A DNA stretch of 64,000 bases from a bacterium. Its GTDB lineage: Bacteria > Electryoneota > Electryoneia > Electryoneales > Electryoneaceae. How positions within the stretch are numbered: the stretch's first letter is position 1; every line of letters starts with the position of its first letter. The stretch spans positions 423,033 through 487,032 of the forward strand of contig JAHLLH010000002.1 of assembly GCA_020444265.1 (NCBI GenBank). The letters run 5' to 3'. Position numbers and translations under genes: made by a program. The notes below the pieces were generated by a model. It saw nothing but the letters and a program-made list of their open reading frames with translations. It did not search any database and was not told where the DNA came from. Of the stretch, positions 1 through 64,000 are shown piece by piece.

Positions 1-1
1 C

Positions 2-319
2 TTCACCCAGTTTATCCTGGGTGCGCGTGGCATGCCGCGGCGATACTTCACCTATGTCGAGCAGTTCCAGCCGTTACACGCCTTTTCCTCGTCCGGCGCG
101 ATGGTGATGGGGCTCGGTTTCCTGCTGGTCGCGATCAACCTCTGGTGGGCGATCAAGCATGGCAAGCCAGCGGGCAGCAATCCCTGGGGAGCGTTGACAC
201 TCGAATGGACCGAATGCACCAGCCCACCGATCCCGCACAACTTCAAGGAAACGCCGAAGATCGAGTATGGTGCCTATGAGTACGACCGTGTGATCCCGAC
301 GATGGAAAAGCAGGGGTAA
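2..319 (+). CDS. ctaD: Cytochrome c oxidase subunit I, C-terminal fragment
   Basis: This is the last 105 codons of a heme-copper oxidase subunit I that begins before the window; the frame is open to the left edge. The visible part covers the final membrane segments: an LGARGMPRRY loop, a stretch around LHAFSSSGAMVMGLG, and the soluble tail with NPWGALTLEWT. All are typical of aa3/caa3 subunit I just after helix XI. The enzyme reduces O2 and pumps protons in the inner membrane. Subunits III and IV and the assembly factors follow on the same strand. The heme and copper ligands lie upstream and cannot be checked here. Confidence 0.95.
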   Translation, partial: FTQFILGARGMPRRYFTYVEQFQPLHAFSSSGAMVMGLGFLLVAINLWWAIKHGKPAGSNPWGALTLEWTECTSPPIPHNFKETPKIEYGAYEYDRVIPTMEKQG

Positions 320-325
320 CTGCTG

Positions 326-484
326 TTCGGTCAGGTCTCCTGACCTGACCGAAAGGTCCGCCAGGTCGGGAGACCCGGCGGAACAGACAGGACTGTTCAG
401 GTTTCGTCAGGCCCCCGAGCCTGACGAATGATCGCGCGCTTTGCGCGCGAAGGTTACGTCAGACGAGGGCGTCTGACGTAACAC
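326..484. repeat. Run of five consecutive hairpins between ctaD and ctaE
   Basis: The 187-bp gap holds five back-to-back inverted repeats. They are an 11-bp stem at 326-353, an 11-bp stem with one mismatch at about 356-382, a 10-bp stem at about 402-428, an 8-bp stem (TCGCGCGC/GCGCGCGA) at about 430-450, and a 13-bp stem (GTTACGTCAGACG and its complement) ending near 482. The stems differ in sequence, and none is followed by a T-run. A relative of the first stem (GGTCAGGTCTCC) recurs at about 1688-1735 after the subunit IV gene. They could be mRNA processing or stability elements setting subunit ratios; this is inference. Confidence 0.75.
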
Positions 485-506
485 ACAGGATAAAAGGACC
501 ATTCAG

Positions 507-1154
507 ATGGCAGATTCAGCCGCACATCCCCGTTGGCTCCAGCACCACTTTACGAGTGCCGGGCAACAGCGGGAATCCGCGAAACTGGGCATGTGGATCT
601 TCCTGGTGACGGAGATTCTCTTCTTCGGCGGGTTGTTCTGCGCCTATGCGATCTACCACGCCTGGAACCCGGATATTTTCCATGAAGCCCACAAGGCGCT
701 CGATTGGCGTCTGGGTGGCCTCAATACTCTCGTGCTGATTACCAGCTCGCTGACCATGGCCCTGGCGATTCGTTCGCTTCAGGTCAACAAGGCGAAACTT
801 GCCAACGGTTACCTCTGGGCAACCATCCTGCTGGCGTTGACCTTCATGGTCATCAAGTATTTCGAGTACGCGCACAAATTCCATGTGGGTCAGCTTCCGG
901 GCAAGTACTACACCTACACCGGCATCGAGGGCACCAGCCCGCACATCTTTTTCAGCCTCTATTTCATGATGACGGGGTTGCACGGGTTGCATGTGATGAT
1001 CGGGATCGGGGTTATTCTCTGGCTGATCATCCGGAACCGTCGCGGCGACTTCAGCAATGCCTATTACAACCCGGTCGAGATGACCGGACTGTACTGGCAC
1101 CTGGTCGACTTGATCTGGATCTACCTGTTTCCGCTTTTCTATCTCGTGGGGTAA
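507..1154 (+). CDS. ctaE: Cytochrome c oxidase subunit III
   Basis: A 215-residue heme-copper oxidase subunit III of the short bacterial type with about five membrane segments (near residues 27-47, 67-85, 98-117, 142-165 and 190-210). Family signatures are the GMWIFLVTEILFFGGLF stretch in the first helix, the HGLHVMIG motif near residue 160 and the C-terminal GLYWHLVDLIWIYLFPLFYL helix. The start is an ATG preceded by AAAGGACC. It stabilises the catalytic subunit and proton uptake. It sits between ctaD and the subunit IV gene and is separated from ctaD by the hairpin run. Confidence 0.95.
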   Translation: MADSAAHPRWLQHHFTSAGQQRESAKLGMWIFLVTEILFFGGLFCAYAIYHAWNPDIFHEAHKALDWRLGGLNTLVLITSSLTMALAIRSLQVNKAKLANGYLWATILLALTFMVIKYFEYAHKFHVGQLPGKYYTYTGIEGTSPHIFFSLYFMMTGLHGLHVMIGIGVILWLIIRNRRGDFSNAYYNPVEMTGLYWHLVDLIWIYLFPLFYLVG

Positions 1155-1160
1155 TGAACG

Positions 1161-1679
1161 ATGAGTAACGAGCATTCGGCCCACGGGGCCTCGCAAGATC
1201 ATGTTATGCCGGTGCGCAACTACCTGATGGTTGCCAGCGCCCTCTTTGTGCTGACCGTGATCACCGTCGCAGTCGCGCAGGTGGACTTTGGCGCCTGGAA
1301 CCTGGTCGTTGCGATGGTGGTTGCCACGACCAAAGCAGTACTGGTGGCGATGTTTTTCATGCACCTCTTTTACGATAACAAGCTGTTCGCAGCCTTTTTT
1401 ACCGGGTCGTTTGTCATCCTCGGCATTTTCATCGTAATCACCATGTTCGACACGATGGAACGGGACCGTCTCTATCCCGAGGTGGCCACACCGATCCGTG
1501 AGCACGCCATCATATATGACGATGAGGGCAAGCCATTGAAGCAGAACGCCCATGCTGGCGAGGGTGAGCACGGCGAAGCGGCGGAGCATGGGGATGCGGC
1601 GATGGAGCACGAGGAAGGTGCTGCCGCCGAAGGAGGCGACGAGCAGGGCTCGGAGGACGCCACTTCCGGCGGGCATTGA
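1161..1679 (+). CDS. ctaF: Cytochrome c oxidase subunit IV family protein
   Basis: 172 residues. The first 100 form three membrane helices like the COX4_pro family of caa3/bo3 oxidases, with a KAVLVAMFFMHLFYD stretch at the end of the second helix. The remaining 70 residues are a hydrophilic tail very rich in His, Glu, Ala and Gly (GEHGEAAEHGDAAMEHEEG), longer than in most relatives. It could bind metal or simply be a disordered acidic extension. It begins six bases after ctaE stops, so the two are co-translated. Confidence 0.88.
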   Translation: MSNEHSAHGASQDHVMPVRNYLMVASALFVLTVITVAVAQVDFGAWNLVVAMVVATTKAVLVAMFFMHLFYDNKLFAAFFTGSFVILGIFIVITMFDTMERDRLYPEVATPIREHAIIYDDEGKPLKQNAHAGEGEHGEAAEHGDAAMEHEEGAAAEGGDEQGSEDATSGGH

Positions 1680-1788
1680 GTTGATTCGGTCAGGTCTCCC
1701 GACTTGACCGATGATCTACCAAGTCTGGAGACCTGTCAGAACGGGGGATCCAGCGTAAGTTGAATCGTGTGCGATGGTTAAACTGGGT

Positions 1789-1952
1789 GTCATCCCCAGC
1801 GCGACAGGGTGCGATAGCGCCCTTGTGGTCAAAGACCACCACCAGCGCGTCGGGGATCCCCTGTGGCCTCGCACTGCTTCGGGGGATCCCCGACGCATCC
1901 GGGTTCCCTTCGGTCACAACACCGCTTTGCGATGTTGGATGCTGGGGATGAC
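1789..1952. repeat. Dispersed inverted-repeat element, family 1, copy A
   Basis: A 164-bp element bounded by GTCATCCCCAGC at 1789 and its exact complement GCTGGGGATGAC ending at 1952. Inside are a second inverted pair (GCGTCGGGGATCCCC at 1847-1861 and its complement at 1882-1896) and a short GTGGTC/GACCAC hairpin. The same layout recurs at 4118-4278, 29461-29633 and 38133-38309. It has no coding capacity and resembles a non-autonomous palindromic (REP/MITE-like) element. It fills most of the 328-bp gap between ctaF and ctaA; the rest shows only a weak relative of the first hairpin seen at 326. Confidence 0.8.
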
Positions 1953-2007
1953 GTGTGATCGACGTTTTTAATTATGCCATAAAGCAAGCTGTCCTGGGGG
2001 GACATCG

Positions 2008-2943
2008 ATGAAAGCACTGACACGCTTTTCCTTTGTGGCGACCATCGCCACCTATCTCTTGATCTTCACGGGCGGGCTGGTCCGTGTCTCGGGCGCCGGC
2101 CTTGGCTGCCCGGATTGGCCAAAGTGTTTCGGACGATGGATTCCACCCACTTCGGTGGACCAGCTTCCCAGCCATATTGACCCAAGCCTTTTCAACTTCA
2201 CCCTCGCCTGGATCGAGTACGGCAACCGTCTGCTCGGCATGGTCGTCGGTCTGCTGATCCTGGTGACGGCGATCCTTGCCATCATCCATGCACGTCGTAT
2301 CCGCCGAATCTGGCTTCCGGCGGTTGCCTCGGCTTTGCTGGTCGCTTTTGTCGGCTGGCAGGGTGGCCAAGTGGTGGCGGCCGAACTGAAACCCCTGCTG
2401 GTCGCGGTCCATCTTCTGCTCAGCTTCCTGATTGTCAGCCTGCTGACCTATCAGACTCAGCAACTTCACTACCTCGCGAAGCCGGATGCGGAAGACGGCG
2501 CGGACTACCCGAAGGTGACCCGGCTGGTCTTCATAGCCTGGATTTTAGCGGTTTTGCAGAGCGCGCTGGGTACCCAACTTCGTGCGGCGGTGAAAACCAT
2601 TCAGGATGCGATGCCGCTTGGTGGCCACTCAATGTGGCTCGATGCCGTCGGCCCGATCAAACATGTTCACATGCTGTTGGGCATCATTGTCGCCGCCTTT
2701 GCATCTCACCTCGGAGTTAAGCTGCTGAGACGTGCCCGTCATGCATCCCCGTTGGTCCAGCAATCGAGCCTCGGCCTGCTGATCCTCGGCATCCTGATGT
2801 TCGCGATTGGCCTGATGATGGCTTTCGCGAGCTACCTGCCGATATTCCAGCTGATCCACCTCTGGGGGGCTGCGTTGATGGTCGGCCTGTTCCTGCTGCT
2901 CCTGGGCGCGTTACGTCAGCACGAAGGAGGACGAGATGAGTAA
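2008..2943 (+). CDS. ctaA: Heme A synthase
   Basis: A 311-residue COX15/CtaA protein that oxidises the C8 methyl of heme O to the formyl group of heme A in the inner membrane. It has about eight helices. Visible family motifs are GGLVRVSGAGLGCPDWPKC near the N terminus, the E-x3-NR motif (WIEYGNRLLG), GWQGGQVVAAE with the following AVHLLLS His, IKHVHMLLG, and IHLWGA near the C terminus; these His residues are the expected heme ligands. The start follows a GGGGG run. Its stop overlaps the next gene by eight bases, marking an assembly operon. Confidence 0.95.
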   Translation: MKALTRFSFVATIATYLLIFTGGLVRVSGAGLGCPDWPKCFGRWIPPTSVDQLPSHIDPSLFNFTLAWIEYGNRLLGMVVGLLILVTAILAIIHARRIRRIWLPAVASALLVAFVGWQGGQVVAAELKPLLVAVHLLLSFLIVSLLTYQTQQLHYLAKPDAEDGADYPKVTRLVFIAWILAVLQSALGTQLRAAVKTIQDAMPLGGHSMWLDAVGPIKHVHMLLGIIVAAFASHLGVKLLRRARHASPLVQQSSLGLLILGILMFAIGLMMAFASYLPIFQLIHLWGAALMVGLFLLLLGALRQHEGGRDE

Positions 2944-3649
2944 CACGAAACGATTTGGCATGTTGGCCGCCGGACTGCTGGTGGCGGCGGTGCTTGCAGT
3001 CTTTGCTACTGTGGTTTTGCGTCAGGCGGACCGTTCCCGTGCCGATATTCCGGTCATCCAGCCGGTGCCGGACTTCGAGTTCATCAACCAGCAGGGGATG
3101 GCTTTCGGTAGCGCTGACCTGATCGGCAAGATCAGCGTGGTCGATTTCATCTTTACCCGCTGTGAAAATGCCTGCCCGATCATGGCACGTGAAATGGGCG
3201 AACTCTACCGTGCGTTCGAGAGCACGGATGATGTCCAGTTTGTCTCGATTTCAGTGGACCCTTCGCATGATACCCTCGAAGTGCTGCAGGCCTACGCCTC
3301 CGCGAACGGTGTCGACGATGACCGTTGGACCTTCCTGCACGCTCCGATCGAAAAGGTGGTCTGGCTTTCCGAAGAGGGCTTCCTGCTCCCGGCGGAAAAC
3401 CTGCCGATGGGCCACAGTCCTCGTTTCGCGCTCGTCGACCGTCAGGGGCAGATTCGCGGCTACTTCAACGCTCTCGAGGGTAAGCCGATGATCGCCCTGA
3501 AGCAGCAGATCAAGCAGCTGTTGAAAGAAAAACACGGCAGTCATGGCATGGTCTCGTCCGCGCACGCCGCCGAGATGAAGAGCGAGGTCCACGCGGCGAA
3601 GATGGACGATAAGGAAGGCGAGAACTGCTGTGAGCCTGGGGGCGAATGA
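2936..3649 (+). CDS. SCO1/SenC-family copper chaperone for cytochrome oxidase
   Basis: 237 residues with an N-terminal anchor (about 8-27) and a periplasmic thioredoxin fold. The copper ligands of the SCO family are present: Cys76 and Cys80 in FTRCENACP, and His160 in LPMGHSPRF. It should deliver copper to, or reduce, the CuA site of oxidase subunit II. The tail after the domain (from about residue 195) is His-, Lys- and Glu-rich and ends in a vicinal Cys-Cys pair (ENCCEPGGE), which is unusual and may be an extra metal site. It overlaps ctaA upstream and the DUF420 gene downstream. Confidence 0.93.
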   Translation: MSNTKRFGMLAAGLLVAAVLAVFATVVLRQADRSRADIPVIQPVPDFEFINQQGMAFGSADLIGKISVVDFIFTRCENACPIMAREMGELYRAFESTDDVQFVSISVDPSHDTLEVLQAYASANGVDDDRWTFLHAPIEKVVWLSEEGFLLPAENLPMGHSPRFALVDRQGQIRGYFNALEGKPMIALKQQIKQLLKEKHGSHGMVSSAHAAEMKSEVHAAKMDDKEGENCCEPGGE

Positions 3650-4068
3650 TGGAAGCGAGCTCACACGCCACGTTAAACGCTGTGCTGAACGCCATCGCCG
3701 CGGTGTTGTTGTTAACTGGCCGTTTTCAGGTCAAAGCGGGCAAGTTTGATACTCACAAGCGGGTGATGATCGGGGCGCTGACCGTTTCGGCTTTGTTCCT
3801 GGTCAGCTACCTGGTCTACCACGCGCAGGTCGGTTCAGTACCCTATCCCTGGCACGATTGGACCCGGCCCGTTTACTTCACCATCCTGATTCCGCACGTG
3901 ATTCTCGCGGCGCTGATGGTGCCCTTTATCATCGCGGCAGTCTGGTTCGCATTCCGAGACCGTTTCGACCGCCACAAGGCGCTGGTGAAGTGGGTTTGGC
4001 CGGTCTGGATGTTTGTCTCGGTGACAGGTGTTCTGGTCTATTTGATGTTGTACCAACTGCACCCGTAG
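3646..4068 (+). CDS. DUF420 membrane protein, probable oxidase assembly factor
   Basis: 140 residues with four to five membrane helices and conserved His residues in FDTHKRVM, YHAQVG, IPHVILA and RHKALVKW. This matches DUF420 (YozB/CtaM), a family linked in Firmicutes to maturation of heme A oxidases. The ATG overlaps the TGA of the SCO gene, so translation is coupled. Its place between SCO and heme O synthase supports an oxidase-biogenesis role; the exact chemistry is not known from sequence. Confidence 0.88.
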   Translation: MMEASSHATLNAVLNAIAAVLLLTGRFQVKAGKFDTHKRVMIGALTVSALFLVSYLVYHAQVGSVPYPWHDWTRPVYFTILIPHVILAALMVPFIIAAVWFAFRDRFDRHKALVKWVWPVWMFVSVTGVLVYLMLYQLHP

Positions 4069-4117
4069 TGTAGTTTTGGATAGCCTAACAATGGGCGCTG
4101 TGCTGGCCCGCTGGGCT

Positions 4118-4278
4118 GTCATGCCCAGATCGCAATCCAGCGATAGCTGGATCGTGTGCAAAGCACACCAGCGAACGTCGGGCATCCCCGTTAATCTCGC
4201 ACCGTTTCGGGGGATCCCCGACGCGCACGAGGACAAAGGCCTAGCCTGCTGACGCAGTCTTGTGCGCTGGGGAGGACA
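4118..4278. repeat. Dispersed inverted-repeat element, family 1, copy B
   Basis: The ends are GTCATGCCCAG at 4118 and an imperfect complement CTGGGGAGGACA ending at 4278. Inside are an ATCCAGCGATAGCTGGAT hairpin, the GTCGGGCATCCCC half and the GGGGGATCCCCGACGC half, in the order seen in the other three copies. It fills the gap between the DUF420 gene and ctaB, so any transcript of the assembly operon would carry this structured RNA. Confidence 0.8.
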
Positions 4279-4305
4279 AATAAATGAGTGGGGGAGTGAG
4301 GACGC

Positions 4306-5223
4306 ATGAAACAGGGTGAACAGGTCTTGGAGACTCCGGTGGCGCCGCTTCAGTGGGTGGGGCAACGGATCTCTGCGTACATCAGCCTGACCAAGCCGAC
4401 CATCATGCTGCTGGTTGTCCTGACCGGTGCGGCCGGTCTTGTGCTCCAGGGTGGCCTGGCGGATCATCCCTTCCGTTTCGCCCTCACCCTCTTCTTCCTC
4501 GGTATGGCTGGCGGTTCCGCCAATGCCTTCAACCAGTACTTCGAGCGGGACCGTGACGCGATCATGCGTCGGACACGGAAACGTCGTGCGCTACCGATGG
4601 GTCGTATCACTCCAGCCGAAGCCTTTGTCTTCTCGTTCGTGCTGGCGGTCGCATCCACCCTTGGCTTCTGGTTCCTCTTCAACCCGCTGTCGGCGATGCT
4701 GTCGCTCGGGACGATCGTCTACTACGCCCTTTTCTATACCCTCTATCTCAAGCCACGTACCCCGGAAAACATTGTGATCGGTGGCGTCGCCGGATCGATG
4801 GGCCCGGTCATCACCTGGGCGGCGGCTTCTGGCACCATGGCGATTGAACCCTGGCTGATGTTTGCAGTCATCTTCTTCTGGACCCCGCCCCACTTCTGGG
4901 CGTTGGCGGTTTACATGAAGGATGACTATGTCGATGTCGGCTACCCGATGCTGCCTGTCGTCAAGGGGCAGCGAGTCACCTGGAACCGTAGCATCGTTTA
5001 CGCCATTATCACCCTCGCGACCAGCATTGCCCTGCTCGGCTTCGGCACGGGCTGGCTCTATGCGGCAGCAGCCGTTGGCCTCGGCGGCTGGTTCCTGCGC
5101 AGGCTGCTGCACGCCCGCCGTGAGGAAAGTGTCCTTGCGGCACGTGGCGCCTTCACCACCTCAATTGTCTACCTGCTCGCCCTCTTCACCGCCTTGATCC
5201 TCGACAAGTCGATTTTGGGATAG
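4306..5223 (+). CDS. ctaB: Protoheme IX farnesyltransferase (heme O synthase)
   Basis: 305 residues, a UbiA-superfamily prenyltransferase with about nine helices that adds a farnesyl group to heme b, giving heme O, the substrate of CtaA. The first Asp-rich motif is clear (NAFNQYFERDRDAIMRRT), followed by the KRRALP loop; the second is around YMKDDYVDVGYPMLP. YISLTKPTIM near the N terminus is typical. Two heme genes plus SCO and DUF420 make this a complete heme A and copper assembly set beside the oxidase subunits. Confidence 0.95.
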   Translation: MKQGEQVLETPVAPLQWVGQRISAYISLTKPTIMLLVVLTGAAGLVLQGGLADHPFRFALTLFFLGMAGGSANAFNQYFERDRDAIMRRTRKRRALPMGRITPAEAFVFSFVLAVASTLGFWFLFNPLSAMLSLGTIVYYALFYTLYLKPRTPENIVIGGVAGSMGPVITWAAASGTMAIEPWLMFAVIFFWTPPHFWALAVYMKDDYVDVGYPMLPVVKGQRVTWNRSIVYAIITLATSIALLGFGTGWLYAAAAVGLGGWFLRRLLHARREESVLAARGAFTTSIVYLLALFTALILDKSILG

Positions 5224-5234
5224 TGGCCCACCGA

Positions 5235-5585
5235 GGGTGACTGGTACCCACGATCCCTGTTGAGCTGGAAACCTCTTTTTATCTCTTGGGCCAAAAGTTG
5301 CGAAGAGTGAACGGGTACGAGGGTACCTGTCACCACTCTTATGCCGAGTGAACCTGTTGGTGACAGGTACACTCTGAGGGGGAGCTGCGTGATAGGATGC
5401 GACTGGAGAGGGGTTGTCCTCTGAATTCCTCTTCCAAATGGTGTGTACCAGTCACCGTCGATAGTCTTGTTTGCCCTTTTGAAGACAGGTACACTCTGGC
5501 TCGAAGCAGTGTCTTTCCCTGCTTTCTTTGATTGGCAGGCCGCATACGATGCTTCGTAGGTTGCGGCGTGTACCAGTCACCACGC
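5235..5585. repeat. Array of six alternating GGTGACAGGTACAC-type repeats
   Basis: The 399-bp gap after ctaB contains no gene. It holds six copies of one 14-18 bp motif in both orientations: GGGTGACTGGTACCCACG (5235), GGGTACCTGTCACC (5321), GGTGACAGGTACACTCTG (5359), GTGTACCAGTCACC (5443), GACAGGTACACTCTGG (5484) and GTGTACCAGTCACC (5568). The spacing is irregular (about 38-124 bp), so this is not CRISPR. Opposed copies could fold into hairpins, as REP-like palindromes do. No transposase is nearby. Confidence 0.7.
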
Positions 5586-5622
5586 GGGCAACTGTCACAG
5601 CTCCTGTCACTTTTGAGGTCCC

Positions 5623-6675
5623 ATGACCACCCGAACCAGCACCGCGACACGCCATTCCCTGCTATTCCTCTCGGATTCAAAAGTCGAGGTGGTGGAAGAG
5701 ACGATGGGAGCACTTCCAGCCAACAAGGTGCGCATCCTCGCACTCGCCTCCGGTATCAGCAGCGGTACCGAAATGCTGGTCTATCGCGGCGACGTGAATC
5801 CTGATCTGCCGGTCGATGAGACGATTGACGATCTGCCGGACCGTCGCTTCCGTTACCCGCTGAAGTACGGCTATACAACGGTCGGGCGAGTGGAGCAGGT
5901 TGGTGATCTGGTCGATTCCGTCTGGAAAGATTGTCTCGTTTTTGCCTTCCACCCTCATGAAAGCCGATTCGATGCTGACCCGGCGACCCTTGTCCCGGTT
6001 CCGAAGGGGGTATCGGTGGAGGATGCCCTTTACCTCGCGAATGCGGAGACGGCAGTCAATTTTGTGCTGGATGGTCAGCCAAGGATCGGGGAACGAGTGC
6101 TCGTTTTCGGACTGGGGGTGCTGGGAGCGTTGACCACCTCCCTGCTGGCGACCTTCCCTCATGGTGGCCTCGTGGCGCTCGATCCGCTCGGGACACGGCG
6201 TGCTCTTGATCTGGGTGCAGATGCCATGCTCGATCCCGATCAGCCGGATTTGAAGGAACAACTGAAACGGACCTTTGTTCCTGGTGCGGATGTTGATGGG
6301 GCCGACCTGGTGTTTGAACTATCCGGCAACCCGGAAGCGCTGGATCGTGCGATTGAGCTGACCGGGTACCATGGACGAATTGTGATTGGATCATGGTACG
6401 GTGAGAAGGCGGCACAGCTTCATCTTGGGGGACGGTTCCATCGCAGCCGGATCAAGCTGATCACCAGCCAGGTCAGTAGCATTGCTCCGGAATTACGGGG
6501 CAGGTGGACACGAGACCGTCGCTTCTCGATTGCCTGGGAGACCATTCGCGAGGTCCATCCGGCACGCTGGATCAGCCATCGCTTTCCGATTGAACGCGCT
6601 GGCGAGGCCTACGATCTGATCGACCGGAATCCCGGCGAATCGTTTGTCACCATCCTCACTTATGGACAGGAATAA
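5623..6675 (+). CDS. MDR-superfamily dehydrogenase, BchC-like, lacking the catalytic zinc GHE motif
   Basis: 350 residues: a medium-chain dehydrogenase fold with an N-terminal GroES-like part and a Rossmann part (GERVLVFGLGVLGALTTSLLA, about residues 156-176). Early motifs are ISSGTEMLVYRG and LKYGYTTVGRVEQVGD. In zinc-dependent relatives the latter carries GHE, which here is GYTTVG, so the catalytic zinc site is absent, as in BchC-like and other non-zinc MDR enzymes. It is the first gene of a tightly packed operon: the next gene starts two bases after its stop. The substrate is unknown; the neighbours suggest a pterin- or sugar-linked pathway. Confidence 0.82.
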   Translation: MTTRTSTATRHSLLFLSDSKVEVVEETMGALPANKVRILALASGISSGTEMLVYRGDVNPDLPVDETIDDLPDRRFRYPLKYGYTTVGRVEQVGDLVDSVWKDCLVFAFHPHESRFDADPATLVPVPKGVSVEDALYLANAETAVNFVLDGQPRIGERVLVFGLGVLGALTTSLLATFPHGGLVALDPLGTRRALDLGADAMLDPDQPDLKEQLKRTFVPGADVDGADLVFELSGNPEALDRAIELTGYHGRIVIGSWYGEKAAQLHLGGRFHRSRIKLITSQVSSIAPELRGRWTRDRRFSIAWETIREVHPARWISHRFPIERAGEAYDLIDRNPGESFVTILTYGQE

Positions 6676-6677
6676 CG

Positions 6678-7076
6678 ATGTTCCATGTGACTTCACGGGT
6701 AGCATTCAGCGCTTCTATCGACTTGGTTGTTGGAGGAGATACAAGCCGTCGTACACACCATTATCTGCTCGAAGCACGTGTCGAAGGACCGCAGGTGGAT
6801 GACGAGGGTTTCCTCTTCGACATCACAAAGCTCAACACCATTCTGAACGAACTGAAGGTACGATGGGGTGAGCATGTGCTGAATGATCTCGCCGATTTCC
6901 GTGGCCTCAACCCGACCCTCGAGCAGGTGGCACGTGTCGCCTGCCATGAGATTGCCCAGCCCCTCGTTGGCCTGCCATTGACCAGCATCGAAGTGACCTT
7001 GTTCGAGCACGAGAAGGAGCCCGCCCCAGGACCCTCCGCAGGGTATCTGATGCGTCTCCACGGAGACCGTGCATGA
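6678..7076 (+). CDS. Divergent 6-pyruvoyl-tetrahydropterin synthase/QueD-like protein
   Basis: 132 residues fitting the PTPS/QueD fold: an FSAS start, a GFLFDITKL segment, HVLND, NPTLEQVA and a late LFEHE. Compared with canonical enzymes the zinc site is eroded. The FxxxH histidine aligns with Ile in FSASIDL, HGH aligns with RTH, and the catalytic Cys before HGH is missing. The late Glu and the His of LDH-x-LND (here GEHVLND) remain. It may bind a pterin without canonical chemistry or use another site. It lies inside a four-gene operon and overlaps the next gene by four bases. Confidence 0.8.
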   Translation: MFHVTSRVAFSASIDLVVGGDTSRRTHHYLLEARVEGPQVDDEGFLFDITKLNTILNELKVRWGEHVLNDLADFRGLNPTLEQVARVACHEIAQPLVGLPLTSIEVTLFEHEKEPAPGPSAGYLMRLHGDRA

Positions 7077-8155
7077 AAATCGGGCTTGTGATTTATGGCA
7101 GCATCGATAGCCTCTCGGGCGGCACACGCTATGACCGTCGACTGGTCGACTATCTGCGTGCGCAGGGGGACGAGGTCGAGATCATTTCGCTAACCGACCA
7201 TGGTTACTTCCTCAACCTCTACACCGGCTGGTTCCTCGGGCCGTTGATCAAGCTTTGGGGACGTCGCTTCGATGTGCTGCTGGTCGATGAGCTGACCCAT
7301 GCGATGATGGGTTGGATGATCGAACCGATCCGGAAGCAGCTCGGCTGCAAGGTGATCAGCATCGTTCACCACCTCGCGAGTGATGAGCCGCGTGCTCGTT
7401 GGAAAAACTGGTTGATTCGCAGGGCAGAACGGATGCTGTTGATGACGGTGGATGGCCACATCTGCAACACCGAAACCACGGCGGATCGGGTCCGTGCAAT
7501 GGACCATCGACCCGCCCCGATCAGCGTTGCCCTGCCCGGTGTGATCATCGAACAGGAGTTGCCCGCGATCGAAGAGATTCGTGCACGGGGCGAGCGATCA
7601 GGTCCTCCCCATCTATTGTTGGTTGGGAATATCATTGAACGGAAGGGTGTGCTCGAGCTGTTGACTGCGTTCGACGAGACTGAAATACCCGAGTGGACCC
7701 TCTCGCTGGTGGGACGGACCGACTTGGAACCGGCATACGCCGAGCGGGTTCGTCAGAAGATCGAGCAAAGTGGGGTCGGGGATCGGGTTACGTTGCATGG
7801 CCCGCTGGAGGGAGATCAGTTGGCGGAGGAATACCGTCGCGCCGACTTTTTTGCCATGCCCTCCAGCTATGAAGGTTTCGGCATCGCCTACCTCGAAGCG
7901 ATGGCCTATGGCCTGCCGGTGATAGCGTCGCGTGCGGGCGGTGCGGTTGAGATAGTTAAAGAAGGCGTCAACGGTTTCCTGGTCACACCGGGCGACCAGG
8001 CGGGACTTGCCGAGAAGCTGATCACTCTCGCCGGAGATGCGACGTTGCGTGTCAAGCTGGGGTTGGAGGCACGGGCTACCTTTGACCGCCACCCGACCTG
8101 GGAGGAGAGCTTTGCCGGGGCACGCGCCTTCCTCGAAGCGAGGGCAGGTGGCTGA
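7073..8155 (+). CDS. GT4-family glycosyltransferase
   Basis: 360 residues, GT-B fold. The N-terminal domain begins MKIGLVIYGSIDSLSGGTRYDRRL. The C-terminal GT4 domain shows LLLVGNIIERKGVLELLTAF (about 180-200), the RADFFAMPSSYEGFGIAYLEAMAYGLPVIA signature with its E-x7-E pair, and GVNGFLVTPGD. It transfers a sugar from an activated donor to an acceptor not predictable from sequence. ATGA overlaps on both sides place it in one operon with the PTPS-like protein and the methyltransferase. Confidence 0.9.
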   Translation: MKIGLVIYGSIDSLSGGTRYDRRLVDYLRAQGDEVEIISLTDHGYFLNLYTGWFLGPLIKLWGRRFDVLLVDELTHAMMGWMIEPIRKQLGCKVISIVHHLASDEPRARWKNWLIRRAERMLLMTVDGHICNTETTADRVRAMDHRPAPISVALPGVIIEQELPAIEEIRARGERSGPPHLLLVGNIIERKGVLELLTAFDETEIPEWTLSLVGRTDLEPAYAERVRQKIEQSGVGDRVTLHGPLEGDQLAEEYRRADFFAMPSSYEGFGIAYLEAMAYGLPVIASRAGGAVEIVKEGVNGFLVTPGDQAGLAEKLITLAGDATLRVKLGLEARATFDRHPTWEESFAGARAFLEARAGG

Positions 8156-9066
8156 TGGAACGTACCCCGGAAGCCTTTCTCCAAGCCAAACGTCAACTGG
8201 ACAGCCGTTCGCATCACGTACCGACATGGCAATGGTTTCGTGCGGAACTGGCGACTCTCCAGCAAAGTGAACCCCTTCAAATCCTCGAACCGGGGTGCGG
8301 CACAGGAAGCCTTCTCGAGCACCTGCTAGCGCTCCCGGAATTGAAACATGCACGGATAGAGGCGTTTGATAACGATCCCGACCTGATCGCCTCTGCGCGA
8401 GCATTGCTACCTGAACGAGCAACGGCAGCGGGCTTTTCTCTGAACCGGAATGGAGAGCAATACCTTCTTCGGCAAGGAGAACGGAAAATCGAGATTGTCT
8501 ACCGTACCGCTGACATCGACCACTTCTCCATCTCGTCCAACCAAAACCATCCCTACGATATCCTGATCACTCACGCGTTTCTCGATTTGTTTCCCATCCC
8601 CGTCCTTGTACCAGACCTGTTGGCGCTGCTTAACTCGGGCGGCCTTTTCTACGCTTTGTTGACCTTTGATGGCGGGACCCGTTTTCTGCCTGAACTCGAT
8701 CGAAAGTTGGATGATCGGGTGGTTGAGCTATACCAACAAAGCATGGTCCGCAGAGACAAAGATGGACAGGTTTATTGGGGGTTTGAGGCGGGGCGTGATC
8801 TGCTGAGAGTGCTGCAGGATGTTAACGCCAAGCTGTTGTCATCCGGGGATTCAGATTGGAACGTGGATCCCGGCGAGTTGTTGTCCGAAACGGATTACAA
8901 GGTCTTTTTGCGGACGATCCTTGACTATGTAGAACGTGAGGTGGCAGGCAACGAGGACATTGATCCGAAACGTTTTGCAAATTGGATGAGGGAGCGTCGC
9001 AAGCAAGTGACGGAAAAGAGCCTGCGGTTCCGTGCGCATAACATCGATGTGTTGGCACGAGTGTAG
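8155..9066 (+). CDS. Class I SAM-dependent methyltransferase
   Basis: 303 residues. SAM-binding motif I is ILEPGCGTGSLLEHLL (residues 43-58), with the acidic strand IEAFDND following and an ILITHAFLDLFP strand IV. The C-terminal half is larger than a minimal methyltransferase and mostly helical. The ATG overlaps the glycosyltransferase stop. It closes the operon; a weak hairpin follows and the next gene is convergent. The substrate is unknown, possibly the glycosylated product of this operon. Confidence 0.85.
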   Translation: MERTPEAFLQAKRQLDSRSHHVPTWQWFRAELATLQQSEPLQILEPGCGTGSLLEHLLALPELKHARIEAFDNDPDLIASARALLPERATAAGFSLNRNGEQYLLRQGERKIEIVYRTADIDHFSISSNQNHPYDILITHAFLDLFPIPVLVPDLLALLNSGGLFYALLTFDGGTRFLPELDRKLDDRVVELYQQSMVRRDKDGQVYWGFEAGRDLLRVLQDVNAKLLSSGDSDWNVDPGELLSETDYKVFLRTILDYVEREVAGNEDIDPKRFANWMRERRKQVTEKSLRFRAHNIDVLARV

Positions 9067-9104
9067 GCCGGATTCTTGAGTCCGGTCTGGTGATCTCTTT
9101 TAGC
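9067..9104 (+). terminator. Possible terminator between convergent genes
   Basis: A short GCCGGATTCTTGAGTCCGGTC hairpin, 18-21 bases, directly follows the methyltransferase stop and is followed at a distance by TCTTTTAG. The stem is only about five to seven base pairs, so this is a weak call. Confidence 0.35.
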
Positions 9105-9136
9105 ACATTCGATGACGGGGGGGTGACACCAACACC

Positions 9137-10060
9137 TTACAACCATCCCGCCTCAACATCACGTTCGCGCATGAGTCGCTTTGTACGTTCCATCACCACC
9201 CGGTATACCGCTTCCTCGCCCACTTCACTGACCAGCTCCCCGATCCGAATCGTTGAACTGACATCCACCTCTACCCGTTGTGCACGGAACCTCTTGATCA
9301 CCACCTGCAGCATCGCAGCGAGTTCCTCTCGTGCCGCCCGGGTCCGTCGCAGACGGGTCAGCCAATGGTACTGGGCGAGGGGGGAGATGCAGCCACGGAT
9401 CAGCACAATCGCCAGCCGGGCCTGGGGGACCTGCCTGGCGAAAAAAGCCATACTCGAAGACCAGTGGTCGAGAGAGGAAAGCGCATCTGGATGGATAGCC
9501 GGGTCTGGTTCGATTTTCCCCGCCGGGTAGAGCGCCAATGCACCACCTGCCTTCAAGTGATGGATGCCTCGTCGCAAATGCGAAGGGAGAATTGCCTGTT
9601 CTCGATCCAGCAGCAACAATCGCCTGCGCACCTCGGGCAATGCTTCGAGGAAGGGGTTGCTGTGGGCGTAGAAGGTGAGGTCATCGCGGGCGAGAGTGCT
9701 CATCAGGGCGAGGGAATCGGTCAGGCCAGGATGGTTGGACAGCACGAGCAGGGGGCCCTCGGATGGTAGCTGTTTTCCAGCCAGCGAGAGCTGAACCTCC
9801 CACCCTTTCAGGAAACCATCCGCCGCTTGCCCCCATCCCAGTTGCCCGACCTCACGGTCAAATCGCAGAACCGAATCCGCGAACTCCCCGACCAGGGGAG
9901 TGACCAGAGGGTGCAGCAATCGTCCGAGGCGAGAGTCGAGCAGGCCGAGGCCGCGCATGAGGTCATCACGTGCGGCGATTGAAAGCGCCTCTCTACCTGA
10001 GCTCGACAAAATGGCGTCTCCGTTTGCAACCAGTTCGAAGGTAGGGGTGCAGGGAAGCAC
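9137..10060 (-). CDS. 1-acyl-glycerol-3-phosphate acyltransferase-like protein
   Basis: The PlsC-type acyltransferase signature is present: LLVLSNHPGLTDSLALMST carries the NHx4D motif, and LYPAGKIEPDP corresponds to the FPEG-like second block. It should move acyl chains onto a lipid acceptor at the inner membrane. The frame is open to 10192, but that would overlap the start of the divergent oxidoreductase gene (10179), and the first 36 residues look non-coding. I therefore place the start at GTG 10060, though no clear ribosome site supports it. It converges with the operon ending at 9066. Confidence 0.8.
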   Translation of the reverse strand: MLPCTPTFELVANGDAILSSSGREALSIAARDDLMRGLGLLDSRLGRLLHPLVTPLVGEFADSVLRFDREVGQLGWGQAADGFLKGWEVQLSLAGKQLPSEGPLLVLSNHPGLTDSLALMSTLARDDLTFYAHSNPFLEALPEVRRRLLLLDREQAILPSHLRRGIHHLKAGGALALYPAGKIEPDPAIHPDALSSLDHWSSSMAFFARQVPQARLAIVLIRGCISPLAQYHWLTRLRRTRAAREELAAMLQVVIKRFRAQRVEVDVSSTIRIGELVSEVGEEAVYRVVMERTKRLMRERDVEAGWL

Positions 10061-10178
10061 CGGGAATGGACTTTCAGTCGAAACGTTCCTGTCTCCAGGG
10101 CAGTGTCCATTGTCCCGCGAACGGTTGGTCACTACTTTCGAGCGTAACGCGGACAGACACCGCAAGCGAGGAGTGAGC

Positions 10179-11144
10179 ATGGACCGGATCAAGACCGGAG
10201 TGATTGGAGTTGGACGGCTGGGACGATTTCACGCGCAGAAACATGCGGCGAATCCCGGTGCGGAGTTGGTGGGGGTCTATGATGCCGATGCCAAACGAGC
10301 CGAGGAGGTCGCGCGTGAGGTGGGCTGCCGTCGCTACGCCAACCTCGATGCGCTGCTCGCTGATGTCGATGCTGTCAGCTGTGCCGCACCGACCACCCTC
10401 CACAATGAAGTCGGTCTCCAGATTCTCGGTGCAGGCCGTCATCTACTGATGGAAAAACCGATTGCCGCCACCTCAAAAGAGGCGAAGGCGCTGGTCGATA
10501 CCGCCGCGAAAAAGAAACTTGTGTTGCAGGTGGGGCACATCGAACGCTTCAACCCGGGAGTGACCGCGCTCCGTGGCATCGAGGTCCATCCGAAGTTTGT
10601 CGAAGCACACCGTCTCGCGCCCTACAGCCCTCGTGGCGCGGATGTCAGTGTGGTTCACGACCTGATGATCCACGATCTCGATGTGCTGCTGCACTGGATG
10701 GGTCACGAGGTGGAACGTGTCGATGCCTCCGGTGTCCCGGTCATCACGAAGGAAGTGGACATTGCCAATGTTCGCATCACCTTCTCCGGGAAACGAGTCG
10801 CCAACCTGACCGCCAGCCGGATCAGCCTGAAACGGATGCGAAAATTCCGGATGTTCGACGAGAACGCCTACATCTCGGTCGATTTCGAAAAGAAGCGTGC
10901 AGAGATTTTCAAACGCGTTCCCCCCGGTACCCCGAAAGCACTGCCGATCCCTGGGGCGGACGATCATGACCTGCGTGTGCTGATCAAACGGACGCGTGCG
11001 AAGAAAAACGAGGATGCGCTCGCAAAGGAAGTCGATTCCTTCCTCGATGCAGTTCGCTCCGGCGGTAAGCCGGAGGTGGGAGGGCTGGAAGCGATGGTAG
11101 CCCTCGAACTGGCTGAGGAAATCGCGCGGCAGTGTCAGCAGTAG
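10179..11144 (+). CDS. Gfo/Idh/MocA-family NAD(P)-dependent oxidoreductase
   Basis: 321 residues from an ATG preceded by GCGAGGAGTGAG. The Rossmann motif GVIGVGRLGRFHA lies at residues 7-19, EKP at 92-94, and the substrate-domain HDLMIHDLDVLL stretch carries the catalytic His/Asp region of the family. Sequences of this type often act on UDP-sugars; GnnA, which prepares UDP-GlcNAc for amide-linked lipid A, is one example. Whether that holds here cannot be decided, as no lpx gene is adjacent. A family 2 repeat follows directly. Confidence 0.87.
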   Translation: MDRIKTGVIGVGRLGRFHAQKHAANPGAELVGVYDADAKRAEEVAREVGCRRYANLDALLADVDAVSCAAPTTLHNEVGLQILGAGRHLLMEKPIAATSKEAKALVDTAAKKKLVLQVGHIERFNPGVTALRGIEVHPKFVEAHRLAPYSPRGADVSVVHDLMIHDLDVLLHWMGHEVERVDASGVPVITKEVDIANVRITFSGKRVANLTASRISLKRMRKFRMFDENAYISVDFEKKRAEIFKRVPPGTPKALPIPGADDHDLRVLIKRTRAKKNEDALAKEVDSFLDAVRSGGKPEVGGLEAMVALELAEEIARQCQQ

Positions 11145-11166
11145 AGGTGGGATGGTGTGAGTTGGT

Positions 11167-11351
11167 GTCATCCCGGGCCCCGACCCGGGATCCAGCATCT
11201 TTCGCCTTGAATGAGGCAGTTCATAGGCCCCCAGCGAATATGTCTGGCGGTGGTTCGGCCCGCACGACGCCACATCCTCACGACCTCGGATTTGACCAGG
11301 AGAGACTGCCTGAATAGTGGAGGCTGGGCCCCGGATCAAGTCCGGGGTGAC
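11167..11351. repeat. Dispersed inverted-repeat element, family 2, copy 1
   Basis: 185 bp, opening with GTCATCCCGGGCCCCGACCC and closing with the near-complement GGATCAAGTCCGGGGTGAC. The same ends and spacing recur at 17219-17405, 25988-26169 and 39930-40115. This copy reaches into the next gene: the last codons of the minus-strand GT-B protein (SPRT and its stop) are read from the right end of the element. Confidence 0.8.
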
Positions 11352-12457
11352 ATGCCAACCACCTCCGTAAGCAAACGTTTCGCTACCACCTCCGCACCAT
11401 CACTCCGTATCCCGCTGAAATCGTAGGGAAGTTGGGCGAGGACGGTTTCAATCGCCTCCTCCCAGCGACCTGCAAAAAGGTCCTCATTGCTGATCAGGGC
11501 AAAGGGCATGGACTGCTCGGCGAAACCGATGATCGCGGGGGCTTCCATGAACTGGGTACGGTCGGTAAGGATCAGGCCGGAATGGTTGGCGGCGGTTTCG
11601 GCGACAGTGCTGTAGCCCGGTTTGCTCAGGACCACATCCATCGCGCGCACGAGATCATTGTAACGTAACCCGAGTGCCTTCAGATCCGCATCGGTCAGGT
11701 AAAGGTAGCCCTCACCCGGATCCTCGATGGGTGGGGTGACGACGAAACGATACCCGGTCATTTGGGAGGCACGTGCCAGCCGTGCCCCACGTAACCCCTC
11801 GCCACCGAAAGCCAGCAGCACAAGGGGACGGGTTTCGTCTTGCAGGCCGAGACGGGAGCGAGTCTCCTCGATGGATATCTGCGAAGCCCGAGCAACCAGC
11901 GGCACCTGCTCAACAACAGGGAAGCTTGCCATGCCGATATGCATCGGGAGACGGAAGAGTCGTGTCGAATGGGAGTAAGCCTCGCTGGCCAGCGAAACGA
12001 ATCGTTCCAGCTCAGGCGCATCCTTCGCGAGATCGCGCCAGATGTCATCCCAGGAAAAATTACTGCACCCATAGGCGGGTACACCGGCGATCTGACAGGC
12101 TTCAAATGCACGTGGGCTGATGTCGATCAGCGCTGCGTCGATCCCTGTCTGTTTCAGCCACACCGCTTCCTGCTCAACCAGCTTGTCGCCTTCGGGACCA
12201 TAGAAGAAAGTCAGCTTTTCAACGGATGCAGGGAGGTCATGACGGATCGAATCGAGGGCGACCAGTCCGATGTCGAGACGGATGGGAGCAAACGAGGAGG
12301 GATGCTGCTCGAGGGTCTCGAGCAGCATCTCCTCCCGGTACGGTGCACGTATGTGAATGCCGACATCGGGCCGTTGTTTCTGCACCTGACGGATGACCGC
12401 GAGGGTCCTTGTCAGGTGGCCGTAGCCATGCCCGGTGACGTAAAACGCAAGGTTCAT
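11336..12457 (-). CDS. GT-B glycosyltransferase-like protein resembling the arabinokinase N-terminal domain
   Basis: 373 residues starting MNLAFYVTGHGYGHLTRTLAV. This glycine/His-rich opening is shared by MurG-like GT-B enzymes and by the N-terminal domain of plant L-arabinokinase. The second half has LVLLAFGGEGLRGARLA and ADVVLSKPGYST-like features (here AMDVVLSKPGYSTVAE), the donor-binding region of such enzymes. The acceptor is unknown. Its ATG overlaps the upstream SppA-like gene's stop by four bases, so the two are coupled. The C terminus appears trimmed or replaced by a family 2 repeat. Confidence 0.8.
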   Translation of the reverse strand: MNLAFYVTGHGYGHLTRTLAVIRQVQKQRPDVGIHIRAPYREEMLLETLEQHPSSFAPIRLDIGLVALDSIRHDLPASVEKLTFFYGPEGDKLVEQEAVWLKQTGIDAALIDISPRAFEACQIAGVPAYGCSNFSWDDIWRDLAKDAPELERFVSLASEAYSHSTRLFRLPMHIGMASFPVVEQVPLVARASQISIEETRSRLGLQDETRPLVLLAFGGEGLRGARLARASQMTGYRFVVTPPIEDPGEGYLYLTDADLKALGLRYNDLVRAMDVVLSKPGYSTVAETAANHSGLILTDRTQFMEAPAIIGFAEQSMPFALISNEDLFAGRWEEAIETVLAQLPYDFSGIRSDGAEVVAKRLLTEVVGMSPRT

Positions 12458-14967
12458 TTCATCAACATCGCTTCTTCGTCAATCGGCAGCAACAGCATGG
12501 CGTTGTCATCCTGCATGCGTTCGATTGTCTCTTTCGCCTTCACCATCTCCTGGACCGTCATCAACTGGTCCCCGATGATCAAGGTACGAAGCTGACGTGA
12601 GAAGGGTTCCGCTGTCACACGCGGGTAGAGATCGGCTTCGATCACTTCGCTACGCTTGACGCCTACCCTTTCCTTTGCCACCTGGATGGCATCCCACAGG
12701 CCGCCATTCATGTCGACCAGACCCGCCTCGAGGGCATCTTTGCCGGACCAGACACGGCCCTGCGCGAGTTCTTCGACACGGTCCATCTCCATGCCACGAC
12801 CATCTGCGACAATGGATTTGAAGGTGGTGTAGGTCTGATCAACACCTTTCCGGATCACGTCGAGTTCATCGTCGGTCAAGACTTTGCCACGCTGCAGGTT
12901 AATATTCTTCCCGCGTGATACATCGTCGAACGTGATTCCCAACAGGGAGTCGAGACCCGGTTCGCTGGCAAGATGGGCGGTGATGACCCCGATCGACCCA
13001 GTGATGGTGTTGCGGTCGGCGATGATGGTATCCGCAAGCGCCGAGATGTAGTAGCCGCCGGAAGCCGCGACACCGGCCATGGAGACAATCACCGGGATGT
13101 GACGGACACCTTCGATAGAATGGTCGGTGGTGCGACGGATTTCGCGTGCAATGATGTCACTTGCCAGCGCGCTGCCGCCGGGGGAATCGACACGGAGGAC
13201 GATCGCCTTGACATGCTTGTCATTGCGTGCGGCCCTGATCGCCTGGGCAACCGTTTCCGATCCCATCTGCTCGTCTGTCAGGAAGCCGTCCCGGCTTTTC
13301 CCACGCTGAATCGCGCCGGTTGCATAGACAATCGCGATCTTCGGGGTGGTCATCGACTCCCAGGTCTCGTCGATCATCGGGTTCGACAAATAGTTCCACT
13401 CGGAGACCATTTGCGGCATCCAGGAGTCGCTGAAATCTTCTTTGACACGCTCTTTCAACTCATCCGGGTAGAGCAGGTCGTCCACCATGCCCATATCGAG
13501 CAGAATCGAGCCCTCATGCAGCGCATCGTTGACCCACGCTTCCGCCGTTGAACGGCTGATATTTCTGCCTTTGCTGACACCATCCAACCAGCTGTCCCAG
13601 CTGTCCTCGAGCAGGGCTTCGCGCGATTCACGGGACTCTTCGGAGAAGTTGGTCCGGGTAAAGGTTTCACCGGCGGACTTGTACTTGCCCGCGGCGACCA
13701 CCTGCATCTCCATGTCCAGCTTGTCGAGGGTGCCCTTGAGGAAGAGGCCGGTCATCCCCATGCCAGGCAGGAAGACGGCTCCTTCCGGGTAGAGGTAAAT
13801 TTTGTCGGCGACACTGGCGAGATAGTAGCTGCCCATGCCCAGGTCATAGCCGTAGACCACGATCTTCTTGCCCGCCGCCTGGAACCGTGTGAATGCGTCA
13901 CGCAGTTCATTCAGATCGGACATGGAGGCCTGGAAGTTGTCGATCTCGAGGCTGATACCCACGACACGGTCATCCTTGGTCATCATGTCGATACGTTCAA
14001 TGGTTTCCAGCAGGTTACGATTCCGTCCACCGAAAAAGCTGAAGCCCTTATCTTCTTCAACAAGCTGACCGCGCAGTTTGATGTTGACAATCCGCTGGGG
14101 GGTGAAGTTGTTGAACACGGAGTTGTAAGCATGGCTGCTCAAGCGCACATAGCCGACGCCGCCATCTTTCGCGGTTCCTGCGGGAGGATCGGACGGGAAG
14201 GCGTGCGAGTGGCCGAAGGTCAGCGACTCTACCGTGAAGTTCAGCCCGGCGAAAACCGTTTCGGTTTCCATATCGTACCCACCGCTGACACCGATGCCCG
14301 GCATCGCCTTCAGCTCGGCGAGGAAGCGGGGTTTGGCAAACTCGTAATCGTCCGTGGGTAGTGGTTTGTGCATGGTGCCATCAACAGAGAGAGTCAGCGG
14401 GCCACGCATGGGCCGGAACGCGAGGGCCATGTTGTAAGAAGCATCATGGTCAACCGTTCCGATACGACCACCAACAGCATCCTGGATGACAAGACCCAGG
14501 GAGAGGCATTCGGTCGGACGTGCGAGAAAACCGAAGTCCCAGGTGTTTTGACGATCCAGGTTGTAGAAGTAGTGGTAGTTGAACCCGAAGTAAAGACCCT
14601 GGGCTAATTCGCCGCCCAGCCCCCAGGTGTACCGACGTCCGCTGACCGGACCATTCATGTATTCGGTTGCGAAGCCGAGACCACCTGCGGCCAGGGCAAA
14701 GCCGAAATCATCATCGTAGATCAGGTCGTTCTGATCGAAGCTGGCCGGTTTGGTGAAGAGGAAACCTCCCTCATCGCCAATTCCGATGCCAGCCGGGTTA
14801 GACCAGACGGCGCCAATGGCGTCGGGTGTGGCTACCGAGCCATAGGGTGTGGCAATCAAGGCACGGCTGTTTGGTAGATTGGTGAAGCCAATTTGTGCCT
14901 GTGCAGGTGCGACAACCGCGACCAGCATCAAGCCCAACAGTCCAGCAATCGTAGCTTTGCGTAACAT
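12454..14967 (-). CDS. Outer-membrane beta-barrel fused to a tandem SppA-type (S49) protease
   Basis: 837 residues from an ATG with GGAGGGAG just upstream. A signal peptide ends at AQA. The first 290 or so residues look like an outer-membrane barrel related to FadL/PorV-type proteins (ATPDAIGAVWSNPAGIGIG, then many alternating strands). The rest is a 67K-type SppA: Lys430 in GKYKSAG corresponds to E. coli Lys209, and Ser636 in AASGGYY is the nucleophile. Standard SppA is a membrane-anchored signal-peptide peptidase; a barrel fusion would place it in the outer membrane. It is coupled to the GT-B gene downstream. Confidence 0.85.
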   Translation of the reverse strand: MLRKATIAGLLGLMLVAVVAPAQAQIGFTNLPNSRALIATPYGSVATPDAIGAVWSNPAGIGIGDEGGFLFTKPASFDQNDLIYDDDFGFALAAGGLGFATEYMNGPVSGRRYTWGLGGELAQGLYFGFNYHYFYNLDRQNTWDFGFLARPTECLSLGLVIQDAVGGRIGTVDHDASYNMALAFRPMRGPLTLSVDGTMHKPLPTDDYEFAKPRFLAELKAMPGIGVSGGYDMETETVFAGLNFTVESLTFGHSHAFPSDPPAGTAKDGGVGYVRLSSHAYNSVFNNFTPQRIVNIKLRGQLVEEDKGFSFFGGRNRNLLETIERIDMMTKDDRVVGISLEIDNFQASMSDLNELRDAFTRFQAAGKKIVVYGYDLGMGSYYLASVADKIYLYPEGAVFLPGMGMTGLFLKGTLDKLDMEMQVVAAGKYKSAGETFTRTNFSEESRESREALLEDSWDSWLDGVSKGRNISRSTAEAWVNDALHEGSILLDMGMVDDLLYPDELKERVKEDFSDSWMPQMVSEWNYLSNPMIDETWESMTTPKIAIVYATGAIQRGKSRDGFLTDEQMGSETVAQAIRAARNDKHVKAIVLRVDSPGGSALASDIIAREIRRTTDHSIEGVRHIPVIVSMAGVAASGGYYISALADTIIADRNTITGSIGVITAHLASEPGLDSLLGITFDDVSRGKNINLQRGKVLTDDELDVIRKGVDQTYTTFKSIVADGRGMEMDRVEELAQGRVWSGKDALEAGLVDMNGGLWDAIQVAKERVGVKRSEVIEADLYPRVTAEPFSRQLRTLIIGDQLMTVQEMVKAKETIERMQDDNAMLLLPIDEEAMLMK

Positions 14968-15076
14968 CTCTCCCTCCAGATGCAACCCGGTAGATGCCTC
15001 TACAAATCCCCCCCAGAGGGGCGAGCACCATGTTGGCAAGATCCAGCGCAACGATGGCAATATCCCGGGATTACAA

Positions 15077-15979
15077 TTATGCCCGCTGATCCAGGTGAAG
15101 CAGCAGGGTTGTCAATGCGTCTTCTAAAGGATGGTCAGTGGAAAGCAGGTGGTGACGTACTTGGTGATGGGCGCAGCCCGTCTTGATTGTTTCCAGGTAC
15201 TCATCCATCTGCTCTCGATACGCCTCCTTCACTTGCCACGGGTTCACTGCAATGGATGTGCCAGTCTCGAGACCCTCGAAACGACTCTCGCGTGTAAACC
15301 CGAAATCGAGCTCGCGTGGATCGAGGATCTGGAAGACGAGGACATCCTGTCCCTGGTGACGGAAATGATGGAGGCCCTCGAGAATGTCGGAGGGGTTGTC
15401 CAGCAGGTCGGAAATAAGGATAACAAGGCCACGGCGGTTCAAACGTTCCGCGACAGCATGCAGCACATCGCCCAGTTTCGTTTCACCGCTCGGTTCGTGG
15501 CGTTCCAGCGCGGCCCAGAGCTCATTTCGCCAGGTCAACGCGGACCGTGGTGTGAGCAGCTCACGAAGCTCTGTGTCAAACAGGCCCAGGCCGACCGCAT
15601 CCCGCTGGTTCAGCAGCAGGTAAATCAGCGAAGCAGCGAGGGTGCGTCCGTACTCAGCCTTGCTAACCTCCCCCCCGGAGGCAAAGCCCATCGAGCCCGA
15701 AAGGTCGAGCAGGATGGTGGCGCGAAGGTTCGTTTCTTCCTGGTATTGCTTGATGTAATGGCGGTCAGTGCGGCCGAGAACTTTCCAATCGATGTGTTTA
15801 AGAGGATCACCTGGCTGGTACATCCGGTGTTCGGCGAATTCGACCGAAAAACCATGGTAGGGACTGCGGTGCAACCCGGTCATATACCCCTCGACGACCA
15901 CCTTCGCTCGGAGCGAAAGGGGTTGGAGACGATGGATCAGGGTCGAGGAGACCAGCTCTTTTTCGGATGCACGCAACAT
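15077..15979 (-). CDS. DUF58 protein with VWA-like fold
   Basis: 300 residues. The DUF58 core is clear: EFAEHRMYQPGDPLKHIDWKVLGRTD at about residues 47-72, followed by a VWA-like strand with a DLSGSMG metal-site motif near 93-99. DUF58 proteins act with MoxR ATPases, often as metal-dependent chaperones. The MoxR gene lies 1.5 kb upstream on the same strand, separated by the redoxin selenoprotein gene and repeats, so the usual operon is split here. The N terminus has no membrane segment. Confidence 0.88.
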   Translation of the reverse strand: MLRASEKELVSSTLIHRLQPLSLRAKVVVEGYMTGLHRSPYHGFSVEFAEHRMYQPGDPLKHIDWKVLGRTDRHYIKQYQEETNLRATILLDLSGSMGFASGGEVSKAEYGRTLAASLIYLLLNQRDAVGLGLFDTELRELLTPRSALTWRNELWAALERHEPSGETKLGDVLHAVAERLNRRGLVILISDLLDNPSDILEGLHHFRHQGQDVLVFQILDPRELDFGFTRESRFEGLETGTSIAVNPWQVKEAYREQMDEYLETIKTGCAHHQVRHHLLSTDHPLEDALTTLLLHLDQRA

Positions 15980-16063
15980 GGGAGCAAGGTAAGGGGTCCG
16001 TGGGCCTCTACGCTTGGCTTCGGGTTGTCTTGGGGAGATGAGATGGCAGCCTGAACCAGATGA

Positions 16064-16852
16064 CTACCTCACATACACCACTCGTCTGGTTGCACTTCCC
16101 AGGGCTCCGGCATCAAGACGGAGGATGTAGATCCCGGACGCGCCGGATGGAGACCAGGTGATCTCGTGCTCGCCAGAGGAGTAGATGCGTGTCGCGAATG
16201 CATCGACTTGCTGTCCCGTGACGTTGTAGATCGATACACTCACCGGGGCGGATTCGCTTAGCCTGAAGCGCGCACGGAGTTGACTGTTGAAGGGATTGGG
16301 CCATGTACGGACCAACGAAAAGGCATCCGGTACACTGACTTCCGGCTCTGGTGCATCGGTATCCGCCAGTAACTCGTCAATGACTGCCCGATGGGCGGTG
16401 GCATTGAAGCCATGACGGCTGGATACAAGCTGCACGATACCTTCCTGATCGATGATGACGTACTGACGGTCTACTTGGTAGACATTCCCCACCTCGCTGC
16501 CCTGGGTCAGGAGTGGGAAAGTGGCTCCTCCCTGGTCGCCAAATCCTTCGACCGCGAACGTTGAGCCGTTCCACTGGTCAATGCCAAGCACTTGAACATC
16601 TTGTGATGGGTAGGCTTCATGGATTTGTGCCTGAACGGAACCAACCTGGTCCCGGCAGGCCGGTCAGGAATAGCCGAAGAACATGATGTAGACCACCGTG
16701 CCACGGTAGTCACTAAGGCTATGCGACATGCCGTCCGTATCACTCAACGTGAATTCGGGCGCAGTTTCGCCCACCTCTACCGCCTGTGCGGGGAGGACGG
16801 CAATGGCAAGAAGCAGAACGACAGAAAGGATCGAACCAATAGAACGGATCAT
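16064..16852 (-). CDS. Predicted selenoprotein: exported redoxin (UxxC) with C-terminal sorting domain
   Basis: One frame runs from ATG 16852 to 16064 (262 codons) with a single in-frame TGA at 16666-16664, codon 63. N terminus: a signal peptide ending VLPAQA, then a peroxiredoxin/thioredoxin-like domain (VGETAPEFTLSDTDG, YIMFFGYS). The TGA sits in GYS-U-PACRDQ, where relatives carry CxxC, giving Sec63 and Cys66. The frame then continues as a normal redoxin strand (VQVLGIDQWNG) and ends in a PNPFNS-type sorting domain of about 85 residues. A SECIS-like hairpin follows the TGA. Alternatives are a sequencing error or a decayed gene, but 199 codons remain clean after the TGA. Confidence 0.82.
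16629..16660 (-). promoter_or_regulatory. Bacterial SECIS hairpin downstream of the in-frame TGA
   Basis: Reading the mRNA after UGA, four-base offset: a GCCUG/CAGGC outer stem (5 bp), a C versus UU internal loop, then CGGGACC/GGUUCCG (7 bp, one G-U pair) closed by the pentaloop AGGUU. The loop begins 16 nt after the UGA, close to the 17 nt in E. coli fdhF, whose loop is AGGUCU. A loop G and this spacing are what SelB-dependent bacterial SECIS elements need. The bulged U of fdhF is not evident. Confidence 0.75.
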
Positions 16853-17033
16853 GCGTCACCCTTTTTATCAACGGGTTTCAGCGGGGTTGTAAGGGTATAC
16901 TAACTCTGGTGGTGTGCGTACAGCAAGGGGGGTGGTGGAGGTTGGGAGAGGAAAGGATGTGTGTGGGTGGCGTGGTTATCGAAGTTAGCCACGCATGCAT
17001 TCTGTCCGGGATCGGCTAGAACGCGCGACAGCA

Positions 17034-17192
17034 CGTCATTGCGAACGAAGCGAAGCCCAGTGCGGCAATCTGCTCTTGAATTGGGGGCGCTAGCCCTCAG
17101 TCGCCTTGCCAGTGAAGGTGGAACGGTGCCTGGCGGCACCGTAGGCAGGGTGTAGATTGCCAAGTCCCTTCGCTGCGGTCCTCGCAACGATG
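17034..17192. repeat. Dispersed inverted-repeat element, family 3
   Basis: Left end CGTCATTGCGAACGAAGCG at 17034, followed by GCGGCAATC; the right end is its imperfect complement (ATTGCCAAG, then CTTCGCTGCGG, then CTCGCAACGATG) ending near 17192. This is the widespread 'cattgcgag-gaagcaatc' type of intergenic palindrome. A half-copy lies at about 29363-29395. It stands immediately beside a family 2 element, and together they fill most of the 637-bp gap between the selenoprotein and moxR genes. The remaining part near 16853-17033 shows nothing recognisable. Confidence 0.65.
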
Positions 17193-17218
17193 TGATTTGA
17201 CGAGTTTCACTCGTAACC

Positions 17219-17405
17219 GTATCACCCCTGACTTGATCCGGGGTCTAGCATCCGGAGTTGAAGGCGTGCAGTCTGGTTCAATCCGGGTTGGTGCCGCTGA
17301 GGGCGTGCGAGGGGTGTTGATCCGCCTGGGCCTCTTGCCACGGGGCCGACGAGGCAACTGCGCCGCTCCATTCGAGGCTGGATCCCGGGTCAAGCCCGAG
17401 ATGAC
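17219..17405. repeat. Dispersed inverted-repeat element, family 2, copy 2
   Basis: The ends are GTATCACCCCTGACTTGATC and GGATCCCGGGTCAAGCCCGAGATGAC, the reverse orientation relative to copy 1 and more diverged. It is about 187 bp and has no reading frame of note. Confidence 0.7.
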
Positions 17406-17437
17406 AGGGTGGTCAACAAAAGTTGGTTGCTAAAGTG

Positions 17438-17471
17438 AAGAAACCCGGACAACAGGATTGCCCGGGCCTGA
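17438..17471 (-). terminator. Terminator after moxR
   Basis: On the minus strand, CCCGGGCAATCCTGTTGTCCGGGTTTCTTC forms a nine-base-pair stem followed by a T-rich run, 19 bases after the moxR stop. The sequence belongs to the same terminator type as at 19440 and 19651. Confidence 0.7.
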
Positions 17472-17489
17472 GTAGTACCAGTCCGCCAG

Positions 17490-18473
17490 TTACGGTTTCA
17501 CCGTATCCAGCAGCTTCTCGATGATCGCATCGGTATCAACTCCGTCGGCTTCGGCACGGAAGGTGCGCACGATCCGGTGACGCAGGACCGGTTTCGCCAA
17601 CGCGGTAACATCCTCCGCATCCGGCGTAGGACGTCCCTCGAGCACGGCTCGTGCCTTGGCGCCGAGGATAAGGTATTGCCCGGCACGCGGGCCGGCACCC
17701 CAGCGAATCCAGTCACGTACAAACTCATGGGTCGCGCCATTCTCGGGGCGGGTGGCACGGACCAGCTGGACGGCATAGTCGAGAACTGTATCGCTGATCG
17801 GCACACGACGCACCAACTCCTGCAACTCCTCGATCTCCTGACCCGTCAGGATCGATTCGATCTCCTCACGCTTTCCGCCGGTGGTGGAGGAGACAATCGT
17901 TCGTTCCTCGTCCAAGGTCGGGTACTCGACCCGCAAGTTGAACATGAAACGGTCAAGCTGGGCTTCAGGAAGCGGGTAGGTGCCTTCCTGCTCGATCGGG
18001 TTCTGGGTTGCCAGCACGAAGAAGGGTTCTTTCAGCCGCATGGTCTGGCCTGCCGCGCTCACCTCATGCTCCGCCATCGCCTGAAGCAACGCTGCCTGGG
18101 TCTTGGGCGGGGTACGGTTGATCTCGTCAGCCAGCACCACCTGCGCGAAGAGGGGGCCGGGGATGAATCGGAATTCCTTACGGCCTGTATCACGATTCTC
18201 CTCGATCACTTCGGTGCCGGTGATGTCGGTCGGCATCAGGTCGGGGGTGAACTGGATACGGCTGAAGCTGAGGTCGAGCGAATCAGACAGGGTACGGATC
18301 AGCAGGGTCTTGGCGAGACCCGGTACACCGACCAACAGGGCATGGCCACGTGCCAGCAGGGCGATCAACAGGTGGTCCACGACCTCTTCCTGCCCGATAA
18401 TCACGCGTCCGATCTGCTTTTTCAGTAGCGTACGTGCGTCCGCAATCCGTTTCAGTGTCGCGATGTCATCCAT
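17490..18473 (-). CDS. MoxR-family AAA+ ATPase
   Basis: 327 residues. Walker A is [10 protein letters not shown] (about 49-58), Walker [23 protein letters not shown], sensor 1 [26 protein letters not shown]. The lid domain (from about 205) ends with [15 protein letters not shown]. MoxR ATPases remodel or mature partner proteins together with DUF58/VWA proteins; the DUF58 partner is at 15077. The ATG lies 210 bases from the divergent lepB start, and the gap between them shows no clear promoter motif. Confidence 0.93.
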
Positions 18474-18682
18474 GAAGGACGTTCCAAGCTAGGCGTTAAC
18501 CGGCGAGATGTATACCGTCCCAAGCGACGGCTCGTTCCATGATCGGGACAAGGTAGGCGGTGGCGGTGGGGGCCGCAACGGACACAGGGAATCGGCGGAG
18601 TTTGATACCAGACTCATGGGAACCATCGCCACCCAACCGGAGTGGATCAGGAAGGAGCCGAACACGCGGAGAAGGATCGCCC

Positions 18683-19414
18683 ATGGATAACCCCACGCCG
18701 AATCGCACATCCCAAAAATCGTTCTGGAAAACGAAGGTTGGACTGATCGTACGTGAAATGTCGATGATCTTCGGAACTGTCCTGCTGCTCCAGGTAGGGC
18801 TGGTACAGGCCTACCATGTACCGACCGGGTCGATGGAACAGACCATTATGACAGGCGATTTCCTTATTGCGGACAAGGTGACCCTCGGGCCACGTACCCT
18901 GCAGTGGGTTGGCGTGCCCTACACCCAGCTTGGTACCCATGTTCCTGCGCTGAAACTTCCCGGTTTCCGTGACCCTGTTCCCGGTGATATTGTTGTTGTC
19001 GAGGTGCCGATCGAACCACGCACGCCCTATGTGAAGCGAGTTGTGGCGGTTGGCGGGCAGACGGTTGAGGTGCGGAACAAACAGCTCTATGTGGATGGTC
19101 ATCCAGCCGATGTGCCGGAGTACCTGATGCACGGGGACAAGCGTGTCCTGCCAAAGGGGTTGCGTCAACAGGGCATCCCTGCCGCTCTGGGCAATCGTGA
19201 CAACTTCGGCCCCTACACGGTTCCCGACGAGATGGTCTTCCTGATGGGCGACAACCGCGACTTCAGCCTCGACAGCCGCTATTTCGGACCTGTTCCCGAG
19301 TCGAATATCATTGGACGAGCTCGAATCGTCCACTTCTCCTACGATGAAGAGAGCGAAGGCATCCCCTTCTGGAAGCGCTTGCGTTTCGATCGAGTCGGGA
19401 CCATCCTGAACTGA
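18683..19414 (+). CDS. lepB: Signal peptidase I
   Basis: 243 residues from the ATG preceded by GAGAAGGATCGCCC. The membrane anchor is at about 22-42. Catalytic Ser50 lies in VPTGSMEQTI and the general base Lys118 in TPYVKRVVAVGG; box E is MGDNRDFSLDSRYFGPV. It cleaves signal peptides from exported proteins at the inner membrane. An upstream in-frame ATG (about 18617) would add residues with no sign of conservation. A strong terminator follows. Confidence 0.94.
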   Translation: MDNPTPNRTSQKSFWKTKVGLIVREMSMIFGTVLLLQVGLVQAYHVPTGSMEQTIMTGDFLIADKVTLGPRTLQWVGVPYTQLGTHVPALKLPGFRDPVPGDIVVVEVPIEPRTPYVKRVVAVGGQTVEVRNKQLYVDGHPADVPEYLMHGDKRVLPKGLRQQGIPAALGNRDNFGPYTVPDEMVFLMGDNRDFSLDSRYFGPVPESNIIGRARIVHFSYDEESEGIPFWKRLRFDRVGTILN

Positions 19415-19435
19415 ACCATCCGGAGTAGACACTAG

Positions 19436-19684
19436 TGGCCCGGGCAATCTTGTTGCCCGGGTTTCTTGGTCTCTAGCCAATACTGAATACCCCTGCGACA
19501 AACCCCTTACACGGTCCGTCTGCTGTAAGGCTTCGTGTGCTGAAATGCTTCGCCTGGGTGACGGGGCACCCAGGCCACTGCTGGCGAAGTATTTAAGCAG
19601 ACGGACAGGAGGTAAGGCGGTGGAGTCAAGGCATCTACCTTGTTCCAAACCCAAGAAACCCGGGCAACAAGATTGCCCGGGCCA
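19436..19684. repeat. Convergent terminators forming a perfect 34-bp inverted repeat
   Basis: The 34 bases at 19436-19469 are exactly complementary to 19651-19684. Each arm is itself a hairpin (CCCGGGCAA/TTGCCCGGG with a five-base loop) followed by TTTCTT, so the left arm terminates lepB and the right arm terminates the minus-strand gene at 19714. The 180 bases between hold further stems (CGTCTGCT with AGCAGACG, and CTTCGCC with GGCGAAG), making the whole a nested palindrome like a MITE. Confidence 0.75.
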
Positions 19685-19713
19685 CCCACATGTAAGCCGT
19701 ATTCCGTGGTTTC

Positions 19714-22422
19714 CTACTCCACCCCCAGCACCGTCCCATACCAGGGCACCCAGTGCCCGAGACTGACGTACCAGTAGTTGCGGGGATCATACTCGTACCA
19801 CGGTTCCTGCTGCTGGAACTGCACTTTCAATGCCTCAGGTGAGGGTTGATTGGCCAACCCCAGCGAAGCAGCGACTATCCGCGTGATGTCGGGGGTTGGT
19901 GTCAACGCGAGCGCCTGTTCAATCAACTCTTTCGCGCCGGATGTGTCGCCCGCCGAAACCATGTAAAGCGCACGGTAGCTCAGTGTTTCCGGATCATTGG
20001 GACGCAACGCTTCCGCCTCCGAAAGCTGGGCATCCGCACCATCCAGGTCACCCCACATCAGCAGAACACGAGCATATTCATAGCGCAATCCGGCGACACC
20101 GCTCCGTAAACGAACCGCACGGTCAAACTCGGTACGTGCCTGATCAAAGAGGGTGGTGTCACTCGTTTCGAGTGCGCTGTCAGCGAGGGCCGACGCACGG
20201 TTCCAGATCGCACCCGGCAGGTCGGCCTGAACAGCCAGGGCGGAATCATACCAGGCGATCGCCAGCCCCTCGTTTCCATGCAAATATTCCTCATACCCGA
20301 GCAATTGCTGCATCTCGAAACGATCCTCGAGGGAATCGAGCCCATAGGCGCATCCTAGCATATCGCGGGGGTCGTAGGTCGCACCACCGGGTGCATGGGC
20401 CATGACCGAGGCGAGGGTCGACCAACCATCCGGCTCGTTGGGGTAGAGAGAGGCGAAACGTTCTGCCTGGGCAATGGCAGTCGAATCATCATTCCGGAGC
20501 GAAGCGACATAGGCACGTGCCGCCAGCACATTGCGAACATCGTTTTGACTGCTGTCGATTGCTGCAAGTCGTGCCCAGGAGCTGTCCGCCTGACCCTCCT
20601 CGAGGGCCTGGTAAGCCGCGCTGACATAGCCTACCGTGTAATAGGGCGTTACATCCTCGACAGCGAGGAAATGCTGGACAAGCTCGGTTAGTGTGGTGTC
20701 GAGGGTGACCAGACGCTCGTGCAGCATCTCGCGCTCGTCATACTCGTCCAGCGCCGGGGTTTCCCAGGCGTTGACTCCTTCCGCGAAATACTCCCAGACT
20801 GTCGATCCCTGGTAACGGCTCATGAAGGTCTTGGTGCCTGCTGCTTCGCGTGCTTTCGCTGCACGATAAGCATCCTCGAGTTGCTTTTTCTCCGGTTCTG
20901 TCAGCAAACCGTGCACCTGGTGGGTCAACTCGTGGACCACGGTATTGTAGCCGCCATAGAGCAGGCGTTCAACATCTTCCACACCGGTGACTGTGTTGTA
21001 GCCGCCGGCGCCACGGACATCATCCCAAAGTCGGGAGTCGAGGTTGATTCGTTGATCCTCGAGCGACCGCATATTGGGCGCTTCGGAAAGTTTTTCGTGC
21101 AACGGTTTGATGTAGTGAGTCTGGCCGGTGGCGACGAGCACCGGGACAAAGCGACGCCAGGGATCGACTGCCAGGGCAACCTGCTTACGGTGCCGGGGGG
21201 CGAGTTCGTTCCAGTTGGCGACATACTTGTCGATACCGGGAATCACAGGTTCGGGCAGGGAATCGAAGGAGGCACGGTAGCGTTCGCGACGTTGGCTCAA
21301 ATGCAACAGGCGTCCTTCCTGAATCCGAGCCAAAATCGCATGCGCACGTCCATATTCCGGGCATAGTTCCAGCGCCGTGTCGCACCAGGCTTCCGCGAGA
21401 TCATAGTCACTTTCGAGCCAGGCGATTTCTGCGAGGAGGATAGGAGGATCGATCAGGTCGGGTCGAACCGTTGAAATATCCTGCAACATTCCGCGTGCCC
21501 CATCCAGATCGCCCATCGCGATGTAGTCCTTTGCCGTCATCAGCAGCGAATCGGCCTCGCCGGTAGCGAAAAGGTGGGGGTAGCGTTCCTCGATCTGAGA
21601 ATAGTTGAGCGGGGTGTAACCATTGCCCAGGTAATAATGGGCGCCCTGATGGTAGGGATTGACCTCGATTGCGACACGGAAAAGCTCGACCGCTTCACGG
21701 GTCCGTCCCAGCCGTATCATCGTCTTGCCCATTGAAAAGAGGGCATCATCACTGAATCCACCATGATGCAGGGCGTAGCGAAGGGTATCGAGCGCCTGCT
21801 GGAAGTGGTTCTGACGATAAAGAACATCTGCGGCGCCGAGCAGGATTTCCCCACGGACCACTTGCGCTTTCGCGGAGTCAAGTGCGTTACGATAGTGGAC
21901 AGCGGCACTGTCTAGCTGGTGTTGTCGGGCCAGCAGGTCCGCCTGCGCCATGATCCGAACCGAAGGCATCAATTGCGGCCAGAGGTAGAGATAGGAGTGC
22001 TGCATGTCCTCAAACCGTTCCTCGAGCTGGTAGCGACGAATATCACGCAGGGCCTTGGTCCAGTGCGGGCCGGTAGCATGGTCCGCAGGTTGGTCACCAT
22101 TGCTGCTTTTGTCGACCACCAGGTCGAACCGACGGCGCTTGATGAGGGAGAGGTCGCGAAGCGCCTCCACCTGGTCGCTGTAGGGCTGGCTGCTGTTGTA
22201 GTCCGGGTCCTGGCACCAGAGGCCGAGCTGGTAGGCGACCGCCGCATGCTCGATCCCGGTGAGGCTGTTCAGCGAGGTTCGCAACGAATCCGCAACTCCT
22301 TGAATCTCCGCCATAAGGGCGGAAGGTTCTTCGGCCGCGGTGGCGGTGACTGTCAACAACAGGGCGAGGGTAAAAAGTATCCAACCCCGTTTATAATCTA
22401 TCCGTCGGAAGGTCAACTTCAC
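19714..22422 (-). CDS. Exported TPR protein with an embedded HExxH metalloprotease domain
   Basis: 902 residues from a GTG with TTGGAG nine bases upstream; an ATG at 22554 would run back into the neighbouring gene. A hydrophobic signal segment (ILFTLALLLTVTATAAEE) opens the protein. Degenerate TPR-like helices flank a zinc protease core: VVHELTHQVHG (His497, Glu498, His501) and a downstream YFAEGVNAW (Glu548), a gluzincin layout recalling the anthrax lethal factor-like (ATLF) fold. The last 300 residues are again TPR-like. Substrate unknown. It is 43 bases after the asparaginase gene, probably the same transcript. Confidence 0.82.
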   Translation of the reverse strand: MKLTFRRIDYKRGWILFTLALLLTVTATAAEEPSALMAEIQGVADSLRTSLNSLTGIEHAAVAYQLGLWCQDPDYNSSQPYSDQVEALRDLSLIKRRRFDLVVDKSSNGDQPADHATGPHWTKALRDIRRYQLEERFEDMQHSYLYLWPQLMPSVRIMAQADLLARQHQLDSAAVHYRNALDSAKAQVVRGEILLGAADVLYRQNHFQQALDTLRYALHHGGFSDDALFSMGKTMIRLGRTREAVELFRVAIEVNPYHQGAHYYLGNGYTPLNYSQIEERYPHLFATGEADSLLMTAKDYIAMGDLDGARGMLQDISTVRPDLIDPPILLAEIAWLESDYDLAEAWCDTALELCPEYGRAHAILARIQEGRLLHLSQRRERYRASFDSLPEPVIPGIDKYVANWNELAPRHRKQVALAVDPWRRFVPVLVATGQTHYIKPLHEKLSEAPNMRSLEDQRINLDSRLWDDVRGAGGYNTVTGVEDVERLLYGGYNTVVHELTHQVHGLLTEPEKKQLEDAYRAAKAREAAGTKTFMSRYQGSTVWEYFAEGVNAWETPALDEYDEREMLHERLVTLDTTLTELVQHFLAVEDVTPYYTVGYVSAAYQALEEGQADSSWARLAAIDSSQNDVRNVLAARAYVASLRNDDSTAIAQAERFASLYPNEPDGWSTLASVMAHAPGGATYDPRDMLGCAYGLDSLEDRFEMQQLLGYEEYLHGNEGLAIAWYDSALAVQADLPGAIWNRASALADSALETSDTTLFDQARTEFDRAVRLRSGVAGLRYEYARVLLMWGDLDGADAQLSEAEALRPNDPETLSYRALYMVSAGDTSGAKELIEQALALTPTPDITRIVAASLGLANQPSPEALKVQFQQQEPWYEYDPRNYWYVSLGHWVPWYGTVLGVE

Positions 22423-22465
22423 GTAGTACTCCAAGCTGTAAACCGGAATCGTGTCCGGACTTGTC

Positions 22466-23530
22466 TCACCCTTCAAAGAGGCAGGCACAATCCTCGAGGC
22501 GTGCTCCCTTGCTGTCAGCAACGGCAAAGGTCGAGGGACCGCGCATCGAAACACCCGCGTATTCGCCCTTCTTGTTCAGCAGATAAAACTTGAGGCCAAA
22601 GTTGGGGACCCCTTCCTCAGCGAGCAACCGTGGCTCTTTCGTATGAGAGACGACTCGTCTGAGTACCTCGAGGCCAGCATCGACTGGCGCCAAGCCTTGG
22701 CGCATCAGTTCGACACCGAGGAAACTGCAAAGGTTTTGCAGGTTGGCCTCGCCCCGGCCTGTGCTGCCGCAAGAGCCGACTTCGTTGTCGACATACAAGC
22801 CCGCGCCAATAATCGGCGAGTCGCCAACACGTCCCGGAATTTTGAAGAAGAGGCCGCTGGTGGTTGTGGTGCAGGAGAGGTCACCGGTCCTGTTGATTGC
22901 ACCTAAGTGGATGGTACCGGTGATACGCTCGACGAGCGAGCGAACATCATCAGCAACTGTCTCTGGCGGAGGAGGAATCCAGTCGTCCACCTTGGAGTGG
23001 GTCTGCTTCCAGTAGAGCCAGATTTCTCGAGATTTCTCGGTCAGCAGGTTCTCCTCCTGGAAACCCTGGGCTTTCGCAAATCGTTTCGCGCCCTCGCCTA
23101 CGAGAAGCACATGGTCGGTCTGGACCATCACTCGTTTGGCGATCTGGGCAGGGTGACGGTACCCGCGGAGCGAGGCAACAGCACCCGCCTTGTGACTCGG
23201 TCCATGCATGACAGCGGCATCAAGTTCGACTTCACCGTCCTCGTTCGGCAGGCCGCCGTACCCGACTGAAATATCGTCCGGGTCATCCTCGACAAGCCCG
23301 ACTCCTGCGATGGCTGCATCGAGCGGGTCGTTGCCTTCAAGCATCTGGCTCACCGCGAGCTCGACCGCCTCAAGGCCATTTCCTGAGGCAATCGCAATCG
23401 GTGAATCGAGGGGCAAGGAGATGGATGTGGTGGCCGGACTGGCCTGGAGGTGACGTGCGAGGGGCAACGCGAGAGCGGCCCCTGTGGTGGTGCCGATAAA
23501 GCGACGGCGTGACAGTTTTAGCTCGTTCAT
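22466..23530 (-). CDS. Glycosylasparaginase (Ntn-hydrolase), Tat-exported
   Basis: 354 residues. The N terminus has a twin-arginine signal (LSRRRFIGTTTGAALALPLA). The Ntn hydrolase core matches N4-(beta-N-acetylglucosaminyl)-L-asparaginase: VGYGGLPNEDGEVELDAAVM, then ITGTIHLGAI, in which Thr206 would be the nucleophile freed by self-cleavage, and GRVGDSPIIGAGLYVDNEVG. The residue before the Thr is Gly205, as in isoaspartyl peptidases, where bacterial glycosylasparaginases usually have Asp. It would remove asparagine-linked amino sugars in the periplasm. Confidence 0.9.
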   Translation of the reverse strand: MNELKLSRRRFIGTTTGAALALPLARHLQASPATTSISLPLDSPIAIASGNGLEAVELAVSQMLEGNDPLDAAIAGVGLVEDDPDDISVGYGGLPNEDGEVELDAAVMHGPSHKAGAVASLRGYRHPAQIAKRVMVQTDHVLLVGEGAKRFAKAQGFQEENLLTEKSREIWLYWKQTHSKVDDWIPPPPETVADDVRSLVERITGTIHLGAINRTGDLSCTTTTSGLFFKIPGRVGDSPIIGAGLYVDNEVGSCGSTGRGEANLQNLCSFLGVELMRQGLAPVDAGLEVLRRVVSHTKEPRLLAEEGVPNFGLKFYLLNKKGEYAGVSMRGPSTFAVADSKGARLEDCACLFEG

Positions 23531-24289
23531 CTATCCTCCCTGGATAATTTGAGGAAGGTAGGTTGGCCGAGGTGAATCGACAAGCGCGGCAAGGGTTTTA
23601 AGCAACCCCACAAGACGGCTTGGAGCACGTTTGGCCGAGAAGAGCGGCGTCACTACAGGTCATTTGGGTGGCGGGGAAATCACAGACATACAGATATATG
23701 GAAGAAGTAATAACAACTCAATCGTACCCCCTCAGCTGTCATTCAGAGCATCGCGAAAGGCAAGGAGTCGGGTGATATCATTTTTCCCTTGGTCTGGTCG
23801 CGTGTAGCAAAATGCTACGCACCCAGCGACCCTGAAAACGAACTGTCGTGAGTAGGTAAGGGTCTTATCTCACAGCCTGACCCTCGCGCGAACGCTCCTC
23901 TTCTCACTTGGACAAGATGAGCTACCTGACGAGTTGTCCTTCGCAACTCGACACATTTCTCTCCTCGATCTTGCTACCCCCAGAGTTTTTCCTGCGCAAA
24001 AGAGGGACACGAATCCTCCGGAGAGATCATTCATCGTCTAAACGATCCTGCGGGCCAAACTGAGAGGTCGTGAAAGGTGTATTTTAGACACATCTATAAC
24101 AGACTACTATAAAGCAAGATCGCCGGATGGTATGAGGTGAGACATCAGCTTTTCAGGGGTATCGGCCCTGATAGCCAAGAAAGTAAATGGGCCCCGTTTC
24201 GGACCGAGATGATCGCGACAGGGAGAATCAGCCAATTCACTTCTAGTCAGGAGAACCACAGGTAGAAGTGCTATATTCACCGAGTTGAT
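23531..24289. other. Long intergenic region without a recognised gene
   Basis: About 760 bases between divergent genes, more AT-rich in its second half. I see no tRNA, tmRNA, SRP or RNase P signature. Two good hairpins are present: GTAGC-AAAAT-GCTAC within a larger GTCGC/GCGAC stem near 23797-23834, and CGAGTTG-N7-CAACTCG near 23929-23951. Promoters for both flanking genes must lie here. A small RNA is possible but unsupported. Confidence 0.4.
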
Positions 24290-24321
24290 ATGTCAATGGG
24301 GTGGAAACGCGTGAGGCACCG

Positions 24322-25902
24322 ATGGATCGGTACACCATGCAGCGGGAGAAGTATCGGCAGCATGCGAGTCGACGGTCAAATCGTTATCCAGGACAGGACG
24401 GAGGGGTTGTTATCCTCTTCCTTGTCGTTCTTCTGGTTCTCGTGGTTGGATACAGCGCTGTGCTTGTCAATCATGATCCGAACCGGGTGGAAGCGAGCGA
24501 GCTGGACAAAACGTTTACGCCCAAGCAACTCAGGAAAGATCTCTCCTTCCTGATGATGACACTTGAGGACGTTCATCCGAATCTCTACGCCCATGTAAGC
24601 CGTGAGGAGATTGAGGCGGAACGTGCCCGTATCGACGCTTCGCTCGATGTCGAGATGACACGTCTCGAATTCTATCGTCAGGTTGCACCCTTGGTGAACC
24701 GGTTCAAAGATGGTCATACGCGTGCAAATCCTCCGCGAATTGAACGACGCGAGTACACGGATCAGGGTGCACTGCTCTTCCCGCTTGATCTCGAGTTCGG
24801 CGAGGATGAGGTTCGTGTTCTGCACAACTACACCAGTGATTCGCTGGTAGCTCCGGGTACGCAGGTGTTGGGGATCAACGGCATCCCGATCGAGCAGATC
24901 GAAGAACGTCTGCTGCAATTCGTAAGCGGCGAGCGCAGCAATTTCAAGCGTGATATTCTCACACAGCGGTATCGTTGGCAGCAGTGGCTGGTCTTCGGGT
25001 TTGAAAGTCCCTTTGAGGTAACCGTCCTGCGCACAACTCCTCGTGGCTCGACCCCGATTGCCCGCACCTTCCTCGGTCTGACCAAAGAAGAGCTGATCGC
25101 GAAACGTGAAGCGTTGACCGATACCACTGTACAGGAAACGAACTACTCCTTCACGGTCTTGGACAACCGTCTCGTACCCGATGTCGGCTATATCGATTTC
25201 AATTCCTTCGCCGGGATGGACGAGTTCGAAGTATTCCTCGATACCACCTTCCGCTTTCTGCGTGAGCAGGAAATCGGCGATCTGGTGATCGATCTGCGTG
25301 GCAATGGCGGTGGCAATTCGACGCTGGGTGACATGCTGATCAACTACCTCTATGATCAGCCGTTCAGCCAGGCATCACGCATGGATATCAAAGTCAGCAA
25401 GCAGTTCAAGCATCACATGGCCAACCGCTGGCTGCCCTGGTACCTCCGTTGGTACCCGCCTTTGGGGGGCGATCAGTTCAAGCGGATATGGGAAGCACCG
25501 GAAGGTGGCATTGTCAGTTTCTCGAGTGAACCGGATTCGGTTCAGGAGAACCTGTTCCGATTCACTGGGCAAATCTACGTGCTCATCGATGCGGGCACCT
25601 ATTCGAGCGCGACGATGTTTGCGGCGACAATGAAGGATTACGGGATCGCAACCCTGGTGGGCGAGGAGACCGGTGGCCTGGCCTCGCACTACGGGGAGGT
25701 TTATCCCTTCCATCTCCCGGAAACGAAGCTATCCTTTGGCTGCTCCAGCAAGCAGTTTATGCGTCCCAGCGGCGAGGATGATGGTCTCGGTGTCGTGCCG
25801 GACATCACGATTGATCCGACCGAATTCCGACGCCGTCCGCCGGATGACATGGGTCTTGCAACGGCGTTGAATCTGATCCGTGAGGACCGCAGGACGAGGT
25901 AG
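24322..25902 (+). CDS. S41-family (tail-specific protease-like) peptidase, membrane-anchored
   Basis: 526 residues from ATG 24322 (GTGAGG upstream; an in-frame GTG at 24301 is also possible). An N-terminal membrane segment (VVILFLVVLLVLVVGYSAVLV) anchors an external enzyme. The domain has the S41 core: LVIDLRGNGGGNSTLGDMLI, then DAGTYSSATMFAATMKDYG with the nucleophile Ser in the TYSSA turn, and GEETGGLASHYGE. A helical N-terminal part (DLSFLMMTLEDVHPNLYAHVS) is typical of secreted S41 members. No PDZ domain is obvious. Followed by a strong terminator. Confidence 0.88.
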   Translation: MDRYTMQREKYRQHASRRSNRYPGQDGGVVILFLVVLLVLVVGYSAVLVNHDPNRVEASELDKTFTPKQLRKDLSFLMMTLEDVHPNLYAHVSREEIEAERARIDASLDVEMTRLEFYRQVAPLVNRFKDGHTRANPPRIERREYTDQGALLFPLDLEFGEDEVRVLHNYTSDSLVAPGTQVLGINGIPIEQIEERLLQFVSGERSNFKRDILTQRYRWQQWLVFGFESPFEVTVLRTTPRGSTPIARTFLGLTKEELIAKREALTDTTVQETNYSFTVLDNRLVPDVGYIDFNSFAGMDEFEVFLDTTFRFLREQEIGDLVIDLRGNGGGNSTLGDMLINYLYDQPFSQASRMDIKVSKQFKHHMANRWLPWYLRWYPPLGGDQFKRIWEAPEGGIVSFSSEPDSVQENLFRFTGQIYVLIDAGTYSSATMFAATMKDYGIATLVGEETGGLASHYGEVYPFHLPETKLSFGCSSKQFMRPSGEDDGLGVVPDITIDPTEFRRRPPDDMGLATALNLIREDRRTR

Positions 25903-25930
25903 GTAACAATCATGGATAATAAAAGACTGG

Positions 25931-25959
25931 CCCCGGCAGCTTGATGCCGGGGTTTCTTG
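25931..25959 (+). terminator. Terminator after the S41 peptidase
   Basis: CCCCGGCAGCTTGATGCCGGGG followed by TTTCTTG: an eight-base-pair stem with a T-rich tail, 28 bases after the stop codon. The same hairpin type occurs at 29421 and 38334. Confidence 0.75.
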
Positions 25960-25987
25960 TTTGGCATCTACGGCCAGCTGACTCCAT

Positions 25988-26169
25988 GTCATCCCGGGCT
26001 TGACCCGGGATCCAGCCTCAAATAGATAGCGATGCTGCACCCTCGGCCCCGAGGAGAGAAGGCCAGGCAGAGCACCAGCCTTCACACGCTCTCGATGGCA
26101 CTGCCCCGGATGAATCGAGAGCACGTCCATTGTTGAGGATGCTGGATCCCGGATCAAGTCCGGGGTGAC
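25988..26169. repeat. Dispersed inverted-repeat element, family 2, copy 3
   Basis: 182 bp, opening with GTCATCCCGGGCTTGACCCG and closing with the complement-like GGATCAAGTCCGGGGTGAC. It lies between a terminator and the small convergent gene at 26237, and has no coding content. Confidence 0.8.
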
Positions 26170-26236
26170 ACAGTGCCCGAGATTTGCATCAGTGGAGGCA
26201 ATGATGAGAGGGATCGTTCGGGAACAGCCGGGAGGC

Positions 26237-26584
26237 TTATTGATCTTCCGGACGCCAGTAGCCGTGGGTGGGGGTTTCGGAGGGGGAGCAGGGCATGACG
26301 TATTCCATGCGGATTTCTTTGACGATCAGCTGCCGGGATTCCTCGTTCAGGTCGGGGGTGTAAAGGATTGCATAACGCAGGCCGAGGTCCTGGTTCTCCT
26401 CCCAGCAGGCACGCCGTTCATGGTTCTTGATCCCGGCGACGACATCTTCAGCCTCGTCGATCTCGAGCATCATGATACCGCCCTCAGCTTGGGCCAGCAC
26501 CACAAAGACACCCGGTTTCGGCTGTACATCTTCCAACGACTCGTGCGGCCCCTCGAACGAAAACCAGCCAATCTCGATACTCAT
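26237..26584 (-). CDS. Small hypothetical protein
   Basis: 115 residues, acidic and soluble, no signal peptide. It begins MSIEIGWFSFEGPHESLED and alternates short strands and helices (GVFVVLAQAEGGIMMLEIDEAEDVVAGI), with two Cys residues far apart. I do not recognise a family. Codon use looks like its neighbours, and no overlapping frame on the other strand is convincing. It converges with a family 2 element and faces away from the thioredoxin-fold operon. Confidence 0.6.
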   Translation of the reverse strand: MSIEIGWFSFEGPHESLEDVQPKPGVFVVLAQAEGGIMMLEIDEAEDVVAGIKNHERRACWEENQDLGLRYAILYTPDLNEESRQLIVKEIRMEYVMPCSPSETPTHGYWRPEDQ

Positions 26585-26850
26585 GCGGCGATCTCACTCC
26601 AAAATGACCCTGCTGACTCCCTGTCTCTCCATGAGGGTACAACCCGCAATTCCTGAATCCAAATGCTGTTCCCGGGCCCATCTCTCGTGGCGAGGAACCT
26701 CTCCTTTCCTCCTGCGAGAGCCCACACCCTTGCAACCCTCACCCATGTAGCGCATCCCACTTGGTGAACAACAACACGGCGGATGTCGCCGGAACAAGTG
26801 ACGAGAACACGCTACGATTCCCGATTGGGAACGTGCACATGGAGACCAAC

Positions 26851-27495
26851 ATGGCCATCCTGAAAGATCAAGACAAACAAGCTATCCGGGAACGATTTGG
26901 TGAGATGACCGGTGATGTGAAGATGATTTACTTCACCCAGGAAATTGACTGCCAATATTGTGCAGATACGCAGGCGTTGTTGACGGAAGTCGCGGAGCTG
27001 AGCGACAAGCTGACCCTCGAAGTCCACAACAAGGTGACTGATGGCGAGTTGGCCGAGTCCTATGGCGTGGACAAGGCCCCGGCGACGGTGTTGACTGCAG
27101 CGGACGGCAAGGATCACGGCATCCGTTACTACGGTATCCCCTCCGGCTACGAGTTCGCTTCCCTTCTTGAAGACATCCTGATGCTGTCGGCGAATGATTC
27201 CGGCCTGGACCAGGCAACGCGTGACGCGCTCGCCAACCTCTCGGGCGATGTCCACATGCAGGTCTTTGTTACCCCGACTTGCCCCTACTGCCCCGGCGCG
27301 GTTCGTGTCGCCCACCAGATGGCGTTCGAGTCGGAGAAGGTGAAAGCGGATATGGTCGAAGCGACCGAATTTCCTGACCTTTCCATGCGCTACAACGTGC
27401 AGGGTGTGCCGCGTACGGTCATCAATGATGACTTCTCGCTCGAAGGCATGATGCCCGAGCAAGCCGTGCTTCAAGAGGTGTTGAAAGCAGTCTAA
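26851..27495 (+). CDS. Glutaredoxin-like protein disulfide oxidoreductase (two thioredoxin folds)
   Basis: 214 residues from the ATG with GGAGACC upstream; the frame is open earlier, but that part looks non-coding. Two thioredoxin-like units each carry an active site: Cys34-Gln-Tyr-Cys37 in the first and Cys144-Pro-Tyr-Cys147 in the second, with cis-Pro loops APATV and VPRTV. This is the PDO type found in archaea and deep-branching bacteria, a cytoplasmic dithiol oxidoreductase also acting as a thioredoxin/peroxiredoxin reductant. It stands 20 bases before an ECF sigma gene, suggesting redox control. Confidence 0.9.
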   Translation: MAILKDQDKQAIRERFGEMTGDVKMIYFTQEIDCQYCADTQALLTEVAELSDKLTLEVHNKVTDGELAESYGVDKAPATVLTAADGKDHGIRYYGIPSGYEFASLLEDILMLSANDSGLDQATRDALANLSGDVHMQVFVTPTCPYCPGAVRVAHQMAFESEKVKADMVEATEFPDLSMRYNVQGVPRTVINDDFSLEGMMPEQAVLQEVLKAV

Positions 27496-27515
27496 CCGCT
27501 GGGTGGGGGACGAAG

Positions 27516-28205
27516 GTGGGTCGTATTTTGAACGCCATGGACCACACTCAACCATCCCGGCCCGCCTCATCGGAACCCGATGAGGATGTGGCGACCGCGG
27601 TGGACCCGGAACGGGAACACGCGGAAGAGCGGGAATTGATCGCACGTGCTGTCGCGGGAGACCGTGACGCTCGCACCGAGATCGTCCTGCGTCATCAGCG
27701 TAATGTCTATAACCTCGGTCTACGTCTGACCGGGAACAGCGATGCGGCGGAGAACATCCTTCAGGAGACCTTCCTGAAGGTCTTCGAGAAGCTGGGTAGC
27801 TTCCGTGGCGACAGCCGCCTTGGCACCTGGATTCACCGGATCGCGACCAACGCCGCGTTGATGATGATGCGTAGCAAAAAAGGGAAGTACTTCGTCCCAA
27901 TCGAGGAAGAACGGAACAACAACGATGACGAGGATACGGGCGACATGAGCTTCATCGCCCGCTCGCTGGATCGTGATCCGCTCGAATTGACCCTCGATGA
28001 GGAGTTGAAACACAACCTCGAACGAGCGATTGCCTTGCTGCCGGACAACCTGAGAGCGGCCTTCGTGTTGAAGGACCTTGAGGGGATGACGATGCAGGAG
28101 ATCGGCGAGGAACTGGGCAAGTCGGTGTCCGCGATTAAAGCGGACCTGCACCGGGCACGTTTGAAGCTGCGCAAGCAGTTGGCAGAATTTGTCGAGGGGA
28201 GGTAA
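27516..28205 (+). CDS. ECF-subfamily sigma-70 factor
   Basis: 229 residues. The GTG is favoured because GGGGGACGAAG precedes it; the ATG at 27537 has no ribosome site. Region 2 is YNLGLRLTGNSDAAENILQETFLKVFEKLGSFRGDSRLGTWIHRIATNAALM, and region 4 is LPDNLRAAFVLKDLEGMTMQEIGEELGKSVSAIKADLHRARLKLRKQL. It is the classic ECF layout without region 3. It precedes a small Cys-bearing protein by two bases, as sigma/anti-sigma pairs do. Confidence 0.93.
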   Translation: MGRILNAMDHTQPSRPASSEPDEDVATAVDPEREHAEERELIARAVAGDRDARTEIVLRHQRNVYNLGLRLTGNSDAAENILQETFLKVFEKLGSFRGDSRLGTWIHRIATNAALMMMRSKKGKYFVPIEEERNNNDDEDTGDMSFIARSLDRDPLELTLDEELKHNLERAIALLPDNLRAAFVLKDLEGMTMQEIGEELGKSVSAIKADLHRARLKLRKQLAEFVEGR

Positions 28206-28207
28206 GC

Positions 28208-28513
28208 ATGGATCCGAAGAAAAAAGTAGTGGTGGATCCGCAGGAAAAAAAGCTGCTGACACCCGACCAGCTCTGTGACGCGTTGGAGGTTCACCTCGGA
28301 CGCAGCAAGGGTCAGAAAGCCTGCCGTGACTTGATGGCAAGGATGAAGGATGATCCGGCATGGCGTGCCCAGCTCAACACATTGGGGTGTACCGTGCAGG
28401 TCTTCCAGCGGATGGAAGAAAAGGCTGTCCCGCAGGACGTGCAGTACCGCCTGATGGATGTGCTTGACTTGAGCGGCAGTGACGGAGAGTGTGGAGACGA
28501 TGTCAAAGAATAA
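28208..28513 (+). CDS. Small soluble protein, possible anti-sigma factor
   Basis: 101 residues, charged, no membrane helix. It carries His and Cys at VHLGRSKGQKACRDLMARM and a second Cys at LGCTVQVF; a full zinc-binding HxxxCxxC anti-sigma motif is not present. Position (two bases after the sigma gene and overlapping the next gene) makes an anti-sigma or accessory role likely, but this rests on context. No known family recognised. Confidence 0.65.
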   Translation: MDPKKKVVVDPQEKKLLTPDQLCDALEVHLGRSKGQKACRDLMARMKDDPAWRAQLNTLGCTVQVFQRMEEKAVPQDVQYRLMDVLDLSGSDGECGDDVKE

Positions 28514-28760
28514 ACGGACCCGGTTGATCACCCTGGGCGTCGGCATCCTGGTCGGTGCGGTTGGCGGATGGCTTTACTGGCGGTTTGTCGGTTGCCTCGG
28601 CGGCACCTGTCCGATCTGGTCGAGCCCTTGGATTTCAACGGGCTATGGCGGTCTGCTCGGCTACCTGCTTGCGGGACTGCTGCCCTTTGGGACTGAAAAA
28701 TTTGCAAGTGAAACTGAGTCGACGGACCCCGATTCCGGGACTCGTCCGACGGAAGGATAA
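28500..28760 (+). CDS. DUF6132-like small membrane protein
   Basis: 86 residues with two membrane helices. The core GAVGGWLYWRFVGCLGGTCPI followed by SSPWISTGYGGLLGYLLAG matches DUF6132, with its GC-x3-CPI signature. DUF6132 members usually sit beside thioredoxin or rhodanese-type genes, as here (TlpA-like protein two bases downstream). A role in membrane redox traffic is plausible but unproven. The ATG overlaps the preceding gene. Confidence 0.8.
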   Translation: MSKNKRTRLITLGVGILVGAVGGWLYWRFVGCLGGTCPIWSSPWISTGYGGLLGYLLAGLLPFGTEKFASETESTDPDSGTRPTEG

Positions 28761-28762
28761 CG

Positions 28763-29362
28763 ATGAAGAAGCAACTTTGGATCGCGCTGGTTCTGGTCGC
28801 CGGGTTGACCGCTGTCGGCTGCTCGAAGCAGGCTGACACTCAGACCGAAGCGAAAGCGGAAACCACCGAGCAGGTTCAGACCCAGGAAACCAGCATGGGC
28901 AACGAGGATGCGAAAGCGATCAAGGCCGCTGGCCTGATCCCGCAAGCCGAAGCCCCGATGGCTCCGCAGTGGACCCTGCCCGCGACCGATGGCACCTCCC
29001 ACTCCCTCGCCGATTTCAGCGGGAAAGTGATCATCCTCGACTTCTGGGACACCTGGTGCCCGCCATGTAAAAAAGAGATCCCCGGCTTCATCGAGCTGCA
29101 GAACCAGTATGGCGATGATGGCCTCGTGGTGATCGGTGCAGCGTTTGGCCGTGATGGCCAGGCGGCGGTGGCGCAATTTGTCAAGGATTGGGAGATGAAC
29201 TACCCGGTGGTGATTGCGGATGGCAAGACGAACCAGATGTATGGCGGCATTCGCTCGATCCCGACCACCTTCATTATCGATCGCACAGGCCGCGCCCGCG
29301 CCAAACACGTCGGCTATGTCGACAAGGCAGTCTTTGAACAGCAGGTAAAAGCGCTGCTATAA
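28763..29362 (+). CDS. TlpA-like thiol-disulfide oxidoreductase, lipoprotein
   Basis: 199 residues. A lipoprotein signal ends at TAVGC (lipid Cys20), followed by a Gln/Thr/Glu-rich linker and a thioredoxin domain with WDTWCPPCKKE (Cys99 and Cys102) and the IPTTFIID cis-Pro loop. It would reduce or oxidise thiols outside the cytoplasmic membrane. It ends the PDO, sigma, small protein, DUF6132 operon, so this sigma factor probably governs thiol balance. Confidence 0.92.
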   Translation: MKKQLWIALVLVAGLTAVGCSKQADTQTEAKAETTEQVQTQETSMGNEDAKAIKAAGLIPQAEAPMAPQWTLPATDGTSHSLADFSGKVIILDFWDTWCPPCKKEIPGFIELQNQYGDDGLVVIGAAFGRDGQAAVAQFVKDWEMNYPVVIADGKTNQMYGGIRSIPTTFIIDRTGRARAKHVGYVDKAVFEQQVKALL

Positions 29363-29420
29363 GTCATTGCGAGGCAGCGTGACGCGCAAACGAAGCAATC
29401 CGCTGAATTTGTTGGATGAA

Positions 29421-29446
29421 CCCCGGCTTGATGCCGGGGTTTTCTC
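29421..29446 (+). terminator. Terminator after the redox operon
   Basis: CCCCGGCTTGATGCCGGGG with a TTTTCTC tail, about 58 bases after the TlpA stop. A half copy of repeat family 3 (CATTGCGAGGCAGCG and CGAAGCAATC) lies between the stop and this hairpin. Confidence 0.75.
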
Positions 29447-29460
29447 TGTCGTCTATTATT

Positions 29461-29633
29461 GTCATGCCCAGTCCCCATGTCCGGCGATAGCCGGACACGG
29501 TGTTTGTGTTGGGGACGTCGGGCATCCCCGTTGGATGAGAACCAACCCTTTCGTTCCTCGCCCCGGGGGATCCCCGACGCGCACAACGACAACGGCAAAG
29601 CTCGCTGATGCGAGCTTGTGCGCTGGGGATGAC
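29461..29633. repeat. Dispersed inverted-repeat element, family 1, copy C
   Basis: 173 bp, starting GTCATGCCCAGTCCCCATGT and ending GCTGGGGATGAC. The internal TCCGGCGATAGCCGGA hairpin and the GTCGGGCATCCCC and GGGGGATCCCCGACGC halves follow the family order. An extra CTCGCTGATGCGAG hairpin precedes the right end. It fills the space between the terminator and the nucleotidase gene. Confidence 0.82.
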
Positions 29634-29728
29634 AGGCACCTTGAATTCTGTTGCATGCCAAAGCAGCAGTTCCAACCGTCCCCAATCCTCCTTACCTTTC
29701 ACCACTCAACAACAACCTGGACCAACCG

Positions 29729-31174
29729 ATGACCGAGACGAACTACCCCATCCCACCCGTCGAACGGGGGATTTTCTGCAACCGGACGCTTAACCTGCGC
29801 TCGATCAAGGCGATCGGGTACGACATGGATTACACATTGATCCATTACCACCCGGATGCCTGGGAAGAGCAGGCCTACCTTTTGATGAAGGAGAAGCTCG
29901 GAGCGCAAGGCTGGCCAGTGGAGGATCTCGAGTATGATCACGAGCTGATCGTGCGCGGACTGATTGTCGATGTCGAGCTGGGCAACCTGATCAAGACGAA
30001 TCGTTTCGGGTATGTGAAACGGGCGTTCCACGGGACCCAGCCGCTCAGTTTCGACGAACAGCGGGATACCTACTCGAGAACCCTCGTTGAGCTGGACGAT
30101 CCTCGTTTCTACTTCCTCAACACCCTCTTTTCGCTGTCCGAAGCGTGCATGTTTGCGCAGATGGTCGACAAGTTTGACCGTGGCGAGCTGCCTAAGGTGC
30201 GGACCTATGCCGAAATGCGGAAGGTGATCAACAAGGCTCTGGATGAAGCGCATACCGAAGGTGTGCTCAAAGGGAAAGTACTCGAGGATCCGGACAGCTA
30301 CATCGCCTACGATCCCGAGATCCCGCAGGCGCTGCTCGACCAGAAGCAGGCGGGTAAAAAGCTGGTGCTGATCACCAATTCGGAATGGGCCTATACCAAG
30401 CGGGTAATGGAGTTTGCCTTCAATCCCTACCTGCCGGAAGGGATGACCTGGCGTGATCTGTTCAAACTGATCATTGTCTCCGCACGAAAACCCTCCTTCT
30501 TCAACGATCCCAACCCGGCGTTTGAGATCATCAACGAGGAGGGGCAGCTGCAGCCGATTATCGGAGGGTTGCAGGAAGGAAAGATGTATGTTGGCGGCAA
30601 TGCGACCCAGGTGGAACGGTTGTGGAAGCTGGCCGGCGAGGAAATCCTTTATGTCGGCGATCACATCTATGCCGATGTCACCGTCTCGAAAAATGTGCTC
30701 CGTTGGCGGACCGCCCTGATTATCCGTGAGGTAGAAGAGGAGCTGGCCTCCTTGGAGGGGTTCCAGCAGCAACAGGCGAAGTTGAGCCGACTTATGCTCG
30801 AGAAGGAGACTCTCGAATACCAGTACAACAGGGTGCGTCTCGATGTGCAACGAGCCCGCAAAAACAAGGGCACTGGCCTCGATCAGAAAGCCTTGCAAGC
30901 CCAATCCGATGAGCTACGGAACCGTATCCAGGAGATCGATGCGGCCATTGGCCCGCTCGCGAGAGCATCGGGCGAGCTGATGAACGGGCATTGGGGACTG
31001 ATCATGCGTGCGGGGAACGACAAAAGCCACCTGTCACGCCAGGTCGAGAGCTACGCCGACATCTACATGTCCCGTGTATCTAATTTTCTTCACCTGACCC
31101 CCTTCGCCTACCTGCGATCGCCGAGGTCGAGCCTGCCTCATGATGAGACCGACGGGCTGCGCGGACAGGAATAG
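29729..31174 (+). CDS. HAD-family 5'-nucleotidase, cN-II-like
   Basis: 481 residues from ATG 29729 (earlier in-frame start codons overlap repeat-derived sequence). The HAD motif I is YDMDYTLIHY (Asp32, Asp34). Further blocks are LITNSEWAYTKRVM (motif II region) and EILYVGDHIYADVTVSK (motif IV). Length and motifs match the cytosolic IMP/GMP 5'-nucleotidase type. A coiled-coil region near residues 350-400 carries regulatory or oligomeric function in relatives. It would hydrolyse purine monophosphates. Confidence 0.9.
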   Translation: MTETNYPIPPVERGIFCNRTLNLRSIKAIGYDMDYTLIHYHPDAWEEQAYLLMKEKLGAQGWPVEDLEYDHELIVRGLIVDVELGNLIKTNRFGYVKRAFHGTQPLSFDEQRDTYSRTLVELDDPRFYFLNTLFSLSEACMFAQMVDKFDRGELPKVRTYAEMRKVINKALDEAHTEGVLKGKVLEDPDSYIAYDPEIPQALLDQKQAGKKLVLITNSEWAYTKRVMEFAFNPYLPEGMTWRDLFKLIIVSARKPSFFNDPNPAFEIINEEGQLQPIIGGLQEGKMYVGGNATQVERLWKLAGEEILYVGDHIYADVTVSKNVLRWRTALIIREVEEELASLEGFQQQQAKLSRLMLEKETLEYQYNRVRLDVQRARKNKGTGLDQKALQAQSDELRNRIQEIDAAIGPLARASGELMNGHWGLIMRAGNDKSHLSRQVESYADIYMSRVSNFLHLTPFAYLRSPRSSLPHDETDGLRGQE

Positions 31175-31184
31175 ACCAATAACA

Positions 31185-31217
31185 AATCGCCCCGGATCAG
31201 CCGGGGCGATTCCTTTT
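31185..31217. terminator. Bidirectional terminator
   Basis: AATCGCCCCGGATCAGCCGGGGCGATT, an 11-base-pair stem followed by CCTTTTC, between the convergent nucleotidase and metal-binding protein genes. Confidence 0.8.
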
Positions 31218-31236
31218 CAACAGGATGTCAAACCGA

Positions 31237-31701
31237 TCAGGACTTGTTCTCCTCGTCCATCGGTTCTTCTTTCATCATCTCGCCCTCCTCCTCGGGCATC
31301 TCGATTTCCATGAACTCCATCCCGCAGGCGCAGTGGGTCTTCTCGGCATCAGCAGGCAGCACCGTATGGCACTTCGGGCAGCCCTTCAGATGCTTCGCAC
31401 GCAACTCGGTGACCTGTTCCTTGGTCATTTCAACCACTGCCATCCCGCAGCCTTCCATCGGGCAATGGGCATTCATGTCCTCGGTGACAAAGACATGGTG
31501 ATGGTCGCAGGTGTAGAGCTTGTCCGCTGTGTAGACATAGCTCATGTCCTTGTCCATCTCCATCATGTGGTCATGGTTCATTTTGTCGCCAGAGTCCTGC
31601 ATGCCGCCCTCATCCTGGGCGAATGCGGCGGGGGTTGCGACAACAATCAGGGCAAAGGCCATCATCAGGCCGACGAAAACGCGCAATGCCTTACCGTGCA
31701 T
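31237..31701 (-). CDS. Secreted Met/His/Cys-rich protein with a heavy-metal-binding-domain-like motif
   Basis: 154 residues with a signal peptide ending AAFAQ, a strong GGAAGGAGG ribosome site, and a mature part rich in Met, His, Glu and Asp. The segment YTCDHHHVFVTEDMNAHCPMEGCGMAVVE mirrors the heavy-metal-binding domain (YTCPMHP...CPKCGM) of copper-efflux proteins. CPKCHTV and CACGMEF give two further Cys pairs. A periplasmic copper or zinc buffer is the likely role. It is next to the sigma-54/kinase island. Confidence 0.78.
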   Translation of the reverse strand: MHGKALRVFVGLMMAFALIVVATPAAFAQDEGGMQDSGDKMNHDHMMEMDKDMSYVYTADKLYTCDHHHVFVTEDMNAHCPMEGCGMAVVEMTKEQVTELRAKHLKGCPKCHTVLPADAEKTHCACGMEFMEIEMPEEEGEMMKEEPMDEENKS

Positions 31702-31920
31702 GGCTCCTCCTTCCAGCTCGTTGTGGATCGGGTAATGTTATGCACCGGGGCGAACAGCTTTTGCAGCGTCCTTCCCGGCAATTTCAGGTGTGGTCAGATC
31801 ATCGCGAGAATGTTTGTATCAACAAACAATACACTTCGATCCTCTGGTCAGCAACTCTCGATGGAAGGTTGGTGAAAATAGTGGTACAGCAGGAGAGTGT
31901 GACTGAGATGGGATAAAAGA

Positions 31921-31955
31921 AACAGCCGGACCTCAACTGAGGCCCGGCTGTTTTT
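31921..31955 (-). terminator. Terminator after the Asp/Gly-loop protein gene
   Basis: On the minus strand, AGCCGGGCCTCAGTTGAGGTCCGGCT followed by GTTTCTTTTAT: a strong stem with a T-rich tail, about 40 bases after the stop of the 31995 gene. The rest of the 31702-31994 gap shows nothing else clear. Confidence 0.75.
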
Positions 31956-31994
31956 GGGAGAGGCTGTGGGTTATCAGCCTTTGGGAGGTTGTGT

Positions 31995-32438
31995 TTAGCG
32001 ACGGCCACCGCCGGGGCGATTGGTGCCGTCGGGACGCTGCAAGTTGGCCTTGAGGGCATTTCCGCGGCGGGCGGGGCCGAAGCCGCTACGACCGCTGCGC
32101 AGTCCGGCATTGTCGCAAATCCCATCGCCGTTCGCATCAACAAAGCCGAGGGGTCCACGCTGACCGAGGCCACGACCACGTCCCTGTCCACCACGAATCC
32201 CCTGCTGGGTGCCGCTGCCGTCCTGGGGCTTAGTGTAGTCAGCATCCTGACCGTTGGGGATGCCGTCGCCATCGTGATCCGGCGCGAGGTCATTAAAGCC
32301 ATCACCGTTCTCGTCAACGAAACGAGGACCGTGCTGAATCGGTACCGGGGTCTGGGGATCGGTGTCGCCTGCAAATGCCACTGAGATGGCCATCGACATC
32401 GTCAGGGCAATCAAGAGAAGCCATCCAAAGCTCTTCAT
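31995..32438 (-). CDS. Small secreted protein with Asp/Gly calcium-loop motif, paralog A
   Basis: 147 residues from an ATG with AAGGAG upstream. A signal peptide ends at AFAG. The mature protein contains VDENGDGFNDLAPDHDGDGIP and, further on, FVDANGDGICDN, EF-hand or thrombospondin-3-type calcium loops, then a Gly/Arg-rich tail. It is a paralog of the protein at 36526, which has NGDGINDLAPDRDGDGIPD. The gene has its own sigma-54 promoter. No enzyme motif is visible; calcium binding and an envelope role are inferred. Confidence 0.8.
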   Translation of the reverse strand: MKSFGWLLLIALTMSMAISVAFAGDTDPQTPVPIQHGPRFVDENGDGFNDLAPDHDGDGIPNGQDADYTKPQDGSGTQQGIRGGQGRGRGLGQRGPLGFVDANGDGICDNAGLRSGRSGFGPARRGNALKANLQRPDGTNRPGGGRR

Positions 32439-32503
32439 CGTTCTGCTCCTTACCAAGTTGGTTGGAAGATCAACTGTCCACCGTGTTGTTTGATCCAACC
32501 ACT

Positions 32504-32519
32504 TGCGAGAAGCGTGCCA
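32504..32519 (-). promoter_or_regulatory. Sigma-54 promoter for the Asp/Gly-loop protein gene
   Basis: On the minus strand: TGGCAC-GCTTC-TCGCA, a full match to the GG-N10-GC core and nearly the TGGCAC-N5-TTGCA consensus (one mismatch). It lies 66 bases upstream of the ATG at 32438, giving a leader of about 55 bases. Confidence 0.7.
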
Positions 32520-32629
32520 GTTTCTTCTGTCGCCCTCCAAAATCAACAGTAAATCACTGATATAGTGTGCTTTAAACGGAATGGTGCCAGGCTCAGGATC
32601 AGATTGGTTCCAAGGCAACAACTCTCTTT

Positions 32630-32645
32630 TCGTCAAGCTGGACGA
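32630..32645. promoter_or_regulatory. Candidate activator-binding palindrome between divergent sigma-54 promoters
   Basis: TCGTC-AAGCTG-GACGA lies about 110 bases upstream of the minus-strand promoter and 145 bases upstream of the plus-strand promoter, at enhancer distance for both. A further GACGAG half-site follows at 32663. Only position and symmetry support this. Confidence 0.35.
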
Positions 32646-32788
32646 GTCATTCGGCAAAATGGACGAGATGCCGGGGGAGGTAGCGGCCTACTTCGTCCGC
32701 GTATAAGGAAAAAGAAGGGATGGCTCCTTGAAGTATCTCTTTGTATAACAATTAGTAAGAGAAGGGTCAGGGTGGTTAGTGGGAAAAC

Positions 32789-32804
32789 TGGCACGGCACT
32801 GGCA
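32789..32804 (+). promoter_or_regulatory. Sigma-54 promoter for the secreted CarboxypepD_reg-like protein gene
   Basis: TGGCAC-GGCAC-TGGCA: a perfect -24 element and a -12 element with one mismatch to TTGCA. It is 58 bases before the ATG at 32863, with AAGGAG at the right place downstream. It is divergent from the promoter at 32504. Confidence 0.7.
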
Positions 32805-32862
32805 TTACACCGGGCAGACAAACGAACGCGGTTGAGCCGCATCCACAAGAAGGAGAAGGACG

Positions 32863-33261
32863 ATGAAACGCAGTCTGCTCGCAGTGACGTTGATGCTGAT
32901 GATGGTAGTGGCAGCCTCCGCCGATACGGTGACCGGTACGGTGACCGATTCGACGGGTGCTTTTGTCGAAGGTGCTGTCGTCAGTGTCCGAGTCGATCGT
33001 GACCTCTGCCCCGGTGGCCAGGCGTTCCGCACGCTTACCGCCGCGGATGGCAGCTTCACCATCGAAGAGGTCCCGGAAGGTCTGTGGCCCATCCACGCTG
33101 GCAAGCGCCAGGTCGGTCAGGTCCAGGCTGAAGTTGATGTAGCGGCTGAAGGTGTTGCGACCATCAACCTGCAGCTTCCCGGTTGCGATGGTGATGGTGG
33201 TGGCTTCGGCGAGCGTCGTCGCCGCTGGAACCGTTTCCGTCACATTGTTGGCGGTCGCTGA
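32863..33261 (+). CDS. Secreted CarboxypepD_reg-like protein
   Basis: 132 residues. A signal peptide ends VVAASA. The mature protein is one carboxypeptidase-regulatory-like beta sandwich (TGTVTDSTGAFVEGAVVSV, then TLTAADGSFTIEEVPEG) with a short Gly/Arg-rich C terminus (GERRRRWNRFR). The strong ribosome site GAAGGAGAAGG precedes the ATG, and a sigma-54 promoter lies upstream. Adhesive or carrier roles are known for this fold; no catalytic residues are seen. Confidence 0.82.
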   Translation: MKRSLLAVTLMLMMVVAASADTVTGTVTDSTGAFVEGAVVSVRVDRDLCPGGQAFRTLTAADGSFTIEEVPEGLWPIHAGKRQVGQVQAEVDVAAEGVATINLQLPGCDGDGGGFGERRRRWNRFRHIVGGR

Positions 33262-33273
33262 TCCTGAAGTGTT

Positions 33274-33306
33274 CACCGGACCCGATCCAATTGGACGGGT
33301 CCGGTG
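33274..33306 (+). terminator. Long hairpin after the CarboxypepD_reg-like gene
   Basis: An 11-bp stem (CACCGGACCCG and its complement) encloses a palindromic TCCAATTGGA, 12 bases after the stop codon. There is no T-run, so it may stabilise the mRNA end or act as an attenuator. A second long stem (GACCCTTCAA with TTGAAGGGTC) spans about 33320-33378 in the leader of the kinase gene. Confidence 0.5.
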
Positions 33307-33437
33307 AGTGGTGCAGCGCATGACCCTTCAAGTGTCGGCAAGCCTGGGGAGGAGTGCCGGTTTGAAGGGTCGGCGCTTGCCTGTTCATTGGCAACGGCCC
33401 CACCTTTGAGGAACGAACTTCCTTTGCAGGAGATGGT

Positions 33438-35153
33438 TTGAACGCCGGTGCCAAATCGACCTTGTTTCGCGGCCAATCCTTTCTGCCCGGACTGCTGCTG
33501 ATTCTCTTCCTGGTGGGTGGAGCATCTGCGGTCTGGGATTTCTTCCGTGTGGATGCCATCACTCGGAACCTCGCCCTGCGCGAGGTGAGCGGCTTGGTGA
33601 AGCAGGTAGAGGGCGACATTCGGGCGATCGCACGCGAGAATGAGTACAACCAGATCAATCATGACGAAGCCCTGGTTGCCCGGGCACGTCTGATCGCCTG
33701 TATGACGACTGAAAAACGGTTCTCTGACAACGAGTTGGAACAACTGGCGGACGATGCGAACCTCTCCTCGATAGATCTGATCGATGGTCGTGGTGCGTGG
33801 GTTGCTGGAACGGACCGGTTAACCGGGCTTGGTCCGGACGAGTTCATTGACATCCTGAGTGAGCTGACCCTGACAGGCCGTGAGGAGATGGTCCTGGGGG
33901 TGTTTGACCCCTGGACCGAGCAGGACCGGATGATGTTCAACATGGTCCTCATCGGGCACTATGTCGCTGCTATTGCACGGCCCGGTGGCGGTGCGGTGGT
34001 GGTCAGCACGGACTACTGGCCCGAGACACAAAGCCTGGGCAGTATTCTCCACCAGCTCAACCAGCACCCAGAGGTGCTGTTCGCGATGCTCACATCGAGT
34101 GAGTCCATTCTCGCAGCGACAAAGGGTTTGCCGGAGTGGGTCGGTGGTCCGGAGGATAGCTTCTACGATTGGGAAATACCGGTTGATACGGTCGCTGCGC
34201 GGTTTACACGGACTCCCGATGGGGAGCCGGTTTTTGAGGCGGTGACGGACCTGACCGGTCTGGACGATGTGACCCTGCGCATGATGCTGCATGCCGACGA
34301 GCTCCGCAGCATCCGGTCACGCAGCTTGGTGGCGCTGAGCATTCGGACGGTTCTCTTCATGATGCTTGGCGGGCTGATTCTCGCCTTCCTGGTCGCCAAG
34401 CAGAACCAGCGTCTGCTGGCCGAGGAGCGGGACAGGATTCGGCGCGAAGTCGAGCGCCTTGAAGCAGATCGCAGAGCGAAAGAACGTCTCGAGGCGATGG
34501 GCAAACTGGCGGGAGGCGTGGCGCACGAGATCCGCAATCCGCTGAATACGGTGGAGATGGTGGCGCAACGTCTCGAACTGGAATTCGAGCCGACGTCGGA
34601 CCGTGATGAGTACCTCTCAATGGTCACGACGATGCGCACGGAGGCAAAACGGATCGGGAAAATCGTGCAGGACTTTCTCGCCTTCGCACGGCCTCCCGCG
34701 ACCAACCGTCAAAAGGGTTCGTTGACCGATGTGGTGGAACGGAACATTGCCCTCTTCCGTCCAATGGCCGAGGCTCAGGGGGTCGATATAACCCTCGAGA
34801 AGGGTAACGTCAAAGAGTTTGCATTCGATCACGAGCAGGTGGGGCAAGCCCTGCAAAACCTGCTGCGAAACGCGCTGGAAGCGGTGCCTGAATCCGGGGG
34901 GGAGATCCGGGTCCAACTGGAGCAAGAAGGTTCGTATGCACGGATGGAAGTTGCGGACAATGGGCCGGGGATTCCTCTTGAGGAACGAGTTCGGGTCTTT
35001 CACCTCTACCACACAACCAAGGCGGAAGGGACCGGAGTAGGGCTGTCATTGGTCCACCGGATCGCCGATGAACATGGGGGACGTGTCGAGATTGACGATA
35101 CCCCCGGCGGAGGGGCAACCCTGCGTATCTACCTGAAACGGGAGTTTGCATGA
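33438..35153 (+). CDS. Sensor histidine kinase (NtrB/ZraS-like)
   Basis: 571 residues from a TTG with AGGAG seven bases upstream. An N-terminal membrane helix (about 15-32), a periplasmic sensor domain of about 250 residues and a second helix (about 293-313) precede HisKA with LAGGVAHEIRNPLNTV and a HATPase (NLLRNALEAVPE, DNGPGIPLEE, GTGVGLSLVHRIADEHGG). The ATG of the regulator overlaps its stop, so the pair is a two-component system. The layout matches ZraS/AtoS-type kinases paired with sigma-54 activators. Confidence 0.93.
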   Translation: MNAGAKSTLFRGQSFLPGLLLILFLVGGASAVWDFFRVDAITRNLALREVSGLVKQVEGDIRAIARENEYNQINHDEALVARARLIACMTTEKRFSDNELEQLADDANLSSIDLIDGRGAWVAGTDRLTGLGPDEFIDILSELTLTGREEMVLGVFDPWTEQDRMMFNMVLIGHYVAAIARPGGGAVVVSTDYWPETQSLGSILHQLNQHPEVLFAMLTSSESILAATKGLPEWVGGPEDSFYDWEIPVDTVAARFTRTPDGEPVFEAVTDLTGLDDVTLRMMLHADELRSIRSRSLVALSIRTVLFMMLGGLILAFLVAKQNQRLLAEERDRIRREVERLEADRRAKERLEAMGKLAGGVAHEIRNPLNTVEMVAQRLELEFEPTSDRDEYLSMVTTMRTEAKRIGKIVQDFLAFARPPATNRQKGSLTDVVERNIALFRPMAEAQGVDITLEKGNVKEFAFDHEQVGQALQNLLRNALEAVPESGGEIRVQLEQEGSYARMEVADNGPGIPLEERVRVFHLYHTTKAEGTGVGLSLVHRIADEHGGRVEIDDTPGGGATLRIYLKREFA

Positions 35154-36529
35154 GTGCCCACCGGGTACTGATCGCGGATGACGAAGCGCCGCAGCGTTCC
35201 ACTCTCGCGGGTTACCTCAAGAAGCGTGGCTTTGAGGTGCTCGAGGCGGGTGATGGGGTCGCTGCGCTGAATACTCTCGGCAGGGAGGCCATAGACCTGT
35301 TGCTGACCGATTTGCGTATGCCGGGGCTGGATGGTCTCGAGCTACTCAAAAAGGCGCGCGAGCTGAACCCGTTGGTCGAAGTGATTGTGATGACTGCGTT
35401 CGGGACCATCGAATCAGCAGTCGAGGCGATGCAGGCGGGAGCGCATACGTATATCCAGAAGCCGGTCAGCCTCGCTGAATTGCAGATCCAGGTGGACCGC
35501 GCGCTGGAACGGAAACAGCTGCACGAGGAAAACCGTGAGCTGCGCGCACGGATGGGCGACGACGCGTCCGGTGACCTGATTGCCACGTCGCAAGAGATGC
35601 GCGAAGTCTTCGGCCTGGTGGCACGAGCCGCTCCCTCGCGGGCATCGGTGCTGATCCTCGGTGAATCGGGCACGGGCAAGGAGATGGTGGCGCGGGCGAT
35701 CCATACCACATCACCACGTGCGGAGAAACCCTTCGTACCGGTGAACATCGCTGCGATCCCGGAGACCCTGGTCGAGAGCGAACTTTTCGGCCATGAAAAA
35801 GGATCGTTCACCGGCGCTGTTGGCAAACACACAGGTGTTTTTGAACGGGCCAGCGGGGGCACTCTCTTTATTGATGAAGTCGGGGATATGCCCTTGTCGG
35901 CGCAAGTGAAACTGCTTCGCGTGTTGCAGGAAGGAACGATTGAACGAGTTGGTGGCAGCGGTTCGACGGCGGTGGATGTACGGATTGTCGCGGCGACCAA
36001 TGCTGACCTTGAGGAACGGGTTCGCAGTGGCGAGTTCCGTGAGGACCTCTTCTATCGTCTGAATGTCGTTCGCATTGAACTGCCGCCCCTGCGTGCGCGG
36101 AAAGCGGATATCCCGCTGCTGGTCGAGCACTTTATTAAGAAATACGCCTCTTTGAATGGCAAGGAGGTTGAAGGAGTGGATCGCGCGGCGATGGACCTGC
36201 TGATGAAGCATCATTGGCCCGGCAATGTGCGTGAGCTTGAAAACGCGATTGAATCGGCGGTGGTGCTGAGCCGTGGCTCGCTGGTCGGGCCGCGAGACTT
36301 GTCCCAGCATCTTCGCGGTGGCTTGTCATCTGCATCGGGCAATTCGCCATGGCAGGATGAAAGCCTGCCATTGCCGGAACGGGTGGATGCCTTTGAACGG
36401 GATGTCGTGCAGCGCGTGCTGGATGAGGTCGGTGGCAACCAGAGCGAAGCCGCCCGCCGTCTCGGCATGTCGGAAAAGGCGATCCGGTACCGTCTCAGCC
36501 GCTGGAACGGCGGAGAGGAAGAAGCATGA
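35150..36529 (+). CDS. Sigma-54-dependent response regulator (NtrC family)
   Basis: 459 residues: receiver (Asp54 in LLTDLRMPG), AAA+ with GESGTGKEMVARAI (Walker A), GSFTGAVGKHTGVFERASGG (GAFTGA loop, here GSFTGA), FIDEVGDMPLSAQ (Walker B), and a C-terminal Fis-type helix-turn-helix (GGNQSEAARRLGMSEKAIRYRLSRW). It should activate sigma-54 promoters; the nearest candidates are at 32504 and 32789. The next gene's ATG overlaps its stop. Confidence 0.94.
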   Translation: MSAHRVLIADDEAPQRSTLAGYLKKRGFEVLEAGDGVAALNTLGREAIDLLLTDLRMPGLDGLELLKKARELNPLVEVIVMTAFGTIESAVEAMQAGAHTYIQKPVSLAELQIQVDRALERKQLHEENRELRARMGDDASGDLIATSQEMREVFGLVARAAPSRASVLILGESGTGKEMVARAIHTTSPRAEKPFVPVNIAAIPETLVESELFGHEKGSFTGAVGKHTGVFERASGGTLFIDEVGDMPLSAQVKLLRVLQEGTIERVGGSGSTAVDVRIVAATNADLEERVRSGEFREDLFYRLNVVRIELPPLRARKADIPLLVEHFIKKYASLNGKEVEGVDRAAMDLLMKHHWPGNVRELENAIESAVVLSRGSLVGPRDLSQHLRGGLSSASGNSPWQDESLPLPERVDAFERDVVQRVLDEVGGNQSEAARRLGMSEKAIRYRLSRWNGGEEEA

Positions 36530-37044
36530 AACGGACACTTATCATAGCGTTCGCAGCCCTGTTGCTGCTGCCGGCTTTGCTGGCAGCCCAGCCGGACTCC
36601 ACACGGACTCATCCCCGTCCCGAAAAACGTCCGCGATTCATCGATCTCAATGGGGACGGGATCAATGATCTCGCCCCGGATCGTGATGGGGACGGAATCC
36701 CCGATGCCCTCGACCCGATGTTCCAGGGCCCGCAGGCAAGACACCGGATGGGCTGGTCTCATTCAATTCCCGACAGTGTGATGACGGACAGCCTGGCGTT
36801 TCGTGGGTGGTGGGAAAATGACCGTCAACGTCCAAACTGGCGTGATGCCTGGAACCGTTGGAACTCCCTCGTCCGTGAAGCAGGTGGGATCGACAATCTG
36901 CGTGAACGGTGGAATCGCGAGGGTATGAACCCACGCGATCTTCGTCGCCGGATCATCGAAGAACGTCGTCGTCCGGGTGGTGGAGGCAGTGGGGGCGGTG
37001 GAAATGGTGGTGGCGGTAATGGTGGGGGCGGGGGGCGAGGATAG
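36526..37044 (+). CDS. Small secreted protein with Asp/Gly calcium-loop motif, paralog B
   Basis: 172 residues with a signal peptide ending LAAQ. DLNGDGINDLAPDRDGDGIPD repeats the calcium-loop motif of the protein at 31995, followed by an Arg/Trp-rich region (RDAWNRWNSLV, LRERWNREGMNP) and a Gly-rich tail (GGGGSGGGGNGGGG). It shares an operon with the kinase and regulator. A periplasmic partner or sensor cofactor, in the manner of ZraP for ZraSR, is a reasonable guess; no direct evidence. Confidence 0.78.
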   Translation: MKRTLIIAFAALLLLPALLAAQPDSTRTHPRPEKRPRFIDLNGDGINDLAPDRDGDGIPDALDPMFQGPQARHRMGWSHSIPDSVMTDSLAFRGWWENDRQRPNWRDAWNRWNSLVREAGGIDNLRERWNREGMNPRDLRRRIIEERRRPGGGGSGGGGNGGGGNGGGGGRG

Positions 37045-37049
37045 CCCCG

Positions 37050-38108
37050 ATGAAACGTCTCCTCCCCTCTATAATCGTCGGCCTGCTCGCCTTTGGGCAG
37101 GCAACTGCCGAACTGCCTCCGCTCTGGTATGAGTTCACTTTCAATGGCGGCAGCACGAGCAATCTCTTTGCCGACAGCCTCGATGTCGATGACAGCTATG
37201 GCGGCATCGGGGTCGTGCTCGAACAGATCATCTCCCCGGCCTGGGTCCTCTGGTACCAGGGCTATGGAGAGACTTTCGCACAGACCTCCGACCTCGGAAG
37301 CCTCGACCATACCCTCGCGCTGGAAACGAGTACGTTTGTCGGGCAACGTGGTGAACTCTATGCGACCGCGCTGGCCAATGCGGTCGGGTATGCCAGCGAC
37401 TACGAGCTCTACAACCGGAATGCTGTCGGGATGACCGGCGGGTACCGTCACCTGGCCGACGAAGCACTGCGTCTCAGGGTAAACGGTCAGTTCAATACGA
37501 TGAGCTACCCCAACGCTGACACCCTCGATGTGGACTACCGCGAAGGAAGTCTCTCGTTCGGTGCCAATGTTGCGCTGCGGATTCCAGTCTCCCTCGATGT
37601 TGAGCCGGGTATCCAATGGCGAGTCTACGACAGCCTGGACGATCCCACCTCGACCCGTTACCTCTGGCTCTCGCTGCGGGCTTCCACACCGTTGACCCCG
37701 AAGACCGGGTTAGTAGCGCGTCTATTGCTGCGTGACCAACTCGACACCGAGGCCACCCAGCTTGTCGCGCTTGCACAGGGCGGATTGGATGCTGGGGACA
37801 TGCTGTGGGATGGCTGGCAGGGTGGTGTGACCCTGAATCGGATGGAGGGTCCGTGGTGGTTCAGCAGCGGCCTCGACTTCGGCCACAGCGCCTACGCGCA
37901 GAGCGTTCTCTATTCGGGTCAGCCAGCACGGACCGATGACCTGGTGCGCGGCACGGTCAAAGTGCAACGTGTGCTGAATCCTGTCCCGAAACGTCACCGA
38001 ATGACCGTCGTGGCGAGCGTCAGCTGGACGCAAAACAGCTCAACCATCGGTTACTACACCTATGATGGGTTTGCGACACGGCTGGCATTGCGCATCTCGG
38101 CAGAGTAG
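37050..38108 (+). CDS. Predicted outer-membrane beta-barrel protein
   Basis: 352 residues with a signal peptide ending QATAE. The body alternates hydrophobic residues in strands with many Tyr and Trp at strand ends (WVLWYQGYGETFAQ, RLRVNGQFNTMSYP, SSTIGYYTYDGFATRLALRIS), typical of outer-membrane barrels of about 14-16 strands; the end is not an aromatic residue. No named family recognised. It follows the calcium-loop protein by five bases and is probably the last gene of the two-component operon. Confidence 0.75.
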   Translation: MKRLLPSIIVGLLAFGQATAELPPLWYEFTFNGGSTSNLFADSLDVDDSYGGIGVVLEQIISPAWVLWYQGYGETFAQTSDLGSLDHTLALETSTFVGQRGELYATALANAVGYASDYELYNRNAVGMTGGYRHLADEALRLRVNGQFNTMSYPNADTLDVDYREGSLSFGANVALRIPVSLDVEPGIQWRVYDSLDDPTSTRYLWLSLRASTPLTPKTGLVARLLLRDQLDTEATQLVALAQGGLDAGDMLWDGWQGGVTLNRMEGPWWFSSGLDFGHSAYAQSVLYSGQPARTDDLVRGTVKVQRVLNPVPKRHRMTVVASVSWTQNSSTIGYYTYDGFATRLALRISAE

Positions 38109-38132
38109 GTCGAGGATTTAGACCACGATATT

Positions 38133-38309
38133 GTCATGCCCAGGCCCCATGTCCGGCTGCTGCCGGACAGGGTGTTGTTGTTGGGGCCGTCGGGCATCCC
38201 CTTCGGTTGAGCTCAACAGCTTCGTCCATCGCCTCGGGGGATCCCCGACGCTCGCTGGTGTGCTTCGCACACGAACAGGGTTCTCACCCTGTTGCGAGCT
38301 GGGGATGAC
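38133..38309. repeat. Dispersed inverted-repeat element, family 1, copy D
   Basis: 177 bp, from GTCATGCCCAGGCCCCATGT to GCTGGGGATGAC, with the TCCGGCTGCTGCCGGA hairpin and the GTCGGGCATCCCC and GGGGGATCCCCGACG halves in family order. Confidence 0.82.
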
Positions 38310-38333
38310 AGTATACGTGCTAGCGCAGGGTGC

Positions 38334-38363
38334 CCCGGCTTGGCTTGCAAGCCGGGTTTCTTT
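38334..38363 (+). terminator. Terminator before the fucosidase gene
   Basis: CCCGGCTTGGCTTGCAAGCCGGG followed by TTTCTTT, the same type as at 25931 and 29421. It closes the kinase operon, about 225 bases after its last stop. Confidence 0.7.
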
Positions 38364-38424
38364 AACCAGCTTAAAAGGGTGTTACCTTCCATTAGTTTGC
38401 ATTGTTCACCTGCCAGGGAAGTGA

Positions 38425-39909
38425 ATGAGACACGCGAGCTGGTTTCTGCTCTTGACGTTGATCGGTGGTTCTGCCCTCGGGGCTGAGGTCGAGGTTATCT
38501 CCCGACCGGGTGATGACAAATCCACCCTCGAAACAGCGGCCCAAGTTTTCCCGCACCCCCGTCAGCTCCACTACCAGCAGCTCGAAACCATCGCCTTCAT
38601 CCATTTCGGGATGAATACGTTTACGGGCCGTGAGTGGGGCGATGGCAGCGATGATCCCGCCCTCTTCAACTCAACGAAACTCGATGCTAACCAGTGGGTC
38701 AGCGTCCTCAAGCAGGCCGGGTTTAAGCTGCTGATCTTCACCGCAAAACACCATGATGGCTTCTGCCTGTGGCCGTCGGATTACACCGACTACGACATCG
38801 CAGCAAGTCCATGGAAAGAGGGCAAGGGCGACCTGCTGCGTGAAGTTGTGGACGCCTGCAACGCGCAGGGTATGGAAATCGGCTTGTACCTCTCGCCATG
38901 GGACCGTCACCATCCCGACTTCGGCAGCGAAACCTACAACGAGTATTACCGGAATCAGCTGCGTGAAATCCTGACGAACTATGGCCCGTTCCGTGAGGTC
39001 TGGTTCGATGGGGCGGGACGTACCGAACCGGGACCAAGCGGCGAGGTGCATCAATTCGACGATGAGGGCTTCTGGCGGATTATTCGTGAGCTGGCCCCCG
39101 AAGCAGTGTTGGTCGGGATGGGCCCGGATGCGCGCTGGGTGGGCAATGAGGATGGTTATGCACGCGACAGCGAATGGAGTGTGCTGCCGCTGACACGAGA
39201 TTCGGTTGACTCATCTTTGCCGCCAGAAGAGCTGCTGCTGCGTCACTTCGAACCGAAGAACCGGATGGACGAGGACCTCGGTTCGCTGTCCGCGCTGAAG
39301 GGCGCGACTGCTCTGCACTGGTACCCGGCGGAGGCGGATGTATCGATCCGTCCCGGCTGGTTCTACCACCCGGAGGAGGACAGCCAGATCAAGTCTGTTG
39401 CCAAGTTGACCGACATCTACTTCGGCTCCGTGGGACGGAATGCCGTCCTGCTGTTGAACATCCCCCCGAACAAAGCGGGACGGATCACCCAAGCGGATGC
39501 CGACACCCTTCTCGCTTGGCGTCAGCATCTGGACGAGATGTTCGAGACCAACCTGGTCAAGGATGCGGCCATTCGGGTGGGGTTGGAGGAAGTTGATCCA
39601 ATGATCCTCATTGATGGGAATATCTCGACTTCCATTCAGGCAGTGAACACCCTCACGTTCAGCTTTGACACGCCTGTCACCCTGACCAACCTGCTGCTTC
39701 AGGAGGCCATTGAGCAAGGTCAGCATGTTGCCGAGTGGGTACTGGAAGCGGAAGCGGTAGGTGGTTGGACGGAGGTGGTTCGTGGCACGACCATTGGTTA
39801 CAAACGGCTGGAGCGGTTTGATGCGGTCACCACTTCCTCGCTCCGTTTGCGCGTGCTCAAGAGCCGGGGAGCGGCCTGGATCGGTGAGGTGGGATTCTAC
39901 ACCAACTGA
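38425..39909 (+). CDS. Alpha-L-fucosidase, GH29
   Basis: 494 residues with a signal peptide ending SALGA. GH29 motifs: FIHFGMNTFTGREWGDG, FKLLIFTAKHHDGFCLWPS, GLYLSPWDRHHPDFG, and EVWFDGAGRT with Asp195 as the expected nucleophile. A C-terminal beta domain follows (LTNLLLQEAIEQGQHVAEWVL), a carbohydrate-binding-like sandwich found in GH29 relatives. It would release fucose from glycans in the periplasm or outside the cell, fitting a polysaccharide-degrading habit. Confidence 0.93.
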   Translation: MRHASWFLLLTLIGGSALGAEVEVISRPGDDKSTLETAAQVFPHPRQLHYQQLETIAFIHFGMNTFTGREWGDGSDDPALFNSTKLDANQWVSVLKQAGFKLLIFTAKHHDGFCLWPSDYTDYDIAASPWKEGKGDLLREVVDACNAQGMEIGLYLSPWDRHHPDFGSETYNEYYRNQLREILTNYGPFREVWFDGAGRTEPGPSGEVHQFDDEGFWRIIRELAPEAVLVGMGPDARWVGNEDGYARDSEWSVLPLTRDSVDSSLPPEELLLRHFEPKNRMDEDLGSLSALKGATALHWYPAEADVSIRPGWFYHPEEDSQIKSVAKLTDIYFGSVGRNAVLLLNIPPNKAGRITQADADTLLAWRQHLDEMFETNLVKDAAIRVGLEEVDPMILIDGNISTSIQAVNTLTFSFDTPVTLTNLLLQEAIEQGQHVAEWVLEAEAVGGWTEVVRGTTIGYKRLERFDAVTTSSLRLRVLKSRGAAWIGEVGFYTN

Positions 39910-39929
39910 TCGACAACGTAGCCAAACAT

Positions 39930-40115
39930 GTCATCCCGGGCCCCGACCCGGGATCCAGCCTCGCATGGGTTGGCATAGCTCCCTCATCGGCCTTGAGGTG
40001 AGAAGCCCAGGCTGAATAGAAGCGCTCACACGCCCGCAATATGACGGCCCCAGATTGGAGCGAGCCGTACGCCCACATCACTGGATGCTGGACCCCGGAT
40101 CAAGTGCGGGGTGAC
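39930..40115. repeat. Dispersed inverted-repeat element, family 2, copy 4
   Basis: 186 bp from GTCATCCCGGGCCCCGACCC to GGATCAAGTGCGGGGTGAC, almost the same left end as copy 1. It lies between the convergent fucosidase and ABC-F genes; no separate terminator is visible there. Confidence 0.8.
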
Positions 40116-40136
40116 AGGCAAGAACCGAGCTCGCAT

Positions 40137-42080
40137 CTAATACTCGCTTTTCCGGTCCCCCATCGCGAACCACTCTTCATAGATCAAGTCGAGCTGGTCG
40201 CGGGTGTCGGTGAGTTTCTCACGTTTTGCGAGTTCACGTTTGGTGTTGCCTTTTTCAACCTCGCGCTCGATCTCCTCATCCAGACGAGCGATCTGGTCCT
40301 CGAGACGTTTTATCTCCTCTTCGAGGAAGGTGAACCGTTCCGCGTTGAACTTGATCCGTCGGAAACGGTTGTCCTTGGAGGCGCGTTTCTTCTCTTTCTC
40401 CTTGCGCCGCGCTGCTTCCTTCTGGGCCTCTTCCTCATGGCGCATCTCCTTCCACTCGTCCCAGAATTCGGAGAAGTTGCCCTCGAAGGGGTGGATGTCA
40501 CCATCGAGCACGTAGATGATCCGTTCCGCCATCTTGTCGAGGAAGTAACGGTCATGGCTGACGATCAGCATGGTGCCCTGGTAATCCTCGAGGGCATCCT
40601 CGACCGCCTCACGGCTGAAAACATCCAGGTGGTTGGTCGGCTCGTCCAAAAGCAGGAAGTTGTCCCCGCCCGCCATCAGGGCGGCGAGCTGCAAGCGAAC
40701 TCGCTCCCCGCCGGAGAGGACGGAGACCGGCTTCTCGAGATCGTCACGGGTAAAGAGGAAACGGTGCAGCAGCGCCTCGGCCTCGTTCAAGCGGAGGTTG
40801 GCCAGACGCATCAGCTCACGGACGAGCTTGGTGTCACGGTTCAGCTCCTCTCCCATCTGAGAGAGGTAGCCGAGCTTCATCGCACGACCGACACGCAAGG
40901 TGTCATTCTCCCACCGCCCCTCACGGTGGACATCCTTCAGCAAGGTTGACTTGCCCGTGCCGTTTGGGCCGACCAGCGCAACCCGTTCCCCCTGACGTAT
41001 CCGCAGGGTCACCTTGTCGAACAGGGGCGGATTGTCGCCGAATTGACGGCTGTACTTGATCATGTCGAGGGCGATTTCGCCCTTGGTCTTCTCGCCGCCG
41101 AGCCGGAACCCCATCTTGCGTCGATCCTCGCGCATCGAATCGACCGACTCCAGCTCCTCGACCCGTTTCTCGAAACGTTTCGCCGTCCGCGCCAGCTTCG
41201 GGTTGTCGTAGACCGAGGCCCAGCTTTTGAGACGCTGTATCTGGAATTTGAGACGGTCGGCTTCACGTTGGGCACGTTTCGCCTCCGCTTCCGCCTTTTC
41301 CATTTTCAGCAGTTTTTCGGCGCGGTAGGCCGAATAGTTTCCCGGCCACTCTTCGATACCAGCGTGCTCGACTTCCCACACGGTTTTGCAGACAGAGTCG
41401 AGCAGGTAACGGTTATGGCTGACAAGGACAAAGGCCCCGCGCAGGTTCTTCAGCTCGGATTCGAGCCAGTCGAGCCCTTCGAAGTCGAGGTGGTTGCCCG
41501 GTTCATCGAGCAGCAGGATGTCCGGGTCCTGCACCAGCAGACGGGCCAGCCCGATGATGTTGCGTTCCCCACCGGAAAAGGTGGAGACATCACGGTGCCA
41601 GTCGGCGTGCGGGACACGCAGACCATCGAGGATAGCATCGACACGAGCATCCGCACGCCAACCATCCCGATGATCGAACTGCTCCTGGACATAGGCGTAA
41701 CGGTCGAGCACACGCTGGTAGGTTTCCGGGTCCTCGTTGCGGAGGGACTCGTCCGCCATTTGTTTCTCGAGGTGACGCAATTCCTCTTCGAGTTCATCCA
41801 GTGCCGCGATCCCCTCACGTACCTCGGCATAAAGAGTGCGTCCCTCCGGGTAGTGCGGGTCCTGCTCGAGGTAGCCGACACGGACTCCCGGTGCGAAGGC
41901 AATGTGACCGTTGGAGGGAGTTTCGATGCCTGCAATCATGCGCAAAAGGGTGGTTTTGCCCACACCATTGCGCCCGACAAGCCCAATGGCGGACGACGCA
42001 TTGATCTGCTGCGAAACCCCGGCGAGTACATCCTGTGCGCCGTAGTTCTTGGAGAGGTTGTTGAGGAGTGCGAGGCTCAA
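40137..42080 (-). CDS. ABC-F family ATPase (Uup/EttA-type)
   Basis: 647 residues from a TTG preceded by AGGACAAGAG; the frame is open to 42176, but the added residues look unlike the family. Two ABC domains: GRNGVGKTTLLRMIAG with FSGGERNIIGLARLL and LLLDEPGNHLDFEG, then GPNGTGKSTLLKDV with LSGGERVRLQLAALM and LLLDEPTNHLDVFSREA, separated by a charged linker (about 225-310) and a C-terminal coiled coil rich in Arg/Glu. No transmembrane part. Such proteins act on ribosomes or nucleic acid; a Uup- or EttA-like role is likely. Confidence 0.9.
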   Translation of the reverse strand: MSLALLNNLSKNYGAQDVLAGVSQQINASSAIGLVGRNGVGKTTLLRMIAGIETPSNGHIAFAPGVRVGYLEQDPHYPEGRTLYAEVREGIAALDELEEELRHLEKQMADESLRNEDPETYQRVLDRYAYVQEQFDHRDGWRADARVDAILDGLRVPHADWHRDVSTFSGGERNIIGLARLLVQDPDILLLDEPGNHLDFEGLDWLESELKNLRGAFVLVSHNRYLLDSVCKTVWEVEHAGIEEWPGNYSAYRAEKLLKMEKAEAEAKRAQREADRLKFQIQRLKSWASVYDNPKLARTAKRFEKRVEELESVDSMREDRRKMGFRLGGEKTKGEIALDMIKYSRQFGDNPPLFDKVTLRIRQGERVALVGPNGTGKSTLLKDVHREGRWENDTLRVGRAMKLGYLSQMGEELNRDTKLVRELMRLANLRLNEAEALLHRFLFTRDDLEKPVSVLSGGERVRLQLAALMAGGDNFLLLDEPTNHLDVFSREAVEDALEDYQGTMLIVSHDRYFLDKMAERIIYVLDGDIHPFEGNFSEFWDEWKEMRHEEEAQKEAARRKEKEKKRASKDNRFRRIKFNAERFTFLEEEIKRLEDQIARLDEEIEREVEKGNTKRELAKREKLTDTRDQLDLIYEEWFAMGDRKSEY

Positions 42081-42208
42081 CTCTTGTCCTGCCTGTATGC
42101 AACAACCAGCGATGCCGTCAGGCACCGCTGGCTGGGTGGAACATCTGGGAAAGGGTGCGTCGGTTTGGTCAGACAAGCCGGAGCACCCACTACATCGAAT
42201 AACTCAAC

Positions 42209-42940
42209 TTACTTGAGCAAAACCGCCCGCTGCACAAAGTGCTTGTCCGCGGCACGCAGGGTCACCAGGTAGGTGCCGCTCGCCATTTGTGGGCTGCTGC
42301 GGAAGACACGCTGATGGTTGCCCGCGGGCAGGATGCCATCAGCCAGGGTCTGTACGATACGTCCATCAACCGACATCACGACCAACTGCACCTTCGAGGC
42401 TTGCGGCAGGGTGAAATTGACTCGCGACATAGCGTTGAACGGGTTCGGATAGACTGGATCCAGGCTGTACTCAAAGGGTTGTGCGGACGGATCGTCGACG
42501 CTGTTCGTGCTGTAGGTCAGGGTGAAGACCTGGATGAGGGTGTCCTCGGGCACATTGGTGCTCGCGAAACGAACAGTGATCACATATTCGGTACCCTCTT
42601 CGATTTCCTGGGTTGTCTGCACATCGAGACTGAAGACATCGTCGGTCTCCCCAGGTGTCAGCGGATCTTCGACTTCGTCCAGGAAGGGAGGGTAGCACGC
42701 TTCGTGGGTGCAGATCGAATTCGTCCAGTCCTCGGGGCCCTCAACGCTGAGGCGGGTGATGATGAAGACATCTTCTTCAGCTGAGGCATTGGTCAGCGAG
42801 CCGTGAAACTGGTAGAACCCAGGTTCGCTGACGGTCATGTCCAGGTGGTCGGCCTCAAACAGGAAGGTCTCCTGGGCGGTGGCGGCAAGGGGCAGAAGCA
42901 GAAAAAGCAATGCTATTGTAAACAAGCTGTGCTTGCGCAT
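42209..42940 (-). CDS. Secreted protein with C-terminal sorting domain (PNPFN type)
   Basis: 243 residues. A signal peptide ends ATAQE. The middle is a beta-sandwich of unknown function (about 25-150) with two Cys in SICTHEACYPP. The last 80 residues form a T9SS/FlgD-Ig-like domain: DPVYPNPFNAMSRVNFTLPQ, MSVDGRIVQTL and GTYLVTLRAADK, ending in LLK. This tail marks cargo for surface export. It is transcribed away from the lipoprotein gene at 43271. Confidence 0.82.
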   Translation of the reverse strand: MRKHSLFTIALLFLLLPLAATAQETFLFEADHLDMTVSEPGFYQFHGSLTNASAEEDVFIITRLSVEGPEDWTNSICTHEACYPPFLDEVEDPLTPGETDDVFSLDVQTTQEIEEGTEYVITVRFASTNVPEDTLIQVFTLTYSTNSVDDPSAQPFEYSLDPVYPNPFNAMSRVNFTLPQASKVQLVVMSVDGRIVQTLADGILPAGNHQRVFRSSPQMASGTYLVTLRAADKHFVQRAVLLK

Positions 42941-43270
42941 CGTTCAGGTCTCCGTCATCTCGTTCGGTCCAGCGCACCCCCCGGGGTGCAAGCGGTATCC
43001 AACTCACTATTTACACACACTTGGCCATTCATTTCAACTTGACAGGGAGGCTCCCCGGCAGGGAGAGGAGATCAAAGACGTAGCTCAATTTGAATTGTTC
43101 TCCCGAGGGGGATGCGCAACCCGGCTTCCAGTCTGTATCTTAGGGTTCCCCGCCGGCCATCATGTGAGGGCATGAGGGCTGAGTTGGTTTTCCGAAGCAA
43201 GACATCTATATTTCTCTGATCGGGTGCTCTGCGTTCTCGACGGGCGTGGAGCGATTTGACGTGCAGCAAG
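42941..43270. other. Divergent intergenic region
   Basis: 330 bases between divergent genes for two exported proteins. A GCACCCCCCGGGGTGC palindrome at 42974-42989 is the only clear structure. I see no sigma-54 site or known RNA. Confidence 0.4.
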
Positions 43271-44176
43271 ATGGGGTTCATGATGATGCGAGCAGGCTCT
43301 AGCTGGGGATTGAAAGCACTGGTCCTCGGTCTGTCTCTTTCCGCGATGGTATTTGTCGGATGCAACGAAGGCGCGAAGTTCGATCCGGATCTTCTCTTCT
43401 CCCTGGAGGATTATGCGGATGACACGGACTATGCCAATGTTTATCTAGACATGATTAACCAGGCATACGAATCGCTTGAATCCGCCAAGCCTCACCTTGC
43501 CGGGAACGAGTCGGGCATTCCTTTTGTCGAGGCGATCCCGGATGGATGGCACCCGGTCGCTGATTCAGAGGTGCTCTCCACTCTGCCCGGCTTTGCCGAT
43601 CCGAGCTGGTTCTTCTCCTACCAGGGCGCTGCCTACGAGGTTATCCGTTTTGACGCTGGCGTGCCGGAGAACAACCCCTTGCATCCTGCCCGTGTTGACT
43701 ATGGGCGGATCAAGTATCAGACCGACCCGCTCGGCGGCCAGCATGTCAATGGTGCAGTGGCTTCGCTCTGGTATACGGATGACTATCAGAACCAGACAAC
43801 GGCCCAGGGAGGCCTCTCCTTCAGCAGTGTTGAAGTGCTTTTCTTCACCCAGGGTAGCACGATTGATCAGAGCTTCCCTGCTGGAATGGTGAACGGTTGG
43901 ACCGCAGGCCTGACCAATGTGTCGGCCCTGCCACACAATCCATCCGCGAGCTTCGACATCACTGGCCAGACCCTGATTACCCGAGTTGATACCCAGGACA
44001 ATGTGATTCTGGATGTCGAAGGATCCGCCGTGATCCGCTCCAATGGCCGTGGTGAAGGCACGATTAGTGTCGATGGCATCGAACGCTGCCGTTTTGTCTT
44101 CGAATCCCGTGACACCCGTTTCCACGGTTATGTAACCGTGCTGTCGAGCAACTTCGAGGATCGTCTAACCTTCTGA
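43271..44176 (+). CDS. Lipoprotein of unknown function
   Basis: 301 residues from ATG 43271 (other in-frame ATGs follow at once). The lipobox is MVFVGC with Cys31. The mature part is soluble, rich in Asp, Tyr and Asn, with no domain I recognise. It begins NEGAKFDPDLLFSLEDYADDTDYANVYL and has beta-rich segments later (SASFDITGQTLITRVDTQDNVILDVEG). It is expected on the periplasmic face of a membrane. A strong terminator follows the stop. Confidence 0.72.
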   Translation: MGFMMMRAGSSWGLKALVLGLSLSAMVFVGCNEGAKFDPDLLFSLEDYADDTDYANVYLDMINQAYESLESAKPHLAGNESGIPFVEAIPDGWHPVADSEVLSTLPGFADPSWFFSYQGAAYEVIRFDAGVPENNPLHPARVDYGRIKYQTDPLGGQHVNGAVASLWYTDDYQNQTTAQGGLSFSSVEVLFFTQGSTIDQSFPAGMVNGWTAGLTNVSALPHNPSASFDITGQTLITRVDTQDNVILDVEGSAVIRSNGRGEGTISVDGIERCRFVFESRDTRFHGYVTVLSSNFEDRLTF

Positions 44177-44196
44177 TCCTCTCGTGTAGAACATAG

Positions 44197-44229
44197 AAAC
44201 GGGGCCGTGAGAATCTCACGGCCCCGTTT
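44197..44229. terminator. Bidirectional terminator
   Basis: AAACGGGGCCGTGAGAATCTCACGGCCCCGTTT, a stem of about 15 base pairs flanked by A- and T-runs on both sides, between the convergent lipoprotein and response-regulator genes. Confidence 0.9.
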
Positions 44230-44252
44230 GTTGTATCCCCAAACGTGGAAAC

Positions 44253-44642
44253 TCAGTGGCCTCGACGCCAACGGTCCAGCTTTTCAAACGCCTGATTGGC
44301 GATCTGGATCAACATCTCCATCTTGAACGGTTTGACGATGAAATCCTCAAAGCCCACCTCTCGGCACTGAATCAGGTGGAAGACGGAAACATACCCGGTC
44401 ATGGCGATGGAAATCGCAATCGGGTTGCGTTCACGGATGGCACGACAGAGTTCGAGTCCTGTCATCCCCGGAAGCTGTAAGTCGAGAAAGTGGAGCTGGA
44501 TCGGCTCGTTCTCAAGTATGGTCAGCGCCTCTTCGCCGCTCTCCGCTGTGGTAACATCAAACCCTTCGTCCCGAAACGAACTGGCGATGATTTCACGCAT
44601 CGTCTTTTCATCATCGACAACGAGAATCTGTCTACGTGTCAT
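44253..44642 (-). CDS. Stand-alone response regulator receiver protein
   Basis: 129 residues, a single receiver domain: acidic pair Asp10/Asp11, phospho-Asp54 in HFLDLQLPGM, Thr in IAMTGYV, Lys in FIVKPFKMEM. No output domain. It would pass signals by phosphotransfer or by binding a partner; the kinase is not fixed by the sequence. It stands alone on the minus strand, divergent from the gene at 44866. Confidence 0.9.
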   Translation of the reverse strand: MTRRQILVVDDEKTMREIIASSFRDEGFDVTTAESGEEALTILENEPIQLHFLDLQLPGMTGLELCRAIRERNPIAISIAMTGYVSVFHLIQCREVGFEDFIVKPFKMEMLIQIANQAFEKLDRWRRGH

Positions 44643-44865
44643 GGAAAACCTCAGGCCGATCAGATGATGGTTTCTGGAATCGTTTCATACATCATTGCAA
44701 TATAGGCACATGATTTCCAATGAAACAGAGAAAAAACCCGATCTCGTTTGGTGTTATTGGAAGACGGTCCTCCTGTGGAAATTGGAGCGCAAATCTTGTC
44801 TGTGCCACCGATCAGCGATACTTTGCCTGAACTATCAGGTTGTCTGGATGGGAGCGGTGAACACA

Positions 44866-46779
44866 ATGAACCAGTGGATACAGGCTTTTACACGAATTTT
44901 TTTCCCCTTCACGCTTCTTCTGGCTGCTACCAGCCTCACCTTTGCGGAATGGTCTCTGCTTCCCGGTCCTTCTTCTAGCAGCCCTGTTAACATGACTGCC
45001 TCCTCGTCCCTTCTTCTCATGCCTGACAGCTCTCTGGTCCTTATCGTGCTGGATCAAGGGGAGCCGACCCCAGCTTTCCATCTTAAAAGATTTGACATGA
45101 ATGGCGATCTTTTAAATGAAGGTATATCACCACTTTCGAGCCTGGATCTTGAACCCCCCATCCAAACAGCGGTGATCGATACCACCGTTTTTGCCGTCGG
45201 GATCAATGCCACCGTCAACCCACCCAGCGGGCATGGACAGGACATCCTGATACGCACGTTCGATCTGGCGTTTGATCAAGTTGGTTCCCTGCTCATCATC
45301 CATGAGGGGGATGATTCCCTTTCCGCGATGATCGGACTGGGCAGCTCGCACGTTGCGATGACTGGTGTGCTGGATGGACCGGAAGGAAGAGCGTTTGTTC
45401 AAACGGTGAGTGTGGACGGTCTTCTTGATTGGGGTTGGGAGGATACGCTTAGCAGCCATCTCACAAGTCGTGGTTTGGACATGCTCTGGGATCCGGTGCA
45501 TGGATTTGTCACCCTCCTTCGTTTCACCACCGCACTGGAACAGAAAGTTGCCCTGGTTCGGATGGGTACGCCTGTTGAGTGGATCTACATGAACCCAGAC
45601 CATCAGTTTCCTTTCCGCAAGGGTAAAATGATCCTCGGCGGGGTCTACGATTCGAGCATCTACTATTGTGGGTTTGACCCGATTGGGGATGCTTCCGGAT
45701 ATATCATCGGTTCGTATGACAATAGGATGGATTACGGCTGGGAAACCGAGGGTGAGGCAAACGCGGGAAACCTCTCCCTCCTGCCCCGTTTCGGGATGGT
45801 ACACGCAGAAGGAGTTCTCAATGTGTTGGTCGTGAGCGATCAACCCGCGCCAGGCTGGTCCGATCAATACATCGTGGAGATCGAATGGACGCCGCCGTCT
45901 GACATGCAAACCTTCGAAATCGGCGGAAATGCGGTACTGAGTACACCGACGAATGGCGCGGTGCTTTTGGGCTCTTCCATCACACGGATCGGGAGGGATG
46001 GCAGTAGCTATTACACCGTGCCCCTCGATGGGGAAGCGGTTGAAGGGGTCCGGCTGAATGACAGCGTTTTCGTCGCGTTGATGCGTGAAGAGACCACCCC
46101 CGACCACTTCACCCACACCCTCCAGTGGTACACCGAACACTTTGAAAATCTTCCACCCGATGCGCCAGTACCTCTGGAACCGGAAAACGGCGGGATTGTC
46201 GACCTTCAGGAAGATTTTTGGGCAGCAATGCGTTGGCGCACCCCCAATGATCCGGACCCCGAAACAGAAGTTGAAACCCAAGTCGTTCTGCAAGTGCAGC
46301 GATTTCAACGGCCCGACACATTGTTCACCATTTCCGGATTACCCGATACCAGCTTGGTTATCCGGTTTCTGGACAATAATGCTGGCGTTCCGCTTGATCA
46401 TATTCAGGGGGCGATCTGGACGCTTCGTTTTATCTCTCAGGGAGATACGGTCGAGATGGACGAGCCGTGGAGCTTTACCATTCAATCGACTGCCGTTGCT
46501 GAAACTCCCCTGCCGGTATCGTTTGCGTTCGATCTCTATCCCAACCCCTTCAACAGCAGCGCAAGGGTTCGTATCAGCTTACCTGAACCAACCAACCTGC
46601 GAGTTTCCCTGGTCAATATGCTGGGACAGGAAGTATTCAGTCAGCCGTTTCATCGCTATGCGGCTGGCACTCACACTCTCTCTCTGAATCCGAGCCTTTC
46701 CAGCGGGGTCTATCTCCTCCGTATACAGGATGATAGCGGCCATACACTCGCTGCCCACCGTGCGATTCTGATACAATAA
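44866..46779 (+). CDS. Large secreted protein with C-terminal sorting domain
   Basis: 637 residues from ATG 44866 (an ATG at 44848 is also possible). The signal peptide ends TFAEW. The body is beta-rich with WD/propeller-like spacing (for example GVYDSSIYYCGFDPIGDASG and LLGSSITRIGRDGSSYY), followed by a fibronectin-like segment (PDAPVPLEPENGGIVDLQE) and the last 85 residues as a PNPFNSSARVRISLPEP sorting domain ending in ILIQ. A surface or extracellular protein of unknown target. Confidence 0.82.
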   Translation: MNQWIQAFTRIFFPFTLLLAATSLTFAEWSLLPGPSSSSPVNMTASSSLLLMPDSSLVLIVLDQGEPTPAFHLKRFDMNGDLLNEGISPLSSLDLEPPIQTAVIDTTVFAVGINATVNPPSGHGQDILIRTFDLAFDQVGSLLIIHEGDDSLSAMIGLGSSHVAMTGVLDGPEGRAFVQTVSVDGLLDWGWEDTLSSHLTSRGLDMLWDPVHGFVTLLRFTTALEQKVALVRMGTPVEWIYMNPDHQFPFRKGKMILGGVYDSSIYYCGFDPIGDASGYIIGSYDNRMDYGWETEGEANAGNLSLLPRFGMVHAEGVLNVLVVSDQPAPGWSDQYIVEIEWTPPSDMQTFEIGGNAVLSTPTNGAVLLGSSITRIGRDGSSYYTVPLDGEAVEGVRLNDSVFVALMREETTPDHFTHTLQWYTEHFENLPPDAPVPLEPENGGIVDLQEDFWAAMRWRTPNDPDPETEVETQVVLQVQRFQRPDTLFTISGLPDTSLVIRFLDNNAGVPLDHIQGAIWTLRFISQGDTVEMDEPWSFTIQSTAVAETPLPVSFAFDLYPNPFNSSARVRISLPEPTNLRVSLVNMLGQEVFSQPFHRYAAGTHTLSLNPSLSSGVYLLRIQDDSGHTLAAHRAILIQ

Positions 46780-46780
46780 C

Positions 46781-46829
46781 TGTCGAAATTTCGACACCCT
46801 GATTGTTGATATTTCGACAACTGTCGAAA
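46781..46829. promoter_or_regulatory. Enhancer-like array of four TGTCGAAA half-sites
   Basis: TGTCGAAATTTCGACA (46781-46796) is a perfect palindrome that also fits TGT-N10-ACA. It is followed by TTTCGACA (46812) and TGTCGAAA (46822), a second, everted pair. The array begins about 135 bases and ends about 88 bases upstream of the sigma-54 promoter at 46917, the usual place for NtrC-family activator sites. The binding protein is unknown; the regulator at 57176 is a candidate. Confidence 0.6.
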
Positions 46830-46916
46830 ACAAGACACTCTTTCGCTCGCTCCAAATCGGGCCCGATTTTGTGTTTTTTGTGTTATTGTCTGTCCTTCCG
46901 ACGATCCCTCCCTTTT

Positions 46917-46932
46917 TGGCACACTCCTTGTA
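46917..46932 (+). promoter_or_regulatory. Sigma-54 promoter for the response regulator and porin/chemoreceptor genes
   Basis: TGGCAC-ACTCC-TTGTA: a perfect -24 element and a -12 element with T in place of C. Transcription would start near 46943, which rules out the ATG at 46934 and favours ATG 46973 as the start of the next gene, with CCCGGGGATTGT as its ribosome site. Confidence 0.6.
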
Positions 46933-46972
46933 AATGAGTCGAGCAGTGAACGGAATGACTCCCGGGGATTGT

Positions 46973-47350
46973 ATGCGGATTCTGCTAGTAGATGATCAGC
47001 CTGAAAATGTTGTCAGCCTGGCCAATGCCATTCGTCGTGGGGGGCATGCGATTACAACGGTTTCCGATCCGTTTGAGGCGTTGAAGCAGTACCAGGCGAA
47101 CCCCTTTGATACCGTGATAAGCGATGTTCGCATGCCGGGTATGACAGGAATTGACCTGCTTCGATCCATCCGTGATTTCGATCCTTCGGCAAGGGTCATC
47201 CTGATCACAAGCTTCGGAGATGCGAAAACGGCGATGGCTGCCATCAACAATCGTGCGTGGGCCATGCTTGGCAAACCGATCAGCATTTCAACCATGATGG
47301 ACACGTTGTCGTCCATCGAACGAGATATCGAAGAGAAAACTGCGACGTAG
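46973..47350 (+). CDS. Stand-alone response regulator receiver protein
   Basis: 125 residues from the ATG after CCCGGGGATTGT. Receiver motifs: LLVDDQPE, phospho-Asp51 in VISDVRMPGM, Ser in LITSFGD, Lys in MLGKPISI. No output domain. Upstream lie a sigma-54 promoter and enhancer array. It precedes the first porin and chemoreceptor cassette by 95 bases and may link that receptor to a kinase. Confidence 0.88.
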   Translation: MRILLVDDQPENVVSLANAIRRGGHAITTVSDPFEALKQYQANPFDTVISDVRMPGMTGIDLLRSIRDFDPSARVILITSFGDAKTAMAAINNRAWAMLGKPISISTMMDTLSSIERDIEEKTAT

Positions 47351-47445
47351 GCAGCAGAGGAAGTAGACAGCACAGGGAAGCGAGGGAGGTGTAAGAAGAT
47401 GTCGCGCATCGGACTCCCCCTTGCCTGAAAAGAGAGGGGCATTGC

Positions 47446-48606
47446 ATGAAGAACCGTTGGGAAAAAGTATTGATTGTAGCGCTTCTGGCGCTCGTAGGCA
47501 CTTCAGTTAGCTGGGCATCTTCGGTCGAACTGAAACCGTACGGATTCGTTCGGTTCGAAGCAGCACGGGACAATTCCGAGCTGGCCCGTGGCGACTGGAT
47601 GCTGTACAACTACAATGGGAACAGCTCGCAGCAGGACGAGCAGGTTCTCACCATGACCGGTCGTCACACACGCATTGGCATCAAGCTGAGTGACCCGGAG
47701 ATGGCGGGCAACTGGAACGTCAAAGGTGTGATCGAGGTCGACTTTGCAGGTGGTTTCCCGAACAGTTCAACCGCATCCCGTCAGCCTCTGCTCCGTTTGC
47801 GCCACGCTTGGATTGGCCTCGCCAACCAGGATTGGGAAATTCGCATGGGGCAGGATTGGGCCCTGCTTTCTACCCCCTTCCCGCGGACGGCGAACTTTGT
47901 TGTCGGCGCGGCCAACGGCAACCTCTGGATGCGTATGCCGCAGATCCGTGTCAGCACCGTAAACAAGCCAGTCAATTTCGCCGTCAGTTTGAACCGTGCG
48001 ATCGATGGCAACAACAAGTACGATTCCTTCACCTCATCCGATTTAGATCCCATCGGCGAAGGTGAGCGGACCGGGCTGCCGTGGGTCATGGGACGTGTCT
48101 GGTTTGGCCCCAAGAACTTCACCGTTTCCGTATTTGGCCACTACGGCACCGAGGCTTCGCTGGATACAAACGATGTGGCACACGATGTTTCGAGCTGGTC
48201 GATGAATGGATCGATCGAGGCAAAGGCTGGCAAGTTCACCATCGTCGGCAAGGGCTTCTACGGGACCAACCTCAACTCCTTCTTCGGTGGCATCATCCAG
48301 GGTATTGTCCAGTTGCCTAACAGCGTTGAGACAATCAACTCGAGCGGCGGTTGGGGCTATGTCAGCTACGCGATCAACGATAAATGGTCGTGTACGGCGG
48401 GTATGGGGATAGACAACCCCGAGTCCGACTACCTGAGTGTCGGATCACGCGAACTGAATACGTGGATCTTCGGTAACGCGGGCTTCAAGCCCAAGTCCAA
48501 CCTGAACTTCATGCTTGAAGCGGATTATATGGAAACCCAGTACGGCGATCCGACGCCGGCTGGCGAGAACATTCGTGTGATCTTCGCAACTGTGTACTCC
48601 TTCTAA
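47446..48606 (+). CDS. DcaP-like outer-membrane porin
   Basis: 386 residues, signal peptide ending SVSWAS. The mature protein begins SVELKPYGFVRFEAARDNS and ends in YSF, a C-terminal Phe needed for BAM assembly. Repeated strands such as HTRIGIKLSDPEMAGNWNVKGVIEVDFAGG match the DcaP-like porin family. Ribosome site GAGAGGGGC. Thirty-one bases before the chemoreceptor gene, it is probably co-transcribed with it. Confidence 0.82.
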   Translation: MKNRWEKVLIVALLALVGTSVSWASSVELKPYGFVRFEAARDNSELARGDWMLYNYNGNSSQQDEQVLTMTGRHTRIGIKLSDPEMAGNWNVKGVIEVDFAGGFPNSSTASRQPLLRLRHAWIGLANQDWEIRMGQDWALLSTPFPRTANFVVGAANGNLWMRMPQIRVSTVNKPVNFAVSLNRAIDGNNKYDSFTSSDLDPIGEGERTGLPWVMGRVWFGPKNFTVSVFGHYGTEASLDTNDVAHDVSSWSMNGSIEAKAGKFTIVGKGFYGTNLNSFFGGIIQGIVQLPNSVETINSSGGWGYVSYAINDKWSCTAGMGIDNPESDYLSVGSRELNTWIFGNAGFKPKSNLNFMLEADYMETQYGDPTPAGENIRVIFATVYSF

Positions 48607-48637
48607 CCCACCCCCCCATTATGCAAAGGAGTGAACC

Positions 48638-51583
48638 ATGAACTTGAAGAACATTACTATAAAAGCGAAGATCATTGGCTTGATGGTGCTGATGTCTTTC
48701 GTACCCCTGCTGGCAATTTTGGGGATCACCTTCTACTCGAGCAGGGATGTTCAGACAGTTGTCAGAGATGGCTTGGATTCCCTTGGTAACGCTAACCTGA
48801 CCCAGATTGCGCTCGATATCTACCACATGTGCGAAGTATCGCACGAGCTTGTCATGCAGAAGCTGGACGAGGGAATTGAAATCGCGAATTATCTGATGGA
48901 AGACAGTCCCATCAGAGAGTCGAGCAGTATGGTTTCCTGGACCGCAGTGAACCAGTATACGAATGCGGAGAAAAAGGTTACCCTGCCTCTGATGACCATA
49001 GGGAACCAAGCTATCAACAAGAATTTTTCCGCGTCCGTAAAGACCCCATTTGTTGATGATGTCGCAAAACTGAACGGTAGCACCTGTACCATTTTCCAAC
49101 GGATCAACGAGCGCGGCGATATGCTTCGTGTGGCGACCAATGTGCTCAAGTTAGACGGGTCGCGCGCGGTTGGCACGTATATCCCAGCTGTTAATCCGGA
49201 TGGAACACCCAACCCGGTTATCTCAACGGTCATGAAGGGTCAGACCTACAGGGGACGGGCGTTTGTTGTCAACGACTGGTACATGACATCATACGAACCG
49301 CTGCGTGATTCGTTCGGTCGGATCATCGGTCTTGTTTATGTTGGTGTCAAGCCAGAATCGGTTCAATCTCTGCGTCACGCTGTCATGGACACCAAAGTCG
49401 GCAAAACAGGCTATGTCTATGTCCTTGGTGGTAAAGGCAGTCAGAAGGGACACTACATCATTTCCTACCAGGGCAAGCGTGATGGAGAGGATATCTTTGG
49501 TGCCAAGGATAGTGATGGCAATCTGTTTATCCAGGATATCGTTGAGCGTGGTGTCCAGTTAAATGATATGGAAAGCTTTGTTGCCTACTACCCCTGGAAA
49601 AACAAAGGTGAATCTGAAGCACGGATGAAGAAGGCTGCGATCACCTATTTCGAACCGTGGGACTGGGTGATTGGTGCCTCGACCTATGAGGATGAGTATC
49701 GTGTCGCCCACAAGCGTGCCGAATCATCCTTCACCAAGCTTCTCACGACAGTCGCGATTATCGGGCTTGTCATCCTGATTCTTGCTTCAGCAACAGCCTA
49801 TTACTTCGGCAATGGGGTCGCCAAACCAATTCTCGAACTGACCCGGATTTCGAAGAAGATTGCTCTCGGTGATCTTTCTGAGGCGCCCAAGGTCCAGCGA
49901 AATGACGAGTTGGGTGAACTGGCGAACGCCAACCGTGACATGCTGACTTCGCTCAACGACAAGGCCGATCTGGTCAGCAAAGTTTCCCATGGTGATTTGT
50001 CGGTTGAAATCAAGCTGGCCAGCGAGAGTGATGTTCTCGGCCAGTCGCTTAACCGGATGAAAGACACCCTAAACCTGGTCATCTCGCGCCTTGATACCTT
50101 GGCCAAAGAGCATCAGGAAGGGGATGTTGAGGCACGTTGCGATGTCAACGGTGTCGAAGGCGGATATGCTGAGTTGCTCGAAAACGTCAATGGCGCGTTC
50201 GAAGCCATTGCGAACCCGGTGGTCGAATCGATTGGCATCCTGAACGAGTATGCCGAAGGCAAGGTCGAGAAGGAGATGCGTGATCTGCCGGGCAAGCAGA
50301 TGATGCTGACCGATGGCCTGAACCGTATGCGTTCCTCCATTCGTGCGGTCATCAAAGAGACGATTGATCTGGCACGATCCGCAAGGGAGGGCAACCTCAA
50401 GGACCGTGGCGACACAACGGTTGTCGAAGGGGCGTATCGCGAGATCGTCGAGGGCATCAACGGAACGCTTGACTCGATCCTCGAACCGATCAACGAAGCT
50501 GCTGCGGTTCTGGAACGGATGGCGGAAGGTGATTTGTCGCCGCGTGTGACGGGTGATTACAAGGGTGACCACGCTCTCATCAAGAACCACCTGAACCAGA
50601 CCCTGGAAGAGTTGAATGAGCTTGTCGGCCAGACCCAACGTGCGGTGCAACAGGTCGCAGAAGGATCCAACCAGGTCAGCCAGTCGAGCCAGTCCCTGTC
50701 ACAGGGCGCGACCGAACAGGCGAGTGCCCTCGAGGAGATTTCTTCCTCGATGACCGAAATTGGTTCCCAGACCCGTCTCAACGCTGACAATGCCGCCCAG
50801 GCGAACAAGCTGTCGATCACATCCCGTGAGTCGGCTCACACCGGCAGCGGCCAGATGGACCGGATGGTTCGTGCGATGACGGACATCAGTGATTCGTCGG
50901 TTGAAGTGCAGAAAATCATCAAGGCGATTGACGAGATCGCCTTCCAGACCAACCTGCTGGCGTTGAACGCGGCGGTTGAAGCGGCACGTGCCGGTGCGCA
51001 CGGCAAGGGCTTCGCGGTGGTCGCGGAAGAGGTTCGAAACCTGGCGCAGCGTAGTGCAAAGGCGGCGCAGGAAACAACCGCGCTGATCGAAGGGTCGGTA
51101 GAGAAGACCAAGGCGGGTGAAAAGATCGCCTCGGAAACCGCCGAATCGCTGAGCAGCATTGTCGAGAGCATCACGAAGGTGACCGACCTGATTGGTGAGA
51201 TCGACAGTGCCAGCCGCGAACAGGCGCAGGGTATCGACCAGGTCGCGGAAGCGCTTGGACAGGTGGACCAGGTCACCCAGTCGAACACCGCGAGTGCGGA
51301 GGAGTCTGCTGCAACCGCCGAGGAACTCTCCGGCCAGGCAAGCCAGCTGCAGGTGATGCTCTCCCGCTTCATCCTCAGCGAAGGAGCCCGTCAACTGATG
51401 AGCGCCCCGGCTGCCCCGGCATCACGGAGACACCAGGTAAGGGGTACCTCCGATGATGGATTCGAGGAGAGCTATCAATCCGAGAAACCAGCAGCACCGA
51501 AGGCAGGCAAAGTGGTCAAGCCGAATGATGTGATCTCGCTGGACGACACGGATTTCGGTGGCTTCCGATTTAACCGTGATTAA
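48638..51583 (+). CDS. Methyl-accepting chemotaxis protein with Cache sensor domain
   Basis: 981 residues from ATG (GGAG upstream). First membrane helix about 13-33, a periplasmic Cache_3-Cache_2 region ([25 protein letters not shown]; then [11 protein letters not shown] and [14 protein letters not shown]) of about 330 residues, second helix about 369-391, HAMP, several HAMP-like linker blocks, then the signalling domain with the tip [18 protein letters not shown]. The tail ends [12 protein letters not shown]. It should sense a ligand outside the inner membrane and steer CheA. The upstream porin shares the transcript. Confidence 0.93.
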
Positions 51584-51584
51584 C

Positions 51585-51643
51585 AGTCGATGAAGCATAA
51601 TCCGCTCTCTCAAGGGTCGAGAGTGCTTCATCGACTTTTTTTG
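51585..51643 (+). terminator. Terminator after the first chemoreceptor
   Basis: A long stem (GTCGATGAAGCA with TGCTTCATCGAC) encloses a second one (CTCTC with GAGAG) and is followed by TTTTTTT. This is one of the strongest terminators in the window. Confidence 0.9.
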
Positions 51644-51732
51644 CGTAAAAACCGTAAAGTTCTAATAGTTATACCTAACTCCGTGAAACAGTGATCCTGA
51701 TGGAGACGCTGTGTAAACAGAAGGGAAGTAGA

Positions 51733-52962
51733 ATGCGTAGCTCAAGAACAAAGCTGGTTGTCGCGCTGATGCTGTTGACTATGGTTAGCGTATCAAGGGG
51801 GGAAGTTCGAATTTCGGATCAGGTCACGCTTGACGGAAATGTTCGCTACCGCTACGAGCTGAACGACAAAAGCTTCAATCCCGATGCAGGGGCCTATGAC
51901 TATGCTTCGCTGCGGTCGTTCCTTGGCGTAAATATTGTTCCGTCCGAAGGTCTGCTTGTCCGCTTCAAGTTCGGTGAAGCTCGGTACCTGGGGACAACGG
52001 CCTCTAACAGCGCGTCCACAGCACTTGTTGAGCTCCACGAAGGCTACGTCGACTTCAACTCTTCCTACATCCTTCCCATGAACATCCGTATTGGTCGATT
52101 TGAAAACTGGTATGGCTCAAAACGACTGATGGGAACAGGTGGGTGGAATGTGTACGGACCCCGCACCTATGATGGCATCCGGTTCCGCTGGGCACAGGGC
52201 GGCACACGGGTTGACCTGTTCCACTTCACCACCGTGGAACGGTCCGCTGCAGTAGCGCCTTCGAGTGGCGCCAGTTTCGACGAGCAGGATCGCAGGTTGA
52301 TGGGTGTGGCGGTGAAAACGGGTCCCTTCCAGCCGCTGCTGATGGTGGATTGGGATTCGGCCTTTGACCACGGCCAGGACAACGCAGATCTGATCGTGAC
52401 TCCAGCTGTGAATTACATGGGCAAGCTGTCGCAGTTCAAAGTTACGGTGGATGCCGCCTACCAGTTTGGTAATAAAGGCGGGAAAGACCTTTCCTCGCAC
52501 CTGCTGGTCGGAAAAGTGAAGTACGGCATCGACAAGTCGATTCTGTCGGGTATCTCAGCAGGAGTTGACTACACCTCGGGGAATGGTGCAACAACCCCAG
52601 CTACCGAGGATCATGCTTTCTACGCCCCCTACATGTCGCGTCACCTCTATCGTGGTTTCATGGATTACTTCAAGGATGTGAACAACGGTTTACTGGATGC
52701 GAATGGTTCGCTTTATCTGAAGCCGGGAAAGGGAGCGACTGTCTCGGTTGATCTTCATCATTTTCGCTATGTCGAGCCTGCGGTAACAGCTTCGGGAGAG
52801 TATTCCGGGCTTGGCAATGAGATCGATACACGGCTTGTAATGAAGCTGATGCCGAAGTTGAGCCTGGATGCGGCGTACTGCCTGTTCATGCCAAGTGAAG
52901 ATTACCAGGCTTCATCTGGAACGACAACGTTCCTCTATTTGGCGTTGACCGCCAAATTCTAA
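51733..52962 (+). CDS. Outer-membrane porin, alginate-export family-like
   Basis: 409 residues from ATG 51733 (AGAAGGGAAG upstream; an earlier in-frame start has weaker support). Signal peptide ends VSRGE. The mature start VTLDGNVRYRYELNDKSF and the block MNIRIGRFENWYGSKRLMG fit the alginate-export (AlgE-like) porin family. It ends in ALTAKF with a C-terminal Phe. It is followed by a terminator and then the second chemoreceptor gene, so this is the second porin/receptor pair. Confidence 0.82.
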   Translation: MRSSRTKLVVALMLLTMVSVSRGEVRISDQVTLDGNVRYRYELNDKSFNPDAGAYDYASLRSFLGVNIVPSEGLLVRFKFGEARYLGTTASNSASTALVELHEGYVDFNSSYILPMNIRIGRFENWYGSKRLMGTGGWNVYGPRTYDGIRFRWAQGGTRVDLFHFTTVERSAAVAPSSGASFDEQDRRLMGVAVKTGPFQPLLMVDWDSAFDHGQDNADLIVTPAVNYMGKLSQFKVTVDAAYQFGNKGGKDLSSHLLVGKVKYGIDKSILSGISAGVDYTSGNGATTPATEDHAFYAPYMSRHLYRGFMDYFKDVNNGLLDANGSLYLKPGKGATVSVDLHHFRYVEPAVTASGEYSGLGNEIDTRLVMKLMPKLSLDAAYCLFMPSEDYQASSGTTTFLYLALTAKF

Positions 52963-52971
52963 GGGTGTAAA

Positions 52972-53023
52972 CGCTTCCGGATGTGCCGGGGGGCGTCACA
53001 TCCGGAAGCGAGCACGGTTTTTT
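52972..53023 (+). terminator. Terminator after the second porin
   Basis: CGCTTCCGGATGTG and its exact complement form a 14-bp stem with a GC-rich loop, followed after a few bases by TTTTTT. Confidence 0.85.
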
Positions 53024-53104
53024 AGCCACTGTCTGGAAGCAGACATCTGCTAGAGCGTGTTTCCATTTCGCAGGTTTGCAGTTCGAGTAGAAAGGACGTT
53101 CAAG

Positions 53105-55882
53105 ATGGGTATTCGAAACCGTTTCCTTATTCCGCTTATCGTTGTCTTCGTTGCAGTAGGTGTGTCGGTCTTTTTTATCATGCGGAGCACCAGCCTAAGA
53201 AGTTTGGAAAAGGACCTGGATCAACAGTTTGGATTGAACCAGAAAGAAGTAAACAGCGGTATTGCTCAGATTTCGCATCAGGCTTTGGAGATCGCCAGCC
53301 TCTTCTCAAGATTGCCGGAAGTAGTCACCAGTTATGAAACGATTGAGAGTGCAAATATCGACGACCCTTATGATGCAACTGTCCAGGAACAACGCGAGAA
53401 ATTGCGTGAGTTCATGGCAAGCTACAAAAAGGGGTACAAAGAAAACCTTGATGGGGCACAGCTCAAACTGCACTACCACCTGATGAATGGTCGCAGCTTC
53501 CTCCGTGTCTGGCGAGAACACCAGACAACGAAGGGGGAAGATCTTTCGGATGATTTGCGATCCTTCCGGAAAACGGTTCAAACAATCAATAGTGGTTCCC
53601 ATAAACCGATTTCTGGGATTGAAATCGGAAGGGGCGGATTCGCTCTTCGTGGCCTCGCCCCAGTGACCACGAACAGCGGAAAACACCTCGGTTCCGTAGA
53701 AATGTTGTTCAGTTTCGATCAGTTGACTTCGACCGTAAAAACATCCGACAGACAAGAGTTTGCGGTCCTGATGAACAAGAGTGAGCTTGAGATTGCCCGC
53801 TCTCTGCAAGACACCTCTAAGTATCCGATCCTCGGTGATGACTACGTGCTGATCACAGCATCAAACAGTGATCTCTCCAGATCCCTGCTTACCTCTAAGA
53901 TGCTGCAGGCTGGCAGAGAGGGGATTTCACCTGTATTCAAGAAAAAGAACTACTGGGTCAAGACCTTCCCGATCCGCGATTTTGAAGGAACACAGGTTGG
54001 TGTGTTCGCAGACATTCGCAATGTCGGGATTCAGCTTGCGGACTTGCATCGGTCCACAACCTCCACTCTTCTCATTCTTCTTTTTGCACTGGGTGTCGTT
54101 GCAGCAGTCGTTGTCCCGATCGTGACCCGCATTACAAATCGCATCAAGCGGGTTCAGGATGCAGCGAATCAAATTGCGCTGGGCAATGTCAATATTGAGA
54201 TCGGCGACACTGGAACAGATGAGATTGGCAAGCTAGCCGATGCATTTCGCACAATGGTGGAAGCTCTTCGATCAAAATCCGAGGCGGTAGTTGCCTTTTC
54301 GAACGGCGATCTGACTGCAGATGTGAACGTTGCATCCGATGAGGATGACCTTGGCCATGCACTTGTTCAGATGCGTTCCATCATGCAGAAGCTTGTAAAG
54401 AACCTCGAATCGCTGGCGTTGGAGCATCAGCAAGGTGATGTTGAGGCCCGGGCTGAAACCGCTGGTTTATCTGGCGCCTACCTTGAACTCGTGGAAAACG
54501 TCAATGGCGCGTTCGAAGCCATTGCGAATCCGGTGGTCGAGGCGATTGGCATCATGAACGAGTACGCTGAAGGGAAGGTCGACAAGGTTTTGCGTGACCT
54601 TCCCGGCAAGCAGATTATCCTGACCAAAGGCTTGAACAACATTCGTGGGTCCATTCGTGCGGTCATCAAGGAGACGATTGATCTGGCACGATCCGCAAGG
54701 GAGGGCAACCTCAAGGACCGTGGCGACACAACGGTTGTCGAAGGGGCGTATCGCGAGATCGTCGAGGGCATCAACGGAACGCTTGACTCGATCCTCGAAC
54801 CGATCAACGAAGCTGCTGCGGTTCTGGAACGGATGGCGGAAGGTGATTTGTCGCCGCGTGTGACGGGTGATTACAAGGGTGACCACGCTCTCATCAAGAA
54901 CCACCTGAACCAGACCCTGGAAGAGTTGAATGAGCTTGTCGGCCAGACCCAACGTGCGGTGCAACAGGTCGCAGAAGGATCCAACCAGGTCAGCCAGTCG
55001 AGCCAGTCCCTGTCACAGGGCGCGACCGAACAGGCGAGTGCCCTCGAGGAGATTTCTTCCTCGATGACCGAGATCGGTTCCCAGACACGTCTCAACGCAG
55101 ACAATGCCGCGCAGGCGAACAAGCTTTCCATCACCTCCAAAGAGTCGGCCCACACCGGCTCCGGACAGATGGACCGGATGGTCAGCGCGATGAGCGAGAT
55201 CAGCGAATCGTCCAGTGAAGTCCAGAAGATCATCAAGGCGATTGACGAGATCGCGTTCCAGACCAACCTGCTGGCGTTGAATGCAGCGGTTGAAGCGGCG
55301 CGTGCCGGAGCGCACGGCAAGGGCTTCGCAGTGGTCGCGGAAGAGGTTCGTAACCTGGCGCAGCGTAGTGCGAAGGCCGCCCAGGAAACAACCGCCCTGA
55401 TCGAAGGATCAGTGGAGAAGACCAAGGCTGGTGAAAAGATCGCCTCCGAAACGGCGGAATCGCTGAGCAGCATTGTCGAGAGCATCACAAAGGTGACCGA
55501 CCTGATTGGTGAGATTGACAGTGCCAGCCGTGAACAGGCACAGGGTATTGACCAGGTCGCCGAAGCACTTGGCCAGGTTGACCAGGTAACCCAGTCCAAC
55601 ACCGCGAGTGCGGAAGAGTCAGCAGCGACTGCTGAAGAGTTGTCCGGCCAGGCCAGTCAGCTCCAGGTGATGCTCTCCCGCTTCATCCTGAGCGAGGGTG
55701 CGCGTCAGCTGATGAGTGCTCCCTCCACACCGCCGTCACGGAAGCACCAGGTAAGGGGTGCCTCCGATGATGGATTCGAGGATAGCTATCAATCGGAGAA
55801 ACCAGCAGCACCGAAGGCAGGCAAAGTGGTCAAGCCGAATGATGTGATTTCGCTTGACGACACCGATTTCGGCGGCTTCTGA
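53105..55882 (+). CDS. Methyl-accepting chemotaxis protein with dCache-type sensor
   Basis: 925 residues from ATG 53105 (AAAGGACG upstream). First helix about 8-27; a periplasmic region of about 290 residues with [17 protein letters not shown], the hallmark of the dCache_3 double Cache domain; second helix about 318-341; HAMP and linker; signalling domain nearly identical to the one at 48638. The C terminus is DTDFGGF, fitting the x-[aromatic]-x-x-[aromatic] CheR/CheB tether. A 401-bp tract (54671-55071) is identical in DNA to the other receptor. Confidence 0.93.
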
Positions 55883-55902
55883 GTCCAGCAAGATGTCAAC
55901 CC

Positions 55903-55937
55903 AACCTCCCGGTGAAGATCACCGGGAGGTTTTTCTT
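55903..55937 (+). terminator. Terminator after the second chemoreceptor
   Basis: AACCTCCCGGTGAAGATCACCGGGAGGTTTTTCTTT, a stem of about 13 base pairs with a T-rich tail, 20 bases after the stop. Confidence 0.9.
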
Positions 55938-56024
55938 TCTATCGGGTGACAGCTCGGGCTCGACAGGCAGGATGGGCAGGAAGTACCTTGCTCGCAGACC
56001 ACGACCACCTCTCGGGGGAATCCA

Positions 56025-57179
56025 GTGCTGAAGGTGCTCTTCGTTGATGATCAGGTTGAGATGCTGAAACCGCTGCTCAATCTGGTAAAAAACCTTTTGA
56101 AGGATGTCACGATTCTGGCCGAATCATCCGGTGCTGCCGGGCTTGAACGAGCGCGTGTGGACAAACCGGACATGATTTTCCTTGACATCTCGATGCCCGG
56201 GATGGATGGCTACGAAGTCTGCCGCCGCCTTCGTCAATCGACACAGACCGAATCGGTGCCTATTCTCTTCCTGAGCTCCATGGACCTCACCATGAAGGAG
56301 CAGCTGGAAGCGTTTGAGCTGGGGGCTGTCGATTTTCTACGTAAACCGATCCAGTCGGTTGAACTCGCGACACGGATCCGTGTCGTCGAGCGGCTCAACA
56401 ACTACACCCAGCATCTCGAAGAGTTGGTTGCCGAGCAGACACAAAAGATTGAAAAACAACAGCTGCTTGCCGCACGTACCCAACGTCTCGCGGCAATGGG
56501 CACCCTTGCGGCGGGTATTGCGCACGAGATCAATCAACCGCTCAACGCGCTGAAAGTGACCGCCGACGGCCTGCTCTACTGGAAAGATCGGGACGAGCAT
56601 ATCAGCGAAGAAGAAGTATTTGATGGTCTCCGTTTCATCTCCAAGCAATGTTTTCGCATCGAGTCGATCATCAACAATATGCGTGACCTCGTCCAGCAGG
56701 GGAGCGGGGGCGAAATGGTCTCGGTTGACACGCATAATGTCATTGAACAGGCACTCTCGCTGATCGGGCAGCAGCTGATGAGCCACGGTATCGAGATCGT
56801 CAGGCACTTTGAGCAGGGACTTCCCCATTGCTTAGGCAGCCAAACTGCGCTCGAGCAGGTGGTCTTGAACCTGCTGACCAACGGCATGAACGCCCTCGAC
56901 TCGATACAGTCAAATAACAAGCAGCTGGTGATTGAAACACGCTCGGATGCTGAACTGGTTACGATTCGGGTGATTGATAACGGACCGGGTATCCCGGAGG
57001 AGAAGCTGGAAAGTATTTTTGACCCCTTCTATACCTCGTCTCCGGCGACCGAAGGGATGGGTCTCGGGTTGTCTATTACGCAAAACCTTATCGTCAGCAT
57101 GAGAGGTTCCCTGGCGGTTGAAAACGTCGAGGGTGGAGGGGCTTCCTTCATTATTACTCTTCCGAGGGCAAGTGCATGA
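56025..57179 (+). CDS. Hybrid protein: receiver domain followed by histidine kinase
   Basis: 384 residues from GTG (CTCGGGGGAATCCA upstream). N-terminal receiver with Asp54 in IFLDISMPGM and Lys in FLRKPIQ; a coiled coil (about 125-155); HisKA with GIAHEINQPLNAL; HATPase with NLLTNGMNALD, DNGPGIPEEKL and GMGLGLSITQNL. It has no membrane segment, so it is a cytoplasmic phosphorelay kinase driven by another protein, such as a chemosensory or receptor kinase. The regulator gene overlaps its stop by four bases. Confidence 0.92.
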   Translation: MLKVLFVDDQVEMLKPLLNLVKNLLKDVTILAESSGAAGLERARVDKPDMIFLDISMPGMDGYEVCRRLRQSTQTESVPILFLSSMDLTMKEQLEAFELGAVDFLRKPIQSVELATRIRVVERLNNYTQHLEELVAEQTQKIEKQQLLAARTQRLAAMGTLAAGIAHEINQPLNALKVTADGLLYWKDRDEHISEEEVFDGLRFISKQCFRIESIINNMRDLVQQGSGGEMVSVDTHNVIEQALSLIGQQLMSHGIEIVRHFEQGLPHCLGSQTALEQVVLNLLTNGMNALDSIQSNNKQLVIETRSDAELVTIRVIDNGPGIPEEKLESIFDPFYTSSPATEGMGLGLSITQNLIVSMRGSLAVENVEGGGASFIITLPRASA

Positions 57180-58621
57180 AGGTGCTGCTCGCGGAAGACA
57201 GCAGGGAAAGCCGGGAGAGTCTCACACGGTTTCTGACACGATCCGGGCATGAAGTAACCTCCTGTGAGGATGGTCTGGAAGCCTGGCGTACCCTGCAGAA
57301 GGATCCTCACTCCCTCGTTCTGACCGATATTCAGATGCCGAGGCTCAGCGGCCAGGACCTGCTCGCGCGGATCAAGGGGGACGAGTCCCTCAAAAACACC
57401 GAGGTCGTCCTGTTTACCGGTTTTGGCAACATCGGTAGCGCGGTTGAGGCGATGCAGAACGGTGCGCTCGATTACCTGCTGAAGCCAATCAATGTCGAAG
57501 AGCTGACCCTTCTGCTGGAACGTGTCGAATCGATGATGACCTTGCGCACGGAACATCATCAGCTTCGGGAACACTTTGACGAGAAGGTCGGTGAGGCGAC
57601 CCGTGAACTAGAATCCGAGCTTGCCACCACACGAGAAGCGATTGCCCGGCTGATTGGCACCCAGGATATTGTTGTCCATTCTGCTGCGATGCAACAGTTG
57701 CTGAGAACGGCGGAACGTCTACGTGCAAAACCCGATCTGCCGGTGCTGATTGTCGGTGAAACGGGGACCGGAAAAGAACTGATGGCGCGGTTTGTTCACT
57801 ATGGCGACGGCACCGTGACCACACCCTTTGTAGCCATCAATTGTGCGGCGATTAATCCGAACATGTTTGAGAGTGAACTGTTCGGCTACGAGGCGGGTGC
57901 CTTCACCGGGGGCAATCCGAAAGGGCAACCGGGAAAGCTGGAAGCAGCGGACGGCGGGTCGCTCTTTCTGGACGAAATATCAGAGATGAGCCCCGACCTG
58001 CAGGCCAAACTCCTTCGAGTCATCCAGGAACGTGAATACTACCGAGTCGGTGGGGTGACACGGCTGAAGGCCAATGTGCGCATTATCGCAGCCACCAACC
58101 GTGAACTCGAAGATCTAATTGAGCGTAGCGGCTTCCGTCGTGATCTCTACTACCGTCTCAACGTTGGCCTGCTGAAGGTACCGCCGTTGCGGGAGCGACC
58201 TGATGGGATCATGGCCATCGCGCAACGGTTCGTGCAAGATCATCTGGACGAGGGACGGACTCGGTTTACGAGCTTTTCCGATGAGGCGATCAACAAACTG
58301 GTCAACTATGACTGGCCGGGTAACGTCCGTGAGCTGAGAAATGTGATCGACCGGATGGTGCTGCTCTATGATGATGAAGTGGTGCGGCCCGATCACCTGG
58401 AATTTGACGAGTTAACGGGCCCTCAAAGCACGTTGGATAAAGCTGGAGGGGAACTAGGCCCTCCGCTCCCATCCGACCAGTTCGACCTGGATAACCACGT
58501 GCTGGACATCGTCGAAAAGGCGCTGGAGCAACATGAGGGCAACCGCAGTAAAACCGCACGCTACCTCGGGATCAGCCGTGCGGCTCTCTACACCTACCTC
58601 AAACACCTTGAGAAGCGGTAG
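57176..58621 (+). CDS. NtrC-family sigma-54 activator with GAFTGG loop
   Basis: 481 residues: receiver (Asp51 in VLTDIQMPRL), a coiled coil (about 120-155), AAA+ with GETGTGKELMARFV, GYEAGAFTGGNPKGQPG and LFLDEISEMSPDLQAKLLRVIQE, and a Fis-type helix-turn-helix (HEGNRSKTARYLGISRAALYTYL). The sigma-54-contact loop reads GAFTGG instead of GAFTGA, a change at the contact site worth noting. It is the natural partner of the hybrid kinase and a candidate reader of the sites upstream of 46917. Confidence 0.93.
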   Translation: MKVLLAEDSRESRESLTRFLTRSGHEVTSCEDGLEAWRTLQKDPHSLVLTDIQMPRLSGQDLLARIKGDESLKNTEVVLFTGFGNIGSAVEAMQNGALDYLLKPINVEELTLLLERVESMMTLRTEHHQLREHFDEKVGEATRELESELATTREAIARLIGTQDIVVHSAAMQQLLRTAERLRAKPDLPVLIVGETGTGKELMARFVHYGDGTVTTPFVAINCAAINPNMFESELFGYEAGAFTGGNPKGQPGKLEAADGGSLFLDEISEMSPDLQAKLLRVIQEREYYRVGGVTRLKANVRIIAATNRELEDLIERSGFRRDLYYRLNVGLLKVPPLRERPDGIMAIAQRFVQDHLDEGRTRFTSFSDEAINKLVNYDWPGNVRELRNVIDRMVLLYDDEVVRPDHLEFDELTGPQSTLDKAGGELGPPLPSDQFDLDNHVLDIVEKALEQHEGNRSKTARYLGISRAALYTYLKHLEKR

Positions 58622-58838
58622 ACGGTTCTCACCATAACCACGTTTTATCAACTCCAGTCGAGCCACACCTTTTGCGAGAAGGATAACAGGTTCGTAACTT
58701 TCTTCACAAGGTTTCGGCGAGCTAATCGTCCGTGTGGATGTTTCCGTTTCCGGGGGGCACTGGCTGGGATAGCTGGTGGGAGGAGGGGAACCACAGGGGA
58801 AGCTCGGAGAAATCAGTCCCCCATGTCGAGGATTGGAC

Positions 58839-61382
58839 ATGGCCCGGTTGACCCATCCATTCCGCACGACAGAGGGAGAATCGTCCGCGTTGCAGAAGCT
58901 ACGCAGACGTTTTGATCTCTTTCGTGAGCTGCTGGATCGGAACAACCAGGTCCTCCAGATCATCGGCGACATGGAAGAAAAAGCCCAAGGCGAATACCTT
59001 TTTGATCTCACCTATGTCCGGACCATCCTCGAACAGTTGCGGGATGCGGTCCATGCGACTGTTGACCTGCTGATTGACCTTGGTGGACCAGAGTACCAAG
59101 TGCTGAAGGACCGGGCGAACGCGATCGAATCGCAGATTGCCCTGCTGCTGCCGGGCACTCATCCCGTCGAACCCGGCCCGATGGTCCTGCCTTTTTCTCG
59201 CATTGACAGCCGTGACACTTTCCTCGTCGGCAGCAAAAACGCGCAGCTCGGTGAGATGAAACGTCTCGGCCTGAATGTGCCCGAAGGTTTCGCGGTCACA
59301 GCCTATGGCTATCGGTGCTTCCTCGAAGAGAATGGTCTCCAGCAGGAGATCGACGCTCTGCTCGAGGGGTTGGACATTCAGAATCATGATGACCTGGTTG
59401 CTGTTTGTGATCGTCTGAAAGTCATTTTTGAAAAAAGTCAAGTTCCCGGGGACCTCGCCAGCGGGATCCGTGACCAGCACGATGAGCTGCTCAGCAGACG
59501 TGGGGCTGGACGAGTAGCCCTGCGTTCGAGCGCCATCGGGGAGGATTCCCTCTTCAGCTTCGCGGGACAGTACAGTAGTTTCCTCAATGTGCCCCCTGAT
59601 CAACTCCTGAAACGATATCGCGACATCCTTGCAAGCAAATTCTCGCCACGTGCCCTCTTTTACCTGCTGAGCCATTCCATCGGTGAGCAGGAGTTGGCGA
59701 TGAGTGTCGGCTGTATTGAGATGGTCGATGCGATGGTCAGCGGGGTGATGTACACACGTGATCCGATTGATCCGGATGCGGATACCGTGCTGGTGCATGC
59801 GATTTATGGCCTCGGTCCCTACCTCGTGGAAGGAGAGGTCTCGCCGGATGTATTCAAGCTGTGCCGGGAACGAGCCGGGGTGGTGGAGTCGACGATACGG
59901 ACGAAGGCACGGCGGCTTGTCCTCGATCCGGAGGGTGGGGTGAAGGAGGAGCCGGTCCCCGAGGCAGATCGTGACGTGCCCTGTGTGGATGAACGTACCC
60001 TGCAATCTTTGGTCGACATTGCAGCACGTCTCGAGGATCATTATGGTCACGCTCAGGACATCGAGTGGGCGGTGGATCGTGCGACAGGACGTGTTGTCGT
60101 CTTGCAGGCACGTCCCCTGCGCCTCCTCTGCGATCTGCCGGTTTCCGAACGGGTCGATCTGGACGGACTGAAGGTTCTCGCCTCCGGTGGAACCACAGTC
60201 TGCCCCGGTGCAGGTGGTGGCCCGGTTGCTGTGATTCAGAGCGCGGACCAGGTGGGGGAGATCGAACGTGGGTCGGTGGTGGTTGCTCCCAATCCCTTCC
60301 CGGCGTTGGCGCAGGTGCTGGATCGTGCCAGCGCACTGGTTACTGAAATCGGCGGAAGTGCCAGCCACTTGGCATCGTTGGCTCGTGAAAAACGAGTTCC
60401 GACTCTCGTTGGCATTCCCAAACTTCTCGATCGGATGGTGCCGGGAGATGTTGTGACTGTCGATGCGACAGGGATGAGCATCTATGCCGGGATGCAGGAC
60501 GAGTTGATCCAGAACCGTCGCCCGGAGTATGACTTGTTCGAGGATACGGCGATCTATGATCTGCTGCGTCGCCTGCTCGAGATCATCTCCCCGCTGAACT
60601 TGGTCAGCCCGACTGAACCTGACTTTCGCCCGGATCGCTGTGTCACCTTCCACGATATCACTCGATTTGCGCACCAACGCGGCATCGAAGAGGTCTTTCA
60701 CCTCGCGCGGGAAGTGGGTCGTCAGCGGGATGCCGGTGCCATGCTGGATACAGTTTTACCGTTGCCTGTCCATGTTCTCGACCTGGAATCGGTTCTCCCG
60801 GACGGGACCCAGACCTGGTCGAAGGAAAGGGACATTCCGGAGGGTCCCTTCCGTTCATTCTGGAGTGGGATGCTCAAGGAAGGGTGGCCCGGTCATCTGC
60901 CCAACCCGAATCGTTTCATTCCCGTCTCCGCCTCGCATGGCGGCAATTTGCACTCGACTCAGTTTACCGAAAACAGCTTCGCGGTCATCGGACGGGACTA
61001 CGCCCTGGTCAGCCTGCGCCTGGGGTTCCATTTTACCTCGGTTGAGGCGATGGGTTGTGATGAACCGGAGAAAAACTTTGTCCGTCTGCATTACAAGGGC
61101 GGTGGTGCGGCGGCGGATAGACGGCAACGTCGGATTCGTCTCCTCGCCGAACTGCTCAGCCGCATGGGCTTCGAACACATTGTCAAATCCGACTTCATTG
61201 ACAGCGTGATGACCTTCCGTCCACGGGAGGAGATCCTCGAGACCCTGGCCCGTTTAGGGCGGCTCACCCTGATGACCAAGCAGCTGGACATGGCGCTTTC
61301 GAATGACCGTGTCACCGGCTGGTACCGCGAGGACTTCGCCAAACGACTCGGTCTCGCAAGCGAAAGGGTGTTCCCATTATGA
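58839..61382 (+). CDS. PEP-synthase-like protein: ATP-grasp and phosphohistidine domains without the PEP barrel
   Basis: 847 residues from ATG 58839 (GAGG upstream). A helical N-terminal domain (about 1-110) is followed by a PPDK/PEP-synthase ATP-binding region (VALRSSAIGEDSLFSFAGQYSSFLNV and GVMYTRDPID) and the swivelling phosphohistidine domain with GGSASHLASLA, His510. Canonical enzymes then have a TIM barrel that binds PEP; here about 290 residues of other sequence follow (DITRFAHQRGIEEVFHLA, YALVSLRLGFHF). It could phosphorylate a different acceptor or act as a sensor. Its stop overlaps the sensor kinase gene. Confidence 0.82.
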   Translation: MARLTHPFRTTEGESSALQKLRRRFDLFRELLDRNNQVLQIIGDMEEKAQGEYLFDLTYVRTILEQLRDAVHATVDLLIDLGGPEYQVLKDRANAIESQIALLLPGTHPVEPGPMVLPFSRIDSRDTFLVGSKNAQLGEMKRLGLNVPEGFAVTAYGYRCFLEENGLQQEIDALLEGLDIQNHDDLVAVCDRLKVIFEKSQVPGDLASGIRDQHDELLSRRGAGRVALRSSAIGEDSLFSFAGQYSSFLNVPPDQLLKRYRDILASKFSPRALFYLLSHSIGEQELAMSVGCIEMVDAMVSGVMYTRDPIDPDADTVLVHAIYGLGPYLVEGEVSPDVFKLCRERAGVVESTIRTKARRLVLDPEGGVKEEPVPEADRDVPCVDERTLQSLVDIAARLEDHYGHAQDIEWAVDRATGRVVVLQARPLRLLCDLPVSERVDLDGLKVLASGGTTVCPGAGGGPVAVIQSADQVGEIERGSVVVAPNPFPALAQVLDRASALVTEIGGSASHLASLAREKRVPTLVGIPKLLDRMVPGDVVTVDATGMSIYAGMQDELIQNRRPEYDLFEDTAIYDLLRRLLEIISPLNLVSPTEPDFRPDRCVTFHDITRFAHQRGIEEVFHLAREVGRQRDAGAMLDTVLPLPVHVLDLESVLPDGTQTWSKERDIPEGPFRSFWSGMLKEGWPGHLPNPNRFIPVSASHGGNLHSTQFTENSFAVIGRDYALVSLRLGFHFTSVEAMGCDEPEKNFVRLHYKGGGAAADRRQRRIRLLAELLSRMGFEHIVKSDFIDSVMTFRPREEILETLARLGRLTLMTKQLDMALSNDRVTGWYREDFAKRLGLASERVFPL

Positions 61383-63526
61383 AAACCCTTTACGTGCGCC
61401 TGAAACGTCTGCTTCTATCAATGCTCCAGTCACGGCACCTGGTGCCGGTCAGTACGGTTCTCTTTGTTGCCATTTTCCTGGTAACCCTGCTCGTCGGAAT
61501 CGAGAATGCACGGACGATGCGTGAGCGGATCAAACGGGATTATCTCGATCAGCAGGCACTGTTGGCACGTCAGACGACGGCTCGTTTAAGCGAGGAGCTC
61601 GAGACAGTTAAGGCGGAAATTCGCAGTCTCTTCCGCCTGACCATCATCTCGGACAGGCAGGAATACGAGCTGCTGCTGCGGGAAGCATTTTTACGTCTGC
61701 GCGGTCATGGAGTGGTTGAAGTTGGACTGATCGATCCGACCGGGACCATTCACTACGAGCACGAGCCGGGGGCGGAGTATGCAACCGTCGATCTCCAGGC
61801 CCTTGAACGCGGCAGCGGGCATGTTAGAACTCAGGTGATGATCGACCCCACCCACACTCATCATCTTACGGTCTGTACATGGCAACCTGTCCCGCTCGAT
61901 GCAGGGGATGGAACGCTCCCTATCACCAGTTACGCCCATCTGGACCTGGAACGACTGTCACGCTACCTCATGTCGGATGTGCACGGGTTGACCGGCTGCC
62001 AGGCGTGGGTCATCGACCGAAGTGGTCATTACCTCTATCACCCGGACAGCAGTTTGATCGGGGAGACGGTGCTCGATGTGCATGCGGGAAGGCACCCCAA
62101 AACCCACTCCTGTGAATTCGAGGAACTTGTCGCCGCGATGATCGCGGGTAAGCAGGGGCGAGCCGAGGTAAAAAACGGCGTTCTTGTGAGGCGCGATACC
62201 CCGGAGATGCAGCTTTTTGCGTACGCCCCTCTGCTGGCGGGTAGCGGAGAGGACAACCTGTTGGGGTCGCTCGCTTTCGAAACCCCGACCAAAAACGTGG
62301 TTAGCGGACTTGAATCCCTCTACTACCGTCAGTACATCGCAGAGGGGGGATTACTAGCCGGGTTGCTGCTGTTTGGCCTGCTGGTGGCGAGTTATCAGCA
62401 GCGGATGTCACGAAATCTCCGTTCGCTGGTAGGTGAACAGGACCGTATCCTCTCGGGCATTCTCAGCAACTCCGTGGATGCTGTGGTTGTCATTGACGAG
62501 AACGATAACATCCAGATGTGGAACCGTGGCGCACAGCTCATCTTCGGCTTTGCGCCGGAAGAGGTGCTGGGCAAACCCCTGCAGCTTCTCATTCCGTCAG
62601 ACATTGACGCCGAGGAGGAGCTGGAACAGATCCATGCAGAAATCCTTGAGAAGGGGTATGTCAGCAACTACACCACGCAACGTCTGACAAAGGATGGGCG
62701 ACGAATTACGGTCGATATTTCACGGACTCCTTACCAGTCGCCGGATGGAAGCATCTCCGGCAGCACGGCTGTGATCAAGGACATTACCGAGAAGGTGGAA
62801 CTGGACCAACGGATGTACAACACGGAGAAGCTCGCATCCATCGGTCTGCTGGCAAGCGGAGTAGCGCACGAAATCAACAACCCGTTGACGATCGTCCTCG
62901 GCATTGCTGACCTGATGAAGGAGAATGTTCCGGAGGGTAGCGATGCCCGCCGTGACCTCGAAATGATCGAGGAGAATGCCAACCAGGCGCAAAGAATTGT
63001 CCAGGACCTGCTCAACTTTTCCCGGGTCAGCGAACGGGTTGAGGGGCAAACCGATGTCCGAACTGTGATTCGCAAACTGGTCGAGTTTGTTCAGCACACC
63101 AAGCTCAACGGCGATGTGGAGATTACCATCGATTTGCCCAGGGAACTGCCGCCGATTCTCGCTGATCCTCGTGAGTTGCAGCAGGTGCTGCTGAACCTGA
63201 TCAACAATTCAATCGCCGCTGTCGACCCGAAAGCAGGGACTATCCACATTTCGGCTTTGTACGAGGATGGTGAGGTGATTGTCGGGGTGCACGACAACGG
63301 GAGGGGTATCCCGGAAGAGATTCAACCACGCATCTTCGACCCCTTCTTCACAACGAAAGAGGTGGGCGAAGGAACCGGGCTCGGGTTGTCGCTCTGCTAT
63401 GGAATCGTGCGAAAGTGGGGCGGTGATATCCGGTTCGAGAGCCCGAGCACCCTTGGCGAGGATGAGGACATTTCCGGCACTACCTTTCTACTTAGCATTC
63501 CTGCAAACGGGGGAGAGCAGGCATGA
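61379..63526 (+). CDS. Membrane sensor histidine kinase with Cache and PAS domains
   Basis: 715 residues. First membrane helix about 23-42, a periplasmic Cache-type region of about 280 residues, second helix about 322-341, then PAS (DAVVVIDENDNIQMWNRGAQLIFGF), HisKA with LASGVAHEINNPLTIV, and HATPase (NLINNSIAAVDPK, DNGRGIPEEIQ, GTGLGLSLCYGIV). It senses an extracytoplasmic signal and phosphorylates the regulator overlapping its stop. It overlaps the PEP-synthase-like gene upstream, suggesting one operon and a shared purpose. Confidence 0.93.
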   Translation: MKTLYVRLKRLLLSMLQSRHLVPVSTVLFVAIFLVTLLVGIENARTMRERIKRDYLDQQALLARQTTARLSEELETVKAEIRSLFRLTIISDRQEYELLLREAFLRLRGHGVVEVGLIDPTGTIHYEHEPGAEYATVDLQALERGSGHVRTQVMIDPTHTHHLTVCTWQPVPLDAGDGTLPITSYAHLDLERLSRYLMSDVHGLTGCQAWVIDRSGHYLYHPDSSLIGETVLDVHAGRHPKTHSCEFEELVAAMIAGKQGRAEVKNGVLVRRDTPEMQLFAYAPLLAGSGEDNLLGSLAFETPTKNVVSGLESLYYRQYIAEGGLLAGLLLFGLLVASYQQRMSRNLRSLVGEQDRILSGILSNSVDAVVVIDENDNIQMWNRGAQLIFGFAPEEVLGKPLQLLIPSDIDAEEELEQIHAEILEKGYVSNYTTQRLTKDGRRITVDISRTPYQSPDGSISGSTAVIKDITEKVELDQRMYNTEKLASIGLLASGVAHEINNPLTIVLGIADLMKENVPEGSDARRDLEMIEENANQAQRIVQDLLNFSRVSERVEGQTDVRTVIRKLVEFVQHTKLNGDVEITIDLPRELPPILADPRELQQVLLNLINNSIAAVDPKAGTIHISALYEDGEVIVGVHDNGRGIPEEIQPRIFDPFFTTKEVGEGTGLGLSLCYGIVRKWGGDIRFESPSTLGEDEDISGTTFLLSIPANGGEQA

Positions 63527-63990
63527 ACCAGCACATTCTCGCCATTGATGACGAGCCGCATATGCTCGTTTTGCTCGAACGGATTGTTCGGGAGAAGACC
63601 CCGTACGAGATTACCACCACCAGCAATGCCCTCGAAGTGCCTAAACTACTCGATGAAGAGCAGTACGACATGATCGTCACTGACCTGAAGATGCCGAAGC
63701 TGGGAGGGCTGGATATCCTGCGGCGGATTCAGGAAGATGGACGACGTGAACTGGTGGTCCTGATTACCGCGTTCGGTACCATTGACACCGCACGCGAGGC
63801 ACGTGCCCTCGGTGTTTTCGATTACATTACCAAACCCTTCCGCAAGGAAGAGATCCTTTCCTGTTTGCATCGTGGCATGGCGATGCAGCGAGCACGCAGT
63901 TGCTTGAGCAACTGGGAAGGGCTGATGGAAATGGATGAGGAGAAAGCGGTCGATGAGTTTCGGAAATTGTGGCGGGAGTCGAACAGCTGA
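63523..63990 (+). CDS. Response regulator receiver protein with short C-terminal tail
   Basis: 155 residues: receiver with Asp9/Asp10, phospho-Asp54 in IVTDLKMPKL, Thr in LITAFGT and Lys in YITKPFRKEE, then about 35 residues including a helical EEKAVDEFRKLW end. No DNA-binding domain. It is the cognate regulator of the overlapping kinase, or a phosphorelay shuttle. It ends ten bases before the window edge. Confidence 0.92.
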   Translation: MNQHILAIDDEPHMLVLLERIVREKTPYEITTTSNALEVPKLLDEEQYDMIVTDLKMPKLGGLDILRRIQEDGRRELVVLITAFGTIDTAREARALGVFDYITKPFRKEEILSCLHRGMAMQRARSCLSNWEGLMEMDEEKAVDEFRKLWRESNS

Positions 63991-64000
63991 CTGTGCCCCG

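Follow-up and report, generated by a model that had tools for sequence, protein, structure and literature searches.

Redoxins with a UxxC motif are already known among the 119 prokaryotic selenoprotein families listed in a 2026 review, for none of which a sorting domain is named (PMC13188914). The Prx-like UxxC selenoproteins of that list (PF00578, PF08534; Table 1, PMC13188914) share with the protein described here, which is encoded in a bacterial DNA stretch of 64,000 nucleotides (the window), an AhpC-TSA/redoxin domain by Pfam, the UxxC motif, one selenocysteine (Sec) and a bSECIS hairpin just downstream of it. The window protein differs from them by its probable N-terminal signal peptide and its T9SS type A tail. 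With T9SS type A cargo (TIGR04183) it shares a C-terminal PNPFN tail and the presence of PorU and SprA in the genome; the difference is that cargo of this kind was not found described as a selenoprotein in the literature searched. The original prediction for this locus held a selenoprotein with this type of C-terminal sorting domain to be, as far as known, undescribed, and this stands as far as the open-access full texts reach: no selenoprotein with a T9SS or other sorting domain was found in them, which does not prove its absence.

By profile comparison, the closest solved chains were 2ls5, 3kcm and ResA. The nearest of these, the uncharacterized redoxin of PDB 2ls5, matched with E = 2.5e-22 over the whole domain and shares the CxxC site, yet it is a Cys form and the solved chain has no sorting tail. 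By sequence, the ResA/TlpA thiol-disulfide oxidoreductases (2h1b, 1st9, 3kcm) fall in the same domain family. Sec63 aligns to the N-terminal Cys of their CxxC and Cys66 to the second, but the window protein carries Sec for Cys as well as an extra tail, and the ResA proline in the PT ahead of the strand has no Pro counterpart in the alignment. Identity as ResA was rejected, since the NF002854 score of 59.1 bits is under the cut-off of 170. Residues 37-139 gave a weak match to the TUGYCR thioredoxin-fold (seleno)protein model NF053656, with which they share the thioredoxin fold; the motif of that family is unlike the one found here, and membership was rejected at 27.5 bits vs. a cut-off of 100. 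Within NCBIfam no redoxin or selenoprotein family exceeded its cut-off for the window protein, and only the generic tail domain passed. A single-sequence AlphaFold model had a mean pLDDT of 47.7, too poor for a fold search. The redoxin part forms a new offshoot of the Prx-like/TlpA-like UxxC selenoproteins, which are already known, and would fit a Prx-like thiol-disulfide or peroxide reductase.

The gene occupies positions 16064..16852 of the minus strand and ends with a TAG stop codon (16064-16066, minus strand). Its translation with TGA read as Sec gives a protein of 262 aa. As predicted, one TGA, at codon 63 (16664..16666, minus strand), interrupts a frame that is otherwise clean for 262 codons; retranslation placed this single U63 in the context FFGYS-UPAC-RDQ. 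It stands at the first position of UPAC, where the first Cys of a CxxC had been expected, and the relatives L068, L072 and L094 have Cys at this site. Cys66 (16655..16657, minus strand), presumed to be the resolving Cys of the UxxC motif, is invariant in the alignment. The mechanical list of open reading frames held nothing for 16064-16852 except a 175-aa fragment starting with GTG, so the earlier remark that a standard gene caller would break the gene is justified.

MoxR and DUF58 genes usually adjoin. Here the selenoprotein gene separates the two, with a MoxR ATPase gene on one side and a DUF58 gene on the other (window 15077-18473, minus strand), and its upstream side (window 16880-17490) is a gap of about 600 bases with the repeat-like sequence gtcattgcgaacgaagcgaagc. 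A MoxR gene lies upstream of the selenoprotein gene in genome G002 (L124) too, while the neighbors seen in the remaining orthologs differ.

A search of 39 genomes of the same phylum yielded five orthologs, all from other genera; every one of them has a single internal stop, a TGA at the same codon. Their redoxin domains are 36-48% identical to that of the window protein, and the motifs at the Sec site read UPSC (L033), USTC (L034), UPAC (L035), UFIC (L036) and UGIC (L037). In all six proteins the redoxin domain is continuous on both sides of the TGA and the chain terminates in a PNPFN tail. The third codon position was the most variable before the TGA (0.38, 0.27, 0.64), after it (0.43, 0.38, 0.53) and in the tail (0.48, 0.39, 0.67), and this third-position excess in all three parts indicates coding constraint along the entire frame. 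These data bear directly on the possibility that a pseudogene or a sequencing error has produced the TGA in a Cys-type redoxin gene. The codon is one base away from TGC and TGT, and the window copy comes from a single assembly; against this, the same TGA recurs in orthologs of five further genera and in relatives belonging to other phyla, other stops are absent, and coding constraint persists downstream of the codon. As six genomes carry the same TGA, a base-call error is very unlikely, and we rejected both pseudogene and sequencing error as having a negligible chance of being correct, given the conserved TGA of the orthologs and the constraint past it.

The genome encodes the complete set of selenocysteine factors that was looked for: SelA (541.7 bits, cut-off 268), SelB (331.5 bits, cut-off 242), SelD (362.4 bits, cut-off 125) and a tRNA-Sec (SelC; 59.3 bits, cut-off 47), to which ARAGORN assigned the anticodon tca (UCA). 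SelD (L103, G000:C4:219402) is a selenoprotein as well, with its own TGA in CAGUASK. Elsewhere TGA acts as an ordinary stop, terminating 16/36 long ORFs in the window. A reading of the codon as Cys or Trp, through a change of the genetic code or general suppression, would agree with the alignment of residue 63 with Cys, but it conflicts with the use of TGA as a stop by those ORFs, with the dedicated tRNA-Sec, SelA, SelB and SelD, and with the SECIS that follows the codon. We rejected it because of the ordinary TGA stops in the window, and hold it to be extremely improbable.

The region 3′ of UGA63 folds at -20.2 kcal/mol into a hairpin that overlaps the coding frame (16629..16660, minus strand), with a 5-bp lower stem from +4 and a 7-bp upper stem; the apical stem-loop, CGGGACCAGGUUGGUUCCG, lies at 16636-16654 (minus strand). 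The loop AGGUU begins at +17 after the UGA, a spacing of 16 nt. Folding thus agrees with the hairpin that had been proposed from the letters, in its 5+7 bp stems, loop, start and spacing. Published bSECIS rules ask for a loop of 3-9 nt, a stem of 4-16 bp, a spacing of 16-37 nt and an MFE <= -7.5, and further for a G at loop position 1 or 2 (PMC13188914); the window hairpin satisfies every one of them. Strict SECIS-like hairpins follow 30 of the 2313 TGA triplets in the window (1.3%), and among its 22 long TGA-interrupted frames the selenoprotein gene alone has a strict bSECIS, which argues that the hairpin is not due to chance. Hairpin strength alone is not diagnostic, because 10/250 codon positions of the same gene score equally high. 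Across the six orthologs (n = 6 sequences), standard pairs occupied 95.2% of pair cells, compared with at most 52% pairing when the partner strand was slid as a control, and 3/7 pairs were changed on both sides, a covariation signal drawn from these six orthologs only. In ortholog L035 the stem contains a G-A mismatch and the fold is weak, and the Cys forms L068, L072 and L094 show weaker folding at the hairpin site. Taken with the factors present in the genome and the conservation of the codon, the hairpin strongly supports a predicted decoding of UGA63 as Sec. The central claim of the original prediction, an exported redoxin selenoprotein with UxxC, agrees with the sel genes, the conserved TGA, the Cys homologs and the bSECIS, and it is highly probable that this gene, which looks broken, encodes an intact exported selenium-containing redox enzyme.

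Regarding export, residues 1-24, ending in AQA, read as a probable signal peptide (16781..16852, minus strand), and an N-terminal signal peptide is clear by eye in the alignment of the orthologs. Residues 27-141 (16430..16774, minus strand) form the redoxin domain (Pfam AhpC-TSA, PF00578; 60.7 bits, cut-off 26). From PNPFNS onwards, residues 184-259 (16076..16303, minus strand) score 36.3 bits (cut-off 23) against TIGR04183, the C-terminal sorting domain of T9SS type A, so that both parts of the predicted layout, a normal redoxin continuing past the TGA and a PNPFNS sorting domain, score over their cut-offs. Surface sorting had been proposed for the tail in general terms and could be narrowed: since the genome encodes the type IX sortase PorU (693.6 bits, cut-off 420) and the translocon protein SprA (537.3 and 255.1 bits, both within a single 2261-aa frame; cut-off 200), the tail is best taken as a true sorting signal of T9SS type A. 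Approximately 150 places in the genome match the query, nearly all through the tail part and many on large proteins, which indicates that tail-bearing proteins are abundant. The same selenoprotein might instead stay in the periplasm, its tail being vestigial or an alternative domain and not a T9SS signal in use. The tail has FlgD_ig-like similarity, and certain relatives lack it or have a dockerin in its place. We consider this improbable in view of the TIGR04183 match, found in the window protein and in 6/6 orthologs, of PorU and SprA scoring over their cut-offs in the same genome, and of the many tail matches, large proteins included. Signal-peptide-dependent export followed by T9SS sorting is supported by the domain and the machinery, and from the homology of the tail and the T9SS machinery we infer a surface location of the redoxin.

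The following course of events would be consistent with these elements. SelB carrying Sec-tRNA(Sec) would bind the hairpin right after UGA63 and insert Sec, and the ribosome would continue to the TAG; this step is proposed on the basis of the machinery, the hairpin and the conservation. The N-terminal signal peptide would direct passage across the inner membrane. T9SS would then recognize the type A tail, as suggested by the tail, PorU and SprA, and PorU would cut it off, the redoxin being either set free or anchored on the outside of the cell. There, the protein may work as a thiol-disulfide or peroxide reductase of the Prx-like/TlpA-like kind, with Sec63 as the attacking selenolate and Cys66 as the resolving thiol. 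Such redox catalysis at the surface would probably shield envelope or surface proteins from oxidants.

A wider search of 386 genomes revealed relatives with TGA at the site in at least two other phyla. Homologs have either TGA or Cys at this position. Genome G364 encodes two Sec forms, both T9SS-tailed (L092, L093), as well as the Cys copy L068, which has the same architecture as the window protein; one Sec copy and L068 lie inside one 17-kb stretch. The relative in G381 (L069) has UPFC and the tail, and that in G209 (L071) has TGA at the site. In the G095 relative (L070, also L126), a UGFC Sec redoxin, a type I dockerin replaces the T9SS tail (Pfam 35.3 bits, cut-off 22.9). A redoxin-domain tree placed the relatives of G364, G381, G095 and G209 in one clade with 99/95 support, within which the order is mostly unresolved, and the Cys form of G364 stands beside its Sec paralogs. 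The window gene belongs to a family present in several phyla and is not a lone oddity.

Larger redoxin UPxC proteins (L097, L098, L100, L102) combine extra domains, such as choice-of-anchor D, with a T9SS-type tail, and a tail resembling theirs is also present in L073 and L096. On domain composition, these larger UPxC redoxins are a second architecture of sorted selenoproteins. The set L040, L043, L049 and L057 comprises exported URQC or UPQC redoxins and short ULxC proteins (GLULACIGIG) near other UxxC redoxins; the short proteins are similar to the LULAxC motif of TsoA, and the one protein of this set that was tested had no NCBIfam match.

The novelty lies in the export architecture, a T9SS-tailed selenoprotein that recurs across phyla, together with one dockerin relative. 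It seems fairly likely that there is a whole class of bacterial selenoenzymes displayed outside the cell, on its surface, made up of UxxC redoxins with T9SS tails, in small forms and in large choice-of-anchor D forms, and once with a dockerin, over several phyla; the class would have been missed because gene callers cut such proteins at the UGA. The finding adds an export architecture that the present list of prokaryotic selenoproteins does not name, and it suggests that this family is concealed by standard annotation in many uncultured phyla. It would place selenocysteine chemistry outside bacterial cells, where the selenolate must stay reduced without cytoplasmic reductants.

Follow-up and report, generated by a model that had tools for sequence, protein, structure and literature searches.

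Two sigma-54 promoters that point away from each other lie on either side of a tandem enhancer in the window, which is the whole stretch of 64,000 nucleotides that was analysed. Each of them is located upstream of a gene for a small secreted protein, and the genes of a sensor kinase and an NtrC-family regulator are encoded nearby. Sequence comparison indicates that this divergent arrangement is real and belongs to a cell-envelope signalling circuit that has apparently not been described. A dedicated periplasm-sensing two-component circuit, in which the regulator binds to CGAC dyads and activates sigma-54-dependent transcription of secreted and outer-membrane proteins, is in our judgement the likely explanation. 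What began as two promoters in one uncultured genome would in this way become a regulon whose enhancer code can be read and used to predict its unlinked targets. The circuit would tie unnamed protein families (SprA/SprB, the barrel, DUF2202 and DUF4405) to one signalling system and offer a direct route to the functions of these proteins, and it may correspond to Zra in bacteria that are less well studied. SprA, SprB and Cpd are names coined in this analysis; the features of the locus are listed in Table 1.

Table 1. Genes, promoters, enhancer dyads and RNA elements of the divergent locus (window coordinates)
Feature	Position	Strand	Remarks
Terminator-like intrinsic hairpin 3' of SprA	31920..31953	-	15 pairs, T-rich tail
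SprA, small secreted protein, 147 aa	31995..32438	-	Three DGDG-type loops, tail NRPGGGRR; AAGGAG before ATG at 32438
SprA sigma-54 (-24/-12) promoter, TGGCACGCTTCTCGCA	32504..32519	-	81 bp 5' of SprA ATG
Enhancer dyad 1, TCGTC-AAGCTG-GACGA	32630..32645		Kept as TCGWC-N6-GWCGA in relatives
Enhancer dyad 2, TCGGC-AAAATG-GACGA	32651..32666		21 bp from dyad 1
Cpd sigma-54 promoter, TGGCACGGCACTGGCA	32789..32804	+	74 bp 5' of Cpd ATG; TG at -12 atypical
Cpd, small secreted protein, 132 aa	32863..33261	+	One CarboxypepD_reg domain (PF13620, E=4e-12), basic Gly/Arg tail
Cpd-kinase intergenic stretch	33262..33437	+	Two strong hairpins without T run (folding z=-5.9)
Sensor histidine kinase, 571 aa	33438..35153	+	TM1, ~260-aa periplasmic domain, TM2, HisKA, HATPase
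NtrC-family response regulator, 459 aa	35150..36529	+	Receiver, sigma-54 AAA+ domain (GSFTGA loop), Fis-type HTH
SprB, secreted protein, 172 aa	36526..37044	+	DGDG motif as in SprA, Gly-rich tail
Outer-membrane beta-barrel-like protein, 352 aa	37050..38108	+	All-beta model, low confidence; forms a pair with SprB in each of the three genera

Promoters, enhancer and genes of the window

An earlier note on this DNA had described TGGCAC-N5-TCGCA on the minus strand and TGGCAC-N5-TGGCA on the plus strand, facing apart at a distance of 270 bases and driving two small secreted proteins. Both sites are present (TGGCAC-GCTTC-TCGCA and TGGCAC-GGCAC-TGGCA), their inner edges are 269 bp apart, and they are placed before SprA and Cpd, respectively. 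Promoters were scored with a hand-made weighting of the sigma-54 consensus. Counting of the pattern TGGCACN5TNGCA gave three matches in the window versus 0.18 expected, and 18 matches in the 4.33-Mb genome versus 19 for the reversed control pattern. Since the genome count is not above the control, the motif by itself is only weakly informative; the unusual part is the occurrence of two outward-facing sigma-54 sites within 300 bp, before two genes encoding signal peptides. RpoN is encoded in one copy in the genome (PF04552, E=3e-51).

The TCGTC-N6-GACGA palindrome that had been reported between the promoters is indeed located there (32630-32645), but it is only half of a tandem enhancer, the second and imperfect dyad of which had been missed. 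The complete element (32630-32666) consists of two CGWC-N6-GWCG dyads, scores 15 of 16, and none of 400 shuffles was as good. Genome-wide, the single-dyad pattern showed little or no enrichment over the control, thus a single palindrome is uninformative. The enhancer pattern was derived from the first four sites, and only the sites found later are independent of it. No description of a tandem CGWC-N6-GWCG enhancer or of the SprA motif was found in open-access full text; subscription journals may hold one.

Domain matches at 33438-35153 and 35150-36529 confirmed that the nearby operon encodes a kinase with a periplasmic domain and an NtrC-family activator. PF00072, PF00158, PF25601 and PF02954 all exceed their cut-offs in the regulator, and with these domains, RpoN and a conserved enhancer upstream of a -24/-12 promoter the locus has the sequence features of an NtrC-family sigma-54 two-component system. 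There is a weak indication that the periplasmic domain of the kinase is Cache-like: Foldseek with a poor model of this domain (pLDDT 64) returned weak matches to the sensor domains of DctB and of chemoreceptors (E ~1e-3), and sCache_3_2 was detected in one related kinase with a score below the cut-off. The protein encoded at 37050-38108 is, judging from its model, probably an outer-membrane barrel protein, and its orthologues were found by BLASTP with E about 1e-45. The structure models of both sensor and barrel are too poor for a functional call.

SprA and SprB have a FVDENGDGFNDLAPDHDGDGIPN-type motif in common and matched no Pfam or NCBIfam family. Calcium loops of the thrombospondin type 3 and dockerin-like type have the form D-x-[DN]-G-D-G-x-x-D. 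Loops of this form are carried by SprA and SprB, a likeness at the level of the motif, whereas neither protein matches a Pfam family. In the small products of the window's family, glycine, arginine and lysine make up 45-90% of the last 20 residues compared to a median of 20% for the ORFs of the window, and the Gly/Arg-rich tails may serve surface or cell-wall binding. Concerning the RNA elements, the number of terminator-like sites is not above that of shuffles, the hairpin 3' of SprA being the strongest one; the hairpins between Cpd and the kinase gene are a possible attenuator or processing site.

Several further observations were made. A secreted protein encoded next to SprA (31237-31701, minus strand) contains many Cys, His and Met residues (TCDHHHVF, CPMEGCGM, CPKCH, HCACGM); it matches no Pfam family and is possibly a metal-binding protein. 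Large genes of the sensor-like and response-regulator type follow one another at 48638-63990 of the window. A third, perfect sigma-54-like site, TGGCACATCCATTGCA, is located at 15248-15263 (minus strand) with a 14/16 tandem dyad upstream, ~280 bp before the gene of an 837-aa exported protein (12454-14967, minus strand). Since this site lies inside an overlapping ORF it may be a chance match; it may also be a further target of the regulon. Another sigma-54-like site, TGGCACGCCCCTTGCA, is found directly 5' of a dnaK-like gene (L051 near 1501; G000 C9:489233-489248, minus strand).

Recurrence in relatives and outside the phylum

The earlier note had named comparison of the intergenic region with relatives as the check on its promoters, and a lack of conservation as a result that would speak against them. 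Both the promoter and the tandem enhancer were found again in two further genera of the family, and outside the phylum as well. Among 60 relatives, the kinase sensor was found only in G003 and G004, which represent these two genera, plus a weak match in G046. Identity to G003/G004 is 34-38% for the sensor and 64-68% for the regulator. A profile search with the kinase sensor in GTDB contigs and in the available genomes of the window's phylum returned only the two relatives already known; its distribution is therefore narrow, and the wider spread of the module was traced through SprA and not through the sensor.

The gene order in G003 is kinase, regulator, an intergenic region with TGGCATACACATTGCG, SprB and barrel, and in G004 the SprB-barrel pair is located on a separate contig and preceded by CGGCACTCCGTTTGCA. 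In both genera a tandem site and a sigma-54 promoter are present in front of this pair (loci L031 and L065), the dyads upstream being TCGAC-N6-GTCGT-N6-TCGAC-N6-GTCGA in G003 and TCGAC-N6-GTCGA-N6-CCGAC-N6-GACGA in G004. SprB orthologues with sigma-54 promoter and tandem enhancer were detected in G003, G004 and G361, and both elements also precede the Cpd orthologues of G003 and G004.

Two sets of genomes were searched for SprA-like proteins: 11 of the 386 genomes spread from that of the window gave a match, and so did 44 of the 385 spread from G381. Several families outside the phylum combine a kinase and a regulator with one or two SprA-like proteins and a barrel-like one, often with DUF4405 or DUF2202 proteins as well. 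The small secreted proteins of these loci show DGDGxND/DGDGIPN calcium-loop-like motifs, and the SprA relatives outside the phylum have a sigma-54 promoter upstream, too. G062 mirrors the layout of the window, with SprA divergent from kinase and regulator and a second DGDG protein encoded behind the regulator; G361 and G365 mirror the layout of G003. Barrels of the window's family and of other families show at best marginal BLASTP similarity, thus the partnership with the barrel across families is positional.

Within ~450 bp upstream, 15 of 16 genes had a best tandem score of 14-16 (out of 16), and none of 400 shuffles was as good; the exception is G062 (score 13, P=0.29). No enhancer was found in G182 and G402. 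Both elements are present in 10 of the 14 SprA-like genes with an intergenic upstream region versus 6 of 52 other genes of the same loci (p=2.5e-5), a comparison in which some loci overlap those of the 16-gene shuffle test. Five of the six control genes with both elements belong to the same gene set, as barrel, DUF2202 or DUF4405 genes, and are therefore more likely targets than noise. The first dyad is centred 89-160 bp from the -24 box, and in the G381 group 105-108 bp separate enhancer and promoter in nearly all SprA genes. Site and promoter at the right distance were found in 351 kb of background loci eight times with a score of at least 13, twice with at least 14 (one of these being the window's own 15248 site) and never with at least 15, and 29 such combinations were found in the module loci (23 loci, 230 kb).

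Two side observations concern single lineages. Tandem site and sigma-54 promoter also precede a DUF2202-like gene and the gene of a small exported protein (L222 4725 (+), L223 1018 (+)), and the regulon is probably larger in this lineage. In the single-contig genome G381, one SprA gene is present in near-identical copies at three places (L179, L225); one copy is located near a putative transposase gene, and spread of the copies by a mobile element is possible.

The module regulators probably form one clade, with moderate support. The 13 module regulators lie on one side of a single branch that separates them from 17 other NtrC-type regulators (bootstrap 82, SH-aLRT 22), and the best tree and 84% of the bootstrap trees gave a single origin. 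With regulator L004 of G046 added, the branch values were 95/96. At the G046 locus, the kinase and regulator genes are accompanied by a lipoprotein gene that is preceded by a sigma-54-like site, and by the gene of a small secreted protein in which a DKNGNGIDD motif is present; because this gene set is partly similar, G046 may represent an offshoot of the module. Grouping of the G361 regulator with that of G004 hints at a transfer between lineages.

Predicted unlinked targets found through the enhancer

Family genomes were searched with the dyad and then with the tandem pattern, and the resulting loci were afterwards checked for promoters. In GC-rich genomes the tandem pattern with two mismatches is mostly coding noise, and matches were kept only with a correctly placed promoter. 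Four new loci were obtained, all with a correctly directed sigma-54 promoter and an exported product. The secreted protein encoded at G003 C126 has 721 aa, four CarboxypepD_reg domains and a Por secretion tail; the enhancer of this locus is ~400 bp from the promoter, farther than in the other loci. Cpd orthologues are encoded at G003 C255 and at the second site of G004 C596, so that three of the four loci encode Cpd relatives, and the fourth (G000 C13), found in the window's own genome, encodes a 280-aa lipoprotein. The predicted regulon exceeds SprA and Cpd and includes SprB, the barrel and the unlinked lipoprotein.

Other matches were rejected. The tandem match in G004 C179 lies inside a gene, and a promoter-like site inside or beside the match does not fit; the match at G000 C6:29828 is without a nearby promoter, and the one in G003 C49 has the promoter-like site on the wrong side. 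Single dyads in G003 C89, C101, C249 and C270 are located within genes or are without a suitable promoter.

Proposed circuit, known systems and alternative readings

Promoters, tandem enhancer, their recurrence and the partnership of the genes can be read directly in the DNA, and from them we infer phosphorylation, binding, looping, read-through, signal and physiological role as follows. The extracytoplasmic domain of the kinase would sense a periplasmic condition, and the kinase would phosphorylate the NtrC-family regulator. The regulator would then oligomerise on the two dyads, which lie ~two helical turns apart and precede each -24 box by ~140-150 bp, and DNA looping would open the sigma-54 promoters in both directions. 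One promoter would express SprA; the other one would express Cpd and then, probably by read-through, kinase, regulator, SprB and barrel, resulting in positive autoregulation. Read-through from Cpd to the kinase would have to cross the two strong hairpins, a point against it, but these lack a T run. The unlinked lipoprotein gene G000 C13 would be part of the same regulon. The products are predicted to be secreted, lipid-anchored or located in the outer membrane, the small ones having DxDGDGxxD calcium-loop-like motifs and/or Gly/Arg-rich tails, and their role may be envelope remodelling or protection, perhaps under metal stress.

In the E. coli zra layout, divergent sigma-54 promoters are combined with a membrane kinase with a periplasmic domain, an NtrC-family regulator and a small periplasmic product. 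The locus in the window resembles it in all of these points and in its probable autoregulation. A diverged but ordinary Zra (or AtoSC) system, sensing zinc or envelope stress and having a ZraP-like product, would account for this layout, for ZraS/ZraR and AtoS/AtoC being among the best models, and for ZraR being the third best solved structure for the regulator. However, the kinase reaches only 170.1 bits against a ZraS cut-off of 479 and 192.5 against an AtoS cut-off of 646, and the regulator 410.9 against 760 for ZraR and 493.9 against 714 for AtoC. SprA and SprB match no Pfam or NCBIfam family, and Cpd is a CarboxypepD_reg protein and not of the ZraP type. In the window Cpd lies between promoter and kinase, and the system has a SprB-barrel operon, unlinked targets and the tandem enhancer. 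We consider this reading very unlikely: since both equivalog scores fail and the products are unrelated, the window system is, as judged from its sequence, not a member of ZraPSR, the zinc/envelope-stress two-component system of E. coli (PMC10848872). The suggestion of the earlier note that a Zra-like layout with unrelated secreted products may mark a distinct system is supported.

AtoS and AtoC are the best-scoring equivalog models for kinase and regulator; however, both matches stay below the cut-off, that of AtoS is confined to the kinase core (residues 337-568), and the targets in the window are secreted proteins and not genes of fatty-acid catabolism. AtoC-like activators are the commonest class of sigma-54 activators across phyla (PMC3162934), and the window regulator belongs to this class. 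In QseEF(G)/GlrKR, a kinase and a sigma-54 regulator likewise control envelope genes at sigma-54 promoters via upstream sites (PMC6075780). The window regulator scores 355 versus a GlrR cut-off of 763, and no GlmY or QseG-like element was seen.

That the sigma-54-like and palindromic strings are functionless and arose by chance is highly improbable; the genome does contain the promoter pattern no more often than the reversed control pattern, yet both elements and their spacing are conserved across genera and outside the phylum, which already contradicts chance. The promoters could also be real but driven by another sigma-54 activator, the adjacent kinase-regulator pair being a coincidental neighbour. 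The genome has at least 27 genes of the sigma-54 activator type, and neighbourhood alone is no proof of regulation. However, this enhancer occurs together with this regulator clade outside the phylum, too, and it accompanies the unlinked targets in the same genomes, and SprA-like genes without the site are usually located directly behind the regulator gene. This makes another activator unlikely, and the comparative evidence points to control by the adjacent kinase and sigma-54 activator, as had been proposed earlier.

The circuit could function as described and still be a regulon for a surface structure (adhesion, matrix, biofilm) and not for stress, its products being displayed surface proteins. 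CarboxypepD_reg domains, as in the four-domain version of G003 with its Por secretion tail, DGDG loops and Gly/Arg tails also occur in surface proteins. Sigma-54 has a broad connection with the exterior of the cell (PMC3162934), and the window system fits this theme. Metal-transport genes next to the module in other genomes weakly point away from a surface structure, which we nevertheless regard as a real possibility, somewhat short of an even chance. For the periplasm-sensing circuit itself, a more specific role can be proposed tentatively, and we are rather doubtful about it: a sigma-54 two-component system, present in more than one phylum, that responds to metal or redox damage of the envelope with a new calcium-loop-like, Gly/Arg-tailed periplasmic family and an outer-membrane barrel, and that is an analogue of Zra with an independent make-up and its own tandem enhancer code.

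Metals as the signal of this circuit are weakly favoured, as a lead only, by the Cys/His/Met-rich protein at 31237-31701 and by the neighbours of the module elsewhere. MntP is encoded divergently from SprA in G082, and VIT1 is found in three loci. The module of G381 is accompanied by FeoA, ArsP and an ArsR-type regulator, and that of G230 by a CusB-like protein with a heavy-metal-binding domain and an outer-membrane efflux protein.
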